Shown piece by piece: positions 1-64,000 of a DNA stretch of 64,000 nt. The notes beneath the pieces were generated by a model that did no database searches, was not told the DNA's origin, and worked only from the letters and a program-made list of their open reading frames with translations. Source of the stretch: Gracilaria domingensis (taxonomy: Eukaryota > Rhodophyta > Florideophyceae > Gracilariales > Gracilariaceae); assembly GCA_022539475.1 (NCBI GenBank), contig VCMS01000033.1, positions 1-64,000 of the forward strand, in the 5' to 3' direction. The position numbers and the translations under genes are program-made. The first letter of the stretch is position 1, and each line of letters opens with the position of its first letter.

Positions 1-3000
1 TTCCATGCCAATCACACTGCCAATGCTGTTCCGAAGTCGCCTAAGCCAGATCGCCTCCTTGGTGCCAGAGCACAAGCTCACGTACTCAGCCTCTGCACTC
101 GACAGAGCAACTACCTCCTGTTGACGAGACGACCACGACACAGCACCACCGCACATCATGAACAAGTATCCACTAGTGGACTTGCGGTTGGCAACATCGC
201 CAGCCCAGTCAGAGTCCACATAGCCGTACAGTTGCAAATCGGTGCTGGAGCCATACGTCAACCCGAACGTGGTAGTGCCATTGAGGTAGCGAAGAACACG
301 CTTGACCGCCTTCCAGTGAGTGTTGCCCGGCTTCTCAACATACTTGGCCAGCTTAGCCACAGCATATGAGATGTCTGGACGAGTTCCCACAGACAGATAC
401 ATGAGGCAGCCAATCGCCTGACGATACGGTACATGCGTGAGCACTTCCTCGTCAACAGACAAGTCCACACTGCACTCCATAGGAGTGTCAACGGGTTTCG
501 ACAGCTGCATGCCAAATCGTTCCAGGACCTTGTTCGTGTACGCTGACTGAGTCAAGTACAGCTCTCGCTTGGTTCTGTCTCGATGGATTTCAAACCCAAG
601 AACCATGCGAGCTTCTTTGAGGTCCTTCATGCGGAAACGACTTGACAGCTCTGCCTTCACACGTTCCACGGTCTTCATGCTCGGACTCGCAATCAGCAAG
701 TCGTCAACATACAGAGCAATGATAACCAAGAAACCTAGTATGATCCCGGTGTAGACACACTCGTCTGCGTCATTCGGCTTGAGGTGCATTTCACCAACAA
801 GGAAGGCGTATATCTTGGCGTGCCACTGTCTTGGTGCTTGTCTAAGCCCATAGATCGCTTTCTCCAGTCGGCACACCAAGTCCTCCTTTCCCTGCTGTGT
901 GAACCCCATTGGCTGCTCCATGTACACTGTCTCGTCAAGGTCACCGTTTAGAAAGGCAGTCTTCACGTCCATCTGGTGCAAGTGAAAGTCTCGTACGGCA
1001 GTCACAGACAAGATCATTCTGATGGATGTGAACTTCACCACAGGTGCATAAGTCTCTGAGAAGTCCACACCCTCGATCTGCAGGAAGCCTCTTGCAACCA
1101 CACGAGCCTTGTAACGCACTGTCGGTTCACCAGATGACGAAGCCTCATACGTCTGCACATACACCCACTTGGACGAAATCACGTTGCTGTTTGCTGGCCT
1201 TGGCACTAGATCCCACGTGTCGTGCTCCATCAACGATTGATACTCACTCTTCGTCGCCTTCTTCCAAGCTTCGGAATCAGGACGTGACACTGCGTCATCG
1301 TACGACGAAGGAGTATCATCACTGGCTGTAAGGAAAGCACTGGCTCCACGCCACCATGAGGATGTCGTCTTTCTCTGACGTGTGGATCTACGAACGGGCT
1401 GCGTCTCTGGCACTCCTGGCTCATCATGGGCGTCTGGTGTGGTGTCTTCATCCGTACTGGCATTCGTGGTACTGTCGTGAGAAGCTGGTGCAGAAGGGTC
1501 ATCTTCAAAATCATCGGTGGATCTGTCAGAGGTTGAGGCTTCAGCAGCTGGCGACTTGTCGACCAAGTCGATATCCGCGTAGTCCTCGTGTTCAGAGTGC
1601 TCGTCACTTTCAGTTCCAGAGCACTCGTGAAACCTCACATCTCGTGACACAATCACCTTCTTCTTCTGGCTGTCCCACAACTTGTATCCGTGGGAGCCTG
1701 AAGTGTACCCAATGAAGATCGCTTCCACTGCACGCTCTTCCAGCTTCTGCAACTTGTGATCAACCACCTTGTACCAGCAACGGCTACCAAACACACGCAG
1801 ATTGCCCAGATCAGGCTTCTGTCCATGCCACAGCTCAAACGGAGTCACGTCACTCGGAAGCGCTTTGCAGGTCACTCTGTTGCGCACATACACAGAAACA
1901 TTCAGAGCCTCAGCCCAAAAGCTTTTTGGCACATTCTTGTGATGCAACATTGACCTGACCAAGTCCATGAGTGTGCGGTTGAACCTCTCGGCAAGCCCGT
2001 TCTGCTGTGGATTGTAAGGCACAGTTCGCTGATGCTCAATACCGTACTGATCCAGTTTCTCGGAGAATCGATTGGACAGGTACTCACCACCGTTGTCTGT
2101 ACGCAAAGCACGCAGCACACTTTTACGAGCGGTGATTGTTAGCACGTTCCTGCCCATCTGGTTCTCCACAAACCTGAGCCACTTGATGAACATCCGGAAC
2201 ACCTCATCCTTCGTCTTGAGCATGTACAAGAAGCAGTAGCGGCTGTGGTCATCGAAGAATGTGACAAAGTAGTGCGAGCCTCCCAAGGACTTCACGTTCA
2301 CTGGACCCGATATATCAGAGTGTACCAGGTCCAGTACGTGTTCAGCTCGTTCCCCCCCTTGCTTGGGAGTCGGAGCACGGGTTGCTTTGCCCACTACAAA
2401 AGAGCCACACACATCCAGCTTCTGAGCCACATCCACATTCAGACCTGACACAACATCATTTCGAGCCATTTGCTTGATGCCTTCCACATTCACATGAGCC
2501 ATTCGAGCATGCCAAAGAGACAAGTCTGACACAAGGGCACTGTCTGTATCCGTGAACTGATCTGCAGCAGTGCAAAGGTAGTACAGGTCTTTGACGCGGC
2601 GCCCAACGGCAACCACTTTTGACCCCTTGTACACACATACCTTTTCTTTGTCAAACACTACCGTGCAGCCCAGATCACAAATCTGTGACACAGACAACAA
2701 GTGGTACCGTAAGTTGGGCACGTGTACCACCTGCTTTAGCTTGCATTTACGCTTGGACCCTTCAGCTGTCAGATCGAGCTCCACACTTCCGTGACCAACA
2801 GACTGCAACTTGGAATCATTGCCGATTCTCACACCCGACGACACCTTTTTCTCGTACGTTTGGAACATTGAGTCATCATAAGTCATGTGCGCAGTAGCTC
2901 CAGAGTCAACAATCCAGTCACTGTTAGTGGCCTTGTCGGCACCATTTGCAATGAGGCATACAAAGTCAGAATCGCTGCCGCCCGTACCTTGCTCATCGTT

Positions 3001-3243
3001 GAGCGCGGTATGTACACTGGGGTGAGCAGCATCGATCTGATCCTTGTTAGCCCCATCACGTTGCTTCTTGAAACAATTCTTCTGGATATGACCCTTTATG
3101 CCACAATAGTAACACACAACCGACTTCAATGACTTCCTACGAAACTGGCGTCCCAAGAGTGCAGCATCACCACCGGACTCCTCCTTGGCACGATCAATAA
3201 TACGTTGCTCTTCTTGCAACAGACGGCTCTTCACAAACTCCAT
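1..3243 (-). CDS. copia Gag-Pol polyprotein, partial (open at window edge)
   Basis: The minus-strand frame from the ATG at 3243-3241 is open to the window edge, about 1080 codons. It encodes the retrotransposon polyprotein that processes itself, copies RNA into cDNA and integrates it. In order I see a CCHC zinc knuckle (CYYCGIKGHIQKNC), an aspartic protease (WIVDSGATAHM), and an integrase with HARMAH for the zinc site and core motifs HSDISGP, RTDNGGEY and NGLAERFN. Next come an acidic Ser/Glu/Asp linker, a reverse transcriptase with LYVDD, and RNase H with DSDWAGD and SSAEAEY. One oddity is that the second cysteine of the integrase CxxC pair is Phe (VCGSF). The frame also continues upstream of the ATG with gag-like residues (LPPHYLV, SRLLQEEQR), so the true start was probably further out and has been lost. 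Confidence 0.9.
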   Translation of the reverse strand, partial: MEFVKSRLLQEEQRIIDRAKEESGGDAALLGRQFRRKSLKSVVCYYCGIKGHIQKNCFKKQRDGANKDQIDAAHPSVHTALNDEQGTGGSDSDFVCLIANGADKATNSDWIVDSGATAHMTYDDSMFQTYEKKVSSGVRIGNDSKLQSVGHGSVELDLTAEGSKRKCKLKQVVHVPNLRYHLLSVSQICDLGCTVVFDKEKVCVYKGSKVVAVGRRVKDLYYLCTAADQFTDTDSALVSDLSLWHARMAHVNVEGIKQMARNDVVSGLNVDVAQKLDVCGSFVVGKATRAPTPKQGGERAEHVLDLVHSDISGPVNVKSLGGSHYFVTFFDDHSRYCFLYMLKTKDEVFRMFIKWLRFVENQMGRNVLTITARKSVLRALRTDNGGEYLSNRFSEKLDQYGIEHQRTVPYNPQQNGLAERFNRTLMDLVRSMLHHKNVPKSFWAEALNVSVYVRNRVTCKALPSDVTPFELWHGQKPDLGNLRVFGSRCWYKVVDHKLQKLEERAVEAIFIGYTSGSHGYKLWDSQKKKVIVSRDVRFHECSGTESDEHSEHEDYADIDLVDKSPAAEASTSDRSTDDFEDDPSAPASHDSTTNASTDEDTTPDAHDEPGVPETQPVRRSTRQRKTTSSWWRGASAFLTASDDTPSSYDDAVSRPDSEAWKKATKSEYQSLMEHDTWDLVPRPANSNVISSKWVYVQTYEASSSGEPTVRYKARVVARGFLQIEGVDFSETYAPVVKFTSIRMILSVTAVRDFHLHQMDVKTAFLNGDLDETVYMEQPMGFTQQGKEDLVCRLEKAIYGLRQAPRQWHAKIYAFLVGEMHLKPNDADECVYTGIILGFLVIIALYVDDLLIASPSMKTVERVKAELSSRFRMKDLKEARMVLGFEIHRDRTKRELYLTQSAYTNKVLERFGMQLSKPVDTPMECSVDLSVDEEVLTHVPYRQAIGCLMYLSVGTRPDISYAVAKLAKYVEKPGNTHWKAVKRVLRYLNGTTTFGLTYGSSTDLQLYGYVDSDWAGDVANRKSTSGYLFMMCGGAVSWSSRQQEVVALSSAEAEYVSLCSGTKEAIWLRRLRNSIGSVIGME

Positions 3244-3312
3244 GATGCTGCTTAAACTGCAGCGAACGAGATAATGCGGTGGCAGACAGGCGGCAATAGC
3301 GAACGACAGCCG

Positions 3313-3383
3313 TAAACAACAACAGCAAACAACAACAACAAACAACAACAAACAACAATAACAACAAACAACAACAACAATAA
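3313..3383. repeat. (CAA)n microsatellite
   Basis: An impure CAA/CAAA trinucleotide tract sits just upstream, in element sense, of the surviving gag remnant of copia-A. It may mark the breakpoint where most of gag was lost. Confidence 0.9.
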
Positions 3384-3757
3384 ATATGAATAGTCGGGTG
3401 CAAAAGGAACTAAGATTTCTGGTACCCTAGGGAGTCGGACCCCTGACCCCCGGAGACTCTCCCGGTAAGAAACGACTTCTGCAGTCTACCTCCTCCTGCG
3501 TTCTAGGAGAAGGTGCGTCGCTCTCTACGAGACTTCCAGAGGATGGTTAATGACCGAAGATATGCCTTCACCAAGTAAAACCCTCTCTGGTCTCTTGCAA
3601 GAACTTGCGCGACCCTGAAACTGCAGGTACTATGACAAACCGAGGTACGTTTCTAGCAAGCAAACAATGAAGTTCACAAGCGGCCTGATCCTAAAAAGGA
3701 GGTCAGCCTACGACACGTCGCCTCCCCGCACCACCGAAGCAGTACGGATCAAAAGCT
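3384..3757. other. Non-coding leader of copia-A, no gene seen
   Basis: About 370 bases between the microsatellite and the abrupt start of the copia-B LTR. I see no ORF, tRNA or convincing primer binding site. It is probably the 5' untranslated part of copia-A. Confidence 0.5.
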
Positions 3758-4541
3758 TGTTGGATGTTGACCTGTGCTGTCACTGAAAACCAAAAGTGCT
3801 GGGGAGCATGGGGTGTTTTGGAGGGTGCCGTTGGAAAAGCGCATATGCGCCTCTGCGCAAACTCAACGTGAAACGCGCTTCTGATTGGCTACTGCAAATG
3901 GTCATATGCATTGTGGTTCGTACAAGTGTTGTGGCGCTAATGGGTGGTTTCCAGGGTACACGTGTGTAGCTAATACACTGGGCATGCTGTACATGATGCA
4001 CAGGGTACACACGTATGTACGTGGACATGTAGGACAGCTTCATGTGACTTTGGCAATATAATGAAGAGTAGATGCGCTGTCAAGAGGTTTACACTGTGGT
4101 ATTGTTGGTGACGTAGGACTTGGAGTGAGTTTGTGGTGACGTGTTAGTTGGTGAGCTTGTACGTAACTGTTATGGTGGCGTGTACGGATTACAGTGTGTT
4201 GGCACTATGTGAATCTGTGCATGATCATGGTTATGTGTAGGCACGTAACTTGATGTGCACGGTTGTGCACTGTTGTGCGTTGTTGTGCTTTGTTGTTGTA
4301 AGCTGTCGTGATAGTGTGGCAGTGTTACCATGTTATGTTAGAAGATGATTGGTAGTATTGAGTGTCTCTAGCTAGCGGTTTAGGTATTGCTTGGAGTTGG
4401 AGTTGTGCGATGGTTGCGCAAAGTAGTTCTATAGAAGCGGTGAGTCGAGCGCCTCCAAGTAAATTCCGAGCCAGAGCTGGCGAACTTTCCTTCATTCCCC
4501 ATCCTTTCTTCAACCTTCCCTTTCAGCTTCAACCTCTATCA
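3758..4541 (+). repeat. 5' LTR of copia-B
   Basis: 784 bases starting TGTTGGATG and ending CTCTATCA. It matches 5287-6065 along its whole length with scattered substitutions and small indels. Its start abuts copia-A directly. Confidence 0.92.
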
Positions 4542-4546
4542 AGGAA

Positions 4547-5266
4547 GTGCTCACGCATGTACCGTATCGTCAGGCGATTGGCTGCCTCATGTATCTCTCT
4601 GTGGGAACTCGTCCGGACATCTCATATGCTGTGGCTAAGCTGGCCAAGTATGTTGAGAAGCCGGGCAACACTCACTGGAAGGCGGTCAAGCGTGTTCTTC
4701 GCTATCTCAATGGCACTACCACGTTCGGGTTGACGTATGGCTCCAGCACCGATTTGCAACTGCACGGCTATGTGGGCTCTGACTGGGCTGGCGATGTTGC
4801 CAACCGCAAGTCCACTAGTGGATACTTGTTCATGATGTGCGGTGGTGCTGTGTCGTGGTCGTCTCGTCAACAGGAGGTAGTTGCTCTGTCGAGTGCAGAG
4901 GCTGAGTACGTGAGCTTGTGCTCTGGAACCAAGGAGGCGATCTGGCTTAGGCGACTTTGGCACGGCATTGGCAGTGTGATTGGCATGGAAGCAGACGGGT
5001 CTGTGAAGCTGCTAGTTGAACCAACTCCCATGTATGTTGACAACCAGGGCAGCATTGATCTTGCTCGAAATGGAGTGGTGAACAGGAGAACCAAACACAT
5101 TGAGATTCGGTTCCACTTCACTCGAGAAGCTCTGCAGGCCAAGTCAATTGTACTGTTCTACTGCCCGACGGATTCCAGGGTTGCAGACATGCTGAATAAG
5201 CCACTTGCGCGAGTGAAGCACGAGAGGTTCCGCGAAGCCGGTGGTGTGATCCACATAGAAGTTTGA
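4547..5266 (+). pseudogene. copia RT/RNase H C-terminal remnant
   Basis: An intact 239-residue frame covering the last part of a copia polyprotein. It has the RT tail (YRQAIGCLMYLSVGTRPDIS), then RNase H with GSDWAGD, SSAEAEY and VDNQGSID, ending a few bases before the polypurine tract. Compared with copia-A, the first Asp of the conserved DSDWAG motif is Gly here. In copia RNase H this is an active-site position, so the enzyme would probably be dead even if expressed. It lacks everything upstream because the 5' LTR is fused directly to it. Confidence 0.88.
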
Positions 5267-5286
5267 AGTCAGTGACAGAGGGGGGG

Positions 5287-6065
5287 TGTTGGATGTGGAC
5301 CCTGTGCTGTCACTGAAAACCAAAAGTGCTGGAGAGCATGGGCCGTTTTGAAGGGTGCGGTTGGAAAAGCGCATATGCGCCTCTGCGCAAACTCAACGTG
5401 AAACGGGCTTGTGATTGGCTACTGCAAATGGTCATATGCATTGTGGTTCGTACAAGTGTTGTGGCGCTAATGGGTGGTTTCCAGGGTACACGTGTGTAGC
5501 TAGTACACTGGGCATACTGTACATGATGCACAGGGTACACACGTATGTACGTGGACATGTAGGACAGCTTGATGTAACTTGGGCACTATGGTGAAGAGTT
5601 GATGCGATGTCAAGAGGATTACAGTGTGGTGTTGTTGGTGACGTAGGACTTGGAGTGAGTTTGTGGTGACGTGTTAGTTGGTGAGCTTGTACGTAACTGT
5701 TATGGTGTCGTGTATGGATTACAGTGTGTTGTCACTATGTGAATCTCTGCATTATCATGGTTATGTGTAGGCACGTAACTTGTTGTGCACTGTTGTGCAC
5801 TGTTGTGCTTTGTTGTTGTAAGCTGCCATGATAGTGTGGGAGTGTTACCATGTTATGTTAGAAGATGATTGGTAGTATTGAGTGTCTCTAGCTAGTGGTT
5901 TAGGTATTGCTTGGAGTTGGAGGTTTGCGATGGTTGCGCAAAGTAGTTCTATATAAGCGGTGACTCGAGCACCTCCAAGTAAATTCCGAGCCAGAGCTGG
6001 CGAACTTCCCTTCATTCCCCCCATCCTTTCTCTCAACCTTCCCTTTCCAGCTATAACCTCCATCA
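5287..6065 (+). repeat. 3' LTR of copia-B
   Basis: 779 bases, TGTTGGATG to CTCCATCA, directly after a purine tract. It is homologous to 3758-4541. Confidence 0.92.
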
Positions 6066-6600
6066 GGCGAAGTGTCGCAGTAACCCCTTCTCGGGTGATG
6101 ATGTAGGAAGAACCAGACCACAGGACGTGTGGAAAGTAGCCCTCCCATGAGGGAACGCTAAGTATGATACCCACTCGGATTGACCTTCGCGAGCTCGCGC
6201 TTGCGACATTACACCCAGAAGCATGGGTAGCGCATGGAACCCGCACATGCGGAAAATATCCAAATTTTTGGAGAGCCCACCCGCCGCCGCCCGAAGCGAG
6301 CAACCCGAGATGCCAGTGCTTCGGCGACCGTTGCGCAAAGGCTCACTACTACTGGTGCTCCGTGGCACGCGCCACGCGCGCACCCCCGCCGTCAACCAAT
6401 GGCGCACCCCGATCTTGGGCGTTCCGCCTCCCCCCTGCCCAGTGAGTGTAGCGTGCAACGTTCACGGCCGCGCGCGTTCTCCCATGGAAACGGAATGAAG
6501 GAGGGAAAGAGAAAGCAACCGTTGCCCGGTGTGACCATTTGGGGAACACCCTGGAGGGTCTATAGTACTACGGACGCCTCAGGCGTGGCAAGGAACCCAC
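6066..6600. other. GC-rich stretch, no gene recognised
   Basis: Several overlapping open frames exist on both strands, but their residues are arbitrary (Arg/Pro/Ala-rich) and none resembles a known family. It could be worn internal sequence of chromovirus B or old intergenic DNA. Confidence 0.5.
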
Positions 6601-6993
6601 TTGGGTAGAAATTTGCCGCCAAAATGCGAAGTTAGGACTAACCCGACACGACGGGTAGAGTGCTACTGGAACCCGCTGAAGGTGAAGGTTCGAAGCCTCT
6701 TTGCCGGCCAAAACCCACGGTTGGGACATCTATCTGGTACTCCCATGGAGGGGAAGTCTCAGAACACCAAGGAGACCGGTACTTACTCACAGGAGTTTGT
6801 GGTGGACCGTATCGTGAGCCACACTTATACCCTCGATGGGATACTACTGTACCGGGTTCGGTGGTATGGGTACGCTCCTGAAGTGGACACGCAGGAACCC
6901 ATCGAACACCTACCCAGGTCTAAAGTTATTTCTTACCGCCGCAGGACACGCACGGCTCTCCCTCAAACGCTGGATAACGCCCAGGTGGGCTGA
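6601..6993 (+). pseudogene. Chromovirus integrase C-terminus with chromodomain
   Basis: The frame carries a chromodomain at roughly residues 57-107. It contains FVVDRIVSH, a Gly, LYRVRWYGY and then DTQEPIEHL, the usual order Y/F-x-V-x-x-I, G, Y-x-V-x-W-x-G-Y, D-T-x-E-P. In chromoviruses this domain ends integrase and steers insertion into chromatin. The upstream integrase is missing and the first 50 residues have no clear match, so this is a fragment. The usual Trp of the DTWEP motif is Gln. Confidence 0.75.
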
Positions 6994-7357
6994 CGACGGG
7001 CAGCTAACGTACTGCTCCGCTGGAGGATTCGTGATGAACCCAAGCATGGGTCTCGCAGGTACAGTCTCGACTAGAGAGGATTAGAAGTTATAATCACCGG
7101 TTTACGGCTTACCAACACTACCGACTTACGGTTAAAATGAGTTTTATGAGTGATGAAGGAAAATACACTTACGAGTGATGAAGGAAGAAGATGAAGAAGA
7201 AGCTAGGAACCCTGAAATAAGAGATGAAGAGGAAGATCAGAAAGTGATGAAGGTCCCATGGAAGAGAGAGATGAAGCAGAAGATACCACTAATTGGTTTT
7301 TACTTTTCTATCTCAAGTTATACTACACTATACCCTGTAGTAGGGGTTGGAGCACCA

Positions 7358-9208
7358 TTAGCCACCCGTGGCGGGTTCGGCACCGCCCATATTTCCCTGC
7401 TGGGAAGGGGCGCTGTTCGCGTACAACGCCGCCATTCGGTGAGGGTCCGTCATCCCAGGGGGAATAATTGCTCCTAAGCTCACGAGGGCGTCCTTAAGGG
7501 CCTGCAACTGAGGAGGTTGCGGCACACCCTGTGAAGGTATGGCAATCTGCCACCCCGTCGGGGCTGCCTGTCCACCATTTGGTCCCGCAGGAGCATCCCC
7601 GCCTACACCAGGCACTACCACCAATAGTTAGGCCGCACTCGCTGGAGCCACGTCCTCAACGTCCAACGCTGGATCGTCCCACGCCACATCGGGCACGTAA
7701 TCATCCGTGAATACAAACCCAGTGGGGTGTCCAGGCAGAATTGGTCGCTGTGTTCGCAAAAGCGCCTCCGCATAGTGTCGGGTGATCATGTTACCGTGCC
7801 GTGGGTTGTAGTACACGAAGTTAATAGTGGGATGCTGCCTACCAGGCAAATGGTCGTACTCGCGCACGTTACCCTGTCGCTCGGGTTGATTCTCTACCGC
7901 CACCAGGTTCCAGTTGATCGACTCGACCGTTCCCAAGAGGGACCTAAGCTCATCCGCGTTGTTCTGTGACCCCAGGGGTATCGACAAGTCTAAGCCACGC
8001 ATGGCCATGATCAACCTAGGAGGTAAATACCACAAGCGGTGATGATCATAGATCTCCCACACGAAATGCGCAGCTATGCGTGCCGCCCATTCGGCGAGAA
8101 CCAATGACCAATACCCGGACTGCGGGTTCGCAATCAATTTGGACCCGATGTAATGGATACAGGGTAGAAGCTCAGCATAGAACCCACGAGCTACCTCAAC
8201 CAGGCTCCACCACGGATTTAACGGAACATACCGGCCAGACTTGGCGTTGTTGCAAATACGCTCAATCTCCACGTTAGAGTACGGAACCAGAAGCCCGTGA
8301 CGGGTGCGTGCCTTGCGCTCGAACTTGACTGGCAGTTCGAACCGCTGCTGGGTGTCGTATCGGCTAATGTACCGGAACTCCGCTCGGAGAATGGGTCTCT
8401 CCCAGCAGAGCATATACGGCTCTCAACGGACGATTCCTCTAAAGGACTGCTCGGGGAACTCCGCCAACGCATCTCCGTATGAGACCTCACCATATGTTCG
8501 GTAGAACGCCGGGTCAAACCCATAAGACGCGGGTATCAAATGCTCGTTGCGAGTTCGCTCCGCACCTTGGTAGGCCAACTTCGCCAAGCCCGCTCGGGCG
8601 CTGTCAAGGGATTCACCGCGAGATCGGTATAGAAGATACGGCGGTATCGCAATGCGCCCACGCCAGTTCGGGCATCGTACGAGTTCCACTAAAATCTTAC
8701 CAGGGAGCTTGCCGTTCTCCACGTAGGAGTTGATGAGCGCATCATTCTTCATCGCATCGTGGTGGAACCACTGAGCCCGTGAGTGGATCAAACTATCCGT
8801 CTTTGGATCGCGCACTTGCAAAGACTCTTTCGAGATCCACCCATCCGGGGTCGCGGTCAAGAGCATCGCTTGCTGCGAATTCTACGCCACGGCCGTAGGA
8901 GAAGGACCCTGTGTCGGGTGTGCGTGCATCGGAGCGTTTCTCTGAGGAAGCGCGGCCGAAAGGAACCCACCGACGTACTGCGGGTGTTGCTGTTGCCCAG
9001 CGGGGGCGAGCGCATTGCTTTGCTGTCCGGTACCGGAGGAAGAAGGAGCTCCCCCGATGGGGTTGGTTAGAAACAGATTCATCCCAGACGCAGAGAGAGA
9101 GACAGCGACGGCTGATGTATGAGACCTCGGGGGTGTAGTTGCGACGGGAGCTGATATCACCTCGAGGGTGCGCTGTATGCGTGGAACCGGAATTTCGGTG
9201 ATATCCAT
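7358..9208 (-). pseudogene. Antisense ORF of chromovirus B, with in-frame stops
   Basis: Read from ATG 9208-9206 the minus frame runs to a TAA at 7358 with three in-frame stops: TAG at 8884-8882, TGA at 8425-8423 and TAA at 7630-7628. There are no frame changes. The part after the TAG is clearly homologous to the 532-residue ORF of element A. Shared blocks are GWISKES, VRDP, FYRT-GEV-YGD, MLCW-RP-LRAEFRY, FERKAR-RHG, EWAAR-AA and PGR-HPT. The part before the TAG (108 residues) is Pro/Gln/Ser/Ala-rich. The TAG is shared with element A, so only the TGA and TAA look like decay. The gene lies opposite to pol and starts 82 bases from the inner edge of the LTR. I recognise no family. Confidence 0.85.
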
Positions 9209-9278
9209 TGCGGGATGCCCACCTATTTAAGGCCTTTCCGTCTCGGCCTCGCGGCGTCACGACGGCTACCCCTAACTA

Positions 9279-9288
9279 AGAAGGGGGA
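9279..9288 (+). other. Polypurine tract of chromovirus B
   Basis: A purine run (AGAAGGGGGA) three bases before the LTR start TGTGGAGCAA, placed as expected for plus-strand priming. Confidence 0.7.
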
Positions 9289-9290
9289 TA

Positions 9291-10282
9291 TGTGGAGCAA
9301 ACCCGATTCTGAGGGTGTTTGACAAAGAAGCTTTTCATACATGAGCGATACGCCAGTGCACGTGGCACTTGACATTATGAGATGCATCCCCTATGACAGT
9401 CTTCAACCGTTGGTTAATTTAATCTTAATTAGCACCCATAGAGGGGCGTGCATGTGCCAAGGGCCCTGGCCGGGCGTGGACGTGGAAGTGGATGGCTAGT
9501 GCACCAGTGGGGTATTTTGGGGACTATTTTAGTTTTTCTTTGTTTTGTGCATCCTGACAGTGTGGTTGCGTACGTGTACCACCCGTATGGGTGTGCAATA
9601 TTGTAATCATTCAACAGACCCTGCACCTGGGGTACTTAGAGGTGCAGAGGTGGCTGAACACCATCTGATGGTAAAGGAATCAAGCTTCTCCTTCGAAAAC
9701 TGCCACTCGGATCAGAGGGCACTTGAGACTCATCTTGAGTGTGGGCTCTAGGCGCTACTGCCCTTGCCGGTGTACTACTTCGCCCGGAGTGTCATATCAA
9801 GAGGTATAAGTACGCGTACTCTCCTTGGGACGCGTAAGGAATCTGTATATACCGTGTGGTATTGACGTCCACTATTTCTATGGATTCCTGATTGCAGGAC
9901 AGATCTCCGCTCCAACATTGGGTTTTTTCTTGGTTCTTTTCGTGTCTTTTCTCCGTAGTCGGGCCTGTTGCCTGCGTGTGCACAGCTCGCGTCTCCTCTT
10001 TGGACGTATCTCTCTTTCCCTTGTTTCTTGGGCTACGCCTCCTTCCGGAGTGTCTGGCTCACCACTTTTCGGGTATTTCTCGCTTCTACACCATTCTTGG
10101 CTGGTGATTCTCCTGGTATTGGACTTTCTGCATTCACCTCTGTAGGGTCTCCGCAGTACACTACTGGTCTTACACCCAGGTCCCCGGTGTCAACAGAGGC
10201 TCGTCCACCGAGTTACCATCCCCTAGGGAGCAGGACTTTGGACATCCTGTGCGTGTTTCACCCGTCCTGGGTTTGCACCACA
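9291..10282 (+). repeat. 3' LTR of chromovirus B
   Basis: 992 bases from TGTGGAGCAA to TTGCACCACA, with short inverted ends as in the other Ty3/gypsy LTRs here. The last 50 bases align with the end of the element A LTR in the same element orientation. A TATA-like TGTATATACC at 9844-9853 may be the LTR promoter. An ORF of 106 residues inside it (9825-10145) is not credible as a gene. Confidence 0.8.
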
Positions 10283-12130
10283 CGTACCACCAGATGCACC
10301 GTCTCCTGATTCGCGATTGGAACTAGGCTGATTCCCGCTAGGACGCTCCTTGGAGAACAGTTTACCGTCATTTTTTCTAGGGGAGTTGGAACCTTGGGTG
10401 TGCCTTGTTCGTTTAGCACGAGAACAGCTTTTCGGTTTGGAACTTGACTTTGAGTTAACACAACTGTGTTGTAAGGTACCAGTTCCAGAAACTTTCTTCC
10501 TACCGTAGGCATTACGATAGTTATGGGTAAGCGGAACTGCTTGGTTTGGTGATATCGTTTGTCCAGAAACCTGAAATCGACTACATAAGATTCGTGGGTC
10601 ATTCGAAACGGGCTGTTCTTGGCCTCCAATACGATGTGAAGATCCAGCGTTTTTAACAATGCGACCAGAAGTAGTTGCATGAGAAACTTTTAACGGCGCC
10701 GCCGAGATATGGTCGTCAACTTCTTCCTTCCTCTCTCGCACGTGAAGAATCGAGGTTTGGTGCACTTTTCGGATAGTTGTGCTTCTCTCAGCGTGACGTA
10801 CCTCTGTACGAGGTCCCAATTGGAGGAAACCATGATTTGATGGAATCTCTGAAGCACGTACATGTGGAGAGGTAATCGGCTCAGGCTGCGATGAGTACAC
10901 ATTCGTCGGGAACCGTGTTTGGTTCACATGTCCTGCACACATACCATGGTCGAAAACACCCTTGCCCAACACGCCATAAGTGAGTGGAAACATGCCTGGA
11001 ACTGCAATTCTCAGTGAATGCGCTGTGGCCTGCGGTATCGAGTTTGGTCGTTCACCAGGATTCACTGGGTGTGCGTTAACCATGGAAACAAATTGTCCAA
11101 CGCCATAAAACTGATGCGCATGAACGTGATGAGACTGACGAGCATTCGTACCATCTCCTGCGCCAAAGACGTGAGAAGAGCCGAAGTCACTTGCTTGTGG
11201 AACAGAACCCATGACTAATGGGCTTGCCGACATCGTCACTGTAGGCATGCGGTTCACTTGTAGTAGAGTGGAAGAAAGTCGGGCAGCGTTACTAGGATCC
11301 AAGTCAAGTGGCATTGATGTCAAGAACGGCTGTTGTGTAGCAAAATGTGAGTGAGAAACCTTTTCCAGCTGCGTTTCAGTGGCCTGTAAATGCTGTGAGG
11401 AGAAGGGGTCTTCAACAAGTTCATGGCCTATTTGTGGCTGATGTCCAGCTTCTTGCGTCTGTTGCCGTTTTTTCTTGAGCATCCTTCATACCCCTACGCC
11501 CTTGGAACGCAGTAATCGGTTGAGAGGACATAGAGCCCGAAAAAGGAGGTGTATGATCTGAACTTGAGGAAGGATATGTGCCTCTCCTGGTACTCCCAGT
11601 AGATTGTGCAAATGCATCGTTCTCTTGTACGTTGAGGAACTGTTGCCCTTCGGGAATTTGATCATTCGCCGTAGTTGGGTCCCTTTTGCTCGATGGTCTT
11701 TTGAGTAACTTCGGAAATGAGTTTTCAGTTGATCGAGGCATCAGCGGCTCCTGATCGGGTGTTGAATCACATGATGTCATGTCATTTCTACCATATGGGG
11801 CATCAGGCTGGCGTCGCGGTTTTCCATTCTCAGCCTTACTTTCAGTACGATGAAACCCTTCAACATAATGATCGCTAGTTTTCTCTTCATCCTTGAATGC
11901 GGTTTGTTCGACAACAGAATATTTCAGTGGTTCTCCGATTTGTTCTGCCTCTTCAGACTTTGATGCAAAAAGTTCGCCGGACTACTCAGCATTACCTCCT
12001 CCTCGTAAACACTGTGCACCAACGCCTCGGTTTTCTGGTGATAACAGTACTTCTGTTGACACTCGTGGATCTGCGTCAACATATTCATGTCCAGATATCA
12101 GAGCCTGCTCTATCGATTCGGTTGATTAAC
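10283..12130 (-). pseudogene. Low-complexity protein, probably the C-terminal tail of the cryptochrome-like gene
   Basis: A Ser/Gln/Pro/His-rich coding stretch read right to left, unlike any known domain. One frame runs from about 12126 (ESIEQALISGHEYVDAD) through a TAG inside GGGNAE-SGELF to 11480. There it shifts at a run of six A (11468-11473) into the frame that continues to the LTR of chromovirus B. It follows the photolyase-like region on the same strand with no other gene between. Cryptochromes often carry long disordered C-terminal extensions, so I infer it is such a tail. The 3' end is cut off by the LTR at 10282. A separate gene cannot be excluded. Confidence 0.5.
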
Positions 12131-12349
12131 CATCGGAATCGGTAAGGCCCCATCTACTAAGCAGGCGGTAGTATACATCGGCATGAGAGAGTCACCTCCT
12201 CTTGAAGAACCTTGTAAGCATCACGAGGCTTGTTCAGGTAAGGCCCATATGGAAAGCAACAAGTAACCTTGCCCAGAAGGGTTTTTTAGCTCGTCATACT
12301 TCACAGTTTCTGTTTCAGCCTCGGGTCACTCTATAACAAGCATCTCTTC

Positions 12350-14233
12350 TTCCTCTCAAAATCTTCTTTTTCATACCCCATTAGCGGCAAATATCTTCTT
12401 CATGACTGTCATTGCCTTAACTGCCCTACGCATCGCATGGTGCCTATCAACGACAGTCTCGGGATAAGTATCTCCGATAACAATACTACACTTCTCTAGC
12501 AACTTCTGCGGTGCTTTTTACGGTCGGTGTATATATTTTGTTGGCAATTTGGCTAATTCCGGAAGCAATCGTCTGACATAATCACCATTCGGGTCTTGTC
12601 TGTAGGCTTGTTTCACAGGATTATCTAGAGTCGTCACAGGAAATGCATCAGTGTTACTGCCGGCCGTCCATTGCCAACCTAAAGCATTCGCCGAGCGATC
12701 GGCATCGACAAGAAGCTTGTAAAATTGCCGTAGTTCTTTAGACCAGAGTAGCAACAAATAATTTGTCAAGAAAAAGGCAAGGAGGAATCTCATTCGGTTG
12801 TGAATCCAACCAGATTCGCGTAGTTGTCGCATTTCGGCATCTATAATACTCTATTCCGTAGTCCCATCTCGCCAGCAGTCGAATGAACCGTTATCCTCTG
12901 CCCAAGAAAACATAGAAAACTGTGGGATCAGTGGATTACAGTTCTTTTCGGGGAAGTGATAAAGAATATGGAAGAAGAACTGTCGAAGGCAAAGGTCTTT
13001 TAGGAATGCACGCGCAGATTGGGATATGTGAGGACGGCGAACTCGCAATCTTCCTGAAACAAAAATATCTTTCTTCTCTATTTGGTCTTTCGATGTGCCT
13101 AGTCCTCGATCTGATCCTCAACGCCCACTTTTTTGCGTCAGACTATCTGATGCCGATGGCTGATAATTTAAAACGGATTCGTTTCCAGGTTTACGGAACT
13201 TATTGATATCGTTGTTTCCAGGCTTATTGCTAACCGTAGGTTGATGCTTTCGATGTGCAACATTGAGCGCCTGACCTGTTTTCAAGCCTTTTGGCAACGT
13301 TGTTTGATCCTATCGCGAAACTCGTAACTTTGTGGCATGGTACAATCTGCGGGGGCTGATTAATCCAAAACGAATATATGGACTCAAACGACTTGTTCCT
13401 TTGAAATGTTGCCTACAACGACTTTCAGCAAAGATCGGGAAAACCTCGTTGAGAAAACGATCAAGCTGTCGTTTCGCCTGTGAACTTCTTGGCTTCCAAA
13501 TCTTAGCTAGATTACTAGCCATATCGTCTGAAATTTCGAATCCGAAGAGATCTAAACCAAGAGATTGCACAAATGTGGATAGTGGCTGTAACCTTGATGG
13601 GGAAGGAAGCGGGTGAGGAGGAGGGGCGACCGTCATCCATGCGCTCATGTATGCGTGTAAAGTGACATAGCGGAGGCAAGTTTCGGAATTGAATAGCTCC
13701 CAGGGTTCGACAAGCAATTCAGCCTTGAAGCTTTCTGCTGTGAAGCCCTATTGAGCCAGCTCTTCGCGTAGCTCTTCATCTCATTTTAGTAGTTGAGGCT
13801 CATAGCATCGATTCCAAAAAACAGCGTCAGCACCTGTATCGATGAGGAAGCGTCGCAGCTCTTCAGTGCTCCTGCTCTTACGGGTATAAAGCTGCACCCC
13901 GAGTCGGCCCAAATCGTTCTGCAGTTGGCGAAGGGAGTGAAGAAGCCACCATTGCTTGACGGGTCCCAAGCCAACGCCAAAGCCATCCGACGGGTCCCAG
14001 ATAAACAAAGGAACGACCGGACCGCCTCGTTGAGCGGCGGTGAACAGCGCTGGATGGTCCTCGACGCGCAAGTCGTTGCCGTGGTACCACACGACGCTTG
14101 GCTTGCGAAACCACTTGGTGGAGGCGGGACGTGGAGAGGGCGAGCGGGGCGTGGGTGGTGAGGCGGTGGTGCGGCGACGCTTGGGGGGCGGAGACTGTGC
14201 GCGAGGGCGCCGATTGGAGGGATGCCGCTGCAC
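12350..14233 (-). pseudogene. Cryptochrome/photolyase family protein, decayed
   Basis: Flavoproteins of this family repair UV-damaged DNA or sense blue light. The start at 14233 is followed by a basic stretch (PPPKRRRT, nuclear-signal-like) and the N-terminal fold (VVWYHGNDLRVEDHPAL, VPLFIWDP). The FAD-binding half follows: LLVEPWE, YIRFGLISPRRLY, FLKDLCLRQF, FSWAEDN, MRQLRESGWIHNRMR, LVDADRSANALGWQWTAG, NTDAFPVT, YVRRLLPELAKLP and GDTYPETVVD. The whole stretch stays in one reading frame but is broken by stops at 13783 (TGA), 13750 (TAG), 13312 (TAG), 13120 (TGA), 12853 (TAG) and 12520 (TAA); a TGA at 12373 may be a further break. Family residues continue across most of these stops, so they are nonsense mutations and not introns. 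About 85 residues of unmatched sequence lie between YHATKL and the FLKDL block. Confidence 0.88.
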
Positions 14234-15434
14234 GGAAGGGGACCGGTGGTGGCGCTCGGCATACCCGAGAGGTTTTGGTAAGGAGCGTCGCTATCGTAGA
14301 GGGGGATGGGAATTCTGGGACGACGGTTTACTGGGACTCCGCTGTACTGCTGCACCCAGTGTTGCACGTCCTCAAAAAATTTTCTCGTCACCCCTACCGT
14401 GACCTGTTGAAGTACAAAACTTTTGTCTGTGACGACCTTCTGTATCGGTTTTCATCTACTTTAAGACTTTTACTTAACCAAGTTCTAAACATGTTCAACT
14501 TTTCTTCTACTATGCTTCTTGCAGTCTACAACCAATGTCAGCGTCACTGACCAAATGGTCAGTGTTTGTAGGTAGAACATTGCCGGTGGCAACTTGCTGT
14601 TGCATTGAGCTCTACAAGTTTTTGCTTCCAACAATCGAACGCGTGTGTAGCTCATCTCCTGAAAACGCAGTTCTTGTTCAGGAAACGTCATCGACTTGGT
14701 TTACATATTCCTTCGCAACATCGTCGTCTGTACTGCTCAAAAATTATGAATGACTCCTTTAAGCACCCCTCAACTTTAATCACTAAACCTTTCTCATCCT
14801 CAATGCATCCGCGTGGCTACAATACGCGTTTGCTGTTTACGACGAATCTGAATGTGCCAAATGACAGCCCATTTTACCGAAGAGGGTTTTGTGCGACTCA
14901 TAGTTGTCAGTGTGGGTCAAAAAGACTTTCGCCATCTTGTCATGACAAAGGTGGTTGCCTAAGCCGAAAAGTAGAGAACAATTACTCTCCGCCTTGTTCT
15001 TTTGTGATAAAGGAGCAACATCAGTCTCTTACATCGTTTCCTGACAATATGCGAATCGAAGACATACCGACGCACTCGAGTCTTCACAAGTCTTCTTCCT
15101 CAGATTCCGCATCTCAAGTAGCTGCTGTGGCTCCAGCGCCAACCATGCGGACGTCACCAAAGCACTAAACCGGCATCTATGCTTCTCGGGTGGTAGAAGA
15201 GCTCCCGCAGCTAAAAGTTTTAGCCGATACTGTCGAAAACTTCGTACTGCCTTTACTTAGCTGGCTTCTGATCCTAACGTGCGTCTGGTGCCAATATGAA
15301 GGAAGCTTTTCGCCGATCTGCTCATGCCTGTCGTAGTCTACAACTGTCTAGTTTCCGAGAAAGAGTAAAACACTCCCTCTTTTTGGCTGGAGAGTGTGGA
15401 TACGGGAGTCCTCATCCAAATAAATACTTCTGGT
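14234..15434. other. Spacer with one uncertain ORF
   Basis: The bases after 14234 are GC-rich upstream DNA of the cryptochrome-like gene. A plus-strand ORF of 187 residues (14605-15168) is Ser/His/Cys-rich with no recognisable domain. It could be chance or a lineage-specific gene. Nothing else is seen. Confidence 0.4.
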
Positions 15435-16611
15435 TTAATCTCCCGAATACAATGTTGCAACCTCGGGGAGTTTCATGTCCAATGGGATGGCGATTGGACA
15501 TTCAACTGCCTCTTTGCCGCCGATTTTCTGGTACTCTTCTGCAACCTGCTTCCACTTCTCCTGGAAGGCTTCAGCCATCTGAAGCATGAGCTGACATTCG
15601 GATCTAAGCGCCTTATCTTCCTCCTCCAATTTCTCCAGCCGCATCCTCTGCTTTGCCCGGCACTTCTCCACGCTCTCCCTGTTGCGAACCCTTCTTAGCT
15701 TTTTGAGCTCTTCTTCGCTTTCCGCATCCTCAATCTTCCTCTTTTTCCCCCTTTTCTCTTCAGACTCAAGCTCTGGTCTTTCATTGACGGAATCTTGCTT
15801 TGCTTGCTCCTCACGAATTCGAGAGAGCACAGCTGGAACATCAGAATTCCTCTTTGCCATTGGCTTCAATACCCGACGAACCACAGCCCCTCTCCGTGCT
15901 CCCTTCCCAGGCATTCCATGTACATGCATATCTTCGTCGCTTTTTCTTGCTGTCTACAATGTTCCACTTGGACGTCCGTACGGAAGGAGGAGAGCGGCAA
16001 CTGATCTCTGAACGGCCACATACGGCTTGGCAACTGGTTGCGGCCTTCGTTGCTCCGCTAGTTGTAACACCTGCACTTCCACAGGTTTTGTTTCATGGCC
16101 GCTTTGAACATGACCAGGTTTGTGTGGATTTAGAGAAAATTCTGGCTCCTGGAACCACGAGACCATTCGGCAGTGCGGCCGATTTGTTCTCTGTTCCACA
16201 TTGCGGGGTACTGAGTGCTTGCTGAAGCGGAGGAGGAGGCATCAAGTTTTCTTTGTGGACCATCTGGATGGCGCTGATGTTGGATGGGGCAGGATCTTGC
16301 TGCCCATTGGCCGCAAACGCGTTCGGAACCGACATGGGTTCGTTGGCTTCATTGTTTGCTACATTCGAAAAAGGAGTGCGATGTAGCCTGTCCATTGTCA
16401 CATCAGATATGGTACGGATGAGCAACGGCGTGGTGGAGGCGAAATTATTGCCTTCAACACCTTCAGCGCCATGGACGTGAGTTTCGCCTATTTGGCAGGC
16501 GTTCGCCTTCAACATCTCAGTACCTGAGTTGGTATCAACTATTCTGAAAGCCATCCGCGACGTCGCAGGTTCTGATGCTGTGTGGCTTTTCGGAGAAAGC
16601 ATGGAAGGCAT
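15435..16611 (-). pseudogene. bZIP transcription factor (coding frame interrupted)
   Basis: The last 164 residues (15929-15435) are an intact frame with a basic region, RRVRNRESVEKCRAKQR, carrying the family's N-x7-R signature. A leucine/methionine heptad zipper (LEKLEEEDKALRSE) follows, preceded by an acidic/basic linker. bZIP proteins bind palindromic sites such as TGACGTCA as dimers. The same frame continues upstream across a TAG at 15956-15954 to about 16199 (KPVEVQVLQLAEQRRPQP). Then a frame change leads to a Ser/Pro/Asn-rich ORF reaching 16611, typical of an activation region. The upstream half overlaps the phytyl ester synthase remnant on the other strand, so its reality is less sure. 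Either the 164-residue ORF is the working gene or the longer gene is decaying. Confidence 0.65.
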
Positions 16612-17806
16612 GTTGTCGCTTGTGTGCGCAAGTCAAAATCATGAAACACATGCGAAGCAGCTGCCATCGCTGAAGTTGGAGCTTGTGGTGATGCTAAACC
16701 TTGCTACCAGCTACTCGCGCTCTTCAACCTGATGTCTGTGGGATACGCTGCTTTCCTTCTGCCTATCTGAAGAGCTTTACAAGAACCTCTTCCCGTTTGC
16801 TGTATTTCCGTTCCTGATAGATGTTGATTCCGTCAGCTCGAACTTTGAGCCAGAACTGGCACAACGTCTTCAAAAATTACTGTCAAGTCTTGATTCGGTG
16901 GCGGACATTCTACCTCTCCACACAGTTCGGTGGCGTCTCAATATGCTGAACAGCTTCTATCTATCGCACGAGCAGTACCAAGCACTGCCGAGCCCCGAAA
17001 GCGGGACAAAACTGGCAGTGATAGCGTCAGTGAATGACAATCTTCTTCCAAGTTTCTCAGAAGTGAACAGATTGGAGCGGCTCATTCCTGGATTATATAC
17101 CATGGCGTTGCCCTACGGGGGCCATGCGGCAGCAATGGATCCAAGATGTAATCTCGCGGCTTTTCTTCGTGCGTTGAATAACGTGAAGGAAAGTTTGACA
17201 AATGGCTGGCCTCCAAAAGCCAGTGAAGGCGTGCTCAGGCGTCGCGCAGCATGTCGCAAACGATTCAGCTCCCGTGCTCCGCAAGCACGGGACAGCTTTC
17301 CTCGACAGGAGATGCGAGCGATACTTGACTACGTAGAAGCGAGCACGCGCGAATTCTTACCGCTGTTCATTGGAGAGGAGAATTTGCGTGAATATGACCC
17401 AGAACGGCCGGTACTGTTCGTCGGCAACCACTCACTGATGAAGTGGCTGGATGCAGCTCATCCTGTGAAACGCATCTCGACATCGAGAGGGGTTCTAATC
17501 AGGGCGTTAGCGCACCCTTACCTATTCACGTCCGGGACCATGAACTTCCCGATGGTGGCAAGCGCGGACATTGAGAGCCTCAAGAAGTTTGGGGTGACGG
17601 CAATCAGCCCCAGCTCGCTAGTGCAGAACTTGTCCCTGGGCAAGTGGTCGATGATGTTCCCGGGCGGGGCGACAGAAGCTCTGAAAGATCCACGCGGAAG
17701 AAAGTGCGAACTTTTCTGGCCACAAGAGCCGGAATTTGTTCGCAGCTGCGCGTTTTTTGGGGCGCAAATCATCCCATTGTCTTCCGTGGGCGTAGAGGAC
17801 TCGTAA
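16500..17806 (+). pseudogene. Phytyl ester synthase-type acyltransferase (PES/DGAT2-like), broken
   Basis: The family (plant PES1/PES2) joins an alpha/beta-hydrolase half to an acyltransferase half. In plastids it esterifies phytol and diacylglycerol. The hydrolase part shows the nucleophile elbow GESMEG and LELVVMLNLATSYSRSS. An in-frame TGA (16730-16732) follows, and the same frame continues with EELYKNLFPF, VRWRLNMLNSF and AVIASVNDNLLPS. The acyltransferase half has VLFVGNHSLM, ALAHPYLF, MMFPGGATEALKDP, LFWPQEPEFVRS and FGAQIIP. It stops at 17806 right after VGVEDS, where homologues continue for roughly another hundred residues. Both the N-terminal region before 16500 and the C-terminus are absent, so this is a broken gene. 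Homologous residues on both sides of the TGA argue against an intron. Confidence 0.85.
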
Positions 17807-17958
17807 ATACCGTTTCTAAGCCCGTCTCAGCTGAAGACGGTGATTGACACGGGCAGCAGGTTGGCGGGAAGACCAATGGACTGGAGCTTCGCGGCGGATT
17901 CTGTGCGGTCGTGGCGCGGTGACAGCGGCGAATCCAGGCAAATGGTGCCGACAGATCG

Positions 17959-17999
17959 ATGAAAATGCGCACTCCTCAATGACGAGTGCGCATTTTCAT
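17959..17999. repeat. Perfect 16-bp hairpin
   Basis: Arms ATGAAAATGCGCACTC and its exact reverse complement are separated by 9 bases. It lies 150 bases past the phytyl ester synthase remnant. It may be a foldback remnant or a transcript 3' hairpin. Confidence 0.85.
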
Positions 18000-18541
18000 T
18001 ACGACATGGATACGATCTTGCTACAACAGCCGCCGCAGCGTTCACTGCCCGTGAATTTGATTGTCCAACTCCCACTGATCTCAGCGTTGCAATTTGAGGG
18101 CTATTCATCGCTGATCGACTTGATCTTGAACCCTCCGGTGCACGGAAAGGACGTGCGAAGCTGGCCGAGAGTCTACTGCGCAGCTTTGTTTGCAGTATAC
18201 AAAGACCTTCTACTCTTCCAACCAATACAAGGTTGCCTCAACTTACGACATGCATTACAAGTGTTGTGTATTCATCATGGTGGCTCACGGGTGTATAGAG
18301 GCCACGGAACAAATACTGTTATATATGCTGCAGGGCGCAATGGAGTCGGATTCTCGACCTCAAGCCTTTTCGCGGAAGTTACATACCAGAAGAGAAGTTC
18401 ATAAAGGTCAGCCTCGTAAATCAACGCAGCAACGTGAAGAAGAGAAGCGTAAATTTCGCCCTCGATAAGAATTGAGTGTGAGCTGGTGGTGACCTCGTTT
18501 CGGTACCAAACCTTCGTTTGCGCTCCATCGTATGAGATGGT
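18000..18541. other. No gene seen
   Basis: Short ORFs on both strands without family features. AT-rich patches such as TTATATATGC near 18320 have no evident target gene. Confidence 0.5.
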
Positions 18542-18897
18542 TCATCCATCGCGATCTTCCGCACTTAGCCCTTCTCGTAAAGGCTCCAGCTGTGCGCATT
18601 CAGAAGCTATGCGAACGTAGGGTGGATTGGATAACGTCTTCTGTATATCTTCTATGAGTTGTTGTGATTGCGGTGACGGGGAATATTTTAATGTTTCAAT
18701 ATCATCACGCGCGGTTGATAGAACTCGGGAAGCTTGAAGAATCTTATCGACTTGATAAAGGGTCTTAATTTGTTCAAGACGGTTGTACAAGGAGTCACGA
18801 AGAGGAAGCTCTGCGGCAGCGATAGCTTTCGCCCCTATTGGATGTTGTTGTGAGTCATCGACGTCATCGCATCTCCTTCATCGCCGTCATAGCATCT

Positions 18898-18932
<35 letters not shown>

Positions 18933-19061
18933 TTCGAGCATGTCCTGATCAACTGCCGCCGTTTCAACTGGCGCTGGCGCCAATTGCGTCCACTTTATTT
19001 GCAACAGTTGCGCCGCATCTCGGAACACGTGAAGCACTTCACTCTTGAGCTCGGCTCGCAC
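18542..19061 (-). pseudogene. Unrecognised coding stretch with Asp/Gly repeat
   Basis: Two minus-strand frames follow each other. The first (19061-18864) has a helical segment (ELKSEVLHVFRDAAQLLQ) and an Asp-Asp-Gly repeat. The second (about 18865-18542) includes DSLYNRLEQIKTLYQVDKIL and ends EDRDG. The frame changes inside the nine-base repeat, which is the likely place for an indel. It sits just downstream of the hAT transposase on the same strand. I recognise no family. Confidence 0.35.
18879..18933. repeat. 9-bp tandem repeat (CATCGCCGT)n
   Basis: About six imperfect copies of CATCGCCGT, coding an Asp-Asp-Gly repeat on the minus strand. Confidence 0.85.
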
Positions 19062-19106
19062 ACCCGAACTTCGCTTCTACATATCAAGGATACACAGTCT
19101 TGCCAA

Positions 19107-21482
19107 TTACTCTTTGACATCGCCGCCCCCCTCAAACAAAGCACGCATTATACCAGCGTCTGGGAGTGTTTCCGGGACAGCATTTTCTCCCACACCATCA
19201 TCCCAACCAGCTATGTCATCTTCGTTGGGGGCTTCTTCAATATCTTCGTCCGTAGTGGTATGCGCACCAAAATAAGACACAAAGTCTTCAGACAGCGCTC
19301 CGATCCCACCAGTAATAGCGGCTGAGGTGTAAGTCCGACAAACCTTCGTTGAGGAAGACCCGCGTGTAGAAGTTAGCGCGTTATTGAATGCGCAGAACAT
19401 CATTTTTTCCACCTTCATAGGATGTAAGCGGTTACGCGTTGGCGTTCTGATCCTCCCCTGAATGCTAAAACTTCTTTCGACACTCGAGGAGGACGGACTC
19501 GTGCGTAGAACTCGTAGAGCAAAGTCCTTCAACGTCGAAGTACCTCCAAACGGTATCCAGTAAACTACTGGTATGTTCTTAAAGGCCATTAAAACCGGTC
19601 GCTGTTCAGGCCGGTCCGCCTGCGATCTCCAGGACAGCCTTGTAAAATTGAATGCCTCGAAGAGACGGTCAACTGCTCCTTTCTCACCCCCTGCGCTTGG
19701 AAGCGTTTGCGTAGGCGGAAAAATAGAAGACTTCACGTACTTCCTCATGTGCACCAAAACGTGAGATGTGTGTGGAACGCAGTTCTCATTGAGGCTCCTT
19801 ATGTCCAGTAAAAATGCTACGGTATGTAGTGATGTAAGCAGGGGTATCTTACAGGCTCACCCAGCCCGGCGTGGTCGAAAAACGCTTAGGAATTCTTCCT
19901 GACGTTCCGATGTAAAGAATGGAGTGACAGGGAGCGCAATGAGGTGTTGTCCTAGTTGTCACGTTGCCGGATAGACCTCAGACAGTATCGAACTGTCGTC
20001 ATCAAAGATACGGAGGTATTGTCTGACAAGGCGCAAGATATGATATATATCAAGGCACTTTTCGAACAAAGATTCGTCCCTCACCGTAGCTTCGAACATA
20101 TCTCGTTTGTGCTTCTGTCTCCCACCATAGAGGGAAGTACGAAAGTCAGAGCAATGAACTAAACTCTGGTAGACACTTTTGCCCCTTAAAAATGAATGGA
20201 GCATGCCTTCGGAGCTCGCAAAACGAGTTTGAGCCATTCGCATCGGTAAGACGGCCGTTCGCAACGGCTTGAGACGCCCGTATTGATCCGTTTCTCTGAT
20301 CGAAGTGGTGTAACCATTATTGCGGAGGTTACAATTGTGTTGCTCTTTCAGCTGTTTGAAGCGAAGATAAAGCTTCGAGTGCCTTCTTAGGTCTGTGACA
20401 ACAGCCGAAACAGAGCCCAGTATATCGGCTATCGACGGCAGTTCTCCAATATCCTGCATCAACAGGTTGGAAACATGGGCTTGATCTTGCGCTGAAATAA
20501 TATGATCGAACTTCTTAGATAGTTCTTCTTTGGCTTTCACACACGAGCTAGCATTATCGCTAACAACTGCGCATATGTTCTTCATATCTCCGAACTGCGA
20601 AAATGCAGAGCTCACGACGCTCGCATACAAATCGCTATCGCAGCAAAGAGCCCCGGTATATATAGACCTTAGAAAAAATGTTTGTAGCGCTCGGTCCACT
20701 CCAGTTATTGTGAGCAAAACGTTGACTACGTTTTCCGAATTGGAGTCAGTCCAACCGTCAAACGTTAGTGTCCCAAAAGTCTGTCGGAGAGAGGCGGTTA
20801 TATGAGATTTGACCGTAGCAAGAGATTTCTCGTAGTAGGCCTGAAACCGATTTCCGCCTATCTGTGCTGCTGTCCGGACGTCGTTGACGAATCGGTCATC
20901 TAGAAGCCTGACAATTTCGAGAAATTCCTTCTCTTGTTTGGCTCTCACCAACAAACTGAACGGAAGCATGTTGTTAATCACCATTCTCGTAATAAGTTCG
21001 TTCAATCGAGACCGCTTCTGCTCTAGTGCTTTCTTTGTTTGCACTAGAGCGGACTGTTCTGCGCTTGTGCGCACGACAGAAGCTTTTGTCCGGACAGCAG
21101 GCCTTATGAATGATGCGCAAGCCTCAGTCTCCGTCGATTTTCGCTTTGATGGAGTCAGTGGCACGCCAAAGCACTGTGCCGAACTTCCCATTCTCTCGTA
21201 CGCCCGACGTAAGGACGGTACCTTCAGAAGGCGTTGCAAAGTTTCAGGGGTTGTAAACGGACACTGTAGGAGCTCGTGCCCTAATTGTGTCGTATTGGGT
21301 GTAGAGGCACGCAATCTCCATCCGCACCCGTTACAAGTGGTATGGACACTTTCACCTGATGTCTGGGGATCATCAGGAGCCTGTAAGGAGAAGCACTCCG
21401 TACGCCACCACGCCTTCTTGCGACCAGTTCTGCGAGAGGTTGTGGATTGCGAGGCTGATGTTTCGACATGGATGGAGGTCAT
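19107..21482 (-). pseudogene. hAT-family transposase with two in-frame stops
   Basis: The frame from 21482 carries a BED-type zinc finger (CNGC ... LGHELLQC), the DDE-core signature TFDGWTDSNSENVVNV, SDNASSCVKAKEEL, and the hAT dimerisation block SSVERSFSIQGRIRTPTRNRL. These transposases cut and paste DNA elements. The frame never shifts over 2.4 kb but is interrupted by TGA at 19961-19959 and TGA at 19859-19857. The second falls where hAT proteins usually have a Trp before the PLLTSLHTVAFLLD block, so TGG to TGA is likely. I could not find terminal inverted repeats or an 8-bp duplication around it. It may be a decayed element or a decayed domesticated copy. Confidence 0.88.
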
Positions 21483-21788
21483 CTTATATTGTAATGAACG
21501 TAGCTAGAGGGAACGGCAGCGCAGCAGCAGGAGTAAGTGCAAAAGTGTCACAGCTTTTCCTGCGCAAACAGGCGCACGAGGATCGAGGAGAGATATGCAT
21601 TGGGCGGTCGCGATCTATTCCGTGCAATGGCATTCTTCCAGTGCCAAAATTCATAGAACGGACGACGATACACAGAAGTCCTGTGATAGGACTTTCTTTT
21701 CCTTCATGGAAGCCTTGATTTAGCCAGCTTCGCTCTGTCGAGCTCTCTGTGCGCCACAAGGGGTTTTCTACTGGCTGAAACCCTGCAC

Positions 21789-21901
21789 TGCATGCTGGAA
21801 CGGTTCCAGCATGCAATGCAATTTGCATTGTGGATCTTGGACTCGAATGGAGCGTAGGAGGCGCGCTCCTGTCTGCAGGCCAGCTGCAAGCCCTGCAGAC
21901 A
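21789..21901. repeat. Cluster of three palindromes
   Basis: A 27-base palindrome (21789-21815, arms TGCATGCTGGAAC), an overlapping 17-base one (CAATGCAATTTGCATTG, 21814-21830) and a 10-bp stem (CTGTCTGCAG, 21869-21901) lie within 113 bases. There is no coding context. They may form a structured RNA or be remnants of a foldback element. Confidence 0.8.
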
Positions 21902-23960
21902 GCAGCCCTCCTGCAGGTGCAAAGGGAATGGTCTGGTAAACAGCGCGACGCTTACAAGAGGTAGGCTAGAAACGTAGGGTACTCTTGTAAGGTACACCGT
22001 ACGGTTTACATACAATGTGCCGATTTTGTAATTGAAGGCCTGCGCTCAGAAGTTGTCCACAACTTGAATAGTATATCACGTGTCATCCCCTCTGTCACGT
22101 AACGCGAGGGGACGGCACGGCGTCATAAGTTTTCTCGGGGAGCCAAAAACTTCTTGAAGTCGTCGAACACTGGCTGCACCCCGGCGGGGCGGGGTCACGT
22201 GAGCGATAGGTTCGGAGCGGCGGAGCGGGGCAGTTGCGGTGGGCCGACGGAGGCGGTGAGGCGGTAGCGCGTGAGGGCGGCGGCAGCGAGGAGGCCGCCA
22301 CGGGACGGAAGGATTGCGAGGCGCGCGCGGCGGAAGTAGCGAACGGCGCGGGCGGGAACGCGTATCAAAGACAGGGGGGGCTGCACGCGGAGCGGATGCA
22401 CGGGTCAGGTGCACGACGCGCTGCCGGGGCGCGCGCTGCTGCGCCGATTGCACAACAGGCTGTTGTCCACAGCTGCGCAGCCAACGAGCGCGCGCGGCGC
22501 CCCCCGGATGCCACTCGCTTTTTCTTTGGGGACGCGGTCACGTGTGTCATGCGCGAGACGCCGCAGCGCTGTAGCGCATGGCATAATCGCGCCGTGATAT
22601 GCCCCGCGACCACTCCCACTCCCCGTGTTCCGCGGTTGCCGCTGCCTTGTGCGGAACGCAGCTGTCCGGGAGTGGGCCCCGCGCCATCGACGAGCAAGAC
22701 TGCGATCTGGCTGCAGGCGTGCGCTGCTGCACGTCGCTGACACTTCGGTTTTGCTACAGGATGCCATGTACGCCATCATCGTGATAGCGTTGCCGAAGGT
22801 AAGAAGAAACCTCGTTCTGCGCAGCTCAAGCTTTCCTGCACAGTCATCCCCGCCAGCAAAAGGCGCGATGATGCGTGGCCATTCTGTCCGCGTCAACCTG
22901 GACCTACGCAAGCCGTGCGTAGACCCGTCAGCTCTGTCAAGACTCGAGAGCATACGCACGAGCGTACGCACGGCAGTATATCAGTTGTTAAAAGTGAGCT
23001 CAATAGTCTTCCTTGAAACGTTCCTTCTGTAGCTAATGCTATTATCTATTCATCCTCGAATCCGGCACTTACGTGCTCAATTCTATTGGCTCAAGGCTAT
23101 CCTTCTATACCTAAGATACCCTTGTTTTTGGTACCATTTGAGACGGTAGCCTTCCCTAAGGATATAACGATACCTTCGTAGTTTCTGCGCACGTCGCGGA
23201 TGGCTCATCCGCTCCCCGGCTCATCGGCTCGTCCGCTTTTCTTGAAGAACGGTGCGGGCGTGGAAGTTTGTGGTGCAAAGGTGAATGAAAGTGAAGCTTC
23301 CGACACGGGTACACGGGTACACACGCGCCACGATCGAAAATCGCGATGTGATCGATGGTCGATCAGTTGACTCGTTTGGCATGCCTTGGAAAGATTGTGG
23401 GGGTTCGCTTTCTCAGTTTTCAAATTGAAACGGCGCTGGTAGTGCTGCGGGCGTTGCGCATCTACGCCGGGCGTTCCCCTCATGGTAGATAGCCATTCTT
23501 CGCCTGGAGCAATGCCGCTGCGCGCGGGCGCCGCTTTTTGCCGAAAAATGCATATTTACAAGCGCCGCCTTACAGAATGTAATTGTAAATACAGAATACC
23601 GCCCTGTGGCCCGCAGCCACGATCGAGTCGCTCGCGCGCGGCTCGACGCTAACAAATTGAAAAATCGACTTCTGCAAGCCTAGCAGTGCCAGGGGTACGC
23701 GCTTCGACCTCTGTGTTCGACGCCAGTTTGTATCGCGCTTGCCACAAGTTTGTTAGAATTTCGTTAATTCTGGTCATGTTTTTATTTGAATTTGTTATAT
23801 TGCTATGCTTTTAGTAAGTCATTTAATGTTTTGGTGCTTTCCTTGAATTCCCCGTGATCTAGCGATCCGATTTGATACCCTAATGATCCTCAGAGTCTTT
23901 GTTTGACATTAGTTGTCATAATGTTACCAAGACATGTCACGTGTGATGTCTGCCTCGTCA
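21902..23960. other. Intergenic, partly very GC-rich; no gene recognised
   Basis: From about 22080 to 22980 the DNA is GC-rich and every frame on both strands is open for long runs, a composition effect. None of these frames has recognisable motifs. The rest, to 23960, turns AT-rich and holds only short ORFs. Confidence 0.55.
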
Positions 23961-23962
23961 GT

Positions 23963-24050
23963 TGACGTCATGACTGACTTCATGGTTTCGGTGCCTTGCT
24001 GGAACTTCTACAAATAGACACGTTGCAGGAACTTCTAGAAGCTTCTAGAA
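23963..24050 (+). promoter_or_regulatory. Stress-type promoter: CRE/bZIP site plus heat-shock element
   Basis: A perfect CRE palindrome TGACGTCA (23963-23970) is followed by a four-unit heat-shock element TTCTAGAAGCTTCTAGAA (24033-24050; TTCnnGAAnnTTCnnGAA). A second two-unit site lies at 24137-24144. Heat-shock factors bind such arrays. The nearest downstream coding remnant is the RNase HII pseudogene. Confidence 0.65.
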
Positions 24051-24301
24051 GACTCCACTGTCGATTTCTACGCACAGTTTCTACACTAATTCCGACGCAA
24101 GGGCCAGTACTCATAGACACATTAGTTTGAGGGATATTCTAGAAAGCTGCGTTAGCGACCTTATTTTCGAAGGTCCGATTCTCCATATAAACCCTGGTCG
24201 GCTGCCCGACCTCTCCTCGGCAGTCACGATCGTTCACGTTCTCAACCTCAGACCCAGTGTTCGAACACCCTTGCAACCGCTGCTGGACCACTCCAAGGCA
24301 G

Positions 24302-24771
24302 GAGTCCAAGCGCCTGAGCGACACGCAGAGGCACCGCGTGTTTCACAACGTTTGCCAACAACCGGTTCTGTGCGTCGTGCACTGCTTCGTGGCTCCAGTC
24401 GTTATTGATCATCGCAAAGTGCTCAACGCGCGCCTGGATGCCATGCGCGACGCAATGATGCTGCTGCCGTCGCCGCTGCAGCTGCTGTTTGTGGACTGCC
24501 AACTCGCACTGCGCCATGCTGGCTGTCGTGCACGCAGTACGCTGTGGTTGGCGACGACGCGTTCGTTAGCTTACTGACGGCTGCCCGCCTTGTGGCCAAG
24601 GTGCCGCGTGATGACGTCATGCGCCAGTTTGCGCAGAAATATCCGCACTATCACTTTAAGCGCAACGTGAGCTACCCCATTCAGCTCCACAGCCAGGCGC
24701 TGATGCGGCATGGTCCGTGCCCCATTCACAGGCGTTCGTTCAAACCGGTTGGCGACGCAGCCGCACACTGA
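24302..24771 (+). pseudogene. Bacterial-type RNase HII, decayed
   Basis: RNase HII nicks RNA in RNA-DNA hybrids. In algae and plants the bacterial type is usually an organelle enzyme. The first frame shows SKRLSDTQRHRVF, then VLNARLDAMRDAMMLLP and QLLFVDCQLAL, matching the family blocks that read roughly DSKKLS, INILQATLLAMRRAV and LVDG. The second frame, after a one-base shift near 24530, shows AVVGDDAFVSLLTAARLVAKVPRD (positions 24526 on), YPHYHF and GPCPIHRRSFKPV. The last block is typical of bacterial RNase HII and not of eukaryotic RNase H2A. The N-terminal DEAGRG active-site block is absent and several conserved residues are changed, so it is a remnant. Confidence 0.78.
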
Positions 24772-24938
24772 GCGCCCAAAAGTTGCACTATGCGCCCGTT
24801 ACGCTCAAGTCACGTCCATCTGCCGCCGCCGCTGCGCTGTTTTCGCTTACTAGTACCAATGGGAGCTTAGTAGGTGTGTTAAGCCTTACGTCTTTGATAT
24901 CATTTGCTCTGGAGCCTCAGTCTGGCCCGAATAAGTAA

Positions 24939-25065
24939 GAGTTATCAACCGGGGCGAGCAAGAGAATTGCGGACCGAGGCCGCAATATTGGGTCCGAGCG
25001 CAGCGAGGCCCAATATAGCGAGCCAAGGTGCGTTATTTTTCTCGCGAGCTCCCGGTTGATAACTC
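24939..25065. mobile_element. 127-bp foldback/MITE-like element
   Basis: Perfect 15-bp terminal inverted repeats (GAGTTATCAACCGGG, 24939-24953 and 25051-25065) enclose two further nested stems (TTGCGG...CCGCAA and ATTGGGTC...GGCCCAAT). It is non-coding. I cannot make out a convincing target-site duplication. Confidence 0.75.
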
Positions 25066-25344
25066 GCTTGTCACTTAGGTCCTGCAGATGCTCTCCTCAA
25101 TGGGAAATTTTGCAACAGCTGTCTCTCTCCAACAGACAGCTGCGCATAACCTAACGTACGCAACCATGAAGTTTGGTTCTTCCTGTGCAACAAAACTGCC
25201 CAGGAACTCTTTCATGGAGAACGATGTGCTTTGTCCTGCACAGGCAACCGCACCATGAACGTCGCGCCATCGTTCACAGAATCCTACGATGACTCCGCCG
25301 ACTTTCCCCACACAGAGCATCACTCTTTACCCTCCACTAGCTAA

Positions 25345-26529
25345 ATGAACGTCATCATCGGAGATTGGGACAAAAGTCACGTGTCATCCTCTGAAGTCAG
25401 CAGTTCACTGAATATCATTCCTCGATCAGCAAATGCATCTATATTTCCCTCTCCCACAAACCAAAATGATCCAAATCTCCCTAATGCTATCATTATCCCA
25501 ACAACAGAGTCGCAGGAAAACAATCATGTCAATTCTACAACTTTGCCCAGAAATTCTACTGCATCACACTTTAATGAACCCCAATCGCAGATCCAGCCGG
25601 CTTTATCTGCGGAAGCGAGAAATTTAATGTATCGACATACTCCAAGCAACACTGCAAAGTCCACAAAAACTTCGCTTTACGCATTCGCTGAATTCGTGGT
25701 GGAGGATTTCAATCTGCTAAGGCCGGAACTACTTGCAGAGCTTAAGGACAAAAGAACCGCTGCTTGGCGTCGTCGCAGCTTGAGGGAACAAGCCGTTGGG
25801 CTCACCTCTATATATTTGTTCCGAACAGAAAATGGACACAGTCTGCCCAAAGACACGTCCATCTGGACCGATCGACAACTGAAACGGGTAAGTGAAGTCA
25901 TAGTCGAATTCATTGCAACGCGGAAGCGCAAATCAGACAACCAAGATCTCAGTCCACCTACTCCGAAAACATATATTGCAGAGTTGCAAAGAGCATTCAA
26001 ACAACACTGGGGATACGACTTGAATTTATTCCCTGAGAAGGTTTTCGCAGATCCAGAACGTGGGCTTATGACTGTACTGGATAACAAAATACGTCGCCAA
26101 CAGTCCCAGGGAGCTTGTCGAAAAAGTCATAACATCCTGTCGGAACAGAACATTCGAGATCTTTACAAGTCATCCTTTCTGTCAAAGGCACATCCCCGTG
26201 GATTCTTGACAAGGATAATATTTAACGTGGCCTTGATGACTGCATTCCGAAAGTCAGAGCTCGGGGAATTACGATTGAAGGACGTGATCAAAGTATTGGA
26301 TGGCAGTGAGACCTTATATCGTATTGTTGGGCGCATTGGCAGTGTTGACGGGGCCTCAAAGACGCAATCTGGAGGTCTAAAATGGATTGACACAAAACCG
26401 AAAGAAGTTTATATATGGAATCGCGTTCAACTCGACGGCATCCTTAATGTTTTCGAGGATATTGATGAATACCTTGCAATTGTTTCGCGATTCCGGAAGC
26501 CAGATGACAAGTTCTTCTGTGCCGTTAAC
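25345..26529 (+). CDS. Crypton-type tyrosine recombinase, 5' part (split by element A)
   Basis: 395 codons, uninterrupted up to the insertion point. The N-terminal half has helical SAM-like features (KSTKTSLYAFAEFVVEDF, SPPTPKTYIAELQRAFKQHW). The catalytic half begins with MTAFRKSELGELRLKDV, holding the first catalytic Arg. The protein resembles the DUF3504/Crypton family of tyrosine recombinases, which move DNA by strand exchange without an RNA step. The remaining catalytic residues are in the 3' part at 38346-38921. Removing element A and one copy of TTAAC joins the two halves in frame, giving 586 residues. The gene was therefore intact when it was hit. Confidence 0.85.
26525..26529. repeat. 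Target-site duplication TTAAC (left)
   Basis: TTAAC directly before LTR start 26530. The same five bases follow the other LTR at 38341-38345. Confidence 0.95.
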
Positions 26530-27503
26530 TGTGGGGCAAACTCGGAAGAGTGAAACCCACCAGACTGTCCAAAGGTCCGCTCTCGTGAGAGATGGCACAC
26601 CAGTGACAGAGCCCTCTGTACCACCGTAACTCGGTTGTAAGGCCGAAGTGGCAACTGGATATACCTACAGAGGTGCTAGGCCACGTCGTGAGGAAATGAT
26701 GAGAAACTCCAGAGATGGGGTGGTATCGGCAACGATGAAACACGACCAACGACAGGTGTAGTCCCGAGAGGGAAAGCAACAGAAAACAACAACCAAACAA
26801 CACCCACACGCGACGGGTAGGGCCTCCTCGGCACTGTGCCCGGAGCGGGGCGAGATTCTCCAACGGTAATGCACGGGTTTTCGTAAACACGGCAAAACTC
26901 TATACAGAGTCGGATCACTTCGTAATCTAGTCCTATACCTCCTCGGTACGACCCTCAGGTCCCGACATCAACGACAGATGTTCCTCAAAGGTACCGAGAT
27001 GGTAGGACCACCGTAACCAGACTTGGCTATACTCGCGAGAGTGATAACCCACGTAGGCGGTTGGCGCCAGAGCCTCACTCGTGTAGAGTCCACTCAGGAG
27101 AGCGCTACTCGACAAAGAGTTCACTTAGAAGTGCTCGGGTTGACTTTACAAAGGTGCTCGCGACGACGAGGTCGAGCTCACCTAAGTAGGTCTAAACTAA
27201 CTATATACACGTGGTGCACACCCGCAGGGGTCCCTACACGTGGCTAGCCCAGTGTCAGGCACCTCAGGTGCACTATCTATTATCCCGTAATATGCACACA
27301 CACGGTGGTGTAGTACAGGCGTCCACCTAGCGGTATTGGCCAGCAATGGCAACCCTGATTACAGGTAACTGTGGGAAAGCCACTCCAAAAGTAACCGCCA
27401 AAATTGGGTCCAACTCATAACTCTTCGGGTGCATCCTCGTATCACTCCCCTGAGTATATGAGGCGCATCATCCTGATAACCACACAAATTGCGTTGCTCT
27501 ACA
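26530..27503 (-). repeat. 3' LTR of element A
   Basis: 974 bases, starting TGTGGGGCAA and ending TTGCTCTACA on the plus strand, so the ends are short inverted repeats. A TATATA at 27202-27207 could serve plus-strand (antisense) transcription toward 27583. Confidence 0.95.
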
Positions 27504-27518
27504 TCTCCCCCTCCTTAG
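27504..27518 (-). other. Polypurine tract of element A
   Basis: On the minus strand CTAAGGAGGGGGAGA lies directly against the LTR start, in the position for plus-strand priming. Confidence 0.8.
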
Positions 27519-27582
27519 AGCCGAGAAGGACTTCGAGGCTGAAGTTTTGTGCGAAACGCAAGTACGTAAATACGTCACAGTC

Positions 27583-27822
27583 ATGAGCGGTACCAACTCC
27601 TCGGTTTCTATACCTCACAAGCGCGATACACACTCACGCAAACAGAGTATTCAAGTATCCAAACTCGATCAGAGTACATCATCTGTCATTCCGATGAACC
27701 CGAATCAGTTTCCTCATCACCCGACGGGTCAGGCGAGCGCGTCGAACTACCCTCAGCCGGGTTCTGCGACGGCTCCACTGCCTCAGTCTCAACCGATGGT
27801 CCCGGTGAACGTTCCGTTATAG
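27583..27822 (+). CDS. Antisense leader ORF of element A, ends in conserved UAG
   Basis: 79 codons rich in Pro, Gln, Ser and Thr, running opposite to pol and starting 79 bases from the inner LTR edge. It ends at TAG 27820-27822. It stays in frame with the 532-residue ORF that begins five codons later. The equivalent ORF of element B ends in the same TAG, followed by the same AATTC and by CAAGCGATG. It may be the N-terminal part of a readthrough protein or an upstream ORF controlling reinitiation. No domain is recognised. Confidence 0.6.
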   Translation: MSGTNSSVSIPHKRDTHSRKQSIQVSKLDQSTSSVIPMNPNQFPHHPTGQASASNYPQPGSATAPLPQSQPMVPVNVPL

Positions 27823-27837
27823 AATTCAGCGCAAGCG

Positions 27838-29436
27838 ATGCCACTGATGGCGAACCAGGCTGGTTGGATATCGAAGGAATCTCTCGCAGTGCGCGATCCA
27901 CTCCGTGATGGGTTTGCGTTCAGCCGTGCACCGTGGTTTCATCCGGTAGCTGTTAACGATGACACTCTCCTGGAGTCGTATGCCGAAAACGGCTTCCTAC
28001 CGGGCGGTCTGCCGTTAGCGGTAGTGCAATCCCCAGAATGGAAAGTTCGTATAGCGATCGACCCGATGCTCCTCCGGTACGATACCCGCGAGGGTGAGAA
28101 CCTGAACACCGCGCGCGCGGAGCACGCGAAGTTGGCGTACAAGAGACTCAGTCGAGTGCACCTTGAGCACCTGGTTCCACCGTCATATGGGTTCGATACT
28201 CCGTTCTACCGTACTTTCGGTGAAGTCCGATATGGAGACAACTTGGCGACGTTCGACCATGCGCGGTACGCTGGCGATGGCCCGACCACATCGAGGTTGA
28301 TGTTGTGCTGGAATCGGCCCATGCTCCGAGCGGAGTTCCGTTATCTTCGCAAGAACGCTTCCCAGGGTGGGTTCGTCAACCGCATTCGGTTTGAGCGGAA
28401 AGCTCGTTCCCGTCATGGGTATCTGATTCCGTATCCGAATATCGAGACCGAGAGGTACAGACCGCAGGCCTTTGTTGGACGGTTCCCTCCTCTACCAGAC
28501 TGGTGGCGTGATGTGGAGGTACCCAAAGGGTGTTTTGCAGAACTGCCTCGGTGCTTGAGTTACATCGGTTCCCGATTGATCAACGATCCGCATTCAGGAT
28601 GGTGGGGTCTCGTAGCCGGCGAGTGGGCGGCACGCGTAGCAGCGTTTCTCCTCTGGGAGGCTTACGACAACTACCGTGTTTGGTATATTCCGCCGATGCT
28701 TCCCAGCATTATCCGCTCGCTGGATTTGCACACTCCTTTGGGGTCCGAAGACAACGTGGATGAGATCCATTACATCTTGGATGTTATCGATGGAATCGAT
28801 TGGGAAACGGTGCCCCGTTCGCAACGCGGGAAAGGTCATCGTCGTCACTACGACCGCTCACCCGGTAGGAGACATCCCACCGCAGGAGATTTCGTGTATT
28901 ACGACCCATGGGAGGGTACGATGATGACTAGCGCGTATGCCGAGTGGGCAGCGAACCAGCCACGGTCGATTCTAGACAGTCACCCCGTTGGGTTCATGTT
29001 CAGTGACAACTGGGTCGCCCCAGTGGATCTGGATGATCCGAACATGGATACTGGTGAAGAGGCGGCGGGAGCACTCGTCGAGATGGACCAGGAGTTGGTG
29101 AACGACCTACCGGCGGCGAATCAGGTGTTGCACGCCAGCGGCGGGGTACTCCAGGCTCCTGTGGGTTGGAATTTTCCGACTCAAGCGAGTGTTCCGGTGG
29201 TGGGTCCGGCCCCTGTAGCGGCTACCGTTCCTTCGGTCCTTTCGGCCCCGACAGCTCCGGTCGCTCCGCGAGATTCTCCGGCGAACATCGCGATGTTGCG
29301 CGCCAGTCTCCAGAACGCTGGAATTATCGTGCCCGATCATCTCACCACTATGGCAGGGATACTGGCTTACGCCGTTCCGCACCTTTCGCAGGGTCCCTCC
29401 GGTAGCAGCGGTGCCGGTAACTCATCGGGGGTGTAA
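27838..29436 (+). CDS. Antisense ORF of element A, unknown 532-residue protein
   Basis: One uninterrupted frame on the strand opposite to gag-pol, between the end of pol and the 3' LTR. It has an ordered, Trp/Tyr/Arg-rich globular part (about residues 1-400; WISKES, FYRTFGEVRYGD, MLCWNRPMLRAEFRY, FERKARSRHGYL, GEWAARVAAFLLWEAYDNYRVWYIPP). A Pro/Val/Ala-rich linker and a short helical end (MLRASLQNAGIIVPDHL) follow. A homologue sits in the same place and orientation in element B. Extra ORFs between pol and the 3' LTR, some antisense, are known in plant Tat-lineage elements such as Retand and RIRE2, but I see no similarity I can name. It is not env-like: there is no signal peptide or membrane segment. 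Confidence 0.85.
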   Translation: MPLMANQAGWISKESLAVRDPLRDGFAFSRAPWFHPVAVNDDTLLESYAENGFLPGGLPLAVVQSPEWKVRIAIDPMLLRYDTREGENLNTARAEHAKLAYKRLSRVHLEHLVPPSYGFDTPFYRTFGEVRYGDNLATFDHARYAGDGPTTSRLMLCWNRPMLRAEFRYLRKNASQGGFVNRIRFERKARSRHGYLIPYPNIETERYRPQAFVGRFPPLPDWWRDVEVPKGCFAELPRCLSYIGSRLINDPHSGWWGLVAGEWAARVAAFLLWEAYDNYRVWYIPPMLPSIIRSLDLHTPLGSEDNVDEIHYILDVIDGIDWETVPRSQRGKGHRRHYDRSPGRRHPTAGDFVYYDPWEGTMMTSAYAEWAANQPRSILDSHPVGFMFSDNWVAPVDLDDPNMDTGEEAAGALVEMDQELVNDLPAANQVLHASGGVLQAPVGWNFPTQASVPVVGPAPVAATVPSVLSAPTAPVAPRDSPANIAMLRASLQNAGIIVPDHLTTMAGILAYAVPHLSQGPSGSSGAGNSSGV

Positions 29437-30598
29437 GATGACCAGCAGGGCTGGAGGACCTGGTCCTTAGTATAAGATAGAAACAGTAAAACCATCTAGT
29501 GGTAACTTTCCCTTCACCCTTTTGCCTGTTCTCCACGAACTTGATCGATCTTCGATTACTTCTTCACTCACACTGTGTTCAAGTGTACTTCACTTCCTTG
29601 ATGCTTCACTTCTTTGGTGCTTCTCCTACTCTAACCGTTTTAAATCGGTACAACCGGCATTTCGGTATGCTCTTCTTTCTTTCTTCTCACTTCCTCTAGT
29701 TCAGTCTTCACCGCTTCATTGGTCTTCTTCCTTCATTCATCCCCCACACAAAGGGGGTCAACTCTCCATTCTGAGTCTTCCGCATCGCGGTATAGTTGAA
29801 AACTCCTCACCGGGAACGGTTCTTATCCCACCTGGGCTTGGTCCAGGTTGGACGGCAAGGCTGACCGAGTGCGACGGTGTTATGAAACGATCTTCGACCT
29901 AGGTAGGTGCTCGACCGCCTTCGAGGGTGGCGAGGTGGTGGCCGGCTAACCTCTAGAGGGGTTCCTCTTGGACTTAACCAGTCACGACTCACTAGAAGTT
30001 CCTCGCTGCGCGACAACTACAACTTACGCCAGGAGCGTCCAATCTTCAACCTGAAAGGTTGTTCTTGAAGTACTCTCCTTCTTGAGTCTGACGAGCTTCG
30101 GCTCGTTTTGGTTGAGCTTCCGACCGTCCAACGCTAGCTTCGGGATTCTGAGCTCCCTCTTGCTATCCAGAAGGATCGTCCGTGCGACGGAGAACGGGCA
30201 GGGTCTCGCTCGTGCGCCATGGAGGCGGATTGACCAATCACGGTGCATATCGCGTCCTTCTGGTTGGCCAGGCGATGGCACGTGTGAGCCACGAGTTACC
30301 CTAACAGGTGTCCGTTCGCCTACGGTTGGCGACCGTACATCGTGCACCGTGCACGTGTGGTACTCGCGCACGCGACTTACTGTCAGCAGTTCCCCGCGTC
30401 GGCGGTGCTTTCCATACGTCACCACGTCACACAACGTGTTACTCTCCACTTGGGTGTGTCATGAGTCCTCTGCCACGCGGCGTGGGTGCACCATCGACGG
30501 TTTCCAAACTCGTACTTCGTACTTCACCTTTCCAAGGTTGTTTTCCCAAATAATACGCGGGTAAGTACGACTTCTCGTTTCCTCATACCACGGCGTGG
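29437..30598. other. Non-coding gap between antisense ORF and pol end in element A
   Basis: Convergent 3' ends of the two coding strands. A minus-strand stretch (about 30460-30560; GKVKYEVRVWK) weakly resembles a worn chromodomain in another frame than pol. No other gene is seen; a 141-residue minus ORF at 30024-30449 shows no motifs. Confidence 0.5.
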
Positions 30599-33500
30599 TT
30601 AACACCGGTCGGTAACATTGAGCTGATCTACCGCTTGCGGTTCTGCGTTCTCCGGAAAGCCCGGGTCTACAGATACTGTCTTCTCCGCTCTGCGGGTGGT
30701 GACCTCACTCAGTTGTGGTGTTCCCGAGGGGGTTACGTTATCCACAGCGGTGTGTACCCCCTGGGTGGGTCGTGTCGTTTCCAGCGCATTGCTCAACGAA
30801 CTCGACGGAGTATCACCACGAGGTACAGCGCCTCGGCGCATCACAACGCTATCGGTAGAGACCGCGAGATTGGTTGCGGTACCTTGCGACACAGTGTGAC
30901 CGTGCGACGCCAGTGTAACGGGTTCCGTGCTTTCCTCCCCCTCCTTAGGCGGTGGCACGGGAGCCACGACGTCCGGTGGGGGGTCAACTCTAGTTGAGTT
31001 TTCCTCTTCATCTCCTGCAACGGGTTGTGCTACCCGCGTGGGTGATTCTGACTTCGGTAGATCCGATAAGCCGCGATCAGGGCGGAGAGTCGCAGGGCGC
31101 GAAGATACGACCTGTTCGTCCCCTGTAGCTTCACCCAGTTGGGTGTTAACGTGAACGTAGGGTGGTGGGGCCAGCGCGACACGGTCTAACGATATCCGTT
31201 CGTGGAGATTATTGATATCCAATACTACGGTATCGTCCGTGACGGAAATAACCTTGTAGGGTCCTTCTGCGATAGGCGAGAGCTTGTGGCGGCGTTCCTT
31301 CTCCGGATTATAGTATTTTTTGCGGAGAAATACCATATCGTCTGGTTTGACCTTTGGTAATGGGGTCTTAACCTTCGCATCGAAGTGGCTCTTATAAGCG
31401 GCGTGCGCCTTATCCATCGCTGTGCGAGCGACCGGTACCATTTTGGTTAACCAATCCTTCCAAGCGTTCCTGTATAACCCAACAGACGGGTACGTAGAAA
31501 GCGTTTCTTGAGCCTCGATTGCAACTGGTGGCGGTACTCTTGACAATACCAACTCAAAAGGGCTAGCTTCGTTACCCGTTGGACTTGGGTGTTGTACGCA
31601 TACGTAATAGCGTCCGTATACAAATCCCAATCCTTAGGATGATCTGCCACATAAGATCTTAATGCATTTAGCATGGTACGGTTAAATCGTTCTACCTGAC
31701 CATTTGTTTGGGGGTGGTAGGTGGTCGTAAATAGATTCTTGACACTCAAGATCCGACAAACGTCCTGGAAAAACTTCGACGTGAACTGTGAACCGTTATC
31801 TCATAATAGATGAACCGGTGGACCGTACACAAAGACCAAGTGGGTGACAAAAGCTTGTGCAACCACAGTGGCCGTAATCCGTTTCAGCGGGACTGTCCGT
31901 ACCAACTTAGAGAACCGATCGGTGATAACCAGAAGGTATCGATTACCTCTTGCGGTTCTGATCAATTCACCTAAGATATCGATAGCGATAAACTCCAAAG
32001 GAGACCGTGCTGGGAACAGCGTTAACTTCTTCGAGTACTTACGAAGTTTCACGTTATTCTTAGCGCACTCAGTGCAAGAGCGTCGTACTGCGTAGCAATC
32101 CAATGCCATTGACGGCCAGTAAAAATCCCTACGCAGGGTCAAGTATAGTTTTCGACCTCCTGGGTGGGCTCCTACATTCACATAGTGTGTCATCACCAAC
32201 ACACGGTTTTGCAGCGAGTATGGGACCACAATTTGGGTATACGCTTCAACCAACCTAACCAGGTATCCCTGATCGTTAACCTGAAAAGGTATACGATCTC
32301 CTCCATTGAGACGAGCGCGAATTCGCGTACAAAACTCATCGGTTTGCTGTTCTCGGATCATCTCCTTGGGAGTGATGGGTACAAAAGATCCAGTCAAGGG
32401 ATCCAACTTCTCAGAAGTGAGCAGGATGTCGTCACAGATGTCATCCGACAAGGATTCGACCCAACCTGCTTGTTCTTCCACCATAAAGCATGGTATGTCC
32501 AGATCGTCAACTGGTGCCGCTTCCGCATCTGTTCCGAAGCGGGGGAGTGCATCTGCCTGCAGATTCAACGTTCCTTTTTTGTACGTAACTGTGAAATCGA
32601 ACTCCGATAACTTCAAGCGCCAACGTATCAAGCGTCCTGATGGTTCCGAGATTTCCATGAGCCATCGGAGAGATGAGTGGTCCGTATGTACCTTGAAATG
32701 GTTGCCCATAAGATATGGCCTCAGTGTAGTTAGAGCCCATACAACGGCTAAGCACTCTTTCTCCGAAACTGAGTAGTTACGTTCGTGTGCGTTCAAGGAT
32801 CGCGACCAGTATCCAATTGGATGTCTCACGCCGTCTTCCGTGACCTGAAACAGGGCGCAACCAACCTGGTGTGCACTGGCATCAGTGTCTACTTCGAATG
32901 GAAATCCTAGCTTAGGCAAAGCCAAGATTGGCGGTGACGTTACTGCGTCAATTAATGCCGAAAAAAGCAGACGCTTCCGCGTCGCCTAGGGGTTCCAGTT
33001 GAACTGGTTGAAATTTTCTCAAAAGATGGTTAAGAGGGGTCGCAATATCTGCGAAGTTCGGGACAAAACGCCGATATACATTACAAAGACCCAGAAAACT
33101 GCGGAGTTCCGTTTGTGTCGTAGGGTGTTTCGCTTCCTTCAGCGACTTCACGCGAACTGCGTCAACTGAGAGCTGTCCAGGTCGAATGATATGCCCTAGG
33201 TATTTGACAGAATCTGTGAAGAACTCGCACTTCTTGAGTTTCAGCGTAATGCCCGCGTCCCTGAGGACTCTCATGACGTCCCGGACGTGTGTTAAGTGGT
33301 CATCAAGGTTATCGGAGAACACGATGATATCGTCAAGATACACCAAGCAGGTCTTCCACTTGAATCGAGCCAAGAGGATATCGATAGCACGTTGAAACGT
33401 AGCCGGTGCGTTGGTTAATCCGAACGGCATTCGCTTAAACCGGTACAAACCTTGGTGGCACACAAAAGCAGTTTTGTCCTTATCCTTTTCACGGATCGGA

Positions 33501-35008
33501 ACTTGCCAGTATCCCCAATTGGCATCCAAGGCGGTGAACACTGTAGCACTCCCAAGCGAGTCAATGTATTCGTCCATCCTGGGTATGGGATAAACGTCTT
33601 TGACGGTGACCGAATTTAGACGACGGTAATCAATACAGAATCGCCATGATCCGTCCGCTTTTGGGACTAGCACCACGGGTGAGGCCCAAGCGGATTGAGC
33701 CGCCTCTATGACGCCAGCGCGTAACATCTTCTCAACCTGAGATTGCTCTTCTTCTCTAGCTTTGGGACCAGCCCGGTATTGGTGTTGGGAAATGGGGCTA
33801 GTACCTGGAAGTAGGTCAATACGGTGTTCCGTGATTCCAATTGTCCCGAACGATCCATCCCACATGGGTGTGAACTCCCTCAACATTTCTCTTAGCTTAC
33901 CTCTATGAGATTCAGGTACATGATCAAAATTCAACTGTTCCAGTTCCTTGACAGGGTCTGTATCTTCCGTTCCTGGTGGCAACGCTTTACCCTCGGTGGG
34001 TGCCAGCGATTCGGTAACTTCGCTCGCCGGGGTAACCGATGCGGTAAAAGCGGTTTCCGCTGATCCCTCCCCCGCCTTAGCATCGGTTATACCGAGAACA
34101 TCCGCAACGGGTATCTTCGTCGGTACGATAGCAGCAGGGTGTGGGAGAGTGGTACCAAGGATTTGGTTTTTAGCTAACCACTGTCGGGTTGTGCCAAAGT
34201 TGGCGACCAAAACTCTGAATGGTTTGTCGGGTTCCACCGAGATTACTCCGTTCGCCAAAGCGAGTTGCTTCTGATCATACAATGATGGCAATGGTTGTAC
34301 CACACGTAGACCAGACTGCTTAGTAGTTATGGTGACCCAAACTTGGGATTGCGCAGGGATTGCGATGGCATGAGCCACATGGAGCTTAGATGATACCGGG
34401 TCGACGGTTGGAACTTCCTGTACAGCAGGGAGCGGGACGCGCTTGCGTGTAGCTCTCTTTAGCGGTTTCCTTACAATCGGTATTTCGGAACCATCATCCA
34501 TGGTAATAACTCGAGCTCGAGGTCGAATCGCTTCAACAAAACGATCACAAAAGTCACAACCGAGTATCACCGGTGCGGCAATGCTTTTGCAAACCATGAA
34601 ATCCACTTTAACCATACAGGTTCCTAATCGTACCATGAGAGGTATGTACCCAAAAGTACGCAACGGGTTATTGTTGGCATCCGCGATGTCCAAACCTGGA
34701 CCATGACGAATTTCATCCCGTAGCGCGGCTGGCACCAACTCAAGGTGAATCAGGTTCGGTGCAGCTCCTGTATCCAACACAGACAACTGTCGAACCATGA
34801 ACTGGGTAGACAAGCCAAGATCGGCATAAACTTTGTAGTTTCTCTTGGCCATCACATGAACTCTTTCCGGAATACGGAGATTACGGGACCGTATCCACGG
34901 ACGACGTAGAACCGAAAGGTGTTCTGAGCTCACGTCAGTTGTAGCCGCTATCCTTGAAAGGATTCTAACAGCTGGGGAGCGAAGCTGTGACGCCTCGGGC
35001 GCCTTCAA
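30599..35008 (-). pseudogene. Ty3/gypsy Pol (protease-RT-RNase H-integrase), interrupted
   Basis: Domains in order are aspartic protease (LDTGAAPNLI), reverse transcriptase (FCIDYRRLN, ALDANWGYWQ, YLDDIIVF), RNase H (FEVDTDAS), integrase with a His/Cys zinc site (CTECAK), core residues in AIDILGE, DNGSQF and NGQVERFN, and a 200-residue Pro/Ser/Thr/Glu-rich tail. Breaks are a frame change at a run of six T between RT and RNase H (32961-32966), a TGA (31803-31801) just before the second catalytic Asp of integrase, and a one-base change near 31560. Homology continues on both sides of each. No clear chromodomain remains in the pol frame. Confidence 0.9.
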
Positions 35009-35160
35009 CTTCGGCTCGGAAGGCGCCCCTCCCGTAGGGGAAACTCCCGAAGTCAGTTTTTCTGAACGGGGCTCACCGAATTCGGTGCGTGAACTCCGTT
35101 CGGGGGGCCTAACTGAACCGCATGCGTGGGTACTTCGCCTTGAACCTGGTTCGAAGGTGC

Positions 35161-37122
35161 CTATGCCGGAACGGAGGGCTGAGCATAAACCGGAACCGGT
35201 AATCCCAGTTCAGCTCTGGCCTTATCATATTCCTTTCGTGGAACAGATTCCTTTTCCTCGGCCGTGAGGGCGTCGTAATACCCAATAATTTTCGGCCTGT
35301 GCGACGGCGGAAATACGCACTGCGTCGATACGTGACCTGGAAGGTAGCACTGGTAACATATGACCGAGGCCGGTTTGTCGCGAGGGCGATTGTCCACTCG
35401 ACGTTGTGGTGCTGTGTCCTTCCACCCTGGACGGTTCAGACGCGACGAATTGTTAGCGTAAGGCAGCGGGGCTGCAGGCCCCCGGACACCTTGGGCATAC
35501 AATTCGGGGTCTTCTTCCGTGCTCGGAATCGAGGTTGACGGCAGGTCCGTAGATCCGTAAGAATCGGGGTTACTTCCGATGAAGTGGACGTTATCAGCAT
35601 CACCGACAGCGGTTTCACGTCGCAAAACCGACATCGATCGTGACGAACTCTCCGCGAGTAGCGCTTTCGAGCGGCGCTGCCCCGGGTTGCGGGCTCGATA
35701 CGTCTCTCCTTCCGCCTGAGCGTAATTAACCACCTCTAGGTACGTCATTCGACGTTTTTCCTCGCGTCGGCGAGCGACCAACGACCGAATGGTGGGGTCC
35801 AAACCATCAACAAACATGGTACACCGCTCCTGTGCGGAATACACATTACCACATCGGTGAAACGCTTTGTTCAACCGCGTTGAATAAACCGTTTCAGATT
35901 CTCCACTATTCTGTCTAGTGTCGCGAACAGCAAGAGTAGCGCTGTAGATCGCGTTGGAAGTCGCGTACGACTTGAGAAGGTAGTTCACGGCTTCCGGCCA
36001 ACACGTGACTCCTCCTTCTGAGGCTCTCGAGGTTCCTCGAACTGAGTTGTACTGATCTTCCGCAGTCCCTGTTAGGAAGTACGGCAGTGCCACATATGCC
36101 TGTGCTTCACTCATACCGAGTATATCGGCCTCCTAGACGAACCTGGCAAGGAAATCCAAGATAAGGATAGGATCTTTCCCCGAGAACTTCCTTGTTTCAA
36201 GGGTAACATTCAACCTTCGAATGTAGTCCTTCACCTTACCGGTTCCTCGCCAGGAGCGATTCGAAGTAACATCTTTCAACCGATAATAGCGGTACGACAA
36301 CAGCTTTGCGTAGAGCGGGTCCGTCGGCTTTAACTCTTTGAGTCCCAAGTGGCGCCGTCCTTTCACGCGTGATCTCATCACTGCCTGAGTAGACTGCGTC
36401 GCTTTCGAACGTGTCGAACGTGACCTATGACGGTTGTCATCACTATCAGATGAATATGACGAACTGTCTTCAGTCATGCCGCTCGAGTCAGAGCGCGATG
36501 AATCCGAATCGTAGTGAACTCGTTTTGGGTGTCGACGTTTCTGCTTCACCGAACGATGGTCTTCATCTGCAGATGGATTTCCTTGAGGAACCTGTGCGTC
36601 CACAGCTTCATCTATACGGATTGTATCCTCCAGCGTTTCCAAGCGCGAACGAATTCGACCGATATCGGTGCGCATTTCCTCGACAAATGCCCGGTACTCC
36701 GTGACGAAGACGTCTGGGGTACCCAGATTTTCCATAATGGAATTCACGTCCCTTCTCAGAAGACGTAAGTCTCCTGAGACATCCCTCACCTGGGTATTAT
36801 CAACCTGCGTCCTCAACGAGGTAACATCCTGTAGGAGTTCCACGTGAGCAGCGTGATTAATATCCAAGCGGGATTCCAACCTAGCCAACTCGGCTACGGT
36901 AGCAGCGTTAGGGTTAACCATGGATGGTGTCTCAACGACGGGTTGAGCAGAACCCACGTTTTCCTTAGGTGCTTCCGTAACTGAGCGCGTTCTCCGGGGG
37001 CGGGGTACGACCTCAAGAGGTTGCGCCTCATCTGGGATAGACCGGGACGTCGGTGCAACGGGTGGAACCGCAGCTGACGATCGCGCTGAACCAGCTCGAG
37101 AACCTCGAGGCGGTTGCGGCAT
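35161..37122 (-). pseudogene. Ty3/gypsy Gag with one in-frame TAG
   Basis: Gag packages the element RNA. I take the start at MPQPPRGSRAG (37122), although the frame is open to 37191. Next come a Pro-rich N-terminus, a heptad-rich coiled-coil region (residues about 70-180), an Arg/Ser-rich hinge, the capsid-like helical region and a CCHC knuckle (CYQCYLPGHVSTQC). A TAG at 36135-36133 lies between LDFLARFV and EADILG. The related Gag of element C has Gln there, so CAG to TAG explains it. The frame is otherwise open to 35161. Confidence 0.88.
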
Positions 37123-37345
37123 ACTGAAAACCAGTAAGCAATCTGATCCAGATGATCCAGTTAAACTCGTACACGAGTCTCCAAAGAACAAGAAAACTCA
37201 ATAAACCTTCTCGGTAAACCACCACGTCAGCGGTTCACGTTCAAAAATTGTCAACCTCCAAAACTCTAAAGAGTCCCCTGATGGTTGTCAGAAAACGGTG
37301 ATCCGTCAACAATCAAGTCAATTCCACGACAGTGTCCTAAAACGG

Positions 37346-37363
37346 TTCTAAGTCGGGAGACCA
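37346..37363 (-). other. tRNA primer binding site of element A
   Basis: On the minus strand TGGTCTCCCGACTTAGAA begins three bases inside the 5' LTR, fitting a tRNA 3' end of ...GGGAGACCA. The identical 18 bases occur at the same place in element C (45191-45208). I cannot say which tRNA it is. Confidence 0.7.
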
Positions 37364-37366
37364 CTT

Positions 37367-38340
37367 TGTGGGGCAAACTCGGAAGAGTGAAACCCACCAG
37401 ACTGTCCGAAGGTCCGCTCTCGTGAGAGATGGCACACCAGTGACAGAGCCCTCTGTACCACCGTAACTCGGTTGTAAGGCCGAAGTGGCAACTGGCTATA
37501 CCTACAGAGGTGCTAGGCCACGTCGTGAGGAAACGATGAGAAACTCCAGAGATGGGGTGGTATCGGCAACGATGAAACACGACCAACGACAGGTGTAGTC
37601 CCGAGAGGGAAAGCAACAGAAAACAACAACCAAACAACACCCACACGCGACGGGTAGGGCCTCCTCGGCACTGTGCCCGGAGCGGGGCGAGATCCTCCAA
37701 CGGTAATGCACGGGTTTTCGTAAACACGGCAAAACTCTATACAGAGTCGGATCACTTCGTAATCTAGTCCTATACCTCCTCGGTACGACCCTCAGGTCCC
37801 GACATCAACGACAGATGTTCCTCAAAGGTACCGAGATGGTAGGACCACCGTAACCAGACTTGGCTATACTCGCGAGAGTGATAACCCACGTAGGCGGTTG
37901 GCGCCAGAGCCTCACTCGTGTAGAGTCCACTCAGGAGAGCGCTACTCGACAAAGAGTTCACTTAGAAGTGCTCGGGTTGACTTTACAAAGGTGCTCGCGA
38001 CGACGAGGTCGAGCTCACCTAAGTAGGTCTAAACTAACTATATACACGTGGTGCACACCCGCAGGGGTCCCTACACGTGGCTAGCCCAGTGTCAGGCACC
38101 TCAGGTGCACTATCTATTATCCCGTAATATGCACACACACGGTGGTGTAGTACAGGCGTCCACCTAGCGGTATTGGCCAGCAATGGCAACCCTGATTACA
38201 GGTAACTGTGGGAAAGCCACTCCAAAAGTAACCGCCAAAATTGGGTCCAACTCATAACTCTTCGGGTTCATCCTCGTATCACTCCCCTGAGTATATGAGG
38301 CGCATCATCCTGATAACCACACAAATTGCGTTGCTCTACA
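37367..38340 (-). repeat. 5' LTR of element A
   Basis: 974 bases, nearly identical to 26530-27503. It is followed by TTAAC and the interrupted recombinase gene. Confidence 0.95.
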
Positions 38341-38345
38341 TTAAC
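38341..38345. repeat. Target-site duplication TTAAC (right)
   Basis: Matches 26525-26529 exactly. Confidence 0.95.
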
Positions 38346-38921
38346 CACAGAGGGGCGTTGCCGCAAGCCTTTTTTAAGCCACAGAATGTCAGCGCTGAGA
38401 CGCTTGTTCGGTATGTCACCGATGCCTGTGAGGCAAATCATATTACTGGTGCGGGATCGAAACTTTCTATGACGCTGCATGGTTTGCGTGCGACTGTTGT
38501 AACGCAGCTTTTTGGTGCTGGGATGGACGACGCTAGCGTTGCAAAGCGTTCTGGTCATCGGGACCCAAGGTCATTTGCGGCTTATACGAATTTGCGTGGA
38601 TCACTTGGCAAGCCCCAACAAGAAGGAATACTGGGCGGCTTTGAAGAGCCAAAGGCAAAGCGCGCCGTATCTGTGAATCCATGCAAAGTCGGGAGTACGC
38701 AATCAGAGGATCTATGTTCATTTGAGAAGGAGAATTTGGATTTGGGTTTAGATTCTGGACAAAATATGGAGAAGACTGGATTCAATACAGGCCGGAATGC
38801 TGCTTTGACGTTGCCTACATTCTTGCGAAATGAGGGAGCTTTGAATGGAAATGTAACAATCAATGTGAACTTTGGGGTTGGTGCCGGCAAGATTGGACCT
38901 GGATGCGGAGAGGGTTTGTGA
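38346..38921 (+). CDS. Crypton-type tyrosine recombinase, 3' part
   Basis: 191 codons that continue the frame of 25345-26529 after the insertion is removed. It carries the other catalytic residues of a tyrosine recombinase: LHGLRATVV (His-x-x-Arg), SGHRD (His) and FAAYTNLRG (the Tyr nucleophile). A charged, Gly/Asn-rich tail follows. With the Arg in the 5' part the R-HxxR-H-Y set is complete. The gene was probably functional before element A landed; the C-terminal half now has no start of its own. Confidence 0.85.
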   Translation, partial: HRGALPQAFFKPQNVSAETLVRYVTDACEANHITGAGSKLSMTLHGLRATVVTQLFGAGMDDASVAKRSGHRDPRSFAAYTNLRGSLGKPQQEGILGGFEEPKAKRAVSVNPCKVGSTQSEDLCSFEKENLDLGLDSGQNMEKTGFNTGRNAALTLPTFLRNEGALNGNVTINVNFGVGAGKIGPGCGEGL

Positions 38922-40119
38922 CGGAAACCTTGCAGGCGGCCCCACTGTCTTCTTCTGTCCGTGTTATTATGAGACTGTCTTTGTTATTCTGACAAGATCT
39001 GTCTGAAACCATTCTTGCGATTAAAATTAAGGTGACCAGGAGTAGTTATTTTCTATGTCCCCAGTCCAGAATATCAGATACCCAGTCAGGACCTGAGTGA
39101 CAATTGCACACATCACTTGCACATAACATTCTCTTCGCGCCCGACAAGCGCCGTGCGATTCCGCAGCCGCCATTTCCCCCCAACCTGCCTTGGCCCATCA
39201 ATGTGTTCTCATGGGCCGGGCGTTGCCATGCGCCAAGATCCTTCCGAGCACAAACCGACCCATCGTCCACTCTCTACTTCTGCTACTCGTACATTTATGT
39301 GTCAGCCGCTCTGCGCTTACCGCTGCACGCGCTTCTGCTGCAAAAGACTGCTGCTGGCCCGAGAGAATACAACTGATGGCACGTTGCACTTGATCCGAGG
39401 TGGTACACTTTTGTCCCACATCACTCGCAATTCGCACTGCATCAAATCGGAAAGCATTCTCGTTGCGCGTCGCGCACCACCAATCGATACTCTGCGCGTG
39501 CAATGTGTAACTGAAAACCTCCCCGCACGTTGGCCCTTTGGCTCGTTACGTCCAACACCAACATGCACTGTGCATTCACTCGAGGCGCATGGTGCAGTTG
39601 AGAGGTTCGTACGTAACTGTGTTTTAGGCGTGCACTGCTTTTCTTCGCCCTGTTGCATCAGCCGGCGACACGCGTACCACCGCCAGGTCGTCACCAAAAG
39701 ACGTCCAAGCTCATTCTCTCACGCTTCTTTCCTTCCTTCGATCTTCCCCCACCCCCGACCTTTTCCTTCTCTCTCTTGCTTCTCCCGCCCCCCTCTTCTC
39801 CGCTTCAACCCCCTTTATCATTCCCGCACTTTATCCACCGCTTTCTCATCTCGGTCCCATCTTCTTTTCTTCGACCACTCCCTCTTCTCTTTATATCGCT
39901 TCGAACTTCTATATCTCATCTGTATCTCTCGTTGTTTACCCCCGATCTCTTTGTCCTGCCCTGCTCGCCATTTCCCCCCCATGCAATGCTCTCCCTCCTC
40001 CAGGGCGGACGGGTCGCCTGGCGGCGAAGAACCAGTCCTTTTTTCCGACGAGCTACAATCAAGAAGATCATCCTAATCTTCTTCTATACACAATTTCTCC
40101 AATATTGCCCTTTCTAATC
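38922..40119. other. Intergenic, strongly pyrimidine-rich plus strand from 39710
   Basis: Between about 39710 and 40090 the plus strand is mostly C and T (TTCCTTCC, CTCTCTC runs), which keeps several frames open without real coding content. It may be the leader of the CHD-like gene. A 319-residue plus frame (39117-40076) is Ser/Pro/Arg-rich and not convincing. Confidence 0.5.
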
Positions 40120-42855
40120 CAATTGTTCACCACAACAACCCTCCTCGCTTTGCACACAATCCCCAATTTCTCCCGACCGTAATGACTCCTTCTCTTCTCA
40201 TTATCATGGCGAAGATGCCAACGAAGATGAGGATGTGGTCGATGCTGACGTTCAAGTATAGCTTGAGGACGAGCTGGACCAGGGGGATCAAGATGCCCAA
40301 TACGCTTCCGGAAACAGTTCAAACCACTCACAACCACTGCCAAAAGGCCACCATCCTCATAGTGATAATGATGATCAGTCGAACATAGTTCGCAGGAGAA
40401 GTCGCTCGCAACAGAAATTTGTTATCCCAGAAGATATGCGTGGCGAAACCCGCTATTTCCGTCGTTCCTCTCGCTCAAGGCATGCGCCAAAGCGCCTATC
40501 AATTTCCCCACCAAACTCCCGCTGTCTCTAGCGTTGTCAGTGACTCTGACTACAATGCTAATGATGGTACGTTAATTTATCTTTCAACTAATACTGCCTT
40601 TCGCGCTAACTTCTGTTCTTCTCTAACACATGTCGTCTCTGCATTCTCCACATCTTTTCTGACACATCTGACAAAGAAGAGGACGAAGATGAAGAATATG
40701 AACGCCTTGATGATGACGATTTCACTTTAGAATCAGGTAGGAAGACAAGATCTCGCGCAAAGCGATCATCGTCTGGGCAGGCCAGTCGTATGAGACGATT
40801 CGAAACCAGTGACGCTGATGACCGCGTCGACGATAGTACCGCATCTTCATCTGACTCTGACGGTGATTTGCTCATGGATGGAAGTCCTGCAAAACTTGCT
40901 GCGAAGCGCAGGCGCAGATCATCGCAACATCCGAAGAAACGACGGAGAACAAATTCCGTTCCCGTCGATGATGAAGCATTCCGAAGTGCGGGCATTAATA
41001 GTCAGACAGGTGTTACGGTGAATTACTTTGAGGGGGGACGATCTGTCTAAAGAAGAAGCTGCTATTCTTGCAGCGAAGCAGGCTGAGGAGGCTGCAGATG
41101 CCAGCATACCATGCGTTGACCAAGTTTTGGACTATCGAGTTATGGGTGGGAAACCGAAAGCGGGTGAAGACGATGGACCTTACACGGATTTTCGGTCTCC
41201 AATGTAGAATTCAAGATCATTTGGACTAACGCTTTGTTCCGGAAGTGCACGTTGAAAACATGGAATACTTTTCAGTCACTGAAAGGTGCGAAGAAGGTCA
41301 GCAACTTTGTCAAGTCGGTTGAAGAAGTACGAAAACAATCTTGAGCCATGCGACTCCAGAAGATATTGAGGACCTGCGCGTAAATAAGGAAGAAAATAGA
41401 GAGCTCTTCGGAAGCTATGAGGTTGTTGACCGCATCATTGCCGAGAGCGAAACTGAAGAGTTGGGTACGAAGTACTTGGTGAAGTGGTGTATTCTCTCTC
41501 TTATGAGGATTGAACTTCGGAGAAAAGTTCTGATCTTAGTACTGAGGCTGACATGAAAGCCGTAGATGCGTTCAATGACAGAGAACAAGCATTCCTGTCT
41601 ATGACAAGTTAAAAGCGCTTCAACCCCTTCAATGTCAAAGAAGATAGGCCTAAAATGAAGCGCATGACTGAGCAGCCAAAGTTTCTTCATGGAGAAGGGC
41701 GAACTCTTCGACCATATCAGCTTAACGGTCTTAAATTTCTTGATATTGCGTGGACGAAGCGCAACAACGTTATTCTCGCAGACGAGATGGGTCTTGGAAT
41801 GACTCTGCAAACCATATCCTTTTTTGGCTGGTTGATGTATGCCCTTAATATCCATGGTTTGTTTCTTGTTGTCGTACCACTGAGCACCATAGCAGGATGG
41901 GTTCGGGAATTTAGGCAGTGGCTACCGGACATGAACGTCATATGCTACGTTTGGAATGCCAAATAGGGCCACGATTCGAGAGCATGAGTTTTTCTCATCA
42001 GCCAAAGGAGGCACTGAAAAGTTCCACACGCTTCTTACAACACCAGAGCTTCTTATGCAGGACGTTGACTATCTTGGTGAATTTAGGTGGTCCATGATTG
42101 CCGTGGACGAAGCTCACCGTTTGAAGAATGAAACAAGTGCTCTGCACACAGCAACAGCTAGTCTGCGCTATGAAAACCGTCTGCTAGTCACCGGAACCCC
42201 ACTGCAGAATTCAGTGCGCTGGTTATGGGCGCTGCTACACTTCCTGAACCTAACGAAGTTTCCTAGCGCGGAAGCATTTGAGGAACGCTTTTCTTTTGCG
42301 CCGTTGAGAGATCCAAAGCGTGTAAGCGAGCTTCACAATACCTTGCGTCCCTACAGTAGCGTCGTCAAATGGGTGATGTCGAGAAATTCTTGCCGAAGAA
42401 AACTTATGCTGTTCTTCGAGTGGTAATGACTTCCGCCGAGCAGCAATATTTCCGTTGGTTACTAACTAAAGATATAACACAGTTGAACGAAGCTAAAAAA
42501 GCCAGAGGCATTGGTAACACTTCTAGTATCCGAAACCTTCTCATGGAGTTGAAGAAGTGCTGCAACCACCCGTATCTTTTTCCCAACTATGCAGATACCT
42601 CCACCCCAAATACTGTGGAAGAATTAATTCGTGCCTCTGCGAAGATGATTCTTTTGGACAAACTTGTGCTTCTCCTCAAGGAAAAAGGACATCGAGTGCT
42701 TATTTTTTCTCAAATGGTGAAGATTTTGAACATACTTCAAGACTACTGTCGAATGCGGCTGTTCGCATTTCAACGACTTGGTGGAAGTGTTGCGAACCAA
42801 GTTCGCCAGCACGCAGTCCAACACTTTAATGCCCCAGACTCGACTTACTTTACTT
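40120..42855 (+). pseudogene. CHD1-like chromatin remodeller, decayed and truncated
   Basis: CHD1 proteins slide nucleosomes using ATP. The N-terminal acidic/basic region (RRRSRSQQKFVIPEDMRGE) carries a TAG at 40259. A clean intron follows (40567-40676, GTACGT...AAAG), then more acidic and Lys/Arg-rich sequence. Next are a worn first chromodomain, a second one (YEVVDRIIAESETEELGTKYLVKW) and the SNF2 ATPase (LRPYQLNGLKFL, DEMGLGMTLQT, VVPLSTIAGW, VDEAHRLKN, LVTGTPLQNS, LMELKKCCNHPYLFP, RVLIFSQMVKILNIL). The sequence stops at HFNAPDS, in the middle of the helicase C domain, where element C begins. The Walker A Lys is Met (GLGMT). The frame shifts at six G (41032-41037) and several more times. 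Confidence 0.88.
40567..40676 (+). other. Spliceosomal intron in the CHD1-like gene
   Basis: 110 bases from GTACGT to a pyrimidine-rich ...ACAAAG end. Removing it joins two acidic stretches in frame (DYNANDG/E then EDEDEEYERL). Confidence 0.75.
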
Positions 42856-42896
42856 CGGCTCAGGAGACGCCCCTCCCGCAGGGGGAACTCCCAAGT

Positions 42897-45029
42897 TTAG
42901 TTTTTCTGGGCGGGGTTGGCCGGCGACGGCAAACTCTGCTCAGAGTGGGAAACAGAATTCCCGGGTTTGGGGTTGGTCACAGTTACCTGTTCAGCCTGGT
43001 TCCGAGGTTGCTCAGTTTGAACGTTCTGTCCTGTAACAGGATTGCCAAACTTAGCCCTTTGCTCTTCATAATTCTTACTCGGAACACGAGCACGGTCAGC
43101 TGGTGACAAGGACTCATACCACCCGATAATTTTCGGTAACTCCCGAGCGGGCAACATGCACACAGGTGCAATATGACCGGGTCGGTAACAAATATGACAG
43201 ATGGTCGTCACCGACTTATCGAAAGATCGATTACCATCTGGCCGTCGTTGCGGTTGCGCATTCACCCATCCTGGGCATGAGAAACGGCTGCCGTTGGTCG
43301 CGTAAGCGAGTTGAGCGGCCTGTACCCGTGTTCCTCCCATATAGAGTGCGGGGTCACCTTCCGAGATCGGAGTCGACGACGACGGAATGTCAGAAGACCG
43401 GTAAGAATCGGAAGCACTTCCAACGAAGTGGACATTATCGAGATCCGGGTTCACGGAGTTTCCACGTTCCAAGGAAAGAGATGGAGATGACTCGTTGACG
43501 AGCAACGCCCTTGAGCGACGGGGTTTCGGCGGGCGCCGAGCACGGAGGACTTCGCCTTCAGCCTGGGCCTACTGGACCAATTCCAGATACGTAATCCTAC
43601 GTTTCTCTTCGCGATATCGCGCCACCAAAGCCTTGATAGAAGGGTCCAACCGATCCACGAACATTGTGCATCTCTCCTGAGCGGAGTACACATTTCCACA
43701 GCGATGAAACGCTTTGTTCAACCGAGTTGAGTAAACCGTTTCGGTCTCTTCAGTCTTCTGTTTAGTATCTTGTGGAGCGAGCGTCGCGTTGTGAATCGCG
43801 CTTCCTGTTGCATAGGACCTCAGGAGGTATTGGACCGCTTCCGGCCAACAGCTGATACCTCCCTCAGATGCACATGACGACCCACGGACCGAGTTAAACT
43901 GATCTTCAGCGATCCCTGAAAGAAAATAGGGTAAAGCGAGAAACGCTTGCGCCTCGTTCATACCGAGAATGTCGGCTTCCTGCACAAAGCGGGCCAGGAA
44001 GTCCAGTACCAGAATTCGATCTTCGCCATCGAATTTCTTCGTAAAGACGATATCCAGTCTTCTGATGTGGTCCTTCACCTTACCGGTGCTTCGCGAGGTG
44101 CGACTTGACGATGAATCGTCCAATCGGTAATAACGATACGACAACAGCTTTTTGTAGAGGAGATTCGTTGTTTTCAACTCCTTGAGTCCAAGATGACGTC
44201 TACCTTTCTCGCGAGAGCGAATCACTCCTTGAGTGGCATATGTCGCCTTCGACTTCGTCCCGCGGGATCTACTCCCATACCGATCTCGGTCTTCCTCACT
44301 GTCCGAAGAACTGGATGAAGTAGATTTCGCAGAGCGAACGCTAGAATTGGAACTAGACGAATCCGAGTCGTAATGGAGTTCCTTTTTGGATCGGCGATTT
44401 CCGTGATACGGAGATTGGCGTGCCGAGCGCTTAGATGCTTCTTCCTTAGCATTCTTCGCATCAGATGCGTCATCCATTCGGATGATCTCTTCGAGAGTAG
44501 ACAACCGAGTGGTTAGGCGATCGATTTCAGTTCGATGCTCCTGAATAGAGGAATGGTAAGCTTGAACAAAAGCGGCTGGTGCACCCAGACTTTCCAAAAT
44601 GGAATTCACGTCTTGACGTAAGACACGAATGTCATTGGTCGGATCTCCGATTTCAGCTTGGCCAAGCTTCCGTCTGAGATACTGCAGATCCTCGAACAAC
44701 GAGTTTTGCGCGAGCTGACTGACACGCAGTTGAGCCTCGAGGTACGAGTATCCAGGGGTTTCAACCACGTCGTCTGGTCTCTCCGTGGCCGGAGTACCCG
44801 TAACGGGCGGAGCTCCTGCCGTAGAAGCGGCCATCGGACCCGACGTGACTGACGAAGCTCTCCGGGGTTCCGGGACCTGTCCATTGTCAGGCGACCTTGC
44901 AGGTACGGAGGCGCGAGAACAGTGAGGCCTAGGCGGAGGCACACCAGCATCTCTGGCCACACCGTTTCGAGGGTTCGGCGCAAGTGGCGCCATACCGGGC
45001 CACGGTGTACCGAACAGCGGTAAGATCAA
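42897..45029 (-). pseudogene. Ty3/gypsy Gag of element C, one in-frame TAG
   Basis: Homologous to the element A Gag throughout. It has a Pro/Arg-rich start, coiled-coil (LEEIIRMD), Ser/Arg hinge, LGLKELKTTN, LDFLARFVQEADILGMNEAQ, SAQERCTMFVDRLDPS, and a CCHC knuckle (CHICYRPGHIAPVC). The single break is a TAG at 43571-43569 between YLELVQ and AQAEGE, where the element A Gag has Tyr. Both sides stay in one frame of 711 codons. A real stop is also present at 42897. Confidence 0.88.
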
Positions 45030-45190
45030 ATTAACAACGAGAAGTCTCGGTACTCCAAAGGGTAAGTAACGAACAACAAATAGAACACTCTAGAGAGTCC
45101 ACTGTTCCACAGTAGCTTCCGAAAAACCAATTGGTCACTAATCGTGAGACTCCTCGACAAGAACGAGAACGAAAGGAAGAATCCAACCCG

Positions 45191-45208
45191 TTCTAAGTCG
45201 GGAGACCA
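45191..45208 (-). other. tRNA primer binding site of element C
   Basis: Same 18 bases as in element A, two bases inside the LTR edge at 45211. Confidence 0.7.
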
Positions 45209-45210
45209 CT

Positions 45211-46189
45211 TGTAGAGCAAAACCCCAGCCATGGGATCGTCTCTCAAGGCGTTCGAGTCCTTGCCCTCTAGACGAGGTGAACTCAGTGGTGAGTCCTCCG
45301 AACACGGATAGTGCGGGTGTAATACCGCCCGTCGTACGGGATATACCTACAGAGGTTGATGGATGAACGGGCCTGATCCAGGAATCCGGCGAAAAGCGAC
45401 GGAATGGTTGAGGAGGGAGGTGCCGTAGAACGGTGTAAGCCCTAGGTAAAAGGGGGAAAAGGAAGGGAAACCAAAGGAGGAAAAGAGAGGAATCCCGCGG
45501 CGGGACGTGCGGCAAGCGGCAACAGACCCGGCGCCGGGAGACGACGGTGTGTATTAAGCCCACGCGGCACAACTCTATACAGAGACGGAAACGCCACCAA
45601 TTGTGGTGAAAGCAGTTCAACTGCACAGTAAGCGAAACAGAAAGTCCGAAAGCACGGAATAAATAAGCCCGAAGGCAAGGCCACAATGGTCAGTATTGCC
45701 TGAGTGATCCCGAAGGATGAATCCAATCCGTATCGTACGCGGTGACCCTCCTGAGGGAGTTGTACACTTCGCGCAGGCGGACTTGGTTTAGAGCCGAACT
45801 TAGCTACCCTTTACTGAAAGACGAGGTGACCGGGAAGTCACCTCTTATAACGTAAGCGATAAATTGGTTAAACTTAATTAAATAATCTATTGCACACCTA
45901 AGCAGGTCCATACACGTGGTGCACGTGACAACCCGCGGCAGCGTCCAGTAAAATATCCGACAATCATAACAAGACATGTGTGAACACACCCATTCCTACA
46001 CACGCGTCCACGCGACCAGCACTCATCTGTGCCACGTCATGGCTGACCCCTCAGGGTACCGTACCTCAATACTGCCGAAAGCATCCCATCCGTGGGTCAA
46101 TACTCATACCTTCCGAGTACCCGGAATCATCCTTACCAGGGGTTATGACAACAATCCCGGTGTATCGGGCGAGCACTTTTTGCTTCACA
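45211..46189 (-). repeat. 5' LTR of element C
   Basis: 979 bases from TGTAGAGCAA to TTGCTTCACA. The right edge was set by homology with the element A LTR near 46095 (GGGTC...ACTCATA) and by a matching length and terminal repeat. It is diverged from the element A LTR. No partner LTR is in the window. Confidence 0.75.
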
Positions 46190-46459
46190 GCATCTACCTC
46201 TATACCCTTATGTAGAGCAGGTTTCGGACACCCTGTCGGTGCGCTTTCGGCGACGCGGCTCCTGTTTGCCCACTCGTAGGATTGCACCACAAAAAGTGCT
46301 TCATTGTTCCAACGCTCTTTAGCGTGTAGTTCCTCGTACACCATTCTATCTCTATTAGCCAGCTTCACCTGCCTCGCAACACTTTTATCCTGAGGCTCGA
46401 GAGCAGACAGAATAGAATCAAAATCACTCTCATGTGTAGCGCTTAGAAGCTGTCCCTTG
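46190..46459. other. Spacer, no gene seen
   Basis: 270 bases between the LTR and the stop of the spliced gene. A minus-strand ORF crosses it in the frame left open by an unspliced intron. Confidence 0.5.
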
Positions 46460-47328
46460 CTAGCGGACTGAACCGCACTTGTCGTCGTTGACCTCATCGG
46501 ACGAACTCTGATTCCCACGCCTTTCTCTCTTTATGCATCGGAGCTTAATGCTCTTGTCGTCAATGGGCTCAGAAAGGGGTTCTGTTTCAGAAAGCAGTGA
46601 GTGCAATGAGTATAGATAATAAATTTCCTACCCTCAGCAAAAAGCGCAAAGGCATCGAGATCACCTTGACCCGAGGCTTGATAGAAAGAAAAACAAGTTC
46701 CATAGCAGCTCTGCAGTTGTCCAAACTTGCGTTTTAAAACGCCCCCCTCTCGCAAATGTGGTCCCAAAGATGGATTAATGGATGCAATCTCATCATGTGT
46801 TACCCCTCTCGACAACATTTTAATCGCTTCTGGATTAAATTCCGAGTCATTGAACAACGGCGCAATATGTTCTGAACATGGATTTTCAATTTGCCCATCA
46901 AACCTTGCACGAGATAGGCAGGTCATAAGGCATTGACTTGTAGCCGTCATGCAAGAGCTTGCCAGTACATGGAAAAGCCTACAAAATTCTACTGCTTTAA
47001 ACGTTGGTCTATGTATGTCCTCAGTATTGATAATAAAATTCGGATCTAGCACTGACTCATCAATTAAATCTTCTCTATTGCCGGAGGCGGGCTTATCTCC
47101 TTTAACGCACATCACTTTTTCATCTTGGTTGTCGCTCTTTTTAATCCATATAGTAGTATGGCGCAAGCTAGAGGCACGAAAATATTCCGGTTCAATGTGA
47201 TCAAAGCTGCTATCCATCAAATTGTAAATTGTGTGCAAACGTTTTTTCTTCTGTATTTTTGTTGCAGCAAGAACTATCCGCTTTGTATATTTAACATGGC
47301 GTTTTGTGCACCGTGAATTTGGAGCCAT
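46460..47328 (-). CDS. Hypothetical protein, two exons
   Basis: I do not recognise the family. Exon 1 runs 47328-46632 and exon 2 46581-46460, with a 50-base intron (46631-46582) starting GTAGG and ending TTCTGAAACAG. Without splicing a TAA follows soon. With splicing the frame ends in a charged tail (DDKSIKLRCIKRERRG) at TAG 46462-46460, 272 residues. I chose the ATG at 47328 (MAPNSRCTKRH), which has AAA before it; the frame is open 12 codons further up. The N-terminus is very basic (KRHVKYTKRIVLAATKIQKKKR), then mixed and acidic. It lies between element C and the pogo-like transposon and could be an accessory or host gene. Confidence 0.5.
46582..46631 (-). other. 50-base intron
   Basis: Donor GTAGGAAA and acceptor CTGCTTTCTGAAACAG on the minus strand. 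Splicing removes a TAA and restores a natural-looking acidic/basic end. Confidence 0.6.
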
Positions 47329-47753
47329 TTTCGCGCTTGTGTGCAGTAAATACTTTCGAAGCATTTAATTTGAAGAGTTGTTTTCGTTTGCTTCACAAAA
47401 ATTGCAGTCACGATGAATAGCAATGCCGACGGTGTTGCTCTATGTGCTGTTGTAGACATAGAATGAGAACTTTCACTCATTGCATTGGTCAGTCGAGCAA
47501 GCAATATTAGAAAGATGTGTACGAATATCAGTTTTGGGACTGCGAGGAGATGGGATTTATGATAATGACGGGTTGCATAATGGGAAATAATGCTCGCTAT
47601 TGCAGTAGAAAGTTTGTGTCTGGGAAAGAAAGAAAGCTCCAGACGGAAAGTTCTATGGATTCAACACTTATAACATATGTATTGCGGTTATTGGCAGGTG
47701 ACCGGTTTCCAAGTTTCTGTCTTTAATTTTGTCAAGTTGTAGAACACCCCTTA
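47329..47753. other. Spacer, no gene seen
   Basis: AT-rich sequence upstream of the two-exon gene and left of the pogo-like element. No credible ORF. Confidence 0.5.
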
Positions 47754-50146
47754 ACCCTTTTGAGACGGTTCGCTTACGTCTAGTGAGCTAGACATAAGCG
47801 GGCAACATGATTGGGTAGCCGCTATAACCAATCGTTGTCAGCGTGCCACTTGTCTGCTTGGCTTATGTCTAGCTCACTACACCCAGTGACCGTAATAGGT
47901 GTGGTCCACATTAAAAACGGTAACTCCAATTACGACAAGGATACCACCAATGGTGTGGTCCACAAGAAATTTGGTACCACACTATTTACATGTCAGAAAT
48001 ATATAGTGTGGGCCACATCATTTATTTAAGGAAAAATTGCTGTGGGTAGCACTCTCAGTTGAAATGAGATCACGCCATTCAGTTTAAAGTAACTGGCTCG
48101 CCCTCAAAGTGGCTACGGTGCTCAGAAATGATCTTCTGAAGGGCGGGGAACAATTGACGTTCTTCCCATCGACCGTTCAAGTTCAAGGCCAGCCCGGTTC
48201 GGATCATAGCTTTGCGCGCGTACGTAATACCGTCTACATCACGCTGTACGTCAACATCTCGAACAGCATCAGCAGCAAGCTTCAGAAAAAACCGTTTTCC
48301 CGGATTGATAACTCTGCCAGACGCTGACCATTCCCCTTTTGCGATCTTCTCCATCCTAAATCTTTCCCACCTAACACCCCACGCACTTTTGATCTTCTGA
48401 ATTATGAACGAATCAGCAGGCTGGACAAGGTCGGTGGCATTCTTTGGGAAGTACTTCAACGTCGTTCTGATAAGTTGGCTCGCTTCCTGTAGCGCTGTGA
48501 TGAGGTTATGTATGCTGCAATTATCGACAAATAGAATTCGATTGCGATTGTCTGGTAATGCAGAAATTGCTCTTCCCTCTCGTAGCCACTGAGGCATAAC
48601 AGTTGTGTCCATCCAACCCTTCGGGCCCGTCCTGTAACTCACTTCTGGCACATCGTCGGGCACTCCGCGGATTGGATAGGATCTTGACGTGTTCTTAAAG
48701 ACCATAAACGCTGGCTGGATTCTCGCGTTTGGTCCTCCGCTTATTCGAACCACCATAGTCATGCCCTCATCACCAGAGACCACATCGCAGTACTTAACCT
48801 CCTGCCCACCGCAGTAACCCAACGTTTTCCCGTTGTCCATCTTTATCATAAAATGAGTTTCATCGACGTTTTCAATATCCTCTTCCTTCCATTCACCGCT
48901 TCGAAACGCTCGTGCGATAACGCCCAAATGATAGGCAACTTCCTTATGAATCTCTTCGGTTTTCTGCGGCGACAGCATGAGTTTTCCTGTGTGAGCACGA
49001 CTCACGATCCTATGGCGCTCCATAAACCCCTGAATCCAGCGACGGTCGATGCAGTCGGCGATGTATTTTTGTGACCGGTCATCCTTGGTGCGTTTGTTGA
49101 AGGATGTATTTGATGACGTTTCTATTATCGTCAAGGCAAATTCTCACATGGGCTTCCAATTAAACTTCACTCCCAGTTTACGAAGTCTGTCAAACTCGCT
49201 AAGCATGCAAATATGTAGAACACTTACCCCTTACCCACTAACGGTTTTTCTACCACGCTCTGACCTAGCCTTTAGGTTTACCCTCTTCAGTCCAATGTCT
49301 GTTATTCTTGATATAGTAGTACAGGAATCTCTGCTTTGCTGTGTTCCGGTTTCGTCTACATAATCTAATCTGCTGCGCCAGATACGACTGGCTTTCATTA
49401 AGTTTGTCTTCTGTCCGCTGCGGAAGAGAATGGGAAAGTTACCCACGGCCTTGGATATGATGTGCTTTGAGCCATTGGTTATAGCTCTCTTAGTCATCCA
49501 TGACGCTATTTTCGTTCTCTTTAAAATGGTGATAACATTGTTTACTTTCTGCGGCGTTTTGTTGTTTGGATATTTGGTTGATTGGGGGTTTGGATGCTCG
49601 AGGTTTGGATTTGGCTGGACGTCGGAGCTGCATTGGTAGCGTTTTTGCGCTCAGCAACACGTTCAAACGCGGCCAGGATTGGGGAAGCTTTCAAAGGGAT
49701 GGTCATGATAGTTTTTGATCAAAGAAAACGACAAGGTGTCGTCAATTGTGTGACTGAGAGTTGGGCCTGATTGACATTTTATTCTCGCGGGTGCTTTTCG
49801 CGCCATTTTTAGACCGTTCTGGTCATAGTATTTACATATTGATAAGCATGCTTTTACCGTGAATAGTGTGGTATACACTATTTACGGCACCACTCTATTT
49901 AAACAGCCTCATTTTTTACGGTCACTGGGTGTAGACATAAGCAAAAACTTTTTCAATTGGCTTCAAATTCAATCGGTTTGGAATCAAACCAATAACATTC
50001 GAACTCGAGTATCTCGTGTATTTCAATCAACATGGTTTGTTACACCGCTTTCTTTTATCCGCATGATCGAGTCATTTCTTTCCTTCTCATTGGCTCTTTC
50101 TTATGTCTGGCTCACTAGACATAAGAACTTTTAGTCCCAAAAGGGT
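47754..50146 (-). mobile_element. Pogo-like (Tc1/mariner superfamily) DNA transposon
   Basis: 2393 bases between TA dinucleotides (47752-47753 and 50147-50148), the classic duplication of this superfamily. The ends are inverted (ACCCTTTTGAGAC left, ACCCTTTTGGGAC right). Each carries an imperfect palindrome (left CTTACGTCTAG-TGAG-CTAGACATAAG around 47770-47797, right CTTATGTCTGG...CTAGACATAAG around 50100-50126). A second inverted pair lies inside (CACCCAGTGACCGTAA at 47881 and its complement at 49917). The transposase lies on the minus strand between them. Confidence 0.9.
48079..49497 (-). pseudogene. Pogo-like DDE transposase
   Basis: The catalytic domain has VDETHFMIK (first Asp), ILFVDNCSIH (second Asp) and a third near PADSFIIQKIKSAW, the DDD pattern of the pogo/CENP-B/jerky group. 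An HTH-like middle (DRRWIQGFMERHRIV) and a basic N-terminus (49497-49231) lie before it. The two ORFs share a frame. The TAA between them disappears if a 36-base GTAAGG...CTTAG stretch is spliced, giving VSG-EFDRLRKLGVKFNW. A TGA at 49146-49144 (KPM-EFALT) remains, so this copy is probably dead or needs readthrough. Confidence 0.85.
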
Positions 50147-50148
50147 TA

Positions 50149-51450
50149 ATTTCTAATTGCCCTCTGATCTTGGTGACCAGCCGGTCACTGGTCGATTGCG
50201 TTTCCAGCGATGCGTCGTTTTTTTCCCTTTGTCGGAAGGCGGCCTTCGGCCAACCTACTCTAAAGTGCGTACAGTAATTGATGTCATTGCGGTTTTTTGG
50301 ACGTTCAAAATGCTTTTTTTTCATTGGTGTAGCGTTTTGGACGTCCAAAATATACGTTTTTTCTAAAGTTTTGCTGGTTTTGATGTGCCATGTGGTCGCA
50401 CGAGAATCGCGCGACCCCTGTTTTGCGCATAAATTTTAAGGGGGTTTGGCTCATACTGCACGCAAGCCTTTGTGCTGGGTAGACAACCTTAAGCCGGGGT
50501 GTTACAGAACGTTTGTCAAAACAAGGTTCTCTCTCCACGAAGGCCAACAGTAGAATTGGTACAGAATGACATGGGGTTTCAAGGCACGCAAAAAGAATTT
50601 ATTTGTAGGTCAAGCGCTACTCCGCTCGCCGCCGCCGCCGCTCGTCCTCCGCAGTGCGGACGGTCCGGGCGCGCGGCGGCAGCTCGGAGCCGCGCGCCGA
50701 CCTTCGCCTTCTTCTCACGTGCCTTGGGGTCTGCTTTTTGCCTTCCCACCCAACCCACTCCCAGGCTATGGCTTGCGCTGCACTACCGGAGGACCTGGTG
50801 CTATGCAGCACCGGGAAGACCTGGTGCTATGCAGCACCAGGAGCCAGCATGGATAAGCTCCATGCTGGCGCGGCAGTGCCAGCAGGGCAAGAAAGCCTAC
50901 AGACCCAAAGCTTGACCGATTAAAATAAATCACATTAAGTGAAACCTGTACCCACCTTATAACCCTAATATGAAACAAAATCCCTACCCCTGCAAAAGCC
51001 CCTAAAATCAGGGTTCTTTTTCAAATCTGTACCCACCCAAAACCCCCTAAAATCGCACCCCGCTAAAAAAACCTCTAAAATCTGGGTACCTTGATGCCTT
51101 CCAGAGGCAACATTTGCTGACACGTGTATTTGGATTTTTAGGCAAAAATCTATGCGAAGGGTACAGATCACCGATTAATATACCATTGCCGAATCATGCA
51201 CAGCGGACACTAGAGGCTTCTGAATGCAGCGCGAACCTCCGTCGGCGCGATAAGGAGAACGAAGTTGAGCGGATAAAAACAGTACGCCAGAAGCAAAATG
51301 GTGTCCTGTTTTGGTTTGTGGAGGGTTGTTTAACTGTACAAGAAAAAAAATATATACACTGACCTAATACAACTATAGTGCCGTTAGTGAGGAGGATACA
51401 TGACATATATTCAAGGGGAGGAGAGGAGAGTTGAAGAGCAGGGGTGAGGG
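50149..51450. other. No gene recognised; palindromes and short tandem repeats
   Basis: Holds a GC-rich patch (50610-50900) with two copies of a 28-base unit around GACCTGGTGCTATGCAGCACC and a palindrome GCCAGCATGG...CCATGCTGGC. A degenerate repeat with CCCCTAAAATC units (50960-51085) follows. The ORFs here show no family features. Confidence 0.6.
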
Positions 51451-52782
51451 TCATTGCTTTTGCTGTTGCGACGATAGAGCTCGCGCTTCAGTGAAAACTG
51501 CGATCATGTCACGAATGTCGGGAGTGCCATTATCTTGATAGCCGTTTGCGAACTGACGATTGTGTCGCTCGCCATCTTGTCTCCACTGTTGGAAGAGCTC
51601 TTCATCCACGTCAAACACAGCGTCTCGCACTGGGGGTTCTGGTTCATCGCGCACGGCCGCGACTATGCTGTCAAACTGATCAAACTGCTGCTCATTACCG
51701 ACCCATTTGCACGTTTCGGCGTCCATATGCATAGCAGGCAGCTGTGCATCGGTTTGCGCTTGCATAGGTTGCGAGTCGTCAACGCCCGAAAGGTCCATGT
51801 CCCCTAGAGCTTCCTCTTCCTCCTGATCGTTCTCCGCATACGCCGCAAGCACAGCGTAGGCATTGGCCTGCGTCTGATGATCACCATGCGGCAGACCAGC
51901 CGGGGCAAACATGCCGAACAACGAGATGGAATTGGAGCGCGTCTCTTGCCTATCCTCGGGAAAAGTGGCGACGATGGGAACGGCCATGTTGTGGTGGTGG
52001 TCGTCGCATTCCGCGGGCGGTTCGCTCGAGGGCATGTTTCGTTCGGACGGCGGCGGTGAGGGCCCTTCTGCGTACTCTGACTGCACGGATGCAAGCTGCT
52101 CTGGTGGTTGTTGCGGAGACGCAGGCGGGCGTTGCGGGTGATCGTCGACGGCAGAGAGGGGCACAGCGGTGGCTTCCCGCACGTCAGGCAGCTTACTGAA
52201 TAGGCGCAGCACAGAGCGAGGGGAGCGCGGACTGTCGGAGGCTGAGTGCGGCGCGCGATCGGACATAGCTTCCGCCGAAGCGACGGTCGGAAGCGATTCT
52301 GTCGAGCACGAGAGCCATCGCTCGTCCGGCGGGGGTACTGGGCACTTTCGCGGCGTAGCGTTGAGCGGTTGCGCACGAGAGCATGACGGCGAGCAGGAGG
52401 GGGCGGCGGCGCATTGGGCGTCTTCACGGTCGGTGCATGACGACAGCGAGGTGGCCGACGAGGAGTGCGAGCGGGCGTAGGGTTGCGAGGCGTCGCTGTA
52501 GCTTGTTTCGACGTAGGCGGACTTGGGGGCGTTGGGGATGAGCGAGCGCGTGGACGGGCGCTTAGTGGGCGCCAGACAGGCGCCGTGGTGCGCGTAGAGC
52601 GAGGCGGGGGGCGGGGGCGGACGCGGGCGGCGAAGAAGCAGGTCGCGGAAAGTGCGACGGATGGAGTGGTGCGGCCAGCGCAGCGCGTCGCGAAACAGGC
52701 GCGGCAGCGCGGCCTGTCGCAGCGACGGCGACGACGCGGCGTCTGACGCGGGCGGCGGCGGATTGACGCAGAGCGAAAACAT
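51451..52782 (-). CDS. Acidic low-complexity protein with Byr4/Bfa1-like motif
   Basis: 443 residues from MFSLCVNPPPP (52782). The frame is open to 53469, but the upstream part is an Arg/Ala/Pro run in a GC-rich leader where other frames are equally open, so I take the later ATG. Most of the protein is Ser/Pro-rich and disordered. Near the C-terminus AMHMDAETCKWVGNEQQFD (about 51660-51735) resembles the 'DP-x-x-x-x-W-x-x-x-E-x-x' motif of the fungal Spg1-GAP subunit Byr4/Bfa1, and an acidic stretch and a helical end (TPDIRDMIAVFTEARAL) flank it. If right, it would act upstream of the Cdc7-like kinase 4 kb away. That assignment is inference. Confidence 0.6.
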   Translation of the reverse strand: MFSLCVNPPPPASDAASSPSLRQAALPRLFRDALRWPHHSIRRTFRDLLLRRPRPPPPPASLYAHHGACLAPTKRPSTRSLIPNAPKSAYVETSYSDASQPYARSHSSSATSLSSCTDREDAQCAAAPSCSPSCSRAQPLNATPRKCPVPPPDERWLSCSTESLPTVASAEAMSDRAPHSASDSPRSPRSVLRLFSKLPDVREATAVPLSAVDDHPQRPPASPQQPPEQLASVQSEYAEGPSPPPSERNMPSSEPPAECDDHHHNMAVPIVATFPEDRQETRSNSISLFGMFAPAGLPHGDHQTQANAYAVLAAYAENDQEEEEALGDMDLSGVDDSQPMQAQTDAQLPAMHMDAETCKWVGNEQQFDQFDSIVAAVRDEPEPPVRDAVFDVDEELFQQWRQDGERHNRQFANGYQDNGTPDIRDMIAVFTEARALSSQQQKQ

Positions 52783-53469
52783 GCGGGCGACGCGCGGCGG
52801 CGGCGGCGGCGGCGGCGGCGAGCGGCGGCAGCGGCGAGCGGCGGGCGGGAGGAGTCGGGTGGGAGGAGTCGGGCGGGAGGGGTCGGGCGGGAGGAGGCGG
52901 GCGGGAAGAGGACGACGGCCGGCGGGTGAGCGACGACGGACGCGCGGTGCGGACGGGGCGCGTCGAAGGGCAGTCGAAGACGGCCCGGCGGAGGGGTGCG
53001 GCACGCGCAGATAAAAGGGCGCGCCGCGAGCGCGCGTCCGCGCCGAATTGAGCGGCGGCGCGCCGCGGCGCTGATTGGCGCGTTTTGGCGCGCGGCGTGT
53101 AGTTTGGCGAAATGTTTTACGGCGCGCGCACGTGGAGCTTTCGTGGCCGACAAGTGGATGCCGCGCCGTCGCCGATTGTAGAAACGCGCGCGCGCACTCC
53201 CCGCTGTCGCTTTGCTTGGCGCGCGCTTCAGGAAAGCGCGCCGCCGCGCCGCGCGCCGCCGCCGGCGTAGGCGCCAACCTTTGCTGATTTCGTGGAGCCT
53301 TCCGCGCCGCGCCGTTCCCGCCCTCGCCCCCTCGTCTTCCAATTACGAACGTACCATGTAAGTCGCCGCCGCCGCCGCCTCTGCTTCCTGCGTTTGACGA
53401 GCTGTCGATGATGATCCGAAGGTAATCTTCGGACACCTGCCGAGAGTCTTTCTCAATGAGCTCAACCAC

Positions 53470-54294
53470 GTTTTCGTTGTCTAATATTTCTGTGGTCTTG
53501 GTCTGAGGCGCTCTTAATTCACCCTCCTTGTGCTTGCTCTATTTCTGACCGCCCTCCTCGTCATGCTCCGCACTTCATCTGCAATACAGAAAAGCCTCCT
53601 CAGGCTCACGTCCATGAGCCCACTAGTACCTCAACTTTTTGACAACTCACTCACTTTCCTAAATCCCGCCAACCGCGCTTGCTTACATGCCATCTTGTCA
53701 CCGCACCCACAACGCTCTACGTATCTGCGTCTCAAACCGCTTCCCACCGCAAAAAAACCTTCTCTCCCGCGTCATGCTTCGTTCTCAACTCTCAACATTT
53801 TAAGATCATTCGTCTCACCCCACAGCAATGCCCGCTCGCTCAAACCCTCGCCAACCCTCATATCTTACCCATTCATGTAAACACCACCAGTCCTCCTCGA
53901 AACACTCGCCATGCCACCCGCTCCGTGTTCGTCCTGGCCTTCATTAGTGAAGCACGCCTTCTCTACAGTTGATTAACAGGCACACGTCCTTCGCCTGCTG
54001 CCCTTCCCTGCATCTTCCTTTCAGACAACAATACACGCTATACAGTTCTAAACTGTCCGCGCCAATTTTAGCCTATTCTTGGTCTCTAGTCTCTACCCAG
54101 TAGTATCGTCGGTACCTGCCCTTCCCTCTCCCTCTCCCTCTCAACGTCCCCGCGCCTCACACGCCTTCTTCAACACTCAACTGCGGTAAAGGGAACCGTT
54201 GCCTACAACGAGCGTAGAAAACACACTTATTCCTGCGCCCCATCTCCATAAATTCTCCACGCGTATCACAACACGCCTGAGCTTTGCAGTTCAG
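53470..54294. other. Intergenic; no gene seen
   Basis: C/T-rich sequence between the MED6 stop and the start region of the acidic protein. It should contain the promoter of the latter. No ORF of interest. Confidence 0.55.
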
Positions 54295-55143
54295 CTATGC
54301 GCCACCGAGTGCCGTACCGGCCTGATGCGAGTTTCCAGTCGCTGCGCCCGCAGCCGCGCCCGCAGCCGTAGCCGTAGCCGTGGCCGTGGCTGTGGCTGTG
54401 GCCGTGGCTGTGGCCGTAGCGGTAGCGGTAGCGGTAGCGGTAGCGGTAGCTGTTTCTGTCGCTGTTGCCGATGCTGAGGGCGCAGTGAGGCCCTCATCCT
54501 CACGTTTCTCCCCTTGGGCGGACATTTTCTCAGCGTGAGCAGCGTGAATCTGTCGATTCTTGTCTAGTATTTCCTCCAGCATGGACTCAATCGCACTCCT
54601 CTCCGCATTCGAGAGAATTTGCGCACCTTTGTGAGCGTTACTGTTATCTTCTCGTTCATTCATAGAAACTGGCGGTGGCTCCCAAGAGTATTTTCCTTGA
54701 CTTGATAGCGTAGTGGCGTTCTGCATGATCTCAAACGCTTTGCGCAAGTGGTGCAATGATTGCAGGATGCGCGAGGAAAGAACGGCATGTACGGAAGGCG
54801 CTTGATACACATTTCCTTCCAAAACGTAGTACATCGCCAATGGCTCCAGGTTTGGCGGCCGAATGGAGCGAAGAAACTTGGTGATGACAAACAGACCAGG
54901 CGCGGGATCGGCCGTGACCTGATACTCTATTCCAGCCATGGATTCCAAAAGTTTGGGATCTAAGCGCTGTAGCTTGATTTGATGGTTGTTGCAGCGCTCG
55001 TCGTAAAACTGGGAATGGGAGAAATACTCGAGGACGTGTTCCTTGGTGAGAGGAAAGTACGATAACCAGTTTTTGTCGTGCCACATGACGCCGGTGAGGT
55101 CCTCTGTTTCTTCGACGTCCATGTTGGAAGAGGACGCAACCAT
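54295..55143 (-). CDS. MED6: Mediator complex subunit 6
   Basis: MED6 is part of the Mediator head module and links activators to RNA polymerase II in the nucleus. The 282-residue frame has the family core at about residues 20-140: WHDKNWLSYFPL, VLEYFSHSQFYDERCNN, MAGIEYQVT, GLFVITKFLRS, EPLAMYYVLEGNVYQAPSV and a helix LQSLHHLRKAFE. After residue about 160 comes a basic/acidic helix, then an Ala-Thr repeat of some 40 residues. That repeat is encoded by a hexanucleotide-like tract (54343-54462), not a family feature. Start 55143 is the first ATG in frame and lies 290 bases from the divergent Nudix gene, with which it probably shares a promoter region. Confidence 0.93.
   Translation of the reverse strand: MVASSSNMDVEETEDLTGVMWHDKNWLSYFPLTKEHVLEYFSHSQFYDERCNNHQIKLQRLDPKLLESMAGIEYQVTADPAPGLFVITKFLRSIRPPNLEPLAMYYVLEGNVYQAPSVHAVLSSRILQSLHHLRKAFEIMQNATTLSSQGKYSWEPPPVSMNEREDNSNAHKGAQILSNAERSAIESMLEEILDKNRQIHAAHAEKMSAQGEKREDEGLTAPSASATATETATATATATATATATATATATATATATATAAGAAAGAATGNSHQAGTALGGA
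54343..54462. repeat. GC-rich short tandem repeat inside MED6
   Basis: Repeats of GCCGTN and GGTAGC units in the MED6 3' coding region, coding for Ala-Thr on the minus strand. Confidence 0.8.
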
Positions 55144-55434
55144 CTCGAAGTTTGAGCTGTTGTGCTGGGAGAAACAAGGCGGTCACGAAAGCAATAACGT
55201 TGGGAGCACGAATTGCTCACAATCTCCAGCTGCACTAAGGTCTGGGAGTCGGCTTGGTAAGCGAGACTTGGACGTGGCCTACAGGCAACTTCACCATTTG
55301 CGGACGGACGTACGCTGTAGCTGTCAAGCTGTCGGCGGATAGAGGTCAGAGCGGCAACATGACAGTATTAATTTAGAGGCGCAACAATCGCGTGGCTCTG
55401 GCGCACCGATGGCTGCACCTCGACGCGCCGCAGC
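55144..55434. promoter_or_regulatory. Divergent promoter region MED6 / Nudix gene
   Basis: 290 bases between two outward-facing starts. No clear TATA box. It must serve both genes if their starts are right. Confidence 0.4.
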
Positions 55435-56268
55435 ATGACGGTAAAGCGCTCTCCGGCGCACGCTCTGCTGCCGCTGCCGCCGCTCAGCAACGCCAGCAAA
55501 CGATCCATGAAGGGCTCCGAGTCGCCGCGGGCGCTCAGAGCGCTTTTGCTGTCGTTTCTCGTCGCCGCTGCGGCGCTCAGCATCACCTTCGTGTTTTTTT
55601 CGTCCGTCCCGCCACACCCTGACACCACCACCACCGCCAACTTACTGCGCGCGTTGCGGGAGCGTGAGAAGGCGTATCAGGTGGTTTCGGATGACGTCGT
55701 GTACGACCGCTATGCCAGGGTGTACTCTCGGCAGGTGAGGTTCCCTGACGGCAAGCAGTTCCCATTTGACGTTTGGGGAAGGGTTTGGAAGAACGATTCT
55801 TTTGCCGTCGTCACGGTCGTGCCGTTTGACAGAGCCACAAAGACCTTCACACTTATTCGCGAGTATAACATTGCTCACGCTCGTTTTGTGTACAGTTTTC
55901 CACAAGGGCAAATGGAACGCGCAAAGCATGAGAGCGTACATATTGGCGCTGCTGCCGAATTGGAGGAGGAAGCGCAATTGAAGTGCGATGAGTGGGTCAA
56001 TCTTCTTGCTGGCGATGAAGGCAGAGGTGCGCCGCAAGACAAGTATCAACGCGAAACTGTACATTACTTTCTGTGCACTGCTGCCCATCACGTGGATGAT
56101 GCAGCTGACGTGGACGATGAGGAGAACATCGAGGTTGTCCATGGTGTCACTCCAACTCAACTCCGAGAATTGGCGGCAGCTGGTGCCCTTCAGAGTAACA
56201 ATATCGCTGCGGCTCTCATGGGCATTGACCGGTTACGAACGCTACGTCTTCTTCCATTGTCAGCGTGA
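55435..56268 (+). CDS. Membrane-anchored Nudix-fold protein (ADP-ribose/sugar pyrophosphatase-like)
   Basis: 277 residues. An N-terminal basic stretch and one membrane segment (ALRALLLSFLVAAAALSITF, about residues 34-53) suggest a signal anchor. The alternative start MKGSESPRAL (55507) would leave the anchor intact. The Nudix fold follows: VYSRQVRFPDG, FAVVTVVPFD, TFTLIREYNIAHARFVYSFPQG, then a helix ending AAAELEEEAQL and a C-terminal helix. In active enzymes this is GX5EX7REUXEEXGU. Here the first gap is two residues longer, the Arg of REU is Ala, and the last Gly is Gln, while ELxEE is kept. The fold is fairly sure, but activity and substrate are not. Confidence 0.8.
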   Translation: MTVKRSPAHALLPLPPLSNASKRSMKGSESPRALRALLLSFLVAAAALSITFVFFSSVPPHPDTTTTANLLRALREREKAYQVVSDDVVYDRYARVYSRQVRFPDGKQFPFDVWGRVWKNDSFAVVTVVPFDRATKTFTLIREYNIAHARFVYSFPQGQMERAKHESVHIGAAAELEEEAQLKCDEWVNLLAGDEGRGAPQDKYQRETVHYFLCTAAHHVDDAADVDDEENIEVVHGVTPTQLRELAAAGALQSNNIAAALMGIDRLRTLRLLPLSA

Positions 56269-56828
56269 ATCATAGTCAGCTTGTCGCTTCTTGCCCCCTT
56301 TGGACGTGCGAAGCGGTTATTATCTCATTTAGACACTCGCGCCATCTCGCAGAAAGCAGGTGTGCTCGAACGCCGAAGATGCGGAAAGCTCAAGATAGAA
56401 ATTGTGCCATGGATCATCATTTACGTTTGGCTATTCATTCGTCCCCAACTCACCCCCACTTCACTTCTTTCCGACAAACATATTGACTGATGCGTGCTTC
56501 ACTGCAATATCTCAGCGGAATACGTGTTGCTGTGTTGAGCTTTTGAGATTCAATGCCGTCTGGTAAGGAACGACTTTCAAGAGAGAAAGACGTCTGTTTA
56601 CTTTGTGTCTGAACTTTCAAGAAAGGCCCCCGTTCTCTGCATCGAAGACTCCGTTAACGTAGTAACGTACAGCAGTTAGAGCTTACAGTAAACTTCCACA
56701 ATCAGCACGGCCAAAAGCTTACAGTTACCGCTTCAAAGCTCGTCGCTGATGTTGAATACGGCGCCGCTTCGCCTCTGTTGGATGCACACACTTCTCCCTC
56801 ACGGTAAACAAAACTTCCCTCGCAGTCA
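56269..56828. other. Intergenic, kinase upstream region
   Basis: 560 bases with no credible gene. It should contain the Nudix terminator region and kinase promoter. Confidence 0.5.
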
Positions 56829-56852
56829 ATGGACTCCGCCAACCCCACGTGA
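56829..56852 (+). promoter_or_regulatory. 7-codon uORF abutting the kinase start, in frame
   Basis: ATG 56829 opens MDSANPT and its TGA (56850-56852) is followed at once by the kinase ATG in the same frame. Such an arrangement could allow reinitiation or weak UGA readthrough. An annotation start at either ATG must take this into account. Confidence 0.5.
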
Positions 56853-59800
56853 ATGGCGTCTGAGCGCACCGCGCAGGTGCTGCATGGCCGAGAAGGTTCG
56901 TATGCGCTTCTTGAGGTGATTGGGAAAGGCGCTTATGGTATAGTGTACAAAGGAATATGGCGCGAGGTTGGGCGTCATGTCGCAATCAAGCGCGCTTCGC
57001 GTTCCAAGTTATCTTCTGAGGAAGAAAAAGCGCTGCAGACAGAGATTCAGCTGTTTAAGAATCTCAAGCATCATCATATCGTCAACTATATTGAGGCTGT
57101 CGATATCCCCAGCTCTAGATATCTTGACATTGTTATGGAATTTGTTGAAGGTGGAAGCTTGTTTAACATTGTTCGAAATATTCGAAAGAGTAAGGAGGAT
57201 GGGGAGCGAGTGTTCGATGAAAGCGTCGTAGCAGACTTCATTCGTCAGGTTGTGCTCGGGTTGGACTATCTGCATAGCCAAGGTGTGGTTCATCGCGATA
57301 TCAAAGGCGCCAACATTTTAGTCACCAAGGAAAGTCATGTTAAATTAGCTGACTTTGGTGTCGCTTCCACGAAGCCAGCAGATCAGTCAAGTCCTTTTGA
57401 TGTTGCAGGATCTCCATACTGGATGGCGCCAGAAATTATCAATCTCACAGGTTCTTCAACGGCTTCTGACGTATGGTCAGTTGGATGCACTGTCATAGAA
57501 GTGCTAACTGGCTTTCCTCCGTATCATGAGCTCTCTGATGTCACCGCGTTGTTCAGGATTGTTTCTGATGACTGTCCCCCGCTACCACCGAATTTGTCCG
57601 CGGAGTGCCAAGACTTTCTGAAGAAGTGCTTTAACAAGGACATGCTCACGCGAATTAGCGCAAGAGAACTTCTCAATCATCGATGGCTCAGAAAGGATGA
57701 TGCAGGACAGCCTGGCGTGGGTCACATGAGCGCTACTGTGGAAGGAGCGAATGCCGTCGCTACTGAACCCAGTTATGTAGAGTCTGAAACTTCACCGGTC
57801 ACCGTAGCTGGCACACTCGGTCTTTATGAAGAATCCAAGGACGAAGATTTCAACGATCTTGAGTTTGAAGAATCTGATGGTATTGAAGATTCGGACCAGC
57901 TTGATGGGGAGGGAACAAACGGCATCTCATCCTCAGCTTTCAATGCTGAGGCTTTTGAATTTGGAAACAGCGGAAGAGACCAAGATGTCATTCAGGAAAA
58001 TCTTGATATCATTGCGAATCAAGAAGCGTTTTTGAGCGGTGCTGAGCTTCATCGATTGAGTTTTAGTGAGGATCCGTTTAAAGATGTTTTGGATGATCCA
58101 GAAGTAGAAATGGAACGAGAAAGGGAGAGAAGGCAAAAGGAAATGTGGGAGATGGTCAAGCGCTTTGCGGCGTCCATTGGAAAGGAGACGGAGATTCACG
58201 TAGCGGCCTGCAATTCACTTGTGGACATCTTTCAAAAGCACCCGGAGCAGCGGTATTTCCTTATATACGATCCTGGGTTGAATCCGATCATAGAAGCATT
58301 GGAGCGCGGAGGAAAAGATGTGATGGTCGAAGCTTCCCTGAGGGTTACTTTGAGTATTCTAGGGGACGATGGTCAGGGGTTGTCCAGTGATGGAGAAGGT
58401 AGAGATGTGAGGACAACACCATCCGAGATTCAAGGGTTTGGTTATCCCAGAGTGTCCAATATTAGACGGGATTTATGCCTCGCCGGGTTTCTTCCTGTCG
58501 TAATGAAATATTGTCGAAGATCAGCGCCTCTGCAAGCCCGCCTTCTTTCAGCCAGGTTCATGGAAAAGATTATAGAACTTGAAAGTACGTTACAGATGTT
58601 CATTGCGTGCCGAGGATTTATTGTGTTTGTGGACATGCTGGAGCCAGACATTCTGAAGGTCGGTGAGCTCACTAGAGTAGCGCTGAAGGGCATTGATCGA
58701 ATGCTTTCTATGGAAAACCAACGGCACAAGAGAGATTTTTGTCGTCGTTTTGCGTCATGTGGTCTACTTGACCGCATCGTAGACGGAATATCTCACAACA
58801 TGAACTTTCTCGAGAAGCATAAGAAAGACAAAAAGAGACTGCTGGCAGAGCGGGAAGATGTTCAAGGTCATGTTTCAAGACTTGCCAGCTTATTGGAAAC
58901 GTTCGCAGCGCGCGCGGACGCGATTGTGAAAACAACAATGATTACTCAGTCTGTGTTGAACCCCATTATTCGTCAAATAACAAATCGATTAACACCGTCT
59001 TCCGGCGTTCTATCCATTTTGTGCTGCATTCGTGATCTATCTCGCGACCCACTGACGCATATGGCACTACAAGAAGCATCAACGATCGAGACTTTGGTTC
59101 AATATCTCTCCGTGGATGTTCCAACGTCTGAAACCAACCCACGGCATTTCATCATTTCTTCACTTCATAATCTTTGCACTGTATCTCCGGCTCGTCAAGA
59201 GATCGCCGCGCGGTCTGGTCTTGTACCACATCTGCAACGGTATATTACCTCCAAAGACATGAACCTACGGTCGCTTTGCATTGACATGTATTCAGGACTT
59301 GCTTGTGCAGGACGAGCTACTCGTATAGAACTGGCAAAGCATAATGGAGCGGACTTTTATGTGGAGCTTTTGGTGATGCTTTCGGCTCCTGGTACTGTTC
59401 GAAAGTGGCAAGCGAAAGTATTGCAGTCTTTCTCAGAATGGCTTGATGATGAAGGGCAATCTGATCATGTAGAGACCCGACTAGTTTCTGACAGAAACAA
59501 AACTCGCATGTGCAATTTGCTTGCTCGGATACGTCTTATTGACGTCGAGGCGGTATTGGAACCGTATCTGAAGATGGTGACAGTATCACGAACAATTAAC
59601 AACGTCTATGGTGCAAGTGGGGAATTGATGTCAGCTATGGTTCGTTGGCTTGAAAATATGTACAGTGATGAGGCTGGGAGTGGTCCTCGTGGCAGACTGC
59701 TCTTACTGAGAACTTTACTGGCTCACGTTAGGCTTTGGACGCGGGAATCTGCGAACCATGGGTTGGTGAATGCTTTGAAGCTGCTGCTAAAGGATGTAGT

Positions 59801-59882
59801 AGAAAAAAGAGAAGAGGCGATTATTGTGCGGGAGCAAGCCTCGTTGCTGCTGACTGTATTGGAGGAGAACTGTTCTACGTAG
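56853..59882 (+). CDS. Cdc7/SepH/MAP3K-epsilon-type protein kinase
   Basis: 1009 residues in one exon. The kinase domain spans about residues 17-275: P-loop GKGAYG (24-29), catalytic Lys in VAIK (46), HRDIKGAN (Asp149), DFG (167-169), GSPYWMAPE, and SVGCTVIEVLTGFPPY. A long acidic stretch follows (about 315-350; EESKDEDFNDLEFEESDG), then a Glu/Arg-rich helix and a long all-helical C-terminal region of armadillo/HEAT character (SILCCIRDLSRDPLTHMALQEAS, SGLVPHLQRYI, GLACAGRATRIELAKHNGADFY). This order, STE kinase then ARM-like repeats, is that of fission yeast Cdc7, Aspergillus SepH and plant MAP3K-epsilon, which act in septation/cytokinesis signalling. I infer a similar role. Stop is TAG. Confidence 0.9.
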   Translation: MASERTAQVLHGREGSYALLEVIGKGAYGIVYKGIWREVGRHVAIKRASRSKLSSEEEKALQTEIQLFKNLKHHHIVNYIEAVDIPSSRYLDIVMEFVEGGSLFNIVRNIRKSKEDGERVFDESVVADFIRQVVLGLDYLHSQGVVHRDIKGANILVTKESHVKLADFGVASTKPADQSSPFDVAGSPYWMAPEIINLTGSSTASDVWSVGCTVIEVLTGFPPYHELSDVTALFRIVSDDCPPLPPNLSAECQDFLKKCFNKDMLTRISARELLNHRWLRKDDAGQPGVGHMSATVEGANAVATEPSYVESETSPVTVAGTLGLYEESKDEDFNDLEFEESDGIEDSDQLDGEGTNGISSSAFNAEAFEFGNSGRDQDVIQENLDIIANQEAFLSGAELHRLSFSEDPFKDVLDDPEVEMERERERRQKEMWEMVKRFAASIGKETEIHVAACNSLVDIFQKHPEQRYFLIYDPGLNPIIEALERGGKDVMVEASLRVTLSILGDDGQGLSSDGEGRDVRTTPSEIQGFGYPRVSNIRRDLCLAGFLPVVMKYCRRSAPLQARLLSARFMEKIIELESTLQMFIACRGFIVFVDMLEPDILKVGELTRVALKGIDRMLSMENQRHKRDFCRRFASCGLLDRIVDGISHNMNFLEKHKKDKKRLLAEREDVQGHVSRLASLLETFAARADAIVKTTMITQSVLNPIIRQITNRLTPSSGVLSILCCIRDLSRDPLTHMALQEASTIETLVQYLSVDVPTSETNPRHFIISSLHNLCTVSPARQEIAARSGLVPHLQRYITSKDMNLRSLCIDMYSGLACAGRATRIELAKHNGADFYVELLVMLSAPGTVRKWQAKVLQSFSEWLDDEGQSDHVETRLVSDRNKTRMCNLLARIRLIDVEAVLEPYLKMVTVSRTINNVYGASGELMSAMVRWLENMYSDEAGSGPRGRLLLLRTLLAHVRLWTRESANHGLVNALKLLLKDVVEKREEAIIVREQASLLLTVLEENCST

Positions 59883-60199
59883 TTTTTATCGGACGTGTAC
59901 GAGTGATGAAGTATATGGACGGAAGTATTTGTCGCACGATATCATGTTGTGGTATCGAAGATCTCGAAGATGAGCGCGTCCTCATGCGCAAGGTACAAAG
60001 TGGTTGTCCCATTATCAAAGACACTTGACAACGCTGGAAAGGTACCACTGCAGTAATAAACAATGTGTACATAGCAATTTGTTTCGTTTGGATGAGCCGG
60101 GCCCTCATATTGCCTAACCGTCTGTGTTTCTGTGCTTCGTCACAGTGATGTGGAAAGTGCTCTCCACATAACGAAAATAGAACACGAGGTTCGGCATAG

Positions 60200-60535
60200 T
60201 CAAGACTCTGTACGGGTCGTGAATGCGTTGAAATTCGTTCTATGTCCAAGGAACCACAAGCAGTATTCAGTCAGAGATGACGACAATGTTTCATGGCTGC
60301 AAGAATCCTGTTCCAAAATCTCAACACCGGGGACAAAGGTTTTCAGCTTACAAACAGAATTCTGACAAGGATGAACAGGAACATCTACAGGGGTGCAGTG
60401 GCACTGCTTGATACGCGCCGCGAATTCAACATAAAGCAAATATATCAAGGCAATGACCATTATCACGAAGAAGAATAGGAAGTAATCTTTCTGTTCTATC
60501 CAATCTGTCTCTTGCGGCAAAGCAGCGTCATTCAA
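60200..60535 (-). CDS. Possible small single-pass membrane protein
   Basis: 111 residues with one strong membrane segment near the start (FLFFFVIMVIALIYLLYVEF, residues 19-38), followed by a Cys-rich part with about eight cysteines. It faces the kinase 3' end. No family recognised. The composition is more natural than that of nearby ORFs, but it may still be chance. Confidence 0.35.
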   Translation of the reverse strand: MNDAALPQETDWIEQKDYFLFFFVIMVIALIYLLYVEFAARIKQCHCTPVDVPVHPCQNSVCKLKTFVPGVEILEQDSCSHETLSSSLTEYCLWFLGHRTNFNAFTTRTES

Positions 60536-62220
60536 AAAGATAAACAGCCATCATAGAATTGCAACCATACGACTCAGCACCAAAAGTACGCTCACTTTGA
60601 GTATCCTTATAGCTTGTTGATCAGTCCTGCATCGCTTGCAAAAACTTTCCAAAAGTGGCCGCGATGCCTTTCATCACTTGGAAAGCGCGAACTTAGCTCT
60701 TTCATCTTTCAAATTCGGTTTTCTTAGGAAAGTCTTGCGCACAAAGGGCTGTGGCCTTCCGTCGCCACAATCATCTAATGATGTGCTTCAATTATCATAT
60801 ACATGCTTTTCATCTCCATTTGGGCAACATAGACCTTTTCAGAACACAGCTCGATTGACATGGCGACCATCCTTTCAATCTTTGCGCGGACGTGTCTGCA
60901 AACGTCGGCAAAACTGCATCTGTGTCCAATTATGGACGCTTATGCTAACTGCGCGTGCTCAAACATTCTGCGTCGACGACCACGCCGTGTTTCTAAGATG
61001 GACGGCGTGGTCGGTTGCGAGATATGCACTCTTTCGATTGAGAGAGTTCCTAAATAAGATAAGGAATATCCTCAAGGATAAGGGATTGGAGATTCTCACC
61101 GCCCAACTCACTACAAAAGCCGGCACTTCCACCTTCAAATTCTGATCGAGAGAGTTTGCAACTTCCACCTCACCCCTCAAGAAATGCAAAAGTGGTAGAC
61201 AAGCACGGGGAGAAAGATATGGCGAATGTTGCATCCCAAAGAAGAGGAAAGAAGAGAAGACATCGAGAAAGTCAGCCTGGTCTTTATCTTAAATGTGCAC
61301 GACCCATCGACCGCGATGAGGTACGTGAACGCCACTTCGGACGCTTCGATGCAGAAGTTAGCGGGTGACAATGTCAACCGCTTTTTGAAGCTGCGCGATG
61401 CGATGGTGTTTGGAAGCAAAAAGTGCAAGTTCGACAGCTGAGGTCCCGAACAGACTGGAGTCTTCAGCACGGATCCTTAATTCAAGCGCATCGAAGAAGG
61501 AAGTGGACTCTTTGCCTTGCGCCAATTCATCGGTGCCCTTTCTGAAGCTACACAGCTTAAGCAAGGTCTTGCGTTGCCCACTATGCCGTGGTCAGAGCCA
61601 ATGGCATATGCCTCTCCCGTGACCTAACGGGTCGACAGGAGACTGTTAGAGAATATTGAGAACTCTGGTGGGAGATGGGCAAATTAGAACGATGGATAGA
61701 CTGAAAGAGTAAACAGGGAGCAGATTAAGTTTACAATGCCTTTGCCTTGCTCCTCTCTCTTCTGTATGGAAACGGTGCCCGAAGCCCTCGTATCATTATG
61801 GCGGTCTTGAGCTCCCACGCGTAAGGAAAGGTGCTATCATGATGTTGCCCTCTGGCCCATCCATGGGTGGTTAGAGTCCCTGGCGTATTTCCTAGGGGAG
61901 CAGACGCATTCCTGGCAGACGGCTGGAATATATTGAGAACGACGGACGGAGCTGAGCCAACTGAGCGGCACCACATCACAAGCATTTCTCACACTCTTTC
62001 ATACTATCCCTTCCTCTCTCGTCTTCTTCTGCAGGAGCACCTGTTAAATTAGAAGTACATGCGAGCCATTTGTGCTGACAGAGGCGCTCCCTCGCAAAGG
62101 AGCCCTGCAATTCTTACTTCATATGGCTGTTTTCTTACTATTTCTCCAACAAGGTAACGCACCAGCACGACAACAACACACCAATCTTCTATCAGAAAGT
62201 GAGACTACGGCGGGTGCAAG

Positions 62221-62302
62221 CTAATGCACTCTGGAAGCGAAGGAATAGATCTCAACCGTAAGTCATGAACACCTTCTTCTTCTCCTCTTACTGCGGCCCT
62301 GA
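62221..62302 (+). repeat. Direct repeat, copy 1
   Basis: About 80 bases matching 62497-62582 at around 85 percent, best in GTAAGTCATGAACACCTTCT. Confidence 0.7.
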
Positions 62303-62496
62303 ACCGAAATATGTCGACACGTTTATGTTCGCCAACGCTGCGAGAACGCAAAGGCCTGGCTGTTGGTGAGGTTATCAGAAAGTGGCCCGAGAGGGGGCTG
62401 GCCTTCCTTATGAGAGAGTTTTTCTTTCACGAGAAACGCTATGTTCTACGTCGGAATTGGGCTAGAATACCCGTAAACAGAGAGAGAGAGAGAGAG

Positions 62497-62582
62497 AAGC
62501 TTATGCACAACTCTGGAAACGAAAGAATCGCTCTCAATCGTAAGTCATGAACACCTTCTTCTTCTCCTTTTACTGGGGCCCT
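62497..62582 (+). repeat. Direct repeat, copy 2
   Basis: Partner of 62221-62302, about 275 bases downstream. Both contain CCGTAAGTCATGAAC/TCGTAAGTCATGAAC, which looks like a splice donor context. Confidence 0.7.
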
Positions 62583-63116
62583 AAGTTCCCGCTTCCGAAT
62601 CTAAGAGAGTGCTACCTATCTAGATAATAAAATATGAACCCATACTGTGCAACGACACTTCAGAGGTAGAATAATGTCACCTGGTTTCTTTCGCGGGAGC
62701 ACAGTACGCGGATTTCTCTTATTATCGTGAGGTTTCCTACCGACCCCCAGCACCATAACGCTTTCATTCGCACCGTAGCTCATAAGCATGTTTGCACACC
62801 TGTCTTACCCTTTGCTGTGTTCAATGAAAGCCGCCTGTCACGATCGATTTTCACTTATACTTCTGATTGTATCCATTTTCCTAGCTAGGAGAGTGAAAAG
62901 GGCTGTCTTGGATTTTTAGAGGACGCCTAAGCGCGTCATGTGGATAGGATGTGACCCTTTACCCTTGTACTAGCCTACCTTGTACTAGCCTAATATTCTT
63001 TGTAAAAGGGTTACCAAGGGCGCAGCAACAGGTCTTATCTGTGTGGGATTTTTGCAATTTGTTCACCGTTCTTCTGTGAGGAGCGCAAGAAATGGAACAG
63101 ATGCAAGTACAAGGGT

Positions 63117-63683
63117 ATGGATGGTTCAGTGATCGCCGTGTTAACGATTCTCGCCTCTTGTTCTGAAACTGTAGAAATACTGGTGACGGCGGCATCTGCT
63201 GCAAGACAGGCGTCGAGTTCAGCCAAGATGTTTGAAGAAGATGGCGAAACCGGCTTGGCCGCTATGCGAATGCTTCGATGCGAAAAGCTTCTGAAGTCGC
63301 TTCGCGAGACGCTGCCGCTCATGAAGGCGAGCATCAAGAGAGCTCAGAATCTCGTTGATCCGGACTCGCATGCAACGCCAACAAAAGCAGCTGAGTGGAA
63401 TAAACTAGGTGATGCTTGGTGGCATGCGCGAGGGTGTACAATTCACGACATGCTGCATACAGTAGCAGCGCGAGAGCGTGCGGTTTCACGATTGCTATGC
63501 AGGGAAACTGGGGAGTGGGAGCTTTACGATTCATATGATGAGATAGTGAGGGAGATTGCGGACTTTGTCGAAGATCTGAGGAAGGAATGGGGGCGCTTGG
63601 TGAGCTACACAGAGGACTGGAAGGACATTGCTATTGCAGTGTTCAACGGAATTGGAGAGTCTGGGAGCTTGATCCCTTCTTGA
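63117..63683 (+). CDS. Hypothetical helical protein
   Basis: 188 residues from MDGSVIAVLTILASC to GESGSLIPS, with regular amphipathic helices (AAMRMLRCEKLLKSLRETLP, EIVREIADFVEDLRKEW) and balanced composition, unlike the chance ORFs around it. No family recognised, no signal peptide, no membrane segment beyond a hydrophobic start. It may have a further exon upstream. Confidence 0.55.
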   Translation: MDGSVIAVLTILASCSETVEILVTAASAARQASSSAKMFEEDGETGLAAMRMLRCEKLLKSLRETLPLMKASIKRAQNLVDPDSHATPTKAAEWNKLGDAWWHARGCTIHDMLHTVAARERAVSRLLCRETGEWELYDSYDEIVREIADFVEDLRKEWGRLVSYTEDWKDIAIAVFNGIGESGSLIPS

Positions 63684-64000
63684 CCACTGTTGAGATGGGA
63701 GTCTAGAAAGGCCATCATTCAGCAGCTGCGCCGTTCTACAGCGGATCTGTGTTGTTCGGGCCATCTTGACATAATGTCTCTGTGCTTTGGAAGGATGCTC
63801 ACGCATCGGGGCCTGCAACGGTTACCGCGTAACTGGTATGCACAGCTCGTGGTTAGTCGAAAGGATTGTATTGCAACATTATGCCATGCTCGGAGATGAG
63901 ACGTCAACGTACATTGGCAAAATCATCATAGATGTTGATATGAGTACACGTTCTTCATACTGCGATGATTGACAAAGGTGATTGGCGAGAACAACGTAAT
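63684..64000. other. No gene seen
   Basis: Short ORFs only, to the window edge. Confidence 0.5.

Follow-up and report, generated by a model that had tools for sequence, protein, structure and literature searches.

Plant retrotransposons are known to carry antisense extra open reading frames (ORFs) in the interval from pol to the 3' LTR, with gene23 of maize Grande, rice RIRE2, and Silene Retand as examples (PMC7264820). According to that account, these ORFs occur in most copies, no role is assigned to them, and a promoter is reported upstream of Grande gene23 (PMC7264820). The TRP28 ORFs of Retand are antisense as well; the protein that they encode is conserved, is described for almost every recent copy, and was suggested to be a DNA-binding regulator (PMC11963269). 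Among retroviruses, HTLV has an antisense promoter in its 3' LTR (PMC7264820). The oomycete gypsy elements Chronos and Archon carry a chromodomain or a second RNase H (PMC5348765).

Here, we describe an antisense gene in Ty3/gypsy elements of the red alga Gracilaria domingensis. The window is the whole 64-kb stretch of DNA that was analyzed, which belongs to contig 33. The genome searched comprised 77.9 Mb in 680 contigs, and light-harvesting and phycobilisome-linker families are present in it. The first-pass annotation of the window had proposed a conserved antisense accessory gene in a gypsy lineage, and this was supported by the copies of the gene, the families that carry it, and purifying selection on its protein. 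We are highly confident of this structural claim, namely that the antisense accessory gene is real and selected.

Element A, on the minus strand, is a Ty3/gypsy LTR retrotransposon, as seen from its RT, RNase H, and integrase order, its LTRs, and its target duplication. The two 974-bp LTRs differ by five mismatches (969/974 identical), and TTAAC target duplications bracket the element at 26525-26529 and 38341-38345. No Pfam gag model matched its gag, and the pol of the window copy is split over several frames. In another copy of the same family (L031), an open pol stretch gave RT, RNase H, H2C2, and integrase matches. Pfam detected no chromodomain in the integrase end of element A or in the open pol stretch of L031; as had been noted before, element B has one. 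The flanks of element A, at 25345-26553 and 38241-38918, gave tyrosine-recombinase (Phage_integrase) matches with E values of 0.018, which is below the cut-off, and 2.3e-7, so element A may have inserted into a tyrosine-recombinase gene. The window copy is about 157 bases shorter than most other A copies examined near 29917, in the stretch that separates the antisense gene from pol. The coordinates of the features are collected in Table 1.

Table 1. Features of elements A and B in the window
Feature	Position	Strand	Remarks
Integrase end and chromodomain, element B	6535..6990	+	PF00385, E 6.8e-7
Antisense homologue, element B	7358..9208	-	Probable start 9082; this copy has three internal stops
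TATA-like box, antisense gene of element B	9224..9230	-	TTAAATA; +61 from LTR edge
3' LTR, element B	9291..10282	+	992 bp; LTR-sized matches elsewhere in the genome
Inverted pair TCATA/TATGA, LTR of element B	9335..9380		41 bp apart
3' LTR, element A	26530..27503	-	974 bp; plus-strand reading TGTGGGG..CTCTACA
Inverted pair, element A	27415..27461		TCATA 27415-27419, TATGA 27457-27461, 42 bp apart, in the 3' LTR
Polypurine tract, element A	27504..27520	-	Minus strand CTCTAAGGAGGGGGAGA; within the leader of the antisense gene
TATA-like box, antisense gene of element A	27566..27573	+	GTAAATAC; A/T run starts at 27567, +64 from last LTR base
First ATG, element A	27583..27585	+	Start in the first-pass annotation; probably not the start codon
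Antisense gene, element A	27694..29436	+	Probable start MNPNQ at 27694; TAG 27820-27822 breaks the window copy; open part 27838-29436, 532 codons
pol, element A (RT, RNase H, integrase)	30602..35209	-	Pfam matches; window copy broken by frame changes and a stop
gag, element A	35164..37197	-	Two open stretches with a stop between; CCHC knuckle by eye
5' LTR, element A	37367..38340	-	974 bp
Inverted pair, 5' LTR of element A	38252 / 38294		Same pair

Element B is represented in the window by the end of its pol, its antisense homologue, and its 3' LTR; the remainder of its pol was not found in the 64 kb. Its region matches another B copy (L050) from 6068 on. L050 itself holds an insertion at 1026-4950, nested in the family B element; its open frames, of 880 and 439 codons, have no Pfam match. 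The 880-codon frame may be ParB-like. On contig C144, at 55979-91735, family B LTRs are spaced regularly at about 11.59 kb, as in a tandem element array. Elsewhere in the window, a copia-type pol was recognized by eye on the minus strand at 1-3426, with a partial copy on the plus strand at 4463-5266 (98% inverted match). Pfam also identified DUF659, SNF2, DDE_1, and protein-kinase frames at 19959-21482, 41956-43103, 48082-49134, and 56853-59882.

The frame first reported in element A, 532 codons on the plus strand at 27838-29436, does sit between the end of pol and the 3' LTR, opposite to pol, which is the position and direction of an antisense ORF of the aORF-3R type. Element B has a homologue in the same place and orientation, 43% identical over 595 columns (E 7e-129). 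The distances given from LTR to first ATG, 79 bases in A and 82 in B, also agree with the coordinates. The claim that the window frame is intact did not hold, since 27583-29436 is a 618-codon stretch with one internal stop, an in-frame TAG at 27820, and only the shortened 532-codon frame is intact. Therefore, the argument that the antisense gene stayed intact while gag and pol broke fails for the window copy.

The true start of the antisense protein is probably the second ATG, at 27694 in A and 9082 in B. The first ATG is probably not the start codon because, in family E, it precedes the TATA box of the leader. From the second ATG, the proteins begin with MNPN in A, MNLF or MNPF in B, MPNP in C, MNPN in D, and MSNA in E.

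The antisense gene is general and not peculiar to the window copy. The best 81 of 1307 candidate places in the genome were scored for it, and 60 of these 81 had no stop over the matched part, so the gene is not a product of chance. Among the 28 family A copies examined (the window copy and 27 others), 22 were fully open, which probably overstates the share across the genome, since the 27 were the best entries of lists ordered by antisense-protein score, and this favors intact copies. In the 27 other copies, the distance from the 3' LTR match inward to the gene start is 77-78 bases (two LTRs are cut), and pol (20 copies) or pol-side flank (7 copies) lies beyond it. There are at least 105 pol places, and at 57 of them one of the best 81 of 1307 antisense-gene candidates lies no more than 9 kb away on the opposite strand, most often at a distance of 2518 bp. 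Three of the other 48 pol places have the family D gene, and one (C139) has the gene in a frameshifted state.

Five Ty3/gypsy families (A-E) carry a homologous gene, and A and B are the two in the window. Families B, C, and E were assigned by sequence, and D by position and leader. Family B pol (L051) is about 64% identical to that of A over protease-RT, and the 3' LTR match of this place takes in the start of the antisense gene. In family C (L020 and L027), the antisense protein is 43% identical to that of A and pol is 65.5% identical over protease-RT; the best 40 of 349 family C candidates by score all span the LTR and the gene start. Family D was found at three places, each with the gene on the strand opposite to RNase H-integrase (76-77% identical) and 2968 bp away from it. 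Family E is represented by its gene in L053 (40% identical) and, over RNase H-integrase, by a 57% identical pol in L052. Between families, the antisense protein is 40-43% identical and RT 64-66%. By these sequences, the antisense protein is less conserved than RT, yet it has been retained.

Selection was computed for families A and B and for one pair from family C. The pooled pN/pS of family A was 0.254 (378 pairs of 28 copies), which speaks against a ratio near 1 across many copies, the outcome that the first-pass annotation had named as counting against the gene. Without the window copy, the pooled value was 0.219. The window copy against the rest gave 0.51, a value in keeping with decay of that copy since it inserted. 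Variable columns in family A numbered 41, 40, and 81 at the three codon positions. When variants were counted against the commonest codon, omega was 0.25 for shared variants and 0.41 for singletons. In the 20 A copies with pol, the antisense gene had an omega of 0.22 (shared) and 0.24 (singletons), and part of pol had 0.42 and 0.68. Constraint on the antisense protein, as N/S, is thus at least as strong as on this part of pol in the same 20 copies. Family B pairs gave ratios of 0.29, 0.30, and 0.57. The family C pair gave 1.03 from two synonymous and six nonsynonymous changes; with eight differences this value has little weight, and it lends no support to selection. Purifying selection therefore acts on the antisense protein in families A and B.

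The leader, from the LTR edge to the probable start, has its longest A/T run at nearly the same place in all families, starting at +64, +61, +63, +63, and +61 in A to E. A/T runs of at least six within a 7-base span in all five leaders occurred in 0 of 20,000 shuffled sets, a statistic that was picked after all five leaders had been seen. Since the five families are related by descent, the leaders are not independent events. For family D, the box (expected at +58 to +68) and the start motif were predicted from the other four families before its sequence was read, and both were found. The boxes of A and B are poor TATA matches (6/8), tied with other places in the leader. The exact TATA-like string of A is kept in 24 of the 27 other A copies and absent in three. 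Taken together, the leader sequences suggest with good confidence that the antisense gene has its own promoter, with a TATA-like box inside the LTR edge. The likely promoter, first proposed in the 3' LTR, is placed in the internal leader just inside that LTR; a site in the LTR may still contribute.

Such a site could be an inverted pair. TCATA (-87 to -90) and TATGA (-46 to -49) are reverse complements that lie 41-42 bp apart within the final 90 bp of each of the five LTRs. In a search of the 160 bp before the LTR edge, minus the terminal 12 bases, they were the only 5-mers common to all five families within a 4-base span. No such common 5-mer appeared in any of 1000 shuffled sets, and the pair was present in all five in none of 2000; this motif was chosen after inspection of the LTRs. 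The LTRs of the five families otherwise show short or weak matches, the best being A-B with 69% over 152 columns (E 0.001). The pair is kept in 25 of 27 other A copies and missing in two. Followed by the polypurine-tract edge, it occurs 410 times in the genome, compared to 0 for the reversed control, and most of these occurrences are presumably copies of the same families. We consider the pair a candidate footprint. Shared descent is the main caveat, and the conservation falls short of proof of binding. A related gag (46-61% identical to that of A) was also seen at 43035-46190 with an LTR-like edge and the pair at 46104, 40 bp apart. A third homologue of the antisense gene was not found in the window.

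The protein has a disordered N-terminal tail, an Arg-rich and mostly helical core of about 375 residues, and an acidic C-terminal tail with a helix near its end. The core is 373-378 residues long in eight of 10 distinct proteins (351 in P0003, and 327 in P0005, where the start is missing), and several cores are near neutral in charge. The acidic tail is present in 11/11 rows. The profile and fold searches suggested by the first-pass annotation gave no significant match in Pfam, PHROGs, PDB sequences, or by fold, and scans of viral and bacterial/archaeal contigs yielded no relative. Word-limited searches returned six relatives, all metagenomic. The earlier view that the protein resembles no named protein was borne out, as the family is of no kind that could be named. 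A known DNA-binding fold was not found in these searches, nor was homology to other retroelement proteins. HBZ of HTLV-1 is a bZIP protein with an acidic region; Pfam gave no bZIP match in the antisense protein. Ty1 p22 is a control factor derived from gag/capsid. Evidence for such an origin was not found here, since hhalign gave a probability of 0.1 against the element's own gag (a gag profile of two sequences, one gag part). An Env-like protein would be encoded in the sense direction, unlike this one.

The explanation that we prefer is an accessory gene with its own promoter whose protein regulates its own element in trans, and as a whole we judge it evenly balanced between right and wrong. 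Transcription of the gene would be driven by the TATA-like box that lies some 62 bp inward from the LTR edge, and the TCATA/TATGA pair near the end of the LTR would probably help. The protein would start at the second ATG, work in trans in the nucleus, and regulate the expression or copy number of the element. Since the pair stands in the 5' LTR too, it would be the obvious candidate target. The most likely role of the protein may be that of a regulator of the element's own expression, which we put forward tentatively. One A copy with a 1536-codon open pol carries a frameshifted antisense gene, and this counts against the preferred explanation, as do the near-neutral charge of several cores, the search for a DNA-binding fold that found none, the poor TATA matches of A and B, and the A copies that lack the pair or the exact TATA-like string. 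A more elaborate form, which is unlikely to be right in full, would be a two-way switch: a DNA-binding protein of new fold, made from the antisense gene's own promoter, would recognize the pair in both LTRs (41-42 bp, about four helix turns) and thereby control expression in the sense direction as well as its own, much as an anti-silencing factor or a phage repressor with its operator does.

Another possible explanation, about which we are rather doubtful, is that the protein is a particle or intasome factor that either aids assembly, entry into the nucleus, or the choice of target, or restricts assembly, with no transcriptional action. A constraint no weaker than that on part of pol in the same 20 copies would fit such a factor, the Arg-rich core could hold RNA or nucleoprotein, and pol is otherwise ordinary. 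However, no relation to gag was seen, and the conserved LTR pair would be left unexplained. A separate promoter and opposite direction would also make the dose independent of gag-pol, which would be unusual for a structural part. The antisense RNA itself could matter instead, through interference or double-stranded RNA formed with the sense RNA, with the protein secondary. By layout, an antisense transcript would be able to base-pair with the 3' end of the sense RNA, and roles of this kind are discussed for plant elements (PMC7264820). This is quite improbable here, since it is the amino-acid sequence of the coding frame that is under selection. Four of the five other frames have ratios near or above 1, and the fifth (minus strand, third positions in common with the gene) has 0.47 and 0.22 but carries stops. 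In addition, 31 protein columns, the first Met among them, are invariant across 10 members. Least probable of all, to a degree that makes it very improbable, is a gene captured from the host or another mobile element and kept for a host or foreign function. The lack of homology to other retroelement proteins in our searches would agree with capture, but the database, fold, and contig searches described above gave no source for it, and the same place is kept in five families.

Whatever its role, the antisense gene is conserved at the protein level across five diverged families within a single genome. Its role is open to direct tests in vitro and with reporters because the core is compact and foldable, the putative promoter keeps a fixed distance, and there is a putative binding site. 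The case would extend antisense accessory genes to red algae and would suggest that a retrotransposon lineage can keep a self-control gene apart from gag-pol expression. The protein family and promoter layout appear new. In the titles and abstract beginnings of the open-licence literature searched, no antisense ORF in a red-algal element was reported, and no paper in that literature combined red algae, retrotransposon, and antisense ORF.

The antisense layout is known from plants, and ours is a red-algal case. The layout is the same as that of the plant antisense ORFs, whose hosts are land plants (PMC7264820). By their published descriptions, Grande gene23 and RIRE2 share this layout, as does, outside plants, Boty of Botrytis, whose additional antisense ORF likewise sits between pol and the 3' LTR (PMC7264820). 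The Chronos and Archon elements are likewise Ty3/gypsy with gained modules, one group with a chromodomain; unlike here, an antisense ORF is not mentioned in the main text (PMC5348765). HBZ of HTLV-1 is antisense and at the 3' end as well, although it is driven from the LTR, whereas the TATA-like box here lies outside it. None of 10 members matched Transposase_28 (PF04195), the Retand TRP28 model, at E 0.5, assuming that the model is present in the Pfam copy used. Retand is nevertheless alike in layout and in having a conserved antisense protein (PMC11963269). Where the Retand account describes long tandem arrays (PMC11963269), element A has one 36-bp repeat, and the elements described here have a TATA-like box whose position is fixed, together with an inverted pair in the LTR.
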